Assembly (NCBI GenBank): GCA_016196555.1 | Contig: JACPXL010000022.1 | Location: 1 to 41,835 of the forward strand | DNA from: Candidatus Omnitrophota bacterium | GTDB lineage: Bacteria; Omnitrophota; Omnitrophia; Omnitrophales; Aquincolibacteriaceae | Direction: 5' to 3' | Length of the DNA: 41,835 nt | Part shown: in pieces, positions 1-41,835 of the stretch | Layout: every line of letters begins with the position of its first letter | Position numbering within the stretch: position 1 is the stretch's first letter | Notes under the pieces: generated by a model | What the model saw: only the letters and a program-made list of their open reading frames with translations | What the model was told of the DNA's origin: nothing | The model's database searches: none | Made by a program: the position numbers and the translations under genes

Positions 1-311
1 CCCGCGGCTTCGTACTTTTTCACCATATGAATCACATTGGCCGCATTGCCATAGCCCGTGTCGCAATCGCAGACGACCGGAATGACGCAGGCATCGTTGA
101 TGGCGCGCGCCGCATCCAAATTTTCCGTCATAGTCAGGATATTGGCATCCGGCACAGCATGGGCGGTTGATATCTCAAGCCCGCTTGCCCAAACGCCGTC
201 AAAACCCGCGCGCTCGATCAATTTTGCTCCAAGGCCGTGATGCGCGCCAATAATACGCACGATCCTGCGTTTTTCAAAAAGTTCCCGAAGCAGACCGGCT
301 TTTTCGCTCAT
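1..311 (-). CDS. pepM: Phosphoenolpyruvate mutase (PEP phosphomutase), N-terminal part, truncated by the window start
   Basis: Reverse-strand translation MSEKAGLLRELFEKRRIVRIIGAHHGLGAKLIERAGFDGVWASGLEISTAHAVPDANILTMTENLDAARAINDACVIPVVCDCDTGYGNAANVIHMVKKYEA; PepM/isocitrate-lyase family motifs VWASG.E.S, PDANILTMTE, DCDTGYGN. Not in the ORF track because it runs off the edge. Confidence 0.88.
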   Translation of the reverse strand, partial: MSEKAGLLRELFEKRRIVRIIGAHHGLGAKLIERAGFDGVWASGLEISTAHAVPDANILTMTENLDAARAINDACVIPVVCDCDTGYGNAANVIHMVKKYEAA

Positions 312-1022
312 TTAGATATCCATCCCTTTCGGATAGTAATCTTTCTCGTCCTGGATGATGCGGGCCGCATTTTCCGGCCTAAGCAGGGCCAGTTCCTGGC
401 GCGCATCCCCGCCGATATTTTGGCCAAAAGTGATGGCCAGGATACGGCCTAGATTTTTGGGTTCCGGCGAATAAAAAGCATGCGGCACAAAGCCGGGAAT
501 CAGCCAGGAATCGCCTTCGGTAAAAATTTCCTCATGGACTTTGCCCTCCCATTCCCACAAATAGGCAACCGGTCCACCATGCAGCACCTGCGTGTATTGG
601 TGGAAAAAATGCCCGCGGTTTAGGATCACATCTTCGCGGCGATTCAAATGCAGCAGAAGCTCCACCGGTTTGAAATTCGGAAGCGCCTGTGACATGGCAC
701 GGTTCCAGTAACTATATTGTTTGCGGCCCGCACGCTCCTGATCAAAAAAGCAGGCGTCCTTATGACGCAGGATTTTGATGCCGCGCTTCAGGTCATTTTC
801 AAAAGGCAGGAGGTCGCGCACGCTCACGTAAAAATATTTGGCTAAAAGTTCCAACTCACGCCATTCGGGCTTGGCCTTGCCTTTTTCAAGCGCTTTCAGG
901 CGCACTTCAGCAATGCCTGTGCCGCCAGAAACCATGGCAAAAGTGTGTTTGATTTCATTGCGCCAGGCGTGGATCAGCCTGCCGTATTCCAGATAAGGTT
1001 GTGCTGAGGTTCCCTGTATCAT
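312..1022 (-). CDS. mpnS: Methylphosphonate synthase-like non-haem Fe(II) oxygenase (HEPD/MPnS/HppE family: N-terminal helical domain plus cupin)
   Basis: 236 aa. N135-R-G-H138-FFH-Q142 and I175-PGFVP-H181; Q at H+4 and I at H-6 match the MPnS 2-His-1-Gln arrangement rather than the HEPD/HppE Glu ligands. Stop codon abuts the pepM start (TAAATG). Confidence 0.72.
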   Translation of the reverse strand: MIQGTSAQPYLEYGRLIHAWRNEIKHTFAMVSGGTGIAEVRLKALEKGKAKPEWRELELLAKYFYVSVRDLLPFENDLKRGIKILRHKDACFFDQERAGRKQYSYWNRAMSQALPNFKPVELLLHLNRREDVILNRGHFFHQYTQVLHGGPVAYLWEWEGKVHEEIFTEGDSWLIPGFVPHAFYSPEPKNLGRILAITFGQNIGGDARQELALLRPENAARIIQDEKDYYPKGMDI

Positions 1023-1043
1023 AAATCCGCCTTTCTTCTTTGG

Positions 1044-1814
1044 TCATCTTGAGCTTTTATTCTGCCGCCAAAGAGCGGCAAGATTTTGAAAATCCTGCAG
1101 GGTGTCGATTTCGCGCCACCGGCCTTCGACCTGATGGCATTTTATGCGCACTCCTTGATCGGTTAAGTGTTGCAGCATGTCGGTCACATAAGCTTTTTCA
1201 AACGCCGCGGCGCGCTGAAAAGCGCGTCCTGCAAAATTACGGTATGCCTCTTCGTAACGTTCTTTGAATTGCCGGGCCCCGGCCCGGCTCAATTTCAGCA
1301 TGCCAATAAATTCCGCGTGGACCGGCCCCGTCTCCCTGGAAATCTTTCCAATACGCCGAACGTATTCCCCACCAGCCATCTCTACTGTCTCAGCTTCCGA
1401 TACGGGATGGTCGCTGCGTCCGTTATAGGCTTCGCGCCAGTTGGTATCCACGGCAATCACCATTTCTCCGGATGCGCGCGTCAAAGCAGCCGGGATGGAT
1501 GGCTCAAACCAGATGTCGGAATAAGAAATCAATAAATCATCGTCAAATTCAGCCGAGGCCTTCATTAACGATCCTAAGATGTTATTGCGCTCAAAATCCC
1601 GGTTCCAGACATAACGCACGTCCTGGCGCGTGAATTTATCCCCCTGGTAGCCGCGGACAACCACAATATCACGGATGCCGCACTGTCGAAATACCTTGAG
1701 TTGTTCCTCAAAAAGCGTTCGTCCCTGGGTGGCAATGGCAAGGCACTTGGGTAATTCACGCGTCATAGGAAGCAGCCGTTTGCCGATGCCTGCCGCAATC
1801 AAAATTACTTTCAT
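1044..1814 (-). CDS. pntC: PntC/LicC-like phosphonate (choline-phosphate type) cytidylyltransferase; listed ORF extends to a GTG at 1829
   Basis: MKVILIAAGIGKRLLPMTRELPKCL nucleotidyltransferase signature; YNGRSDHPVSEAETVE, GKISRETGPVHAEFIGMLKLS; immediately upstream of mpnS and pepM. Confidence 0.72.
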   Translation of the reverse strand: MKVILIAAGIGKRLLPMTRELPKCLAIATQGRTLFEEQLKVFRQCGIRDIVVVRGYQGDKFTRQDVRYVWNRDFERNNILGSLMKASAEFDDDLLISYSDIWFEPSIPAALTRASGEMVIAVDTNWREAYNGRSDHPVSEAETVEMAGGEYVRRIGKISRETGPVHAEFIGMLKLSRAGARQFKERYEEAYRNFAGRAFQRAAAFEKAYVTDMLQHLTDQGVRIKCHQVEGRWREIDTLQDFQNLAALWRQNKSSR

Positions 1815-1918
1815 AAATTCTTTAACCACAAATGGTTGGGGAGATGACCGGGATAAATCAAATCAGCACTCATCGCCACATAAACCGTCTTTCTTTTGGA
1901 TTTTGATCCCTTATTCAT
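1811..1918 (-). pseudogene. 35-codon remnant of the N-terminus of a PepM-associated cytidylyltransferase (TagD/glycerol-3-P cytidylyltransferase-like) domain
   Basis: Reverse-strand translation of a sub-60-aa ORF: MNKGSKSKRKTVYVAMSADLIYPGHLPNHLWLKNL*. VYVAMSADLI(H)PGHL is the first strand and HxGH motif of the nucleotidyltransferase domain found with PEP mutases; the rest is absent. The stop overlaps the pntC ATG (ATGA). Confidence 0.6.
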
Positions 1919-1922
1919 TTTG

Positions 1923-4028
1923 TTATCCCTCGAAGAAATCCGCATGATCTTTTTCCGGAGAACCCTGAGAACGATAAAGCCCCTTATCCTCGATCACTTT
2001 TCGAAATCGTTTGATCTGTTCTTCATAAGCCGGGTCCTCAGGAAAAAGGATTTTTCCCGAAGAAATTTCTTTAATTTCCTCCTGCAAACAATTTCCATTT
2101 TTTAATCCTTCTAATATTCGTTTGTATTCATAGCCATCACCTATAATCCGGCATTGATAATTGCCGGCAAAAATCATTTCTGAAATCGCTTGTTTTTTCC
2201 CCTGAAATTTCCCCTGTCGGTCGGGGAGAAAACTCCGGGAATAAGGACTCGGCTTGGAAGAAACGCCGGCCAAATCCGCCACCGTCGGATACAAATCAAC
2301 GCAGGTTTCAACAAAACCCGAGATTTCTTTTTTGTGTGTTTCTTTAAGCCAGGGGCATCGCATCAGCAAAGGAACCGAAAGCCTCTGCTCTGATAAATGC
2401 TTTTTTGCCCAAGTATCGATCCCTTGATCCATAGGAAGATTCACCCCATGGTCCGCCGTGAGGATAACAGCCGTACGACCCCCTAATGGGGTTCTTTCTA
2501 TGTATCCCAGCAATGATTCCAAAACAAAATCAAGTTCTGCAATTTTGTTGGTATAAACGGTGTTGTAAAAATGTTCTTCCTCGCTTTTTTTGCCTGATTC
2601 GGCTTTTCGAAGAATGTCCGCCGACTCATCGCGCAGCATTGAAGTTCCGAACCAACAGAATGGCGACTCTTGCTTGTTCGATAATCTCATGTCCAAATAA
2701 TGCAGAAATAAAAATTTGTTTTCGTCCGGGTGAGTGTGCAACATTTCAAGGGCCTTGGAGGTCACGTCCCTGGCAGTTGTTTTGCCTTCCGAAAAGATGA
2801 ACCTTTCGTATCCCCTTTCATGCCCGTATAAATGCGAGGACCGGGGATGGGTGGAATAGGCAAAAGTATAATAACCGGCTCGCTGAAGAATTTCCGCCAA
2901 AGTATCCACATTTTCAGGAAGACGTTTGATTTTGCTGTAATGAGGATTGACGATACGGTGATGGGAAGAATAAAGAGAAGTCGGAAAACTTGCAAAAGTG
3001 GGAAGCGTCCACTCCCCTTGCGTATAAGCTTGATGATAAATCGTATAATCCTTAAAAAACCGGTCGATGAAAGGCGTTTTTACTTTTCCGCCGTATAGCC
3101 CAATCATATCGGTACGCAAACCATCGACAATAATAACAATCACGTTTTTTTGCTGCGTCCCGGAAATTATGGGTGCTATGCGGGGTGAAAAATAAACCAA
3201 ACCGTTGCCTCGGAAATTTAATCGCACTTTGGATATTTTCCCGCTTGAAGAGCTATTTGAGAAATCAAGAAAGTCATTCCAGTCACGGCATAACGAATTC
3301 GTCTTTTTTTTCAAGACCAAGGCATCATCAAAAAAAACTTCTATCTCATCTTCAGCAGAAGATGTTTTTAAGACAAAAATGCCAAGCTGAAATTGTTTGG
3401 TTTCAAAAGACTGCGCGGCGGACAATTCTATTTCCCCGCCTTTATTTTCAATGATATTTCTAAGCTCGCCGTGCATTCTCTTTTTAAAGACTTTCGCATT
3501 GGGATCAAGCTTCCAACTTTTAAGAAAATGAGCGTCAGCTTTTAATTTTGTTTCAAACTGCTCTGGGCGGGATGGCCGAATCGTCCGGCCAGACTTTTTG
3601 GAAAGTTCAAAGAATTTCAGATAGTTTAAAAAAATCATAGAAGAAATTCCCAAATAAGCCCCGGCAAAAGGGAGCAAAATCCAATGCATCTGCCCGGCCG
3701 GTAAAGAGACGGCCAAAGGAATACTCAAAAGCTGTAATAAATGAAAATAGGACCAGCGGCACACTTTTTCCTGAAGCAGCTTTCCATGAAACCGGTGCCC
3801 GTCTTTAAAATTGAAGGACCTTTCGAAAAAGGTCACGGCACTGCCAAGAACGGCAAAATGGATCAATGCGAATAAAAGTGTATTGCCCAAAAGAAGGAAA
3901 TGAAACGGCGGCAGGCCGTGTTGATGAATCACGAAAAGATTAATGCCGAGCGTCGACAAAAATGAAGTCAGCGCAAATCCCATCAAATTTCGCGCATCAC
4001 TTAAGAGATAGCGAACGAGGCTTAACAT
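1923..4028 (-). CDS. Membrane-anchored alkaline phosphatase/sulfatase-superfamily protein (possible phospho- or phosphonotransferase)
   Basis: 701 aa with N-terminal TM helices, then NVIVIIVDGLRTDMIGLYGG...GEWTLPTFASFPTSLYSSHH...LTADHGVNL; Thr341 at the nucleophile position. Confidence 0.7.
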   Translation of the reverse strand: MLSLVRYLLSDARNLMGFALTSFLSTLGINLFVIHQHGLPPFHFLLLGNTLLFALIHFAVLGSAVTFFERSFNFKDGHRFHGKLLQEKVCRWSYFHLLQLLSIPLAVSLPAGQMHWILLPFAGAYLGISSMIFLNYLKFFELSKKSGRTIRPSRPEQFETKLKADAHFLKSWKLDPNAKVFKKRMHGELRNIIENKGGEIELSAAQSFETKQFQLGIFVLKTSSAEDEIEVFFDDALVLKKKTNSLCRDWNDFLDFSNSSSSGKISKVRLNFRGNGLVYFSPRIAPIISGTQQKNVIVIIVDGLRTDMIGLYGGKVKTPFIDRFFKDYTIYHQAYTQGEWTLPTFASFPTSLYSSHHRIVNPHYSKIKRLPENVDTLAEILQRAGYYTFAYSTHPRSSHLYGHERGYERFIFSEGKTTARDVTSKALEMLHTHPDENKFLFLHYLDMRLSNKQESPFCWFGTSMLRDESADILRKAESGKKSEEEHFYNTVYTNKIAELDFVLESLLGYIERTPLGGRTAVILTADHGVNLPMDQGIDTWAKKHLSEQRLSVPLLMRCPWLKETHKKEISGFVETCVDLYPTVADLAGVSSKPSPYSRSFLPDRQGKFQGKKQAISEMIFAGNYQCRIIGDGYEYKRILEGLKNGNCLQEEIKEISSGKILFPEDPAYEEQIKRFRKVIEDKGLYRSQGSPEKDHADFFEG

Positions 4029-4606
4029 CGATCATCTCCCTGATGAGTCAAAAAATCTAAAGCGCGCGTTAGAAGCAAGGACGAACATTCTTCAACCGAT
4101 TTGTTTGCCGTATCCAAAATAAGATCAGGATGGTTTGATTTCTCGTATGGCTCCGTCACTCCGATAAAATTCTCATAAAGGCCTTCAAAGGCTTTGCGGT
4201 AATGGCCTTTATAATCCCGCTTGGCACAAATTTCCGCCGGACAGTCCAGATAAACCTCCATAAACCGGCCGATTAATTTCCGGGCCTGATCGCGCAATTC
4301 TTTAACATGAGAAATTACGCAGACAATCGCGATTTTCCCATTTTGATTCGATTGGAATGCCAGTTCCGCCAATTTCAAAGTGACGACATTGCGATCTCCG
4401 GTAGAAAATCCGTATTGTTTATCAAGCCGCTTGCGCACCTCTTCACCGTCTAAAAGATCGATGGGAGTAATTCCCGCCGCCATTAAACTATCTCGTAAAT
4501 TTTTACCCATCGTGCTTTTGCCCGACGCCGAAAGCCCTGTAATCCAAATCGTTCCGGCCGTTTTCACTTTAAGTTGTTTTTTCGGTTTTGACTGTTGTCG
4601 CATCAT
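4022..4606 (-). CDS. cysC: Adenylylsulfate kinase-like protein
   Basis: GTIWITGLSASGKST P-loop, DGEEVRKRL, GFSTGDR, RDYKGHYRKAFEGLYENFIGVTEPYE...PDLILDT. Confidence 0.75.
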   Translation of the reverse strand: MMRQQSKPKKQLKVKTAGTIWITGLSASGKSTMGKNLRDSLMAAGITPIDLLDGEEVRKRLDKQYGFSTGDRNVVTLKLAELAFQSNQNGKIAIVCVISHVKELRDQARKLIGRFMEVYLDCPAEICAKRDYKGHYRKAFEGLYENFIGVTEPYEKSNHPDLILDTANKSVEECSSLLLTRALDFLTHQGDDRC

Positions 4607-5552
4607 GTTTGATCGCCCATTGAATGGTGCGCTTCATCCCTTCGTTAAAATTTACTTTCGGTTCCCAACCGAGTGTTTTACGGACTAATGAAATATCGGC
4701 CACCATGTTCTTTTGATCTCCCGGACGAAGCGGTGCGTAGCGAACGGGATAATCCTTGCGTGATTTTCCGAAAGCTTCCAGAACCGTATCGGCCAGACGG
4801 TTAATGGAATGCGGCACACCGGTACCAAGATTAAAAACACGCCCGTCAGCTTCAGAAGAATTCAAAGCCAGAATCCAAGCTCGAGCCACATCTTCAATAT
4901 GAACAAAATCCCGGGTTTGCTCCCCATCGGAATGAATCGTGATCGGTTCTCCGCGGAGGAGATTACCAATAAATATTCCCGCCACGCCTTGATAAGGATT
5001 GTTAAGTCCTTGGCGCTCGCCATAAACATTGAACATGCGAAAAGAAGTCACGAAAAATTTAAAGTCGAGATCATTTCGCAGCGCCGTGGCATGAACGTAT
5101 CGTTCCGCCGCATATTTGGTAATTCCATAATACGAAACGGGTTTTAGAATTTCGTTTTCGTGAATAGGAACTTTTTCGGGAAAACCATAAGTGGTCATGG
5201 AACTGGCAAATAAAAGCCGGGAGACTTTATATTGCAAACATTTGCTTAGAACGTTCAATGTGCCATGAACATTCACTTCAAGATCATTTTTAGGATCGGT
5301 GAAAGAAAGGATGGTCGAGGTCTGGCCTGCGATATGAAAGACGGCATCGACTCCTTTTCGAAAGACTTTATCCAATTCTGCCGAGTTTCGGACATCGGCT
5401 TTGTAATATTCCGCTTGCGGATTTACGTTATAGGCAAAACCCGTCGACTCATTATCCAGGCAGACTACATGCCAGCCCGAAGCCAACAACTTGTCCGCAA
5501 GATGACTTCCGATAAACCCCGCTCCCCCCGTAATCAAAACCCGTTTTTTCAT
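4569..5552 (-). CDS. NAD-dependent epimerase/dehydratase (UDP-glucose 4-epimerase-like)
   Basis: MKKRVLITGGAGFIGSHLADKLL, YYGITKYAAERY (YxxxK), NLGTG, RPGD. Confidence 0.82.
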   Translation of the reverse strand: MKKRVLITGGAGFIGSHLADKLLASGWHVVCLDNESTGFAYNVNPQAEYYKADVRNSAELDKVFRKGVDAVFHIAGQTSTILSFTDPKNDLEVNVHGTLNVLSKCLQYKVSRLLFASSMTTYGFPEKVPIHENEILKPVSYYGITKYAAERYVHATALRNDLDFKFFVTSFRMFNVYGERQGLNNPYQGVAGIFIGNLLRGEPITIHSDGEQTRDFVHIEDVARAWILALNSSEADGRVFNLGTGVPHSINRLADTVLEAFGKSRKDYPVRYAPLRPGDQKNMVADISLVRKTLGWEPKVNFNEGMKRTIQWAIKHDATTVKTEKTT

Positions 5553-6859
5553 CGTTTCAATTCCTTTTCTCTCTTCAATGAATGATCCGGAACATTCATT
5601 TTTGTTTTTGCCAATCGTTCAAGTTCAGCCACGATTTGTTTGGCGGCAACGTCCGATTTAAAATTTTTCTCGTACGTTTCGCGCCCCTTAAGTTGAAGCC
5701 GTTTGCGCAATTCGACATCTCGAACCACACGAACGATCTGACGCGCAAGTTCTTCCCCGGTCGAACCAAGCAGACAATTTTCTTCGTGAACAAGTTCTGG
5801 AATATTGGCCGATTCATAAGTATGCGCGACCAGACAACAACCAAAAGAAAGCCCTGTGACAATGCGAAGTCGAATCCCAAGTAAAATGGGCGTCGGACAT
5901 AATTGAATGTCCGCAGATAAAAATTCATCATCAGCTGGGCGAATGGCCCCCGTGATCTTGACGGACGGATGGTCTAAACGCTGCGCTAAATCTTTGGAGA
6001 GCGTCCCTCCCCCGACAATCCGAACTTCAAATCCATCCTTCCCCAATTCTTTTTCTAAAACTGGCAAAATTTGCTCTGCAAATAAACGAATCCCAGCGTT
6101 TGTCGAAGTCGCCGTCACATTACTTGGCCCCAGAAGAATTCTTGGTTTAATTCTTGAGGGAATTGCTTTACGTTTTTGCCAAACATTCTCACCCACCGCA
6201 TCGACGATAGGACTTTTTAAATAAGCGCATTGATTCGCACCATGTTTTCTTAGCCAGGCGGCATCATAAGCTCCGAAGCATCCCACGGATTCGCAATGAT
6301 TGAGAAACCAGGCCATCAAGCGCGGCGTATGCAGATTATTTCTGAACGTGTTCAGGGTTTGGCCCAAATAAGAAAAACTAAAAGAAAACTTCGTTCGCTG
6401 CCATCGGTAAAAATTCGGCCAATGCCAAAGATCCGCCGTGCCTGCCATGCGCGGAACTAAATTCAAACCGTGCGTTGCCGCGATTGCCGTGTAGTGATAA
6501 GCAAAAATAACGTCCGGCTGCAAGCCTTCGAGCAAGCTCTTCATTTTTAAAACGAGCTTAAAGGAAGGAAACAAGGCTTCAACATCGGGCCAAATCAAAC
6601 GTTTCCAAGGCCTAATCCATTTTTCATAAAAAGATTGCGCTTTCTCTTCAGGCACTTGAACTAAAAAAAATTCAACATTTCTCGCCGCTAGCCATTGCTT
6701 GGATTCTTCGACTCCCTCAGGCTCTAGAGAATCGCTTAAGCAGTAATAAGTCACTTGATGACCCGCCTTCAAAAGCTCTTCCAATACCCCCCAGCAGGTC
6801 ATAGGAGCACCGCTCGTACTTGAATGAGGCGGGCAGTGAGCAATAAAGGCGACTTTCAT
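5549..6859 (-). CDS. Glycosyltransferase, GT4/GT1-like (GT-B fold); start moved to MKVAFIAHCPP
   Basis: MKVAFIAHCPPHSSTSGAPMTCWGVLEELLKAGHQVTYY; C-terminal HEENCLLGSTGEELARQIVRVV...; the downstream start is compatible with the stop of the upstream gene at 6862. Confidence 0.7.
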   Translation of the reverse strand: MKVAFIAHCPPHSSTSGAPMTCWGVLEELLKAGHQVTYYCLSDSLEPEGVEESKQWLAARNVEFFLVQVPEEKAQSFYEKWIRPWKRLIWPDVEALFPSFKLVLKMKSLLEGLQPDVIFAYHYTAIAATHGLNLVPRMAGTADLWHWPNFYRWQRTKFSFSFSYLGQTLNTFRNNLHTPRLMAWFLNHCESVGCFGAYDAAWLRKHGANQCAYLKSPIVDAVGENVWQKRKAIPSRIKPRILLGPSNVTATSTNAGIRLFAEQILPVLEKELGKDGFEVRIVGGGTLSKDLAQRLDHPSVKITGAIRPADDEFLSADIQLCPTPILLGIRLRIVTGLSFGCCLVAHTYESANIPELVHEENCLLGSTGEELARQIVRVVRDVELRKRLQLKGRETYEKNFKSDVAAKQIVAELERLAKTKMNVPDHSLKREKELKR

Positions 6860-6861
6860 CT

Positions 6862-7926
6862 TTATCCTTTCTTCACGCAAATATTTTGAACAAGGTCTTG
6901 GAAAATATCATCGATCGAACGCGTAATGTCCCAGGAAGGATAATCTGACTTTAAATGTTTTAAATTTGTGATGTAACAAATATGATCGCCGAGGCGCGGA
7001 GTTTCGATATATTCGGTTTTCATTTTTTTATTTATCAATCTTTCGAATCGCGTAATGGCTTCGAGAACTGAAATGCTATTCGCCCGTCCCCCGCCTAAAT
7101 TGTAAACAGCCCCGGCTTTTGGATTTTCATAAAAGGCCAAAAAAGCCGTGCACACATCATGAGCATGAATATTGTCACGAACTTGTTTGCCCTTATAACC
7201 ATAAATCCGATAAATGCGATCTTCACTAATGGCACGCGCAACATAAGCAAGAAATCCATGATTTTCGGCAGCAGCGTGGCGGGACCCTGTCAAACATCCC
7301 CCACGAAAACAAACCGTCGGCATACCAAAATAACGTCCATACTCTTGGACCATTTGATCAGCGGCTAATTTTGAAGTACCGAAAAGACTATGAAGGCATT
7401 GATCCACGCTGCAAGATTCATCCACACCGTCCCTGTCTTTTGGATTTTCATAATCGTAACGGGTTTTAAGCTCGACAATTGGCAGTTTGTTTGGAATATC
7501 CCCATAAACTTTGTTCGTGCTCATAAAAACAAACGGTGAATCGGGACAATTGCGGCGGGCAGCTTCAAGCAGGTTTAAAGTTCCAAGCGCATTCACTTCG
7601 AAGTCTTCAAAAGGCCGCTCCGCGGCTAAATCATGGGACGGCTGGCCAGCACAATGAATAATCAAATCTGGATGCTGATTACGAATAAGCTTTTCCATAG
7701 CCTCTCGATTTCTTATGTCTAAGTCATGATGCGTAAATCGCCGAGTGGATTCAGAAAGTCTTTTCAAATTTTGAGTCGTATCTCCATCGGGTCCAAAAAA
7801 GATCTTTCGCATATTGTTATCCACACCTTGGATTTCCCAGCCGCGCTCGTCAAAAAAACTCACGGCTTCTGATCCAATGAGTCCACTTGAACCTGTAATG
7901 AGCACTTTTTTCATTTTTGTTCCCAC
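6862..7926 (-). CDS. NAD-dependent epimerase, CDP-paratose 2-epimerase-like
   Basis: KKVLITGSSGLIGSEAVSFF, HCAGQPSHDLAAERPFEDFEVNALGTLNLLEA, DESCSVDQCLHSLFGTSKLAADQMVQEYGRYFGMPTVCFRGGCLTG. Confidence 0.72.
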   Translation of the reverse strand: MGTKMKKVLITGSSGLIGSEAVSFFDERGWEIQGVDNNMRKIFFGPDGDTTQNLKRLSESTRRFTHHDLDIRNREAMEKLIRNQHPDLIIHCAGQPSHDLAAERPFEDFEVNALGTLNLLEAARRNCPDSPFVFMSTNKVYGDIPNKLPIVELKTRYDYENPKDRDGVDESCSVDQCLHSLFGTSKLAADQMVQEYGRYFGMPTVCFRGGCLTGSRHAAAENHGFLAYVARAISEDRIYRIYGYKGKQVRDNIHAHDVCTAFLAFYENPKAGAVYNLGGGRANSISVLEAITRFERLINKKMKTEYIETPRLGDHICYITNLKHLKSDYPSWDITRSIDDIFQDLVQNICVKKG

Positions 7927-7927
7927 A

Positions 7928-8755
7928 TTAAATAATGTCTGCGAAACTCCGCTCCATCCGTCGGAAATAAATGAGTCCGCCGATCAACAGAGCAAAAACG
8001 GTCAAACTCGAAACGATTAACATTCCGATATCCGGCCTATTTGCGCCCAGAAGCACCCAGCGAAATCCTTCCACAACTCCCGCCATGGGGTTTAATCCGA
8101 ATAAAGGTTTCCATGCATCAGGAACAAGGCTGCTTGGATAAGCAATAGGCGTTGCAAAAAGCCAAAACTGAATTAAAAAAGGCACGATGTACCGCACATC
8201 TCGAAATTGCACATTGAACGCAGAAAGCCATAAACCCACAGCTAAAGAAGAAGCCAAAGTTAAAATTAAAAATAATGGCAGAAAAAAAATAGCGTGCGTA
8301 GGTACGATTCCATAATAAAACATCATCCCAATCAAAACGACAAAAGCGACTGCAAAATCGACAAGCCCAGCCAATATGGCTGAAATGGGAATCACCAAAC
8401 GCGGAAAATAAACTTTCGTGATTAAATTCTGATTGGCAACAAGGCTATTGCTGGACTCCGAAAGCGAATGGGCAAAAAGCTGCCAGGGCAAAAGCGCGCA
8501 ATAAGCAAAAATGGGGTAAGGAATTCCATCGGAAGGAATTTTTGCAAGACGTCCAAAAAAAATACTGAATACAACCATGGTCATAAACGGCTGCAAAATG
8601 GCCCAAGTCGCGCCAAGCGCCGCTTGTTTATAACGGACTTTGATATCCCGCCAGGTAAGAAAATAAAGCAGCTCTCGATATTCCCAAAGCTCTCGCAATT
8701 CGAGAGAGCTCCCGCTTTTAGGAACTGTGATTGATAACGTATTATTTTTTTCCAT
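7928..8755 (-). CDS. wzm: ABC-2 type transporter permease (Wzm/TagG-like polysaccharide exporter)
   Basis: LLYFLTWRDIKVRYKQAALGATWAILQPFMTMVVFSIFFGRLAKIPSDGIPYPIFAYCALLPWQLF; six-TM hydropathy pattern. Confidence 0.83.
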   Translation of the reverse strand: MEKNNTLSITVPKSGSSLELRELWEYRELLYFLTWRDIKVRYKQAALGATWAILQPFMTMVVFSIFFGRLAKIPSDGIPYPIFAYCALLPWQLFAHSLSESSNSLVANQNLITKVYFPRLVIPISAILAGLVDFAVAFVVLIGMMFYYGIVPTHAIFFLPLFLILTLASSLAVGLWLSAFNVQFRDVRYIVPFLIQFWLFATPIAYPSSLVPDAWKPLFGLNPMAGVVEGFRWVLLGANRPDIGMLIVSSLTVFALLIGGLIYFRRMERSFADII

Positions 8756-9608
8756 TGTTCGAACTCGTTTTCACAAGCGCACCAAAATTGGGATTGTTTT
8801 TATGAACCGCCATCGGCACATTTTCGGCAACCGCAAAATCCCAAAAAGCTGTATTCCAGCCAATATCATCCGAAATTAAAATTCCGCCATCCGTCAAATG
8901 CGACCATGCAGCAGTATATTCCCACATCATTTGGTTATAGGTATGGTCCGAATCATGAAAAAAGACTTCCACGTTTCCGAGCCGGTTTAAAAGCGGCATC
9001 AACTCATCGAGAGCATTCCCCTGAATCAAGGTCCAAGCCTTTTTCAATTCCTCGGGGACAAGGAATCCTATTTCAACTCCGTCAGGAAGTGACCAATCCA
9101 TGCTCTGCTCGCCCTTCTTTGCGGAAAGATCCACGGTATAAAGATGCCCTTTATGATTATGATGAATCGCCAGGAGAAAAAGCGCCGACGTCCAACCTGT
9201 CGCACAACCCGTTTCGACAATCACAGAAGGTTGCAAGAAACGGCAGGCCACATAACAAAAAAGTTCAGTGGTCAAACCAACTCCCAATGTCTTTTTCTCG
9301 AAATCCTTATTAAGGACTTTCTTATGCGCCGCGAGCAAATCTTTAAGCGGTTGAAAATTTTTAAGCTCGGTAAAATACTGACGCACCATGGCCTCTGAAA
9401 CATTAAGTGAGAGAGGAAGGATTTTTTTTAAACATTGAGCTGCGTCAGCAATCGCTAGATTCTTACGAACATCCTGCCAAAGGGCCTTACGATTATCTAT
9501 TTGTCCTGAATCAAAAAGTTTTGCGCTTATTTGACGAAGTCCGAAACGTCCCGCCTTAGGGACCACTTCCTGTAAATTCTTCATGAGTGTTTTTTGATTA
9601 GGTGACAT
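8742..9608 (-). CDS. Class I SAM-dependent methyltransferase
   Basis: SVIVETGCATGWTSALFLLAI...LYTVDLS...VEVFFHDSDHTYNQMMWEYTAAWSHLTDGGILISDDIGWN. Confidence 0.7.
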   Translation of the reverse strand: MSPNQKTLMKNLQEVVPKAGRFGLRQISAKLFDSGQIDNRKALWQDVRKNLAIADAAQCLKKILPLSLNVSEAMVRQYFTELKNFQPLKDLLAAHKKVLNKDFEKKTLGVGLTTELFCYVACRFLQPSVIVETGCATGWTSALFLLAIHHNHKGHLYTVDLSAKKGEQSMDWSLPDGVEIGFLVPEELKKAWTLIQGNALDELMPLLNRLGNVEVFFHDSDHTYNQMMWEYTAAWSHLTDGGILISDDIGWNTAFWDFAVAENVPMAVHKNNPNFGALVKTSSNNGKK

Positions 9609-10625
9609 TTAACGCTCGGTTAACATGCGATGAAAAATCGCTTTCACTTCGTCCGGCTTTTTCGTTGAAAAATACCAATCGATTGTCCGGTGCAGCCCAT
9701 CCATGAATTTCATTTTGGGTTCCCAGCCAAGAAGTTTCTTTGCCAATTGATTGTCCGCAACCCGGTTGAGCGGTCCCGTCGGCATATGCGGCTGCAATTT
9801 GATTTCCGCTTTTCGTCCCGTGTACCGCAAAACTTCTTTCACCGCATCGATCACCCGCGTACGCTCCATGGTTCCCAAATTGATAGCCGCTCCGTCATCG
9901 ATTTTTTCACCCGCTAAAATCATTCCGCTGACAATGTCTTTGACATAAGTCCAGTTTCGAATTTGTTCTCCTGTGCCCCAAACCTCAAATGGATCTTGCT
10001 TGATGAAAGCCCGGGCAATCATGGCAATCACGGCGTGATTTTCCACACCGCGTTCTCCGTAAACGGTGAAAAATCGGCACGAAGCCGTTTTCATTTTCCA
10101 ATCTTTGGAGTAAGCGCGCAGAGTCATTTCGCCCATGAGCTTGGCCCATCCATAAAGATTATCCGCATCATAGGGCGGACCGACCATTTCTTCGGTGAGG
10201 TACAATTCCTTTTTTAAATCGGACTGCAAATAAGTGGGATAAACACAGCCTGAGGAGGCATAAACAATTTTTTCGACCTTGGCCTGATAAGCTGCGCGAA
10301 AAACTAGCCCATCCAGCATTAAATTTACACCGCAGGCGGCCTGGTGAAGATCGACATACCCTCGGCCTCCGTGATCTGCGGCCAAGTGAAAAACAACATG
10401 GATTCCCTTCACTGCCGCGCGGGTCACCGTATCATCACGCAAATCACCTTGGCTAAATTCCACCGCGCCTTTGTCAATGTGATGCTGAATATTTTCAAGC
10501 CGGCCGCTTGATAAATCGTCAACCACGCGGATTTTTGCCCCTTTTTCGAGCAATGAGTCCACTAAATGAGATCCAATAAACGAAGCCCCTCCTGTCACCA
10601 AAATCTTTTTGTCTTTCCAATTCAT
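9609..10625 (-). CDS. NAD-dependent epimerase/dehydratase
   Basis: KKILVTGGASFIGSHLVDSLLEKGAKIRVVDDLSSG, HLAADHGGRGYVDLHQAACGVNLMLDGLVFRAA, YGWAKLMGE (YxxxK). Confidence 0.8.
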   Translation of the reverse strand: MNWKDKKILVTGGASFIGSHLVDSLLEKGAKIRVVDDLSSGRLENIQHHIDKGAVEFSQGDLRDDTVTRAAVKGIHVVFHLAADHGGRGYVDLHQAACGVNLMLDGLVFRAAYQAKVEKIVYASSGCVYPTYLQSDLKKELYLTEEMVGPPYDADNLYGWAKLMGEMTLRAYSKDWKMKTASCRFFTVYGERGVENHAVIAMIARAFIKQDPFEVWGTGEQIRNWTYVKDIVSGMILAGEKIDDGAAINLGTMERTRVIDAVKEVLRYTGRKAEIKLQPHMPTGPLNRVADNQLAKKLLGWEPKMKFMDGLHRTIDWYFSTKKPDEVKAIFHRMLTER

Positions 10626-11746
10626 TTCTTGATTCCTCCCACCGCAGTTAAATATTTTTCGAAAATTTGTGTCAGACGACTTATCATGATTTCATAGCTA
10701 TGATGCGTAAGGGTTTTTTGCTGCCCTTGAATAGCGATCTGCTCCCGTTCCACTGCGTGATAAAGATAATGACTCATTTTTTCTAATAGCTCCTCCACGG
10801 TCCGATAAGCCAAGGCTTCTTGACCCTGAACAAAAAAATCGGACAAATTTTGTTTCCAATCGGTGACTAAACACGCCCCGACTCCGGTAGCTTCAAAGAG
10901 TCTCGCGTTATTGGCATATTCCTCTGCCACATCGATATGTGAATTAACGGTCATTTTGCTGGCTGCCAGCACCTCATACATTTCATTTCCCCAAACTTCT
11001 CCCCGCCACGCTTTTCTTAAAGCTGAATTCTTAGGGAGCGTCTCAATACCATAGCCGAACCAGGCCAAGGGATACTGCTGGCATACCTTTTCCAGCAATT
11101 CCACACGGGAACGATGCTCTTTAGAAACGCCGCCGATAAAAGTCACGTCAAATGTCTTCTCGATTTTTGCGGTTTGATTCAAAACCCGCCGGTCAAAGGC
11201 AAGCGGTAAATATTCTGCGTTCATATTCCGGGAGCGAAATAGCGGAATAAAATGCGGGAAGGAACTCACCACCAAGTCCATGGTCTGATAATTACGTCTC
11301 TGCAAAAGCGGTGATGCCATCTGACAAGCCATCAAGCGCGCGTATTTCTTCAGCTCACCGATCATGTTATCCGTAAACAAATTTTGCTCCTGGACAAGGA
11401 CCACGTCCGGCTCAATGCTTCGAATTTGTTCGCGCACAATCTCGAATCTCCAATCGAGTCCCAATAAATAATTCCCGGCGTTCGACATGAGCTGAGGAAA
11501 GGCCGTAATTTTTAATCCATTTTCTTTGGCCCATTGAAGCTGCGTGCGCTCATCATTGACAACAAATTCCTGCGCCTCATGCCCCAATTGTTTGAAGTAA
11601 TAAGAATAAGAATCGAAAGTTCCGAAACGTTCCTGCATCAAAGCATGGCGCTGTTCTTCAAAGCAAGAATTCGATGTGAGAGGATGGTCAGCATGATACT
11701 TTTGCAAAAACTTTGGATAGTAGTAATCCAGAATGATAATCTTCAT
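10622..11746 (-). CDS. CgeB-like glycosyltransferase (GT-B); start moved to MKIIILDYYYPKF
   Basis: FDVTFIGGVSKEHRSRVELLEKV...NNARLFEATGVGACLVTDWKQNLSDFF...GQEALAYRTVEELLEKMSHYL. Confidence 0.65.
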   Translation of the reverse strand: MKIIILDYYYPKFLQKYHADHPLTSNSCFEEQRHALMQERFGTFDSYSYYFKQLGHEAQEFVVNDERTQLQWAKENGLKITAFPQLMSNAGNYLLGLDWRFEIVREQIRSIEPDVVLVQEQNLFTDNMIGELKKYARLMACQMASPLLQRRNYQTMDLVVSSFPHFIPLFRSRNMNAEYLPLAFDRRVLNQTAKIEKTFDVTFIGGVSKEHRSRVELLEKVCQQYPLAWFGYGIETLPKNSALRKAWRGEVWGNEMYEVLAASKMTVNSHIDVAEEYANNARLFEATGVGACLVTDWKQNLSDFFVQGQEALAYRTVEELLEKMSHYLYHAVEREQIAIQGQQKTLTHHSYEIMISRLTQIFEKYLTAVGGIKK

Positions 11747-11866
11747 GAAAAATTTTTCCGGTCCGTCTTCATGAATAAAAAGCTCATGCAACGCCCCGAC
11801 TTGTCCGATCTATTTGATTGAGGTTGTTGTTTTATTAACTATCAAACAATAACAGAAACTAATAAA

Positions 11867-11895
11867 AATATACAATAACATGTAACTAATATCAA
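11867..11895 (-). promoter_or_regulatory. Candidate sigma70-like promoter for the minus-strand glycan operon
   Basis: On the minus strand TTGATA (11895-11890), 17 nt spacer, TATATT (11872-11867), in the AT-rich divergent intergenic region. Confidence 0.4.
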
Positions 11896-11931
11896 TATTA
11901 TCGACAAAAAAAGTTTAGACTGTAACTCTTT

Positions 11932-12738
11932 ATGACGCCTAGTATTACAATCATTATGCCCTCCTATAACCAGGCAGGCTTTATCAAAGAATCGATAGAA
12001 TCGGTCCTCCGCCAGACTTTTCCCTCTTTTGAACTGCTGGTGATCGATGGGGGCAGCACCGACGGAACCGTCGAAATTCTTCGAAAAATTCAGGATTCCC
12101 GCCTCCGCTGGATCTCAGAAAAGGACAAGGGGCAAGCAGATGCCATCAATAAGGGATTCAAAATGGCTTCGGGAAATATTCTGGCTTGGCTGAACGCCGA
12201 TGATCTTTACTTCCCTAACGCTTTAACGACTGTAGGAAATTTTTTCGCCCAACACCCCCAGACCCTTTGGGCCATCGGTCAATGCACGATTATCAATGAG
12301 CATGGAAAGGAAATCCGAAAATGGGTCAGCGCTTATAAATCCTGGCGCCTTAGCCAATATTCCTATTCCGCTCTTTTAAGTGAAAATTTCATTCCTCAAA
12401 TGAGTGTTTTCTTCCGCAAGGATGCCATTGCCAAAGTCGGCGGCGGGGTCGACGAAAATTTACATTACGCGATGGATTATGATCTGTGGCTGCGTTTAGG
12501 AAAACAATTTGAGCCGGGCTTTATTCCCGAGCCGGTTGCAAAATTCCGGATGTATGCGGCCACAAAATCAATCACCGGTTTTCACCGGCAATTTCAGGAG
12601 GATTACGAAGTAGGAAAAAAATACTCCGGCAATGCTTTTTGGCCTGTTTTTTTTCATGGAATTAACCGTCTCAAAATTGTTACAATCTACCAGCTTTTGG
12701 CGCTCTTCCGGAAATTCGGCCGGCCGCCTCGCAATTAA
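11932..12738 (+). CDS. Glycosyltransferase family 2
   Basis: PSITIIMPSYNQAGFIKESIESVLRQTFPSFELLVIDGGSTDGTVEIL...GNILAWLNADDLYFPNA. Confidence 0.87.
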   Translation: MTPSITIIMPSYNQAGFIKESIESVLRQTFPSFELLVIDGGSTDGTVEILRKIQDSRLRWISEKDKGQADAINKGFKMASGNILAWLNADDLYFPNALTTVGNFFAQHPQTLWAIGQCTIINEHGKEIRKWVSAYKSWRLSQYSYSALLSENFIPQMSVFFRKDAIAKVGGGVDENLHYAMDYDLWLRLGKQFEPGFIPEPVAKFRMYAATKSITGFHRQFQEDYEVGKKYSGNAFWPVFFHGINRLKIVTIYQLLALFRKFGRPPRN

Positions 12739-12776
12739 AATAAATCATCGCGGGATATTCCTGCTCAGGAGAAAAT

Positions 12777-13766
12777 ATGAAAAAGGCTTTAATCACCGGC
12801 ATCACAGGGCAAGATGGAAGTTATTTGGCCGAATTTCTTTTACAGAAAGGTTATCAAGTCCACGGAATCATTCGCCGGTCAAGCTCCTTTAATACCGCGC
12901 GTATTCAGCATCTCTATCAAGACCCGCACGAGGCCAATGTGCGTTTTTTTCTGCATCACGGCGATCTGCACGACGGAGGAAATTTAAAACGTTTGCTCGA
13001 GCAAATTCAGCCGGATGAAATTTATAATCTCGGCGCTCAAAGCCATGTGCGCGTCAGCTTTGACATTCCTGAATATACGGCGGATGTGACGGCCATTGGA
13101 GTGCTGAGAATTCTGGAAGCGATTCGTGAAACAAAAGTTAAAACGCACTTTTATCAGGCCTCCAGCAGTGAAATGTTCGGAAAAGTCATTGAAACCCCTC
13201 AAAGAGAAACCACTCCGTTTTATCCGCGCAGTCCTTATGGCTATTCCAAAGTTTTCGCCTACTGGGCCACCGTGAACGCACGGGAAAGTTATGGGCTCTA
13301 TGCCTGCAACGGAATTCTTTTTAATCATGAGTCGCCTCGGCGCGGAGAAACTTTTGTCACGCGAAAAATTTCCAAAGCCGTGGCCAAAATTAAAAAGGGC
13401 CTGCAAAAAGAGCTTTTTCTGGGAAACATTGAAGCAAAACGCGATTGGGGTTATGCCAAGGATTATGTCGAAGCCATGTGGATGATGCTTCAGCAAAAAA
13501 ATGCCGACGATTATGTCATTGCGACGGGAGAAACTCATTCCGTGCGGGAATTTCTCGAAGAGGCCTTCGCTTATGTCGGCCTTGATTGGAAGAAATACGT
13601 CAAAACCGATCCCCGATATTTCCGTCCGGCTGAAGTTGATCTTTTGGTCGGAGATCCTGCCAAAGCCAAAAAATTATTGGGCTGGAAACCGCGCATTAGC
13701 TTTAAGCAATTGGTCCACCTGATGGTGGATAGTGACATGAATGGTTCCGAAGTCACTCCTTACTAA
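12777..13766 (+). CDS. gmd: GDP-mannose 4,6-dehydratase
   Basis: [80 protein letters not shown] upstream of the ATG. Confidence 0.9.
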
Positions 13767-13835
13767 ACTTCCCCATAAAACCAAACCTGACCTAATCCAT
13801 TCCTTCGTCTATTGTTAGCCAAGCCATATCCCGGC

Positions 13836-13864
13836 TTGACTTATTGCCGTCTATTGAGTAAATT
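13836..13864 (+). promoter_or_regulatory. Candidate sigma70-like promoter upstream of the Gfo/Idh gene
   Basis: TTGACT (13836-13841), 17 nt spacer, TAAATT (13859-13864) in the 207 bp gmd-Gfo/Idh gap; the -35 overlaps the right arm of a small hairpin (CAAGCC atatccc GGCTTG). Confidence 0.4.
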
Positions 13865-13973
13865 TATTGTTAGCAAAAGCTATCATTAAATAGCAAATAG
13901 TTACAATTTAGTTCAAAATTTTCAAGACAAAGGCCCAATTGTTCGATAACTTAAAGCAACACAGGAACTTATC

Positions 13974-14987
13974 ATGATAAACATTGGCATTATCGGCTGC
14001 GGACAATGGGGCCCCAATCACGTCCGCAATTTCTCCCATCTTTCCGGAAGCCGTGCCCTGATGTGCGCTGATTTAAATGAAAAGCGCCTCAAGGCCATGA
14101 AAGAAACTTTCCGTAATATTCATCCGACCTATGATCACCGGGAAATCCTTAGGCATCCCAAAATTGATGCGGTGGTTATTTCCACCCCGACCAAGACCCA
14201 TTATCAGCTGGTTAAAGAAAGTCTTTTGGCAGGCAAAGATGTTCTCTGCGAAAAGCCACTTTGCACTAGTATTCCAGAAGCGCGTCAGCTGATCAAATTG
14301 GCCAAAAAATTAAAACGCATCTTGATGGTGGGCCATGTTTTTCTCTTTAACAGCGGGATTCAAAAACTTCACAATTTAATCGACGACGGCTCCTGCGGGC
14401 GTCTTTATTACATGCATTCTCAACGCACTAATTTGGGCCCTTTCCGCACCGACGTTAATGCTGTTTGGGATTTGGCCACTCATGACATTGCGATCTTTAA
14501 TCACCTTTTGAAATCACAGCCGTTGGAAGTTTCGGCACGCGGCGGAAAATTTCTTCAAAAAAAGATTGAGGATGTGGCTTTTATTTCGCTCTTTTATCCC
14601 ATGAATGTTCTGGTCAATATTCACGTGAGCTGGCTTGATCCGCGCAAAGTCCGCCAGATTACCGTGGTGGGAGACAAAAAAATGGTGATCTGGGATGACC
14701 TCGATAATGTCGGTCCAATCCGCTGCTATGACCGGCGTGTTATTCCCCATTATTATTATCAAACTTTCGGGGAATTTTATCTTCTGGCCAAAGAAGGAAA
14801 TATCACTATTCCGAAAGTCGATTTATCGGAACCCTTAAAAGCGCAAGATGGTCATTTCCTGGATTGCATCCGCAATCGCAAACAACCTCTGACCAATGCC
14901 CAATCCGGTCTCGACGTGATCAAAGTCCTTGAAGCCATTCAAAAATCATTGGCGCAAAAAGGCCGTTCCGTACGCATCCCCTCATGA
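13974..14987 (+). CDS. Gfo/Idh/MocA-family oxidoreductase (WlbA-like sugar dehydrogenase)
   Basis: MINIGIIGCGQWGPNHVRNF Rossmann motif, VVISTPTKTHYQLVKESLLAGKDVLCEKPLC. Confidence 0.85.
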   Translation: MINIGIIGCGQWGPNHVRNFSHLSGSRALMCADLNEKRLKAMKETFRNIHPTYDHREILRHPKIDAVVISTPTKTHYQLVKESLLAGKDVLCEKPLCTSIPEARQLIKLAKKLKRILMVGHVFLFNSGIQKLHNLIDDGSCGRLYYMHSQRTNLGPFRTDVNAVWDLATHDIAIFNHLLKSQPLEVSARGGKFLQKKIEDVAFISLFYPMNVLVNIHVSWLDPRKVRQITVVGDKKMVIWDDLDNVGPIRCYDRRVIPHYYYQTFGEFYLLAKEGNITIPKVDLSEPLKAQDGHFLDCIRNRKQPLTNAQSGLDVIKVLEAIQKSLAQKGRSVRIPS

Positions 14988-15721
14988 AAGCCCTGGTCAT
15001 CATTCCTATTTTTGATGAAGGCGTAAAAATGAAAATGACTTCCACCCGGATGCGCGATTTTTTGGAAGCACGCTCAAGGCGGGACCCTCAAATTGACATC
15101 ATGCTCATGGATGACGGCTCTCCCAAACCGAATGTGGAGCCCATGGCAAAAAAATTTGGTTTCTTGAGTTTACGCAATCCTGCCCGAAGCGGCGTTGGAT
15201 TTTCCATTCGAAGGGCCTATGATTACGGTCTGGAAAAAGGCTATGACATTTTGATTACCATGGCGGGAAATAATAAAGACAATCCCGATGAATTGGACCA
15301 ACTTATGGAACCGATTGTTTCGCAACGGGCCGACTTTGTTCAGGGGTCCCGTTATTTGTCCGGCGGGAATTTCGGCAACATGCCTTTTTACCGCCTTTTC
15401 ACAACCCGTTATATCCATCCCCTGCTTTTTTCGCTTGCGGCGGGCAAACAAATCACTGACAGCACCAACGGCTTCCGCGCGATTCGCGCTTCGGTTTTAC
15501 GCGATCCTCGTTTGAATCTGCACCAGGATTGGCTTGATCAATATGAACTCGAACCTTATCTTTTTCATAAAGCGATTCGTTTAGGCTATCGCGTGACGGA
15601 AGTTCCCGTAACTAAAATTTACCCGGACAAAAAACTAGGCTATTCAAAAATGAAACCCATCATTGGCTGGTGGAGCATTTTACGGCCTGTCATTTACCTA
15701 CTGCTGAGGATTAAAACATGA
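14984..15721 (+). CDS. Glycosyltransferase family 2 (DPM1-like) with atypical DXD region
   Basis: KALVIIPIFDEG...LMDDGSPKP...ILITMAGNNKDNPDELDQLM...FVQGSRYLSGGN...TDSTNGFRAI. Confidence 0.78.
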   Translation: MKALVIIPIFDEGVKMKMTSTRMRDFLEARSRRDPQIDIMLMDDGSPKPNVEPMAKKFGFLSLRNPARSGVGFSIRRAYDYGLEKGYDILITMAGNNKDNPDELDQLMEPIVSQRADFVQGSRYLSGGNFGNMPFYRLFTTRYIHPLLFSLAAGKQITDSTNGFRAIRASVLRDPRLNLHQDWLDQYELEPYLFHKAIRLGYRVTEVPVTKIYPDKKLGYSKMKPIIGWWSILRPVIYLLLRIKT

Positions 15722-16197
15722 TCACTCCCGATGTCAAACTTGGTAAAAACGTTGTGATTCATCATCCTGATTTGGTGAATCTTTACGGCTGTCAAATCGA
15801 TGATGAAAGCCGGATCGGAACCTTTGTTGAAATTCAAAAAGGCTCTGTGATCGGAAAGCGCTGCAAAATCCAAAGTCATACTTTTATTTGCGAAGGCGTG
15901 ACGATTGAAGACGGCGTTTTCGTGGGGCACGGTGTGATGTTCATCAATGACCTTTATCCGCGGGCCCTGAATGAAGACGGCAGCATGCAGACCGAAAAGG
16001 ATTGGGTGCTTATCCGCACCAAAATCGGAGCAGGCGTCACTATTGGCAGCAACGCTACGATTTTAGGCGGCATTAAAATCGGGAAAGGTGCTCTTATCGG
16101 GGCCGGAGCTGTTGTCACCAAAAATGTACCGGATTACGCGATTGTCGCCGGTGTCCCTGCCAAAACGATTGGAGACGTTCGTAAAAAACGGAAATAA
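15718..16197 (+). CDS. Left-handed beta-helix (hexapeptide) acyltransferase, WlbB/FdtC-like
   Basis: Hexapeptide repeats (GVTIGSNATILGGIKIGKGALIGAGAVVTKNVPDYAIVAGVPAKTIGD). Confidence 0.85.
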   Translation: MITPDVKLGKNVVIHHPDLVNLYGCQIDDESRIGTFVEIQKGSVIGKRCKIQSHTFICEGVTIEDGVFVGHGVMFINDLYPRALNEDGSMQTEKDWVLIRTKIGAGVTIGSNATILGGIKIGKGALIGAGAVVTKNVPDYAIVAGVPAKTIGDVRKKRK

Positions 16198-16198
16198 T

Positions 16199-17386
16199 AT
16201 GAAAATTGCATGGTTTCATTCCCATTTACTCAATTGGTCGGGCGGGACTAAATTTCTCTATGAAACCCTTAAACGCCTCAATGAACGCGTCGATATCACA
16301 ATTTTTGTGGAAGCAGCAGATGAAAAGCTGCAGGCCATTTTTGAAGAATCCGGCATTAAGGTGGTCGCCTTTACACGCACCCGTTCCTCAAAAAGCCATA
16401 CTTACTGGCTCTTTTTTCCTTTCTTTATTGTCCAGGAAATTTTTTGGGTGTACCGGAAAGTCAAAAATTTTGACATGTATGTTTCGAGTTTCTTCCCCAT
16501 GAATTACGTTCTCTTTAAAGCCGGTAAAAAGCCGCATATTTTCTTTTGTTTTGAACCTTTTGTTTTTATCCATGACCAGGACATGATTAACGGTTTTGGC
16601 TTACAAAAGCGCCTGGCGCTCCATTTTCTGCGGTTTTTGTATGCAAAAAAAGACATTCGTGCCAGCCGAGCCGCGGACTCGATTTTAACTTTGAATGCGG
16701 ATGTGGCCAAATCGGTAACACAAACCTACAACCGTGAGCCCGGCCTCACTTACATGGGAGTGGATATTGATTCTTTCCGTCACTATCCGGATACGCCTTA
16801 TGCTCAAAAGTATGCGTCTAAAAAGGTCATTATTCACAGCACGGACTATACTCCTCTCAAAAGGACCTGGTTTTTAATTCAATCGATGGAAAACATCATT
16901 AAACGTGTCCCTAACGCCGTTTTGCTCATTACCCATTCTCAAGACGATCGTAGAGAAAAACAAAAAATGGAAAATTACATCCATGAACACGGTTTGGATC
17001 AGCATGTTGAGTTTCTTGAATTCCTGGACTATGCGGTCTTGCCGCAATATTACAGCCTGGCCGATATTGCAGTTTATCCGGGAATCGGCTGCGGAGCTGC
17101 GGCTTCCAGCTATTTTGTCCTTGAATGCATGGCCTGCGAAACACCTTGTGTGCGCACTAATACTACGACTGAGGAAACCGCTGACGGGGTTTCAGGATAT
17201 TTATTCGATCCCTACGATTCAAATGATATGGAAGAAAAAATCATCCGTCTTTTAACCGATAAAAATCTCGCGGTTAAAATGGGCAAAAATGCGCGTAAAA
17301 CCGTTCTCGATCGATACAACTGGAATTTAGTCACGAATAATTTTTTACAAGCATTCAAAAAACATTTGGATTTCGTGAGGGCTTAG
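16199..17386 (+). CDS. Glycosyltransferase family 4 (start moved from 16088 to 16199)
   Basis: MKIAWFHSHLLNWSGGTKFLYETLKRL...YSLADIAVYPGIGCGAAASSYFVLECMACETPCVRTNTTTEETADGVSGYLFDPYD. Confidence 0.83.
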   Translation: MKIAWFHSHLLNWSGGTKFLYETLKRLNERVDITIFVEAADEKLQAIFEESGIKVVAFTRTRSSKSHTYWLFFPFFIVQEIFWVYRKVKNFDMYVSSFFPMNYVLFKAGKKPHIFFCFEPFVFIHDQDMINGFGLQKRLALHFLRFLYAKKDIRASRAADSILTLNADVAKSVTQTYNREPGLTYMGVDIDSFRHYPDTPYAQKYASKKVIIHSTDYTPLKRTWFLIQSMENIIKRVPNAVLLITHSQDDRREKQKMENYIHEHGLDQHVEFLEFLDYAVLPQYYSLADIAVYPGIGCGAAASSYFVLECMACETPCVRTNTTTEETADGVSGYLFDPYDSNDMEEKIIRLLTDKNLAVKMGKNARKTVLDRYNWNLVTNNFLQAFKKHLDFVRA

Positions 17387-17387
17387 C

Positions 17388-17795
17388 ATGGACATTGAAA
17401 AGGTCGAACATGGCGGAACTTTATATGCCATTGTCTTCCGCAAAGAAATGAATGTTCAGGACGGGGTGAAATTTTTAACTCCCGTAGAATACCCTCTTCA
17501 AGTTGGTTTAATCGAGAGGAAAAAAGGCTATGCCTTCCGTCCTCACAGCCATCGGGACATGCATTACAATGTCAACACAACTCAAGAATTTCTTTACGTC
17601 GAAAAGGGCAGCCTTAAAGCTAAAATCTATGACGCCAATTGGAGTATTATTTATGAGACGGTATTGCGTGCGGGTGATTTTTTTCTGGCCATTACCGGCG
17701 GACATTCTTTCGAAGTTCTCGAAAATGTCCGTCTTTTGGAAGTCAAACAAGGGCCTTATCCGGGCGATCAATATGCCAAACGCTTTAAAGAATAA
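17388..17795 (+). CDS. Small cupin-domain protein in a sugar biosynthesis cluster
   Basis: YAFRPHSHRDMHYNVNTTQEFLYVEKGSLKAKIYD...GDFFLAITGGHSFEVLENVRLLEVKQGPY. Confidence 0.6.
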   Translation: MDIEKVEHGGTLYAIVFRKEMNVQDGVKFLTPVEYPLQVGLIERKKGYAFRPHSHRDMHYNVNTTQEFLYVEKGSLKAKIYDANWSIIYETVLRAGDFFLAITGGHSFEVLENVRLLEVKQGPYPGDQYAKRFKE

Positions 17796-18912
17796 ATTAA
17801 TCCGCGTCGCCGAGCCTTATATCGGGAAGGAAGAAATTTCTCATGTCAACGATTGCCTCAAGCGAGGCATGATTTCTGGATTTATTAGCGGCGATTATTT
17901 GGAAGAATTCGAAAATCTCGTCAGCAAGTCCTGCGGCGTTAAATATGGGGTCGCAACGACAAGCGGCACCACGGCCCTCGCCTTGTCTGTTGCCACTTTG
18001 GGTCTAGGGCCTGGCGATGAAGTATTAGTGCCCACCTTGACCAATATCGCTTCGGCCTTTGCGGTTGTTTATACAGGAGCCAAACCGGTTTTTGTCGATT
18101 CAGAACCCGTAACCTGGAATTTGGACCCCGAAAAACTACACCGGCATATCAATCGGAAAACAAAAGCCATTATGCCCGTCCATTTGTACGGACATCCGGT
18201 GGACATGGCGCCTGTAATTAAAATTGCCAAGAAACACAATCTAAAAATTATTGAAGATGCGGCTGAAGCTCACGGGGCTGAATATCACGGGAAGAAAATC
18301 GGCTCGCTCGGTCATATTGGCTGCCTCAGTTTTTTTAGCAATAAAATCGTGACCACGGGCGAAGGCGGAATGTTAGTAACCAATGACCGGAAAATTGCGG
18401 AGCGGGCACGATTTTTAAAAAATCTCGGTTATTCCAACCGCGAAAAATTTCTTCATACCGATTTGGCTTTTAATTACCGACTGACTAATCTACAAGCTGC
18501 GCTCGGCGTGGCTCAAATGTCACGTTTCAAAAAAACCATCGAAATGAAAAGAAAAGTTGCGCAGCTTTATACTCAACGTCTGCGTCAAGTTAAAGGGCTT
18601 CAATTACCGCCGGAACTTCCCGGCTCAAAAAATGTGTATTGGATGTATGCATTAGTTTTGGGCAAACAACATCCCAATCGCCAAACCGTACGGGAGAAAC
18701 TCATTAAAGCCGGGGTTGAGACTCGTAACTTCTTTTACCCCATGCACTTACAGCCAGCCTTTCGCTCGATGAAGATTGTCTCAAAATCTTATCGTCTTCC
18801 GGTGGCGGAGTCAGTGGCCAAACGCGGCCTTTATCTGCCCTCCAGCCCTAAACTGACAGAAACTCAGATCGATCGAATTTCTAAAACACTGATTAAAATT
18901 TTGAAGGATTAA
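17773..18912 (+). CDS. DegT/DnrJ/EryC1/StrS aminotransferase (start moved from 17530)
   Basis: MPNALKNKLIRVAEPYIGKEEISHVNDCLKRG...SGTTALALSVATLGLGPGDEVLVPTLT...EDAAEAHGAEYHGKKIGSLGHIGCLSFFSNKIVTTGEGGMLVTND. Confidence 0.9.
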   Translation: MPNALKNKLIRVAEPYIGKEEISHVNDCLKRGMISGFISGDYLEEFENLVSKSCGVKYGVATTSGTTALALSVATLGLGPGDEVLVPTLTNIASAFAVVYTGAKPVFVDSEPVTWNLDPEKLHRHINRKTKAIMPVHLYGHPVDMAPVIKIAKKHNLKIIEDAAEAHGAEYHGKKIGSLGHIGCLSFFSNKIVTTGEGGMLVTNDRKIAERARFLKNLGYSNREKFLHTDLAFNYRLTNLQAALGVAQMSRFKKTIEMKRKVAQLYTQRLRQVKGLQLPPELPGSKNVYWMYALVLGKQHPNRQTVREKLIKAGVETRNFFYPMHLQPAFRSMKIVSKSYRLPVAESVAKRGLYLPSSPKLTETQIDRISKTLIKILKD

Positions 18913-18914
18913 CC

Positions 18915-19580
18915 GTGCAGCCTTCATCTATTTTTGATCATCAAAGTTATCGCTTTCTTTATCCGTTCAGCACAACCCGCCATCAAACGGTCTGCCAAAT
19001 GCTGGGGAGCGAAAAGTTTCAAGATGTACTGGAATTGGGCTGCGGAAAAGGCGACATTCTTACTTCGAAGTATAAAAACTTTTCACGGTATACGGGACTT
19101 GATTTGTCGCCCCATCAGCTTTCGAAAATCCCGGAAGAAATTAAAAAGAATTCAAATGTGACATTACGCGAATATGATTTAGACCAATCTCTAGACTTTC
19201 CTAATAATTCATTTGATTTGGTTATTTCTATTAGCACTTTGGAATATCTTTTTGATCCCATTGCGTTTATTCAAGGGGTTCACCGGGTTTTAAAGCCAGG
19301 AGGCACACTTTTACTCCATACGGTCAATATTGCGTTTTTCCCACGACGTTTGCAGCTTTTGTTCGGAAATTTACCGACTTTTAATTCCCTGCCAGGCTGG
19401 GAAGGGGGAAATTTGCATGATTTTACTTACGCTTCGCTAAAAAAACTTCTCATTCAAAATCACTTTGAGATTTTAGAGTCTCGCTGTTCGGGATTATTCC
19501 CTCCACTGCGCATGATATGGCCTAATTTTTTGGCCGGCGATATGATTTTTAAATGCCTTAAGAAGAAACCTCTTAATTAA
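18915..19580 (+). CDS. Class I SAM-dependent methyltransferase
   Basis: DVLELGCGKGDILTSKYKNFSRYTGLDLS...FDLVISISTLEYLFDPIAFIQGVHRVLKPGGTLLLHT. Confidence 0.83.
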   Translation: MQPSSIFDHQSYRFLYPFSTTRHQTVCQMLGSEKFQDVLELGCGKGDILTSKYKNFSRYTGLDLSPHQLSKIPEEIKKNSNVTLREYDLDQSLDFPNNSFDLVISISTLEYLFDPIAFIQGVHRVLKPGGTLLLHTVNIAFFPRRLQLLFGNLPTFNSLPGWEGGNLHDFTYASLKKLLIQNHFEILESRCSGLFPPLRMIWPNFLAGDMIFKCLKKKPLN

Positions 19581-20065
19581 AGACGGCCGAGTCTTGCCTT
19601 ATTCTGCTGATAAAGCTGCGGCCCCAAAACTTCCTGTGCCAGCGCTTCTTTGTCTTGGCCATTATAGAAATCGTATTCCATGACCGATGCGATTTTTAGC
19701 AGAGTCGGCAAGGTTAAGGACTTCATCGTAGGATTCGCCGTCAGCATACCATCGATCTTCTGGACATATTCTTCCGGCGATTTCAAAATCACTGAATTTT
19801 GACGTTCCCGAAAAAGGATAATCATGGCGTCAACCGACGCAACTTTATCGGCATTGGCTAAACCAAGCCAGCCCTGCGAATCATTGTTCAAAGCCGCTAC
19901 AATCGTCTGAATCTGCGGTGAAGGAGGTTCGCGCTTGATCGCGGGCTCTCCCGCTCCGCCTATCGCAGGGGCAGAGGCCGGACTACGGCCCGAAATAAAA
20001 GCTGCGGTCATCGCATTCGTAATCACAAGCAACAATCCAATAATTACAACGGTCTTCCCTTTCAT
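19577..20065 (-). CDS. Hypothetical protein with N-terminal membrane anchor
   Basis: N-terminal hydrophobic segment MKGKTVVIIGLLLVITNAMTAAFISG; no family recognised. Confidence 0.55.
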   Translation of the reverse strand: MKGKTVVIIGLLLVITNAMTAAFISGRSPASAPAIGGAGEPAIKREPPSPQIQTIVAALNNDSQGWLGLANADKVASVDAMIILFRERQNSVILKSPEEYVQKIDGMLTANPTMKSLTLPTLLKIASVMEYDFYNGQDKEALAQEVLGPQLYQQNKARLGRL

Positions 20066-20084
20066 AGCTTCACTCCTTTTTGTT

Positions 20085-21251
20085 TTAGATGTACTTCTTA
20101 AAGTAAGTTAAAACACTTTCAGTTTGATGATCAAAACCCGGCGTTCCTGCCGGACCATTTTGCACTTCTTCATCCGGCTCAATCCCCACATGATCAATGA
20201 CTGTGCCCTTTGGTGTCAAATACCGGGCCGTTGTCATTTTCATGGCCGTCACATCATCCAAAGGGATCACGGATTGAACTGAGGCCTTGCCAAAGGTCTT
20301 GACCCCAATGACGTGGGCGCGACCATTTTCCTGCATGGAAGCGGTAAAAATCTCAGATGCACTCGCAGAACCTTCATTCACCAAAATAGCAATCGGATAA
20401 TTGCCTTCCACCGTTTTTGCTTCGGAGACATACTCTTGCTGCTGTTCCGGGATTTTGCTTTTCACGCTTACGATCTTGGTGCCAGCCGGTAAAAATTTCT
20501 GCGCCAACTCAATCGCCTCCGGCATCACTCCACCTTGATTGCCCCGTAAATCAATAATCAACGCCTGCATTCCTTTTTCGTGTAAAGTTTTCAAAGACTT
20601 TTCGGTTTGATCGGCCGTATTTTCTCTAAATTCAGCAATGCGCAGATAGCCCAAACTTTTTCCGATCATTCGCACGTCTTTGACGGCTTCGATTTCAATT
20701 TTTTGACGGACAACACGTATGTCCATAGTTTGATTCGTGGCCGAACGCAAAATTGTGAGCGTCAAGGCCGTATCGACATCGCCCCGTAAAAGCGCGGCAA
20801 CCTCGGGCAGAGGTTTTTTTTCTGTTGTTCCACCGTCAATTTTCATAATTTTATCTTGTGGTAAAAGTCCCGCTTTTTGGGCGGCGCTATCAGGCTGAAC
20901 TTCCATAATGACCGGGAACCCTTCAATGGCTTCAAGCCTCGCCCCAATTCCCGCATATTCCCCTTTGATATCGATTTTCAAAAGCTCATAATGTTCCTTA
21001 CCAAGGAATTGGCAATAAGGGTCGAGCGAAGCCATCATCCCTTTAACCGCTTCATAATACAGTTGACGGGGCTGTTTATCGTCAACATAAGCCTGAATAA
21101 TCAATCCAATAGTTTTTGAAAAAAGTTTTAATTCCTCGAGTACGTTCATATTCCCAGGGACTTCTTCCTGAGCAAAAATCGGCCTATAAAGAGAAGCCGC
21201 CAAGCCCATCCCTACACATAGCACGAAGATCCATCGAAATTTTCTTATCAT
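20085..21251 (-). CDS. S41 family C-terminal processing protease (CtpA-like) with PDZ domain
   Basis: PDZ region EVQPDSAAQKAGLLPQDKIMKIDG; LIIDLRGNQGGVMPEAIELAQ; NEGSASASEIFTASMQENGRAHVIGVKTFGKASVQ (Ser/Lys dyad). 4 nt overlap (ATGA) with gspK. Confidence 0.9.
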   Translation of the reverse strand: MIRKFRWIFVLCVGMGLAASLYRPIFAQEEVPGNMNVLEELKLFSKTIGLIIQAYVDDKQPRQLYYEAVKGMMASLDPYCQFLGKEHYELLKIDIKGEYAGIGARLEAIEGFPVIMEVQPDSAAQKAGLLPQDKIMKIDGGTTEKKPLPEVAALLRGDVDTALTLTILRSATNQTMDIRVVRQKIEIEAVKDVRMIGKSLGYLRIAEFRENTADQTEKSLKTLHEKGMQALIIDLRGNQGGVMPEAIELAQKFLPAGTKIVSVKSKIPEQQQEYVSEAKTVEGNYPIAILVNEGSASASEIFTASMQENGRAHVIGVKTFGKASVQSVIPLDDVTAMKMTTARYLTPKGTVIDHVGIEPDEEVQNGPAGTPGFDHQTESVLTYFKKYI

Positions 21252-22321
21252 ATTTTGTCTACCGTCGTGTAATATTCCTGCCAGCTGCGCACAATACCCT
21301 TACGCGACATGACACAATCAATCGTCATGCGAGAGTTTTTGTCGCCCATCAGATTGGCCATACTTCGAATATTAAAATTTTCCGAATAAACCGTTAAAAT
21401 TCCAGAACCAATAAAGCTTTGCAAACTTGCTTTTTCCTCGTCTGCCAGCGGATAAAACTTCATAATAGTATCGGCAGCCGCTTCCAAATCCTTAAAAAGG
21501 CCGTCATCGATGGTCCCCGCTATCCCATCCGGCCCCATACGAATTAACATCACTTTGCGTGCTAAAGATTCGCTCATTCCGAGGGCCTTTAGAACAACCC
21601 GCGAAGCCGTATTGATGTTGATTTTCCCATTGCTGTGAAGTGTTATGTACGGAAGCAAATGTTCATAGACTCCTTGACTCACCCCGCGGACCAGCAAAAG
21701 TTCTTCCAGCGTACCTAATGGCAAATTCTTTGTCTTATAGGGAGGTTTCAATCCCTTATAGTAGGCCGATTCGGTGCCACGGTCGTAGGGATTGTCATCC
21801 GCATCCGTCCAGTCCAACACCGAAAGGGCAACTGCATTTGCATCTTCTCGACTTAATCCAGCCGCTTCCTGCAACAAGAGGGTCAAAATTTGAGGGGATG
21901 TAGTCATATTAAGATTAATTTTTCTTTCTTCGTCTATCGCACCATAACCGGTTGCAATTTGATGGCTGTCGATGACATTTTCGGTCAACTCATATTCTCC
22001 GCCCAAAATTTTAAAAGCCCCCTCAGATCCGACCACCGAGCTCGCAAACTCGGGGATTCCCTGGCTCCAATCTTGATTTAACGCGTCAAATTTATCCTTG
22101 GCACCCGGCTTGTCCTGCAGCCTATAAAAAGCTTGGGCGATTCCGGCCTCCGCGACATTCCGCAATTTAGTGCGGTTCTCCAAATGTTCGATTTTTTTTA
22201 ACCGCTGCCGAACCGTATGGCCTACGGTTAATGCAAAAACTCCGAACAAAACAAGGATAGATAAAACAAAAATTAAAATACTACCGTTTTGGGCATTGCT
22301 ATTTATTTTCCGGATTTCCAT
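21248..22321 (-). CDS. gspK: Type II secretion minor pseudopilin GspK (start probably MEIRKINS)
   Basis: QNGSILIFVLSILVLFGVFALTVGHTVRQRLKKIEHLENRTKLRNVAEAGIAQAFY; ALSVLDWTDADDNP; NINTASRVVLKALG. Confidence 0.85.
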   Translation of the reverse strand: MEIRKINSNAQNGSILIFVLSILVLFGVFALTVGHTVRQRLKKIEHLENRTKLRNVAEAGIAQAFYRLQDKPGAKDKFDALNQDWSQGIPEFASSVVGSEGAFKILGGEYELTENVIDSHQIATGYGAIDEERKINLNMTTSPQILTLLLQEAAGLSREDANAVALSVLDWTDADDNPYDRGTESAYYKGLKPPYKTKNLPLGTLEELLLVRGVSQGVYEHLLPYITLHSNGKININTASRVVLKALGMSESLARKVMLIRMGPDGIAGTIDDGLFKDLEAAADTIMKFYPLADEEKASLQSFIGSGILTVYSENFNIRSMANLMGDKNSRMTIDCVMSRKGIVRSWQEYYTTVDKI

Positions 22322-22601
22322 TTGGCTTGGAGGCATTCGCTAACGCATCCACCTTTTGTGAAAGTTTGTCGATCTTTTCTCCCAGTTCATCAAATTTGCG
22401 CTTTAGGTATTTATCAAGACCTTCCGGCTCATAAATACCACCGACTTTTTCCACTTTGCGGTCTGCGGCAATATTATGAGTTACCCCGTGCCGGACCACT
22501 CCAGATTCCGCATCATCATCGTCCACAGCGTAAGCAGTCCCCGATAAAAACAAACACAGAATGACAAGAACACCATAGAGTAATTTTTTATGCAGTAGCA
22601 T
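22299..22601 (-). CDS. Small secreted hypothetical protein with signal peptide and C-terminal coiled-coil
   Basis: MLLHKKLLYGVLVILCLFLSGTAYAVDD signal peptide; LDKYLKRKFDELGEKIDKLSQKVDALANA. The listed 135-aa ORF overextends into the STT3 gene. Confidence 0.6.
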   Translation of the reverse strand: MLLHKKLLYGVLVILCLFLSGTAYAVDDDDAESGVVRHGVTHNIAADRKVEKVGGIYEPEGLDKYLKRKFDELGEKIDKLSQKVDALANASKPNGNPENK

Positions 22602-25200
22602 GAGCAGTCTCCTTCGCGGTCGAAACATCTTTGTTTGCTGATTCTTTTTCGAATGCGTTCCAGTCAATTTCGAAAATAACCGTACGGGTTTTGGTGCCGG
22701 GATCATTATTGCTAAAAAACGGTTTGAACAGTTTTAGGCCTTCGCCGTTTAAATAGTACAGTCGAAACATAATCGAGCGTATGAGTTTTGGATCTGCAAT
22801 CACTGTGGTATAGACGTCCCCTCTTTTCACTAAAAGCGCACTGGTCATCAGAACATTGCCTGTCGTGATGGTTTTTTCTATTAATTCCCCGTCCTTCATA
22901 TAAAAAAGCTTTTGCGGAACACCGTTTAAATTTTTCTCCGGAAGATTGAGCAGCGGATCCATCGTATTAAGATCGATGCTTAAGCCGTTTTTAAAATAAA
23001 GCTTACTGCCTTCTTGCCGCAGCAGTTCGGCTTCGGGCGTATACCTTAATATTTCAATGACAGGCAAAATGGCATCCAAGTAGCTTGTTTTAAGTCCGCG
23101 GCTTTGTTTGAGAAACCCAATTTTTTCTTCCTGTTCCTCTTGCGCGACAATTGCCTCGGCTTTCTCAACATTCCACGTGGCCGCCAAGGTAAGCGCCGGA
23201 TTCTGTTCGATCATATCGTTATATAAAAAAAGATAACTTGGCGGCGGAGGTAAATCCCCGTGCGTGAAAGCTAAAAGTTGATTTTCCTGCTGAGGAGACA
23301 ATTTAAGAGAAGTTTTCGCCACGGCCGATTCACGCGAGACCGGAACCATTTCGAGAATTGTTTTTTCAACTTGTGAAGGCCGGAGACCAAGCCCTTTGAG
23401 ATAATCCATACATTCAACTCCTCCCGCCGACATCATACGGAACAAACCGGCAGCGGTTTTTTCATCATCCGTCACAAAGGCCTTGGCGAGCCAGTAAGTT
23501 TCCATTCGATGCTGCGATCCTCCATCAGCCGTAGCCCCTCGTTCTCCTACCGCGATAATGAAATAACCCGGCGGCCACCAGCTATGCACCACGGCATTCG
23601 TGGGAGTTTTGTCCCGCAAAGCAATCATGGCATCATACCAAGTATCATTCATAATAGGACGGACCGAGCGCCAGATAACATCCGCGGAAATAATCGTAAC
23701 GGGCAATACCACGAGGGCCACAAAACTAATCAAAATAGCGCGCATGACTTTTTGAGTTGGGACGGAGGGAATCTTTTTTTCAATGAGTTCTTTTCCCATC
23801 TCGCACAAGTAATGCACTCCAAACGCAACAAAAATTGAAAATGGAATAACAAACAAAACCACGAATCGTTCGGTTTTAATCGCCATACGAAAAAGCATGA
23901 CCCCAATAAACATCATCACGGCCCAACGACAAAATACCTCGAGGCGTTTCTGCCGGATGACATTGACCAAACTTAAAATTACTCCCAGAACCGCGAAGCC
24001 AGCCAGTTGAAAATTTCCCGATAGATAAACCAATTTCTGTAGGGATGTCGGGCGCGTTTCTCCTACGGTAAGAAAGGCGCTTGGCCAAGGATCAACTTTA
24101 GTCAAAGCGAATTTAGGCAGAATAAAGAGCCCCTCAAAAATAGAGTCCCACATATTGACTGGATGCATAAAAAGAGCAAGAAAAATAACGGAAGAAAAGA
24201 AGTACGAAACGGTAAACCACAAATAAGGGTTTTGATAAAAACTTTTCCGTCCCAATAGAAAGACAAAAGCGCCAAAAACTCCACCGGCAAAAGTTAAAAA
24301 CCATATGAAGGGCCATCCACTCCAGAACTGGGGATACATCGCGGTCACAACGCCTGCCACCGTTCCCCAAATCCAAGAGCGCTTTCCTTCTTCGGTCCCT
24401 GCAAAAAACAAAGTTAAAATTGTCACGGGAAAGAAATAATTGTAGGGATCCGTGTCATACCAGCCAAAAAAACTTCGCTGTAAAAAAATTGGGGCAAGCA
24501 GCATGGCGGTCGAACCGCAAATGATGCCCAGCAAATTCAGACGGTAGACATGACCGAACATAAAAAACGCCACAACAATCGGCACACAGATGAGCAGCGG
24601 GACAAAGCAAAGCGCGGTCATCATGCTTGTCCCAGGCCGGAAAAAATCCACCAGCCGATACCAAAAGTAACCGAGATAAGGATGCCATGCCCGGCGCTCT
24701 TTAACGCCATGAGGAGCGCGGCGATATTTATTCAGAAAATATCCATTTCCGAGATTGGGCCCTAAATTCCCATGTTTTTGCAAATGGCGCGTCAATGAAT
24801 AATAAAAATAAGGGTCTGCCTCCAGCAGGTAATGATGGCGATAACGGGGATAGGCCGCATTTTTCATATTACTTGCCGTCTGGCGGACAATATCCTCAAA
24901 TTTATTTTTGTCGGTCCGCAAGGTTTCTTGAGTCCGCTCTTCTGCCCATTGAAGCCGGTCGTTTGAACTCATCGTGGGAGCCATTTGACTGGCCATGGAC
25001 ACAAATTGTTGTTTCATATTCAGATAGACGCTGAGCCGCGCATTACGCTCAATCGATGCCGATTCCCAAGGCATTGGGCCGCGTAAAGGATAGGTCCGAA
25101 CATATAAGGCGAGAAGAGCCACCGCAATCAGAGCTGCCCAAAACCCTAGGCGGCTCATGCGGTTCGTTTCCCTCATTTTGGTCTCAAGATTTTGATTCAT
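22588..25200 (-). CDS. STT3/PglB-like oligosaccharyltransferase
   Basis: 870 aa, multi-TM; EADPYFYYSLTRHLQ, FFGWYDTDPYNYFFP (DXD), FLTVGE (TIxE/SVxE-like), VVHSWWPPGYFIIAVGERGATADGGSQ (WWDYG-equivalent). Confidence 0.8.
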   Translation of the reverse strand: MNQNLETKMRETNRMSRLGFWAALIAVALLALYVRTYPLRGPMPWESASIERNARLSVYLNMKQQFVSMASQMAPTMSSNDRLQWAEERTQETLRTDKNKFEDIVRQTASNMKNAAYPRYRHHYLLEADPYFYYSLTRHLQKHGNLGPNLGNGYFLNKYRRAPHGVKERRAWHPYLGYFWYRLVDFFRPGTSMMTALCFVPLLICVPIVVAFFMFGHVYRLNLLGIICGSTAMLLAPIFLQRSFFGWYDTDPYNYFFPVTILTLFFAGTEEGKRSWIWGTVAGVVTAMYPQFWSGWPFIWFLTFAGGVFGAFVFLLGRKSFYQNPYLWFTVSYFFSSVIFLALFMHPVNMWDSIFEGLFILPKFALTKVDPWPSAFLTVGETRPTSLQKLVYLSGNFQLAGFAVLGVILSLVNVIRQKRLEVFCRWAVMMFIGVMLFRMAIKTERFVVLFVIPFSIFVAFGVHYLCEMGKELIEKKIPSVPTQKVMRAILISFVALVVLPVTIISADVIWRSVRPIMNDTWYDAMIALRDKTPTNAVVHSWWPPGYFIIAVGERGATADGGSQHRMETYWLAKAFVTDDEKTAAGLFRMMSAGGVECMDYLKGLGLRPSQVEKTILEMVPVSRESAVAKTSLKLSPQQENQLLAFTHGDLPPPPSYLFLYNDMIEQNPALTLAATWNVEKAEAIVAQEEQEEKIGFLKQSRGLKTSYLDAILPVIEILRYTPEAELLRQEGSKLYFKNGLSIDLNTMDPLLNLPEKNLNGVPQKLFYMKDGELIEKTITTGNVLMTSALLVKRGDVYTTVIADPKLIRSIMFRLYYLNGEGLKLFKPFFSNNDPGTKTRTVIFEIDWNAFEKESANKDVSTAKETAHATA

Positions 25201-25247
25201 AATTGTGTTAAAGTCATAAGCGAAATCATCCGTATTTGAAATAACCT

Positions 25248-25955
25248 ATGGAAAACAAAAAAGTCCTTATTATGATCCCCGCCTTCAATGAAGGGAGGGC
25301 TATTCGGCTGCTGGTCAATGATATTCGAAAGCGTTTCCCTGCCTTTACTATTTTGGTCATCAATGACGGCTCTTCCGATAACACCGCTCAAGAAGCCAGG
25401 GCCGGGAAAGCCCAGCTCGTTTCTTTGCCCTACAATCTCGGAATCGGGGGCGCGGTTCAAACTGGATTCAAACTTGCTCTGCGCGATGGTTATGACGCCA
25501 CGATTCAAATTGATGGAGATGCTCAGCATGACCCTGCCTTTTTAATGGATGTTCTCGGCCCGGTACTTCGGGGAGAAGTTGATTTATGCATTGGAAGCCG
25601 CTTTCTTTCGGAAAAATCAAAATTCAAATCCACGTTTTTACGCCGCATCGGCATTCGTTTTTTCTCTGTTTTGCTCGGCTGGCTCACTGGTATTTATCTG
25701 ACGGATCCCACATCAGGCTACCGGGCCACCGGCAAAAAACTTATTTCCAAGTTCGCTTCTTATTATCCGATCGATTTCCCGGAACCCGAAGCCATTCAAA
25801 TTGCAAACCGTTTTGGTGCAAAAATTATCGAGGTCCCCGTGAATATGCGCAAACGGCTTGGCGGGACCTCTTCAATCCGGTATTTCGTCACCCTCTACTA
25901 TATGATCAAGGTAACCTTAGCTATCTTGATCGACACTTTGAAGCATAAAAATTAG
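25248..25955 (+). CDS. Glycosyltransferase family 2 (polyprenyl-phosphate sugar transferase-like)
   Basis: KKVLIMIPAFNEGRAIRLLVNDIRKRFPAFTILVINDGSSDNT...ATIQIDGDAQHDPAFL...CIGSRFL. Confidence 0.88.
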   Translation: MENKKVLIMIPAFNEGRAIRLLVNDIRKRFPAFTILVINDGSSDNTAQEARAGKAQLVSLPYNLGIGGAVQTGFKLALRDGYDATIQIDGDAQHDPAFLMDVLGPVLRGEVDLCIGSRFLSEKSKFKSTFLRRIGIRFFSVLLGWLTGIYLTDPTSGYRATGKKLISKFASYYPIDFPEPEAIQIANRFGAKIIEVPVNMRKRLGGTSSIRYFVTLYYMIKVTLAILIDTLKHKN

Positions 25956-25963
25956 GAGAAAAC

Positions 25964-26329
25964 ATGCACCCTAAAATTTTTACGATTCTCCTTGCGGCCG
26001 TTATTTTCATGATTGTTATCGACGCTATCCGGCGCCAAAAAATGACTTTTAAATATTCCATCTTCTGGATGAGCAACTGCCTTCTTGCACTTGTCCTGTC
26101 GATTAATGACCGAATCTTAGTCCGCTTGTCAGAACTTGCCGGTTTTTCATTGCCCAGCAATTTCATTTTTTTCCTTTTGCTCGTTTTCTTCATCGTGCTG
26201 AGTTTTCTCCTCACGATTTATGTCAATGAACAAAACACCCGCACCGAAAATCTTGCCCAAGCGATGGCTTTGCTCGAACACAAATTCGATCAAAGCTTAA
26301 ATCAAAAAACAGATTCCACAAAAAAATAA
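25964..26329 (+). CDS. DUF2304-family small membrane protein
   Basis: 121 aa with TM segments and short polar tail; MHPKIFTILLAAVIFMIVIDAIRRQKMTFKYSIFWMSNCLLALVLSINDRILVRLSELAGF; classic partner of a preceding GT2. Confidence 0.7.
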   Translation: MHPKIFTILLAAVIFMIVIDAIRRQKMTFKYSIFWMSNCLLALVLSINDRILVRLSELAGFSLPSNFIFFLLLVFFIVLSFLLTIYVNEQNTRTENLAQAMALLEHKFDQSLNQKTDSTKK

Positions 26330-26330
26330 G

Positions 26331-27068
26331 CTACTTTCCGGAAGCCGGTGACCGGCTCGAAGATGGAACCGAAATTGGGTGATCATTGCTTGGGGCCGGC
26401 AAGCCTTCTTCCATTGCTTTTTCTTCGTTATCTCCTTGATTAATTAACGATTCGAGTGTTGCGGCCAAATCAAAACGATTAATGGAGCGGAGAATGGAAA
26501 CAGGCCCTAAAGCACGTTCTTTTTTCCCCATGGTCACATAAGCCATTCCCAACCCAAAATAAGCCTCAGGAGGTTTATCCGTGGTCACATCGAGCGATTT
26601 TTGAAATAGTTTCTCTGCCGTTTCCGGATCTTTCTTCTCAAAAAGAGTGACCCAGCCAAGACCTAAATAAGCTTTTGAGTAATTAGGACTTATGGCAATC
26701 GCTTTCTCAAAATATTGGGCGGCTTCTAATGGGGCTTTGCCAGCCCCCGCGTAAGTAATCCCAAGATTAAAATAAGAATCTGGAAAATTGGGGTCGACTC
26801 GAATGGCTTCCTGGAAAGAGCCGATCGCGCTTTGCAGCGATTTATTCTGTTTCAAGTAAGCAATCCCTAAAAGATTGTAAGCTTGGGCTAAATTAGGATT
26901 TTCTTTTAAGACTTCTTGGAGTTCTTCGATGGCTTTGTCATAATCCTCTTTGGACAAATACTTTTCGGCGGCATTGTAATGTGCAATCATGGATTCCTCA
27001 TTTGCTCTCGCGGCACCCATCGAAAATATTAAAAACGAAAAAACAATCCCACACAATATCGGTCTCAA
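26331..27068 (-). CDS. TPR repeat lipoprotein/secreted protein
   Basis: Tandem TPRs (AQAYNLLGIAYLKQ, PDSYFNLGITYAGAGK, SKAYLGLGWVTLFEKKD, PEAYFGLGMAYVTMGKK) after an N-terminal signal-like segment. Confidence 0.82.
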   Translation of the reverse strand: MRPILCGIVFSFLIFSMGAARANEESMIAHYNAAEKYLSKEDYDKAIEELQEVLKENPNLAQAYNLLGIAYLKQNKSLQSAIGSFQEAIRVDPNFPDSYFNLGITYAGAGKAPLEAAQYFEKAIAISPNYSKAYLGLGWVTLFEKKDPETAEKLFQKSLDVTTDKPPEAYFGLGMAYVTMGKKERALGPVSILRSINRFDLAATLESLINQGDNEEKAMEEGLPAPSNDHPISVPSSSRSPASGK

Positions 27069-27853
27069 GCTTTGACTCCCGGCACAGCTTCTGGAGGAGC
27101 AAAACCACCTGCGGCTTGATCTTCATCTTCTTGGCCTGGTTGGCTCGGAACTGCGGCTGCAGGCCCTGCGCTCACTTCTTTAGTTTCTGTTTCAGCCGTT
27201 TTCATGATTCCTTCGGGCTGCTCCTCCTCTGAAGAAGTTGGAGTAGAGGCTGATTCCAGAGAATCTTCCGATGAAAGAATCTCTCCTTCGATTTTTTCTG
27301 TCGCAATCAAAACTCGTGAAATATCGAAACTGAATTTCATGACATCCGCCCCTTTGGATTTCGGAGTCAAACTATATTTCGTAATTTGAAATAAATAATC
27401 TGATTCTTCCAGGGCATGCATAAAACCAAGAACGTTGCCCAGAGATCCCTCTCCCGAAATGGTTGTCTTATATTCCTGGACCATGGAAGTGGAACTGACA
27501 TCTCCTGGCTGAATGTTCGAAACGGAAACCGACTTCTCCGCTGCAATAGTTTCGATTTTTCGAAGCAAAGCCGCGACGATTTCTTCCTGCTTTTTTTCGC
27601 CGGCATCCAAGTATTTCACATACTGTCCATATTCTTTCAGAATGCCGTCCCGAAACGAAAGAATACGCAAATTGCGTTTAATGGTCTGCGATTTTGTGAC
27701 GATTTCGGTCTCAAGGCTCGTAATATGACTTAAAATGGGGCCTAAAAGAAGCCCGTCCATTAAAGCAAGCGCCACAAGCACAATGGCAATGCTGACGAGA
27801 GTTTTTTCGCCCTTTGAAAGTTTTGCAAAAACCGCTTCGATTTGTTCGATCAT
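27065..27853 (-). CDS. PilO/GspM-like inner-membrane assembly protein
   Basis: N-terminal TM (LVSIAIVLVALALMDGLLLGPI), coiled-coil, ferredoxin-like C-terminal region; position after PilM/N. Confidence 0.6.
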   Translation of the reverse strand: MIEQIEAVFAKLSKGEKTLVSIAIVLVALALMDGLLLGPILSHITSLETEIVTKSQTIKRNLRILSFRDGILKEYGQYVKYLDAGEKKQEEIVAALLRKIETIAAEKSVSVSNIQPGDVSSTSMVQEYKTTISGEGSLGNVLGFMHALEESDYLFQITKYSLTPKSKGADVMKFSFDISRVLIATEKIEGEILSSEDSLESASTPTSSEEEQPEGIMKTAETETKEVSAGPAAAVPSQPGQEDEDQAAGGFAPPEAVPGVKA

Positions 27854-27858
27854 CGTCT

Positions 27859-29373
27859 CTAGACTTCCTTATCTTCGGCAAGCTGACATTCAATTTCAAA
27901 ATCGGCCACGTCGGCTTGTCCCACATGCCTCGATTTTGTTGATTTGGTCTTCACACTGCTAAAATAATTTGATTCTTCAAGGTCTGTCACAAAGGCAAAA
28001 ACACGGGACATTGAATTGGCCGTTCCCTTAAGCTCCAGAACACCGGTTTGATCATATTTAAAATCCGTCAAATAAATGTCATCTCCGATCAAAGAGGTAA
28101 CGCGCTCGAAAACATACAGCGCTTTGCCGCGATTTTTAATCAAATTTCTTACCACTCTCGCCTTGGTGGAAGCCCGCTCGAGGCTCAAGGCTTCACTTGC
28201 GCTTTGTTCATCAATAGAATCGATTTTCTGAATAATTTCCTTTTTGATATAAATTTTACTGGCTAAAAAAATACACAACAAAACCAGACAGGCCATAACC
28301 AAAACACCCAAGGTAATGACTTCCCTGCCGCCTTCGCGGAATCGTCTTCTAAGCTTCAGCTCTTTGGGAGTTAAATCCAGCCTCATGAAAGACAGGCTGG
28401 CCAGAGAAGCGGTTAAATCGAAAAAACTATCGTCAGTCATTCCCTCTTTTTTTGAAAAGGCCTGGCCGTCCGCCGGAATAATGGCGGCAGCTTCTACAAA
28501 TTGAAGAAGTAAATCTTTTTCTAAATTCAAAGATCTTGTTTTTTGAATCATTTTTTGGAGCTCAGCCTTTATTTCACTTCCTCCAGAAACCACGAGAGTT
28601 TTAATCGCTCGGCCCACTCCTTGGTCCTGATAAGCCGATACGGATTTTTCGAGTTCCCCCACAAAAGCCGTCTGAACTTCTTCTCCGCCGCTTCTCAACT
28701 CTTGAAGACCGATAGGAATACTGCGGACAAAAACTAATTGATGCTGGTCCACCACGGTGAAATCTGCGTAATGGTCGGCAATATGAAGCCCTCCCACAGC
28801 GGCGTCCTCAGTCCTGCTGTCAGCAATCCGGTCATAGCAGTTGGACATAGCTTCGGAAGCAATCATGATTTTCGCAATTTCCATCCCAGCCTTTTCAATA
28901 ATTTGATATAGCCGGTCAATGACGCGGCGGTTGACAATAGTCAGTAACACATTGGTGTAATGTTGGCCGGCCGATTCCATACAAAGGTAATCAATCACAA
29001 TTTCATCGCGGGAATAGGGGGTATAACGTCCTGCCTGCAAATCTACAATCTTACTGATTTCTTCTAAATCATTAGAGGGCATATCCACGTTTTTGGAAAT
29101 AAAAAGCGTTGAGGGAAGAACACAGATCACGTCCCGAGTGCCAATGCCATTTTCGTTGGCAAACTGCAGCAAAAATTCGCTGATTTTGTCATCTTCTTGA
29201 TCGCTTAAATCCTGGCTGGCGGTATGCAGGACTAAAATAGTCTCTTCGGTCTCTTGAGTCGCATGAACCAATCGTACTCGGTTGGGCGAAATATCCACCG
29301 CGATCAGATCATGACTCCGCTTAGAGGAAAAAAATTTGCCCGTTGGAAGGGAAAGTTTAGGCATGGTCACCAT
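27859..29373 (-). CDS. PilM-PilN fusion (GspL-like actin-fold protein plus PilN domain)
   Basis: SHDLIAVDISPNRVRLVHA...LVVSGGSEIKAELQKMIQ actin-like PilM region; GVLVMACLVLLCIFLASKIYIKKEI TM, then DDIYLTDFKYDQTGVLELKGTANSMSRVFAFVTDLEESNYF PilN region. Confidence 0.78.
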   Translation of the reverse strand: MVTMPKLSLPTGKFFSSKRSHDLIAVDISPNRVRLVHATQETEETILVLHTASQDLSDQEDDKISEFLLQFANENGIGTRDVICVLPSTLFISKNVDMPSNDLEEISKIVDLQAGRYTPYSRDEIVIDYLCMESAGQHYTNVLLTIVNRRVIDRLYQIIEKAGMEIAKIMIASEAMSNCYDRIADSRTEDAAVGGLHIADHYADFTVVDQHQLVFVRSIPIGLQELRSGGEEVQTAFVGELEKSVSAYQDQGVGRAIKTLVVSGGSEIKAELQKMIQKTRSLNLEKDLLLQFVEAAAIIPADGQAFSKKEGMTDDSFFDLTASLASLSFMRLDLTPKELKLRRRFREGGREVITLGVLVMACLVLLCIFLASKIYIKKEIIQKIDSIDEQSASEALSLERASTKARVVRNLIKNRGKALYVFERVTSLIGDDIYLTDFKYDQTGVLELKGTANSMSRVFAFVTDLEESNYFSSVKTKSTKSRHVGQADVADFEIECQLAEDKEV

Positions 29374-29375
29374 GG

Positions 29376-30005
29376 TCAACTCGTGGGCGGGGCACATCCG
29401 CCCGCTGGAACAGGAATAATACGGCTCATGGTTTTTTCCGCTTTGTCCTTCCCATATTCAATGTCTAATTTGATGGCCCTGGGAAGACAGGGACGATTCC
29501 AATAACTCACCCATTGTCCAGGAGTTGGCTTATTGACCGACATATCATAATGAATGGCAATACCGCGAATATCACCGGCCACTTGGTCCGTCTGATCTTC
29601 TCCAATCGTGGATGGCAAAAGCATTTGCTGATAAGTTTCCTGAGTGCGCTGAACTTCGTGCGAATCTTGTTCAAAATGGTACCGGACACGGACCGGCTGT
29701 TGTAAGGGCACCTTCCCCCAGAGAACGGATTTCTCGCCGGCAGGAATTCGAGTGTAAAATTGCAAAGAGGCCGGAGCGCCAACAAGAATATTGGCCGTAA
29801 ACGGAAATGCATTCCGCAAATCAACCGTCAATTTTTCCAGAAAATAATCAATCTCCGATTCGGCACTTCCCATCATCGCATAACGCCAAATGCGATTACC
29901 GCCGAGGAAAGTGGTATAAATGATCGTACCGAGAAAAGAAACAATCACTGCCGTAACAATTACTTCGATCATTGTCATTCCCTGTGTTGACCGCAAAGGC
30001 TTCAT
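29376..30005 (-). CDS. gspJ: Type II secretion pseudopilin GspJ-like
   Basis: QGMTMIEVIVTAVIVSFLGTIIYTTFLGG prepilin motif; J-like C-terminal region. Confidence 0.72.
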   Translation of the reverse strand: MKPLRSTQGMTMIEVIVTAVIVSFLGTIIYTTFLGGNRIWRYAMMGSAESEIDYFLEKLTVDLRNAFPFTANILVGAPASLQFYTRIPAGEKSVLWGKVPLQQPVRVRYHFEQDSHEVQRTQETYQQMLLPSTIGEDQTDQVAGDIRGIAIHYDMSVNKPTPGQWVSYWNRPCLPRAIKLDIEYGKDKAEKTMSRIIPVPAGGCAPPTS

Positions 30006-30011
30006 GATATT

Positions 30012-30404
30012 TCAAGTAGTGTGAGGAACGACTAAATATCCAGTTCGCGTAATGTTTTTATTCTTGCCTTGAAATGTCCATCTCAAATCATACTGGACTC
30101 GAAAAAAATCCTCTCCCTGGCTTAAAACGTTTATTGCAGTGTTATAGACTGCCTTTCTCCCCATCAATAGAAGCTCATCTTTTGCCTCTTTTGCGTCAGA
30201 AGGCGGTAATCTTTTCATACGATAAACATAATCCTGCATCGCCCAAACTTTTTCCGACATAATCCACTGAGCTTCCAATCGGGTTTCCGCATATTTTAAT
30301 GTCTGTAATGAACTGAGAAGGGCACGGTAAACCGTCACTAAGCCGCCGGACAAAATAAGGACGGCTATAAGCACCTCGATCAAAGTCATTCCTTTTTGAT
30401 TCAT
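30012..30404 (-). CDS. gspI: Type II secretion pseudopilin GspI-like
   Basis: MNQKGMTLIEVLIAVLILSGGLVTVYRALLSSLQ prepilin motif. Confidence 0.72.
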   Translation of the reverse strand: MNQKGMTLIEVLIAVLILSGGLVTVYRALLSSLQTLKYAETRLEAQWIMSEKVWAMQDYVYRMKRLPPSDAKEAKDELLLMGRKAVYNTAINVLSQGEDFFRVQYDLRWTFQGKNKNITRTGYLVVPHTT

Positions 30405-30415
30405 AAATTCAGCGG

Positions 30416-30853
30416 CTATTCCCAATTGACAATGTCATCATCCACTTTATCTGATTTAGGATTTTTCCCCTGAGAAAACACATCATAATCATGCGGGCGG
30501 TGAGTCCCAGGCGATTGATACTGATAAGGCTTCCCCCACGGATCCAGAGGTGTTTTTTCCAGATACGGACCATTCCAATTTTGCGGAGTCGGATTTGAAG
30601 TCGGTTTTTTGAGAAGAGCCTTCAATCCTTGCTCGGTGGTGGGGAAAAAACCGTTGTCCAATTCATAAAGTTTTAAGGCGGTTGGAATGTTAACTTCAAT
30701 GTCGGCTTTAGCCGCGGCGATTCGCGCTTGGTCCGAACGTCCCAAAAGACGCGGCACTACCATGGCCGATAAAGTTGCGATAATGACGACCACCAAAATA
30801 ATTTCGATTAAGCTGAATCCGCGAGAATCAGCAGGATTTAATCTTCCCTTCAT
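30416..30853 (-). CDS. gspG: Type II secretion major pseudopilin GspG
   Basis: SRGFSLIEIILVVVIIATLSAMVVPRLLG; TTEQGLKALLKKPTSNPTPQNWNGPYLEKTPLDPWGKPYQYQSPG. Confidence 0.93.
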   Translation of the reverse strand: MKGRLNPADSRGFSLIEIILVVVIIATLSAMVVPRLLGRSDQARIAAAKADIEVNIPTALKLYELDNGFFPTTEQGLKALLKKPTSNPTPQNWNGPYLEKTPLDPWGKPYQYQSPGTHRPHDYDVFSQGKNPKSDKVDDDIVNWE

Positions 30854-30873
30854 GGACTCCTCCTCTTTCATGA

Positions 30874-32088
30874 TCAACTTGCAATTAGAGTATCAATACT
30901 AAACACCGGCAGAAGAATCGCAATAATCAAAAATCCCAAAATCAGCCCGACCCCCAAAATAACCAGAGGTTCCAGAAGCCGGGTAGCAATTTCAAGCGAC
31001 TCCACAGTATCTTGTTCATACCAATTCGAAATTTCAAGCAATGACTCGTCCAGCCGCCCAGATTCTTCTCCTAGAGCTACAAGTTGAATCAGCAAACGCG
31101 GAAAGAGCGCCGACTTCCTTAATCCGTCACTTAAATATCGGCCATTCTGCACCGCTTCATAAGATGCCTGCGCGTCCCGGCGGACGGCCTCATTGCGAAT
31201 GACCGGAATGGAGATTTCCAGGGCCCGGAGGATGGGAATTCCGCTTTTTAGAAGCAAAGCAAGGGTACGAACAAATCGGGAAGTTTCAACTTTAAGATAG
31301 AAGGCCCCCCAATAGGGTATCTTAAGCAAGAAACGATGGATTTTTTCTCTTTCCGCCGGTGCTTTCAAAACCTTCCGGCCCACGGCAACCCCAAGGGCCA
31401 AAACAATAATGATCCACCCCCCATAATGCTGCATGGCTTCGCTGAATGCGATTAGGATTCGCGTAATTAAAGGCAGTTTTTGCCCAAAATCCGCAAAAAG
31501 CGAACTAAATTTCGGGACGACAAATATAAGTAAAAAAATAACGGCCAATATGCCCATACAAAGAATAAATACCGGATAAGTTAAAGACATTTTGATTTTT
31601 GAACGAAGCGCGTTTTGCTGAGTTTGATAATCCGCAATACGCAAGAGTGATTCTTCCAAATGGCCGGTCGCTTCCCCTGCCTGTATAAGAGCGGTATCAA
31701 AAATTGAAAAAACGGTGGGGTATTCTGCGAGGGCCGATGAAAGAGGCTGGCCTTGGCTAACGGTGCTTTTTATTCTCTCTAAAACAACTCTGAACCTGGC
31801 CTCTCCCGTTTGTTCCGTTAAAACGGAAATGGCTTGCAGCATCGGAACCCCGGATTTGACCAGCTGTCCAAGTTGACGGTAAAAGGTAATGACTTCGCGC
31901 GGTTTTAATTTCTTTGTGACAACGGCCCGTACTTTTTTGACATGGGGATTCCCCTCTTCAACCACGGCCACAGGGAAAAGACCCAGTTCATTAATCTTAT
32001 CGATGGCATCGTCTTGTGACTGCGCCGCGATAATTCCTTCAACTGTTTGTTCAGGGCCTTTTTTTGCACGATATTTAAACTTTTTCAC
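30874..32088 (-). CDS. gspF: Type II secretion/type IV pilus inner-membrane protein GspF
   Basis: KFKYRAKKGPEQTVEGIIAAQSQDDAIDKINELGLFPVAV; ITFYRQLGQLVKSGVPMLQAISVLTEQ; LLKSGIPILRALEISIPVIRN; LVALGEESGRLDESLLEISNWYE. Confidence 0.93.
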   Translation of the reverse strand: MKKFKYRAKKGPEQTVEGIIAAQSQDDAIDKINELGLFPVAVVEEGNPHVKKVRAVVTKKLKPREVITFYRQLGQLVKSGVPMLQAISVLTEQTGEARFRVVLERIKSTVSQGQPLSSALAEYPTVFSIFDTALIQAGEATGHLEESLLRIADYQTQQNALRSKIKMSLTYPVFILCMGILAVIFLLIFVVPKFSSLFADFGQKLPLITRILIAFSEAMQHYGGWIIIVLALGVAVGRKVLKAPAEREKIHRFLLKIPYWGAFYLKVETSRFVRTLALLLKSGIPILRALEISIPVIRNEAVRRDAQASYEAVQNGRYLSDGLRKSALFPRLLIQLVALGEESGRLDESLLEISNWYEQDTVESLEIATRLLEPLVILGVGLILGFLIIAILLPVFSIDTLIAS

Positions 32089-34273
32089 TTAATCCTTTCT
32101 CCCGGCAAAACCGTTCGATCCGCAATCGATCACCGCTTGCAATCGCTAAAAACGTCGCGGCCGCGATATACCCGTATTCCGAATCCTCCGGTTTCTCGGC
32201 CAAAGGACTTTGGCGAACGACACGACTGATCGCTTCAATCATTCCATCTCCGTCGGGAAGATCCATTTGAATTTCAATCATGATTCCTACGGCCAGTCCT
32301 TCAGGAGTAAGAAATGCGATTCCGCTGGCGCTTAAATCTTCACTTTGGGCTTTTTTGCCGCGGCGCAAATATTCCTGCTGCTTTTTTTCTTCTTCGTCTT
32401 TTTGAACAATATGATATTTGACAGGTATTTTCACTTTGACGCGAGGGTAGCTTCTTCGTTCACTAAACCCCGAAGGTTGAGCCGATGTGATGGTGGACAC
32501 CAATATTCCTTGCTTTTCTTCATAAGCTGAGTCAACTGCAACCGCGTGGAAGTCTGCTTCATCGTGAGGTGTAATTTGCAGGATTTCCTCAGGCGTTGTA
32601 AATCCTTCCAAGACCTTTCTCCATCCGTCCTGCCGAAGAGTGGTCATCCCAAGTTCCATCGCTTTGGCTTTAATTTGTTCCGAAGGAGTGCGTCTGAAAA
32701 TGAGTTTACGGATTTGAGGAGTCACTAAAAGAAATTCATGGATTGATGTACGGCCTGAAAATCCCGTGCCATGGCATTCATCACAGCCATGTCCTTGATA
32801 AATTTGGAAATTCATATGAGGTAATTTTAATTCTCTGACGATGCGGTCCTTAATTTCCGGCAGTACGTCATGATTTTCTTTTTTGCAATGAGGACAAATG
32901 ACACGGACAAGACGCTGCGCGATAAAAACGATAACACTGGAGGCAACTAAAAAGGGCTCAACACCAATATCTAACAATCGAGTAGCCCCGCTGGCAGCAT
33001 CATTAGTATGGAGTGTGGACAACACCAGATGACCGGTCAAGGCAACACGAATGGCGATATCCGCTGTTTCCAGATCGCGGACTTCTCCAACCATCATGAC
33101 GTCCGGATCATGCCGTAGCATGCTTCGAAGTCCCCGCGCAAAATTCAGCCCAATTTCGGGATTAACTTGGAGTTGCGTAATTCCTTCCAGTTCATATTCC
33201 ACCGGATCTTCGATGGTAATAATTTTTCGCTCATTGGTATTAATCGATTGAAGTCCGGCATAAAGGGTTGTGCTTTTCCCGCTGCCGGTCGGCCCTGTCA
33301 CAAAAATAATGCCGTGAGGTTTTTCCACAAGTTCCTTAAAAGTTTTAAGATTGGTGGAATGAAAACCAAGATTTTCCAATTTAACAATCATATTGCTCGG
33401 AAGAATACGGATGACCATACTTTCGCCATGCGGCGTGGGAATCGATGAGATTCTTAAATCAAGATTCTGATTTTGAGTTTTTACGCGCGCCTTTCCATCT
33501 TGTGGAAGGCGCCGCTCGACAATATTCAGATTCGCCATGATTTTGACGCGGGAAATAATCGCCATAAAAAACTTTTTCATTTCCGGCGGGACCCGCTGCT
33601 CATGAAGTTCCCCGTCAATGCGATATCGCAATCGCACCTTCCCCCGGTAAGGTTCCAGATGAATATCGCTGGCCCGCTTTTTGTAGGCCTCAAGAATAAT
33701 TTGATTCACAAGCTGAACCACGGAAGGCGCATCGACCAGACGGCCGATATCTTCGAGGTCTTCTGTTGCGGAAACAGAAGATGGGATTTCTTCCACTGTC
33801 TGCGCTTGCGTTAAAATTTTCTCCACCGTATCAGCCGCCAACCCATAATGGCGATTGATCATTTCTTCAATGTCTTTTTCCAAGGCAAGCACAGTATCAA
33901 TTTCATATCCCAGGCTGAAACGGATTTCATCGATTGTATTCACATCCATAAGTTTGGAGATAGCGATTGTCAATTTCCGATTTTGTAATTTGACGGGAAA
34001 GAATTTGTAATAAGTAGGAAATTTGATGGGTACTTTGCCCAAAACTGCGGGATCTATAGAAACGGTTTTTAAATTGACGTGCGGAACACCCAGACTTTTG
34101 GAATAAATTTTCAGCATTTCCTGCTCTTTGATTAATCCCAATTTCACCAAAAGCTGGGAAAAAGAGCTTTCGGAAGCTTCGGCCTCTTGAAAAACACGGT
34201 CCAGTTCGGCCTTAGGCACACTGCCTGATTCCAACAGGATCTTATAACCGGTTTTTTCCATGGGCGTATTCAT
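32075..34273 (-). CDS. gspE: Type II secretion/pilus assembly ATPase GspE with C-terminal PilZ domain (start moved to MNTPMEKTGYK)
   Basis: GIIFVTGPTGSGKSTTLYAGLQSIN; ITIEDPVEYELEGITQLQVNPEIGLNFARGLRSMLRHDPDVMMVGEVRDLETADIAIRVALTGHLVLSTLHTNDAASG; CPHCKK...CDECHGTG; C-terminal ERRSYPRVKVKIPVKYHI...EDLSASGIAF. Confidence 0.92.
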   Translation of the reverse strand: MNTPMEKTGYKILLESGSVPKAELDRVFQEAEASESSFSQLLVKLGLIKEQEMLKIYSKSLGVPHVNLKTVSIDPAVLGKVPIKFPTYYKFFPVKLQNRKLTIAISKLMDVNTIDEIRFSLGYEIDTVLALEKDIEEMINRHYGLAADTVEKILTQAQTVEEIPSSVSATEDLEDIGRLVDAPSVVQLVNQIILEAYKKRASDIHLEPYRGKVRLRYRIDGELHEQRVPPEMKKFFMAIISRVKIMANLNIVERRLPQDGKARVKTQNQNLDLRISSIPTPHGESMVIRILPSNMIVKLENLGFHSTNLKTFKELVEKPHGIIFVTGPTGSGKSTTLYAGLQSINTNERKIITIEDPVEYELEGITQLQVNPEIGLNFARGLRSMLRHDPDVMMVGEVRDLETADIAIRVALTGHLVLSTLHTNDAASGATRLLDIGVEPFLVASSVIVFIAQRLVRVICPHCKKENHDVLPEIKDRIVRELKLPHMNFQIYQGHGCDECHGTGFSGRTSIHEFLLVTPQIRKLIFRRTPSEQIKAKAMELGMTTLRQDGWRKVLEGFTTPEEILQITPHDEADFHAVAVDSAYEEKQGILVSTITSAQPSGFSERRSYPRVKVKIPVKYHIVQKDEEEKKQQEYLRRGKKAQSEDLSASGIAFLTPEGLAVGIMIEIQMDLPDGDGMIEAISRVVRQSPLAEKPEDSEYGYIAAATFLAIASGDRLRIERFCREKGLSEKV

Positions 34274-34281
34274 GGCAAAAC

Positions 34282-36592
<2,311 letters not shown>

Positions 36593-36614
36593 GAGATTTC
36601 GTCCTCATCTCCTT

Positions 36615-37340
36615 TTAAAGTTCCTGTTTTGCCTTTTCGGCGGCATCCCGCACATAATTGGCAAGGCTTCCGTCCAGAATCAAAGTTCCAAAAAGCAGAA
36701 CAATACCCGCGATCACCGTGGTATCGACTCTTTCCTCAATCGTAACAGCCCGATTAAGTTTTTGCGTCATTAAGGCTAGAAGTTTATCATTGTCCTCCTT
36801 ACTCAATGGAAATGCGGTCCGGACCGTTAATTTGTCCACATTGGAACCAACGCTCGATAGATCAAAATCCTTGCCGCGGTCAAAAAACTCTTTAATCAAT
36901 GAAACATGCAGTACCGTACAAGTCTTTGGGCTTAAGGCGGATCCCACCAACTCTGCGGCTGTATCAATCATTTTGCGGCTCAGTTCTTGTTCAATTTTTT
37001 TATAGGCTTCGTCGGTTGATGCCCGCGCTTTATTTATGATTTCTTCCGCCTGGGATTTTGCGCTTTTGACCATGTCATCTTTTTTGGAGCGCATTTCATC
37101 CATGGCATCTGATTTCAATTTGTCGACAATTTTAACAGCTTCTTCCTTTTTCTGAACATACTCTTTCTCTGCGCCCTCAATTTTCTGAGTCAGGTCCTTT
37201 TGCTTTTTCAAAAGGTCCTGATACACCCCTTCTAAGCGTTTCAAAGCGCTCTCAGTGTCACTATAAAAAATCTTCTTCAGAAAAAGAATCAGCCCCGTAA
37301 AAACGATCAGGTTCAAAATTACAATTTGCACAATCAACAT
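36615..37340 (-). CDS. F-type ATPase b-delta fusion subunit
   Basis: N-terminal TM plus long Glu/Lys helix (LIVFTGLILFLKKIFYSDTESALKRLEGVYQDLLKKQKD...), C-terminal delta/OSCP-like VDTTVIAGIVLLFGTLILDGSLANYVRDAAEKAK. Confidence 0.75.
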   Translation of the reverse strand: MLIVQIVILNLIVFTGLILFLKKIFYSDTESALKRLEGVYQDLLKKQKDLTQKIEGAEKEYVQKKEEAVKIVDKLKSDAMDEMRSKKDDMVKSAKSQAEEIINKARASTDEAYKKIEQELSRKMIDTAAELVGSALSPKTCTVLHVSLIKEFFDRGKDFDLSSVGSNVDKLTVRTAFPLSKEDNDKLLALMTQKLNRAVTIEERVDTTVIAGIVLLFGTLILDGSLANYVRDAAEKAKQEL

Positions 37341-37373
37341 AACTAAGCTCCTTACCCCCTAGGGGTTATTCGA

Positions 37374-37598
37374 TTATGCTCCAGATCCAAACAATTGGAA
37401 TATAACCAAAAGCGAAATCACCGAAGTTGCCTCGGCAAAAATTAACATTAAAATGACTCCCAAATAGATTTTTGGAGCGGCCGATGGATTTCTTCCTAAT
37501 GCCTTGACTGTGGCAAATCCCACAACAGCAATAACCAAAGCCGGCCCTAAAACAGCCGTCATCATCACTCCTACAAGCATCATCGCGTGTGAATCCAT
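37374..37598 (-). CDS. atpE: F-type ATPase c subunit-like, divergent
   Basis: 74 aa, two-TM hairpin; polar loop GRNPSAAPKI; FAEATSVISLLVIFQLF with the membrane Glu. Confidence 0.78.
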   Translation of the reverse strand: MDSHAMMLVGVMMTAVLGPALVIAVVGFATVKALGRNPSAAPKIYLGVILMLIFAEATSVISLLVIFQLFGSGA

Positions 37599-37621
37599 GG
37601 CTTCTCCTTTCTTTATTACGA

Positions 37622-39112
37622 CTAAGCGACTTCCACTTCGTCTTCTTCTTTGGGTCCGCGGCTCTTGATATCCGCCACAAAAAATTGAACCGCATCTTTG
37701 ACGCGGCGTTTAATTTCATCCGTCAAATCTTTAAGTTCACGAATGAGCGGAATCAGAGTTGGGTCACGTTTCATTGTGAAATCTTTCAGCCCTGCCTGAA
37801 ATTCTGCCACTTGTTCTTTCGTAAGTTCATTAAGCAGTCCTTCATTTTTTCCGAAAAAAGTCATGATTTGAACTTCGATAGAAACCGGATTACTCGCCGG
37901 CTGCGTAAGAAGTGCCTGCAGAATTCTTCCTTGTTCCAGTTTGGAACGCATTTCATCCGATTGACCGCCAGTTTGGAGTTTACTGACACGCAGCAATTCT
38001 TTAAATTGAATGAATTCCAAACGTAAAGATTTGGCAACTGCCTTCATGGCTTTCCATTGCACACGGCTTCCAACACGTGAAACGGAAAGACCGACGTCTA
38101 CGGCCGGGCGGAATCCTTCATTGAAAAGCGGCATACTTAAAAAGACTTGCCCATCGGTCATGGAAACAAGATTCGTCGGAACATACGCCGTCAAATCTCC
38201 TTCCAACAATTCAACCACCGGAATAAATGTCATGGATCCTCCCCCATGAGCTTTATCGAATCGGGCCGCCCGTTCAATCATGCGGGAGTGGAGATAAAAA
38301 ATATCTCCGGGATAAGAGTCGCGTCCTGGCGGGACTTGCATCAAAAGTGACAACTCACGGTAAGCCCAAGCATGTTTAGTAAAATCATCAAAACCGACAA
38401 AAACATGCTTGCCTTGATACATGAAATACTCTCCGATGGAACAGGCTGCATAGGGCGCCAAATATTGCTGGCCAGGCGAGGTATTGGCTGTAGCTGCCAT
38501 AATAACCGTATAATCAAAACATCCCTTGTCTTTAAAAATATCGACCACGCGGCTAAGCGCTGATCGGGTTTTGCCGATCGCGCAATAAATGCAAATAACA
38601 TCCTTTCCTTTTTGATTGATCATGATGTCGGTGAGAATGGTTGTCTTCCCAGTCATTTTGTCGCCAAGGATCAAAGATCTTTGTCCTTTGCCCAAAGGCA
38701 GCATGGTATCGACAAGTTTAATGCCGGTTTCCAGGGTATCCGACAATCCCTGCCTATCCATAATGGCGGGAGCCTGGTTGAAGTATGGAATGTATTTGTC
38801 TTGTTTGATGGCGCCGATCCCATCCAAGGGTTCGCCAAGAGGATTGATAATCCGGCCGATGAAATTATCTCCGACTGGCATGTTAAATGGTTCCAAAGTC
38901 GCTACAACTTGATGGCCCGGCGTGACCGGCTCATGCTCTTTGACAATTAGAACTTGGGCGGTTTCAGTGTCAAAACCCATGATGATGCCTTCAGTGCCGT
39001 AACCAAATCTGATTAATTGTCCGAGAAAGCAATTCTGCAGACCGATGACCTGGGAGATACATCCGCTGGACGCTTTAACTATGCCGTATTCTTTATACTT
39101 TAATTCACCCAT
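37622..39112 (-). CDS. atpA: F-type ATPase alpha subunit, divergent
   Basis: GDKMTGKTTILTDIMINQ P-loop; VFVGFDDFTKHAWAYRELSLLMQVPPGRDSYPGDIFYLHSRMIERAA; GLSVSRVG (arginine finger region). Confidence 0.9.
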   Translation of the reverse strand: MGELKYKEYGIVKASSGCISQVIGLQNCFLGQLIRFGYGTEGIIMGFDTETAQVLIVKEHEPVTPGHQVVATLEPFNMPVGDNFIGRIINPLGEPLDGIGAIKQDKYIPYFNQAPAIMDRQGLSDTLETGIKLVDTMLPLGKGQRSLILGDKMTGKTTILTDIMINQKGKDVICIYCAIGKTRSALSRVVDIFKDKGCFDYTVIMAATANTSPGQQYLAPYAACSIGEYFMYQGKHVFVGFDDFTKHAWAYRELSLLMQVPPGRDSYPGDIFYLHSRMIERAARFDKAHGGGSMTFIPVVELLEGDLTAYVPTNLVSMTDGQVFLSMPLFNEGFRPAVDVGLSVSRVGSRVQWKAMKAVAKSLRLEFIQFKELLRVSKLQTGGQSDEMRSKLEQGRILQALLTQPASNPVSIEVQIMTFFGKNEGLLNELTKEQVAEFQAGLKDFTMKRDPTLIPLIRELKDLTDEIKRRVKDAVQFFVADIKSRGPKEEDEVEVA

Positions 39113-39127
39113 GCCGCGTCAACATCC

Positions 39128-40504
39128 CTATGCTGCCTTGCTGTTGGGTTGAGGTTCGTTAGTTACTGGAGGTGTTGAAGCAGCCGCACGTGCGGCCTTT
39201 GGTTTTTTAGCCGACCATCGGTTTTCCTGCAATTTCACAAGCCATGTGGAATAGAACAATGCGGAGAGGATAAACAAGAACCCGATGATACCGAGAATAA
39301 TCCACCATGTGGTGGACAAGTCCGGCGTAAACCCTAAACGCAAAATGTCGACAACTTTTGAAAGTTCTTTGACGGCCTGTCGGATTTTGTCGAATTCGTC
39401 CAATTCACGCTTAAGAGGAATCTCGAGCAGTAAATCCTGCAATTCTTTAATCTTCTGTTCCACCAACTCAACACGTTCAGAATTCAGAATGAACGCGCGA
39501 ATGCGCTCATCGATATTCTCGGAAGACGCCACTTCCTGCTGTAATTTTAAAACGGAGTCGATGGTTTCATAAATAAAATCGCTGCTTTGTTTGGCAAATG
39601 CTTCATAAGCACTCTGGGCGAAATGCTGCAGCATTTTATCGGTTTGCTTTCGAAGAAATTCCAATTCGGATTCTTGAATGTACCAAATATCTTTTAAAAC
39701 AATTTCATATTTTTTTGCTTCTTTGGGAGCGAAAGTATCATTTTTTTGAATGATGTAGCGGCTTTGCGGTTCGTCATACAAAATCCCGAAATCCAGTTTA
39801 TCAACCACATCTGCGGCAATAATTCCCTTCGGAAGCAAGGTCCGGACTTCCATTGAAAGTTCTTTTGATGAAGGATTTTTTGCGTTGACAATAAATTTCA
39901 CTGTTCGTAAACCGGTTGTCTGTTCACTTTTTAATTCTCTCATCGACGTAAGAGATGAGATTTCTCTTTTGATTTCACTCACCATTGTCGTGTGGGCGCG
40001 GTACATTTCGATTCGCTGCTTGATCCCAATCGCCTTGCTTTGGTCCGTTTCAATCGAGGCAATTCGTTCCATGATTTTTTCGTGAAACATCCGGCTCGTT
40101 TCCTCATACTGGGTGCCTTGCAAAGTCGTCACATTTTTTTCCAACTGGGATTTAAGGTCGGCCAAAACCTCATCCGAAACGGTCCAAACATTTTTTACAT
40201 GGATGATAATGGTGCGGGCTTCTTTGGGAGCCAATTCCACATCTTGAAATAGCTGATAACTTTTGTGTTCTTGGTCAAATTTGATGTTCATTCCCGCCTT
40301 ATCGATAATATCCTCAGGAAGAACCTCTGGAGGGAGGGTATGGCTGATTTGGGTATTCAATTTCTGAGTTTCTGAGGGGTTAATGGCAAGAATCTTTATT
40401 TTTACGTTTTCTGCAGCGTTTAAAGGAATAGCTAACAGAAGGATACTAAAAGTGTATAACCCTAGTATTTTGAATAACTTAAGACTATATTTAGCGTTTT
40501 CCAT
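39128..40504 (-). CDS. Membrane-anchored secreted protein with two tandem beta+coiled-coil domains; unknown family
   Basis: Signal peptide MENAKYSLKLFKILGLYTFSILLLAIPLNAAEN; internal duplication; C-terminal TM TTWWIILGIIGFLFILSALFYSTWLV with basic tail. Start moved from 40552. Confidence 0.75.
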   Translation of the reverse strand: MENAKYSLKLFKILGLYTFSILLLAIPLNAAENVKIKILAINPSETQKLNTQISHTLPPEVLPEDIIDKAGMNIKFDQEHKSYQLFQDVELAPKEARTIIIHVKNVWTVSDEVLADLKSQLEKNVTTLQGTQYEETSRMFHEKIMERIASIETDQSKAIGIKQRIEMYRAHTTMVSEIKREISSLTSMRELKSEQTTGLRTVKFIVNAKNPSSKELSMEVRTLLPKGIIAADVVDKLDFGILYDEPQSRYIIQKNDTFAPKEAKKYEIVLKDIWYIQESELEFLRKQTDKMLQHFAQSAYEAFAKQSSDFIYETIDSVLKLQQEVASSENIDERIRAFILNSERVELVEQKIKELQDLLLEIPLKRELDEFDKIRQAVKELSKVVDILRLGFTPDLSTTWWIILGIIGFLFILSALFYSTWLVKLQENRWSAKKPKAARAAASTPPVTNEPQPNSKAA

Positions 40505-40634
40505 AGCCCATTCACCCGAGTAAATAATAACATATAACGTAGCATTTTGCATGAATTTATAGCATTTTTTTTCATTTTATCTACTTAGCACCTTCTTTAT
40601 AGTATTTATGGTCAAAAAAAGGGGTAAAAGAGGA

Positions 40635-41835
40635 TTATTCGATCCAAGCCTGGACCACAGCACTAGGGGCTCGTCCTTCTTCTTTGAGCTCTTCTTTAAT
40701 GTTCATGGCATCTTTAATGGCCAGCAAGTAAGATTTCAACTCTTCGAGTTTGCTGTCCACAACCGGCCGATACGCACCCTCTTCGGCCGTAAGTTTTTCA
40801 ACTTGAGAACCCACGATTCCGATAGATTCCGCACTCTTATTCACGGCTTCCACAAGGGTGTTAATCAAATCTGCAGCAACCTCTCCTTCACCCGTAGCTT
40901 TCTCTTCAACTTGTGCGCTTACATTTTTCAAATCTTCAAGCAAGCTCTTAAGACGATCGACTCCTGCGGCGATTGACTCATGTCCACCCTCCGCTCCAAC
41001 TTCAGACCGCATATCTTGAACTTCTTGTAAGATCGTCGCTGCCGTACCATCAAGATTTGCCAAAGTATCGGGAAGACCTGCGATCTTTCCAAATAATGTT
41101 GTCGTTGAAGTTTTAGTATCGGTTGAACTCCCAATTTTTCCGTCAATTCCTTTCAATCTGCCGAACACTGACGAAACTGTTCCCGCATCGGTCGTTAATC
41201 CGAGCAGCGACTTGACATCATTGGCCAAGGCCTTATTCGCTGCAATTCTTCCGAAGAGTGTGGATGCGGTTGATAAATCATTGTTGGATCCTAAGGCCGC
41301 TTTCATTTCATCCAATTTTGTAGCAAGACTCGCAGTCGAACTACTCGTGGAGAGCGTAGAAACAATGGCATTAACTTCTGCTATTTTCCCAAACAAAGTG
41401 TTTGCCGTTGATAAATCGGTGTTTGTTCCCATCATCGTGTTGATCGTCTGGGTTGCCGTAAGTGTTGTCGTAAGATTGGTCGCTATGGCATCAATGCGTC
41501 CACTCAACGTTTTAATGTCATCCCATTTAATTCCTGTAGTACTCATTTTTGAAATATCAACCCAATTGATATGGGATTGGGTCTGTCCCGCTATATCAGT
41601 CCAATTCATCCCTGCGCCGGTCATGAGCGCCAGATCATTCCAGTTCACTCCACCTTTCGACATTGATTGAAGGTCAGTCCAATTCACGCCCGCGGTTGAA
41701 AGCACTGCGATATCCGACCAATTCACGCCTGCTTCTGATAAGCGGTCGATTTCAGCCCAATTAATTCCGGCTCGTGAAAGGGCCTGAATATTGTCCCAAT
41801 TGACATTGATCTTTGACATCGCGGAAAGATCAGAC
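40635..41835 (-). CDS. Repeat-rich coiled-coil protein of unknown function, N-terminus beyond window end
   Basis: Frame remains open past the listed ATG at 41819 (...SDLSAMSKINVNW); 13-aa NW repeats, then TLFGKI repeats, then helical/coiled C-terminus. Confidence 0.75.
   Translation of the reverse strand, partial: SDLSAMSKINVNWDNIQALSRAGINWAEIDRLSEAGVNWSDIAVLSTAGVNWTDLQSMSKGGVNWNDLALMTGAGMNWTDIAGQTQSHINWVDISKMSTTGIKWDDIKTLSGRIDAIATNLTTTLTATQTINTMMGTNTDLSTANTLFGKIAEVNAIVSTLSTSSSTASLATKLDEMKAALGSNNDLSTASTLFGRIAANKALANDVKSLLGLTTDAGTVSSVFGRLKGIDGKIGSSTDTKTSTTTLFGKIAGLPDTLANLDGTAATILQEVQDMRSEVGAEGGHESIAAGVDRLKSLLEDLKNVSAQVEEKATGEGEVAADLINTLVEAVNKSAESIGIVGSQVEKLTAEEGAYRPVVDSKLEELKSYLLAIKDAMNIKEELKEEGRAPSAVVQAWIE
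41073..41435 (-). repeat. Four imperfect ~21-aa protein repeats (G..xDLSTAxTLFGKIA)
   Basis: MMGTNTDLSTANTLFGKIAEV / ALGSNNDLSTASTLFGRIAAN / LLGLTTDAGTVSSVFGRLKGI / KIGSSTDTKTSTTTLFGKIAGL. Confidence 0.8.
41496..41834 (-). repeat. Tandem 39-bp (13-aa) repeats, 8 full units plus a partial one at the edge
   Basis: NVNWDNIQALSRA / GINWAEIDRLSEA / GVNWSDIAVLSTA / GVNWTDLQSMSKG / GVNWNDLALMTGA / GMNWTDIAGQTQS / HINWVDISKMSTT / GIKWDDIKTLSGR, preceded by partial SDLSAMSKI. Confidence 0.92.

Follow-up and report, generated by a model that had tools for sequence, protein, structure and literature searches.

A methylphosphonate synthase relative with one domain and MPnS-like active-site residues, encoded beside pepM in an uncultured Omnitrophota bacterium

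Methane in oxygenated water comes in part from methylphosphonate. The methylphosphonate synthase (MPnS) of Nitrosopumilus maritimus (6b9s/6b9t) is a protein of 457 aa with two cupin domains and a His-Gln-His triad. HEPD, which cleaves 2-hydroxyethylphosphonate (2-HEP) to hydroxymethylphosphonate (HMP) and formate, likewise has two domains, and the HEPD of S. albus (6b9r) shares this triad but has Gly in place of the MPnS Ile; Gln alone therefore fails to separate MPnS from HEPD. In contrast, the fosfomycin epoxidase HppE (1zz6, 5u55) consists of one helix-turn-helix (HTH) domain and one cupin, and uses Glu142 as a ligand. A 2025 paper lists a working MPnS criterion, i.e., the His-Gln-His triad plus a Phe and an Ile, which are required for methylphosphonate formation (PMC11978286).

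The window, i.e., the whole stretch of 41,835 nucleotides that was analysed, belongs to an uncultured Omnitrophota bacterium. Its gene at 312-1022 (minus strand, ATG start) encodes a protein of 236 aa (P0001), identified by alignment, residues and predicted structure as a single-domain MPnS-like cupin oxygenase (HTH plus cupin); no Pfam or NCBIfam family was assigned to it at E 0.001. Among solved structures, phmmer gave MPnS 6b9s as the best match (E = 3.1e-40), with both of its cupin domains matching the 236-aa protein, followed by S. albus HEPD (7e-28); the HEPD PhpD (3g7d) matched much more weakly. The AlphaFold2 model (mean pLDDT 81, pTM 0.61) consists of an HTH domain and a cupin, and a Foldseek search with it placed MPnS 6b9s first (E = 1.7e-15) and S. 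albus HEPD next, while the highest target-normalised TM-score, up to 0.79, belonged to HppE. An HppE-like epoxidase would fit this single domain and this size, and the K, R, Y, N and both His residues of HppE are in place. However, Gln142 stands where HppE has Glu142, the sequence match to HppE is far weaker (6.6e-9 for the Pseudomonas enzyme and 6e-5 for that of S. wedmorensis), clade and pathway differ, and no fosfomycin-type methyltransferase was seen in the clusters, making this function very improbable.

By sequence, the gene encodes a half-size relative of MPnS: a one-domain member of the MPnS/HEPD/HppE superfamily in which the active-site residues follow the MPnS pattern. Loss of a second domain by frameshift or assembly error was ruled out: the stop codon of 312-1022 is immediately followed by the start codon of pepM, so that no second domain is hidden in the window, and the gene has the same length in three other genomes. 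A mere XRE-type transcriptional regulator was also dismissed, as the iron ligands and substrate residues are intact and no DNA-level evidence of regulation was seen. To our knowledge, a single-domain MPnS has not been described; a search of a literature collection that did not include the main MPnS structure paper turned up no such report. Neither this architecture nor pepM as the next gene was part of the original prediction.

The residues on which that prediction was built, N135-x2-H138-x3-Q142 and I175-x5-H181, lie exactly where it had placed them, and homology (the phmmer match to MPnS) raises them above chance. In the printed alignment, H138, F139, Q142, I175 and H181 pair with H148, F149, Q152, I184 and H190 of MPnS, and H138 and Q142 pair with H138 and E142 of HppE. 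The predicted iron ligands are H138, Q142 and H181, the predicted substrate-side residues are K25, R97, Y103, Y105 and N135, and the MPnS markers are F139, H141 and I175; an equivalent of MPnS Lys28 is also present. The prediction had treated Gln and Ile as diagnostic of MPnS. Both are present, but the pair is insufficient given the triad of S. albus HEPD, and the adjacent Phe is also needed; with F139, the 236-aa protein carries the complete triad, Phe and Ile set of the 2025 paper. The three single-domain relatives described below all keep the residues equivalent to N135, H138, F139, Q142, I175 and H181.

HEPD shares family and fold with the 236-aa protein, and the triad of S. albus HEPD speaks for an HEPD-like function, in which 2-HEP would be cleaved at this iron site, giving HMP and formate. 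However, S. albus HEPD has Leu, Tyr, Gly and Met at the positions of F139, H141, I175 and E121, its GHLLYQ standing against GHFFHQ here. To place these differences in context, first domains of 38 MPnS-type and 23 HEPD-type sequences were compared at the 11 separating positions where the single-domain clade has a fixed letter (position 229, represented by a single letter in each type just before a gappy end, was left out). The clade is MPnS-like at seven (115, 121, 139, 141, 175, 179 and 192), HEPD-like at none and of neither type at four (21, 165, 174 and 176). Residues 141 and 175 had served to define the types, which makes those two circular; the other five (115, 121, 139, 179 and 192) are free of this circularity. 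G175 and M121 occur in every one of the 23 HEPD-type sequences, and the HEPD type has Tyr, Asn or Phe at position 141 and Leu or Phe at 139, where the 236-aa protein has Ile, Glu, His and Phe. Mixed markers occur in a Marine Group I thaumarchaeote (L054:2910-4301), with GHFMHQ as in MPnS and Gly at the Ile position as in HEPD.

Domains were separated before tree building, and 53 first domains, 49 second domains, the four single-domain proteins and two HppE sequences were included. First domains from MPnS and from HEPD cluster together (100/99), and the four single-domain proteins make up a second group (100/99) outside that cluster, in trees rooted with only two, long-branched HppE sequences; a plasmid search for further HppE outgroups returned one unrelated XRE regulator only. 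The single-domain proteins appear as sisters of the first domains with support of 97/65, and the alternative in which their clade split off before the duplication was unrejected (p-AU 0.41). Forcing them inside the MPnS type costs 34 log units (p-AU 0.068), which is disfavoured but short of strict rejection. Without the second domains, a 98/93 branch parts the single-domain proteins and HppE from all MPnS and HEPD, a point on the side of the HppE-like reading, and placement inside the MPnS type was unrejected (lnL -7.4, p-AU 0.21). Being separate from both MPnS and HEPD, the clade is assigned no product by the tree, and this position also counts for the HEPD-like reading.

The alignment and tree with MPnS, HEPD and HppE proposed alongside the original prediction thus gave a divided answer: the alignment is closest to MPnS, but the tree places the single-domain clade outside MPnS plus HEPD. 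Its architecture (236 aa, one domain) and its place in the tree set the protein apart from canonical MPnS, and it is about 30-35% identical to the N. maritimus enzyme. The call of a probable MPnS holds for the residues, the best structural match and the neighbourhood, and has to be amended to a non-canonical one. The MPnS-like residues could be an ancestral state. A tentative extension, which we consider possible but doubtful, is that the four proteins descend from a single-domain stage that preceded the MPnS/HEPD duplication and already made methylphosphonate as homo-oligomers.

About a dozen positions that hardly vary across the whole two-domain set are occupied differently in the single-domain clade, including Q102, W106 and R108 beside the active-site tyrosines and P176 and G177 in the region of the second His, suggesting that the substrate or product may differ. 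These changes, together with the long stem branch of the clade (1.2 changes per column), favour a third outcome, namely a cupin oxygenase that acts on 2-HEP or another two-carbon phosphonate and gives a different product (e.g., a hydroxylated or dehydrogenated phosphonate). On the other side, the full MPnS marker set is found in all four members, which also retain K25, R97, Y105 and N135, the substrate-side residues common to HppE, MPnS and HEPD. We regard this third outcome as rather unlikely.

Relatives were sought in 85,462 species genomes, and 63 were found. Only two are single-domain, one from Omnitrophota nzgw286 (L009, 242 aa) and one from Nitrospinia OFTM166 (L008, 231 aa). The remaining relatives number 61, and 56 of these have both domains or two-domain length; three are cut by contig ends (L036, L058, L070), one is masked (L057), and one stops just into domain 2 (L056). 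A fourth single-domain protein (238 aa, 73-75% identical) is encoded by G004, a genome of the same family as that of the window, so that the set comprises the window's own protein, two from other Omnitrophota and one from a Nitrospinia metagenome-assembled genome (MAG). The Nitrospinia assignment is unsure, since the genome of L008 (G386) has two different rpoB genes and may be mixed. The gene is rare, occurring in 2/386 sampled genomes of the window's phylum (plus one spurious match, E = 8e-4) and 1/77 of the phylum of the Nitrospinia MAG, and viral contigs scanned with the 236-aa protein gave no relative. This patchy spread suggests horizontal transfer. Base composition agrees weakly: GC is 52-54% at positions 1-1400, where the phosphonate genes lie, and about 44% over the remainder of the first 14 kb.

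The original prediction saw its novelty in an MPnS outside marine hosts. That view did not survive the genome scan, since two-domain MPnS-type genes also occur in MAGs of Omnitrophota, Elusimicrobiota, Deltaproteobacteria, Woesearchaeota and Nanoarchaeota (L017, L056, L037, L038, L041 and L053), several of them from groundwater, such as that of a deltaproteobacterium; L017 belongs to another Omnitrophota bacterium. The host range of MPnS-type genes is wider than marine plankton.

As in N. maritimus, phosphonate genes and a LicC-like nucleotidyltransferase lie next to the MPnS-like gene. The minus-strand order in the window is nucleotidyltransferase, MPnS-like gene, pepM. The LicC/PntC-like nucleotidyltransferase (NTP1; 1044-1829, minus strand), directly upstream, is proposed to activate a phosphonate with CTP. 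PEP mutase (pepM; 3-311, minus strand) is cut by the contig end after its N-terminal 103 aa, which are 77% identical to the PepM of G004. Neither ppd nor the iron alcohol dehydrogenase (Fe-ADH) was found in the window's own genome (86% complete, with the contig ending inside pepM); on its face a point against the proposed pathway, this failure is uninformative, because the rest of pepM is absent from the whole assembly. At the G004 locus, a nucleotidyltransferase gene and the MPnS-like gene are followed by a fusion of PepM to a second nucleotidyltransferase, then by Ppd (TIGR03297, 371 bits against a cut-off of 312) and Fe-ADH (best NCBIfam model TIGR03405, below cut-off), so that the whole 2-HEP pathway is found in a family relative of the window's genome. 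L009 shares this order except for Ppd, a match to which, with one internal TAG, lies on another contig. In the Nitrospinia MAG, the nucleotidyltransferase and MPnS-like gene pair is accompanied by Fe-ADH, and pepM and a split ppd lie on other contigs. Between its MPnS-like gene and Fe-ADH, an orphan 283-aa protein is encoded (L008:8782-9633) that has no Pfam or NCBIfam match, and next come genes for a CDP-alcohol phosphatidyltransferase and for a questin-oxidase-like protein; this composition is a further point for the third outcome. The PepMs of G004, L009 and the Nitrospinia MAG all contain the EDK(X)5NS motif.

NTP1 has the nucleotidyltransferase fold of the LicC/PntC cytidylyltransferases (best solved match LicC 1jyk, 2.5e-11) but forms a separate group that adjoins MPnS-type genes. 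Its homologues (E < 1e-30) lie near 21/37 MPnS-type genes and near none of 22 HEPD-type genes (Fisher p = 3e-6, uncorrected for relatedness), whereas PepM, Ppd and Fe-ADH are equally common beside both types. An NTP1-type gene is directly upstream in all four single-domain loci. In addition, a Chloroflexi MAG encodes a natural fusion of an NTP1-type nucleotidyltransferase to a two-domain MPnS-type enzyme (L032:7083-9197, 704 aa), a direct link of the two predicted activities. Genes of the PntC type are frequent members of phosphonate clusters (PMC6697681), and attachment of the phosphonate to something has been proposed for marine MPnS producers (PMC9381506). The association of NTP1 with MPnS-type genes thus favours an attached phosphonate over an antibiotic pathway through HMP. 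It counts against an HEPD-like function, as does the lack of any further recognised HMP-pathway gene near the single-domain genes, and we consider that function unlikely.

Beyond NTP1, the polysaccharide genes of the window fit attachment to a putative surface acceptor. A membrane protein with a sulfatase/alkaline-phosphatase-superfamily domain (1923-4028, minus strand) is possibly a phosphonate or sulfate transferase or hydrolase, with a putative link to the pathway. An adenylylsulfate-kinase family protein (4022-4606, minus strand) has homologues near several MPnS-type genes, and a surface polysaccharide region (4569-18912) encodes epimerases, glycosyltransferases, an ABC-2 exporter subunit, GDP-mannose dehydratase and a DegT aminotransferase. 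At the far end of the window, an open reading frame running off the contig (40635-41834, minus strand) is built of short 'LS.AGVNW.D'-type repeats.

In the RpoB tree, the window's genome groups with G004 and G009 (100/100), beside two named Omnitrophota (94/93). Heme-copper oxidases are found in G004 and G387, and these aerobic respiration genes fit an O2-using enzyme; a search of the genome that holds the window (86% complete) for COX1 and bd oxidase found neither, a point against this reading.

Because of the residues, the best structural match and the gene neighbourhood, methylphosphonate synthesis is favoured over HMP or an epoxide. It is likely (about 0.6) that the predicted enzyme works like MPnS and, with the same rough probability, that it makes methylphosphonate destined for a cell-surface glycan. 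In the proposed pathway, 2-HEP would be formed from PEP through PepM, Ppd and the iron alcohol dehydrogenase. The 236-aa protein, an HppE-sized, single-domain iron(II)-dependent oxygenase with a His-Gln-His iron site, would then convert 2-HEP and O2 to methylphosphonate, probably as a homo-oligomer whose subunits stand in for the two fused domains of canonical MPnS. The LicC-like nucleotidyltransferase may use CTP to activate this phosphonate, which would then be attached to the surface polysaccharide, the putative final acceptor.

This single-domain gene would escape any survey that filters for the length of a two-domain MPnS or for high identity to marine reference sequences. If the protein does make methylphosphonate, an enzyme half the size of the two-domain MPnS carries out the same reaction, and it would offer a simpler protein in which to study the choice between methylphosphonate and hydroxymethylphosphonate, as well as an evolutionary link from HppE to MPnS and HEPD. 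If the four proteins also descend from a stage before the duplication, methylphosphonate synthesis would be older than the two-domain architecture. A methylphosphonate product would also make bacteria of groundwater and sediment possible producers of this methane precursor.

Follow-up and report, generated by a model that had tools for sequence, protein, structure and literature searches.

Gene content of the locus

We analysed a stretch of 41,835 nucleotides, here called the window, which is the whole of contig 53 in a 97-contig bin of an Omnitrophota bacterium (86% complete, 5.55% contaminated). A polysaccharide operon on its minus strand ends in the order APS kinase, sulfatase-like protein, a short stub ORF, PntC, an HTH-cupin protein and the start of PepM, where the contig ends. 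The features at this end of the window were as follows.

1923-4028, minus strand: membrane-anchored sulfatase-like protein of 701 aa (alkaline phosphatase superfamily, by domain), directly upstream of the stub
1927-1931, minus strand: SD-like GAGGG, ~9 nt 5' of the stub ATG and within the end of the sulfatase-like gene (sequence, duplex energy)
1811-1918, minus strand: cytidylyltransferase (CyTase) stub ORF (sequence, similarity searches against the PDB and with a CyTase HMM)
1841-1894, minus strand: CyTase-homologous part (domain start) of the stub, about KTVYVAMSADLIYPGHL, with YPGH at the HxGH motif (similarity)
1815-1840, minus strand: 26-nt interval that must contain the join between the CyTase part and the PntC start (sequence; similarity ends at GHL)
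1044-1814, minus strand: intact PntC/LicC-like nucleotidyltransferase (PF12804) lacking an SD-like site (domain, similarity, SD energy)
312-1022, minus strand: MPnS/HEPD-like HTH-cupin protein (PDB matches)
3-311, minus strand: first 103 codons of PepM, cut by the contig end, with an N-terminus that carries no CyTase domain (domain search)

Read directly on the minus strand, positions 1918-1811 translate as MNKGSKSKRKTVYVAMSADLIYPGHLPNHLWLKNL followed by a stop (35 codons). The TAA of the sulfatase-like gene (1925-1923) is followed by CAAA and then by the stub ATG at 1918. The stub TGA (1813-1811) shares bases with the PntC ATG (1814-1812) as ATGA. The frame stays open upstream of 1918 and, if read from another ATG at 1945, would comprise 44 codons. 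Translated in the stub frame, the 26-nt interval corresponds to PNHLWLKNL, less the final base.

The sulfatase-like membrane protein stands beside the APS kinase gene in the polysaccharide operon (1923-4606, minus strand), and the polymer made by the operon may carry both sulfate and phosphonate groups. A search of 47 genomes of the order at E ≤ 1e-30 matched the protein only to itself, so that the synteny route failed. At the far end of the window, a 394-aa ORF (40635-41819, minus strand) starts with repeats of a unit of ~13 residues, (I/V)NWxDI..LS.AG.

Similarity of the stub to PepM-associated cytidylyltransferases

Among 177,635 distinct PDB sequences, the sole match of the stub at E ≤ 10 was 5x3d (E 0.0055, residues 8-26), whose record is named phosphoenolpyruvate phosphomutase and which we take to be the CyTase domain of Fom1. 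The product of the Fom1 CyTase domain is CMP-2-hydroxyethylphosphonate. A CyTase HMM was built from 83 domains with the stub excluded, 80 of them from a scan of contigs and three from Omnitrophota fusions. Run against the 1531 window ORFs of at least 15 aa, it scored the stub at 23.6 bits (E 3.3e-6) and the runner-up at 4.8 bits; no further piece of CyTase, whether out of frame downstream or at any other place in the window, exceeded the latter value. When the window was shuffled 100 times in 60-bp blocks and searched with default filters, no match reached E 1. Across 384 genomes of the phylum, the best non-self matches were intact CyTases (G070, 5.3e-6; G164, 4.6e-5; G014, 6.6e-4). Apart from weak matches, two of which (G248 and G105) sit in short interrupted frames, this search recovered intact domains that were PepM-type or otherwise CyTase-like, and no homologue shared the tail of the stub. 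Curated Pfam and NCBIfam models assigned the 35 residues to 0 families. The PDB match, the HMM and the 384-genome search rule out a chance ORF. By these sequence comparisons, residues 8-26 represent a genuine piece of a PF01467 (Fom1-type) CyTase of the kind associated with PepM.

The stub keeps the first strand and the HxGH region of the Fom1 CyTase (PF01467, 5x3d) and of CyTase-PepM fusions, and it agrees with the signature at the start of these domains, VYVAMSADL(I/V)xPGHL or VYVxMSADLxxxGH(L/I/M). Since 15 of its 17 core residues still match several relatives, the loss looks recent, as far as so few sites may indicate. The first position of the HxGH motif is His in 83/83 relatives and Tyr in the stub, which leaves this nucleotide-binding motif incomplete. 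Similarity stops at GHL, and the nine residues beyond align with nothing. In all, ~18 of ~140 domain residues remain, and the full domain is absent. Unlike in the CyTase-PepM fusions, the stub is not in frame with PepM, which starts separately at 311, two genes away. No conserved stub was seen in 58 relatives. The bin itself gave five PF01467 matches (four above the cut-off and one weak), none of which looks like a full PepM-type CyTase; compared with the stand-alone CyTase of G014, two of them (L003 and L004) matched at ~1e-9, and L001, L002 and L005 had no match at E ≤ 1e-3.

An earlier note, made from the letters of the sequence, had described a 35-codon ORF that starts 4 nt past the preceding stop and whose TGA overlaps the PntC ATG, and the sequence agrees. 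Its reading of this ORF as a remnant of the PepM-associated cytidylyltransferase is supported by the 5x3d match, the HMM and the 384-genome search, and the similarity check that it had proposed for the 35 residues gave a significant result (the HMM E-value above). The replacement of the first catalytic His by Tyr was confirmed against the relatives, as was the unrelated tail, which begins where CyTase similarity ends. The note had also placed a different cytidylyltransferase (PntC) after the stub; this gene is intact and, by its domain content, belongs to PF12804.

Genes downstream of the stub

The NTP_transf_3 domain of PntC scored 40.2 bits, compared with a curated cut-off of 27, and a PepM gene lies two genes downstream. 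The top PDB match was LicC (1jyk, E 6.2e-11). PF12804 is shared with LicC and with the PntC enzymes of Rice et al. 2019 (PMC6697681). Judged by family membership, PntC now probably supplies the CTP-activation step in place of the CyTase. Because an MPnS-like gene adjoins it, we consider 2-hydroxyethyl- or methylphosphonate as likely a substrate as 2-aminoethylphosphonate.

The HTH-cupin protein was closer to methylphosphonate synthase (6b9s, E 3.1e-40) than to hydroxyethylphosphonate dioxygenase (6b9r, E 6.9e-28). Its residues H138, Q142 and H181 fall in matching places of the alignment, at positions that we presume to be those of the iron ligands. The iron triad of MPnS is named 2-His-1-Gln in PMC11978286, where MPnS is also reported from groundwater samples, one of them named C24. 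The MPnS-like gene was found in 2/384 genomes of the phylum, the genome of the window and G004, a rarity that is expected of an acquired unit. In the literature collection searched, no paper linked methylphosphonate synthase with Omnitrophota. We also observed that the record of G014, a genome described below, names the isolate C24_metabat.bin.98.

Intact relatives and comparison loci

The contig scan found 575 stretches that encode CyTase relatives, of which we examined the best 80. The CyTase was fused to PepM in 79 of these 80 loci and stood alone only in G014. This agrees with Rice et al. 2019 (PMC6697681), who report PF12804 fusions in 33.0% of PepM proteins, PF01467 fusions in 23.6% and both in 2.9%. 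As the same article assigns PntC to PF12804 and the Fom1 CyTase to PF01467, the stub and the intact PntC represent two alternative families of phosphonate activators. A more distant CyTase-like domain (DLFHRGHLEF) is fused to a PepM-like domain in G239 (L049, 8895-10193, minus strand), and a 432-aa frame in G060 (L021) resembles that fusion.

Four loci are compared with the window below, and three of them were listed as features.

L045, 8124-8558: stand-alone CyTase of G014, Candidatus Omnitrophota JAUYMS010000040 (contig scan)
L095, 5621-5901, plus strand: PntC pseudogene in candidate division WOR-3 (JAGMCL010000109), directly upstream of an intact CyTase-PepM
L111, 3604-6666, plus strand: PntC, MPnS and CyTase-PepM in a row in Phycisphaerae, with the contig ending inside PepM

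One counterpart was G004 (L052), a genome of the same family, in which PntC, MPnS, a PepM-PntC fusion, Ppd and an iron alcohol dehydrogenase stand in a row. The first three genes and their order are as in the window, with identities of 54-55% for PntC, 73-75% for the MPnS-like protein and 77% for PepM. The two loci differ upstream of PntC, where in G004 the stub is missing and ~110 bp separate PntC from an unrelated gene for a membrane protein; a CyTase HMM gave no CyTase match in this region. As the left edge of the shared part lies at the PntC start in both genomes, we regard PntC-MPnS-PepM as a unit. In G014, from the same family of genomes, the CyTase resembles the stub in being unfused to PepM and within a phosphonate cluster. 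It differs in being complete (145 aa) with HPGH intact, and its cluster, unlike the window, has a PepM-PntC fusion and lacks MPnS. The G014 contig is that of L066, which also gave a PntC-like match; among the best 80 of the 575 loci, such matches were found, besides L095 and L111, in L066, L125 and L138. With PntC as the query, a first scan of genome contigs had given no match.

The WOR-3 locus presents the opposite arrangement. As in the window, a dead cytidylyltransferase remnant lies directly upstream of an intact gene of the other family; unlike in the window, the roles are reversed and the damage is heavier (frameshift and truncation). Its PntC is split between two frames, which encode residues 2-51 and 51-84, and the remainder was not found. 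Of five PntC sequences compared with this remnant by BLASTP, the PntC of the window was the best match (48%). No other PntC was matched in the L095 genome at E ≤ 1e-6, and no MPnS was matched in the L095 locus. The two opposite remnants suggest exchange between the families, as two cases and not as a census. A literature search on nucleotidyltransferase pseudogenes at phosphonate or PepM loci found nothing on point in the titles and opening abstract lines of the papers listed.

Base composition around the junction

The GC content was 0.520 in bases 1-1840 and 0.441 in bases 1841-12000. The best change point was 1796, with a range of 1503-1814 within 2 lnL, and the gain in log-likelihood was 19.8, whereas 1000 block permutations gave at most 10.7. 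The change point and its whole range lie at or inside PntC and outside the 26-nt interval, so the composition is only an approximate marker of the PntC start. With a GC content of 0.38, the stub groups with the AT-rich sequence. When 150 kb of the genome were sampled, 0/272 overlapping windows of 1840 bp reached 0.520 (mean 0.468, z 2.7), and the GC3 of PntC was equalled or exceeded by 3/107 ORFs. We must also note that the block to the left of the junction is below the genome mean (0.44 vs 0.468), so that the contrast is partly its effect. The GC contrast is real and not extreme.

Translation signals

The SD duplex energy was -6.4 before the stub, where the 5% point of the background is -6.6, and -2.2 before PntC. 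Since the stub keeps an SD-like site and PntC has none, it is plausible from the sequence that, as the earlier note suggested, translation of the stub couples to that of PntC. Weak energies were also calculated for cysC (-2.8), an ABC-transporter gene (-2.5) and a methyltransferase gene (-2.7) of the operon; given three other genes without a good SD, PntC may not require the stub. When random junctions upstream of an ATGA start were simulated, ~16% of them showed the ATGA overlap, which makes the overlap alone weak evidence.

Origin of the junction

We think it somewhat more probable than otherwise that a resident gene for CyTase, or for CyTase-PepM, had a PntC-MPnS-PepM cassette attached to its 5' end, and that the stub is the scar of this event and now a translated leader of PntC. 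In the polysaccharide operon, the resident CyTase gene would have come after the sulfatase-like gene, with an SD-like site of its own. It may have stood alone, as in G014, or, more likely, formed a CyTase-PepM fusion, given that all but one of the best 80 of the 575 loci are fused. The join with the GC-richer cassette would fall in the 26 nt that follow codon 26, the remainder of the old CyTase gene having been lost. That the join was made by recombination in the cell, in this direction and recently, is what we infer. With its old SD-like site, and its stop over the SD-less PntC start, the stub would then act as a translated leader that feeds ribosomes to PntC. We prefer the joining of a cassette for two reasons: the GC content breaks at the PntC start or just within it, and the same cassette stands beside a different left neighbour in G004. 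On the same two grounds, a simple deletion, as in the proposal of the earlier note that an older cytidylyltransferase was deleted and PntC took its place, is one of several pictures and probably not the best. The note had suggested that sister genomes might hold an intact domain at the locus; we found no relative with an intact ancestral CyTase at this site, and the upstream region of PntC in G004 is unrelated.

The nearest rival is the simple deletion of a stand-alone CyTase. Such a gene would have preceded PntC-MPnS-PepM, become redundant with PntC, exchanged its His for Tyr and shrunk to 26 codons, with nothing imported. We consider this unlikely: although G014 has a stand-alone CyTase beside its PepM-PntC fusion, and PntC, MPnS and CyTase occur together in L111, the GC step near the PntC start would be left unexplained, the stand-alone form is the single exception in the 80 best loci, and in G004 no vestige of a CyTase precedes the shared downstream genes. 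The most damaging rival is an assembly chimera, in which the last 1.8 kb, of higher GC, would come from another genome and be misjoined inside a CyTase gene, so that no real scar exists. The join lies 1.8 kb from the contig end with the GC change nearby, the bin has the contamination given above, and neither the rest of PepM nor a convincing Ppd was found in it. A chimera is nevertheless improbable in our judgement, as the two flanks are parts of one rare pathway and share a strand, and the join falls 26 nt short of a start codon. Moreover, the junction DNA matched itself in the bin and otherwise only segments of 18 and 23 bases, with no second long copy, and the His to Tyr change, which is on the CyTase side, is not explained by a wrong join.

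We give even less credence to the stub being itself a selected small protein or leader peptide, whose CyTase likeness reflects origin or coincidence. Its SD-like site, the ATGA overlap and the 15 of 17 matching core residues are compatible with selection. Against this, a homologue with the same tail was absent in the 384 genomes, where G248 and G105 gave weak matches in interrupted frames, what is conserved coincides exactly with the beginning of a known enzyme, and the overlap arises by chance at the simulated rate given above.

Implications for phosphonate biosynthesis

Replacement of an enzyme gene that leaves a scar is a kind of event already known. More tentatively, and with more doubt than confidence, we propose that the 5' flank of PepM operons may be a swapping point for two unrelated cytidylyltransferase families, at which CyTase can displace PntC and PntC can displace CyTase. 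The window and the WOR-3 locus would then be opposite outcomes from ancestors that bore both, like the Phycisphaerae locus, and the stub would be a ribosome-loading leader of PntC. If the junction is real in the cell, the locus presents the replacement of an activation enzyme of a phosphonate pathway by an unrelated one, with the scar still readable. It would also support CTP activation as a constant step of phosphonate tailoring for which the enzyme family is exchangeable. The locus further marks a probable pathway in Omnitrophota to methylphosphonate, which may serve as a methane precursor; the synthase-like gene is carried by 2/384 sampled genomes.
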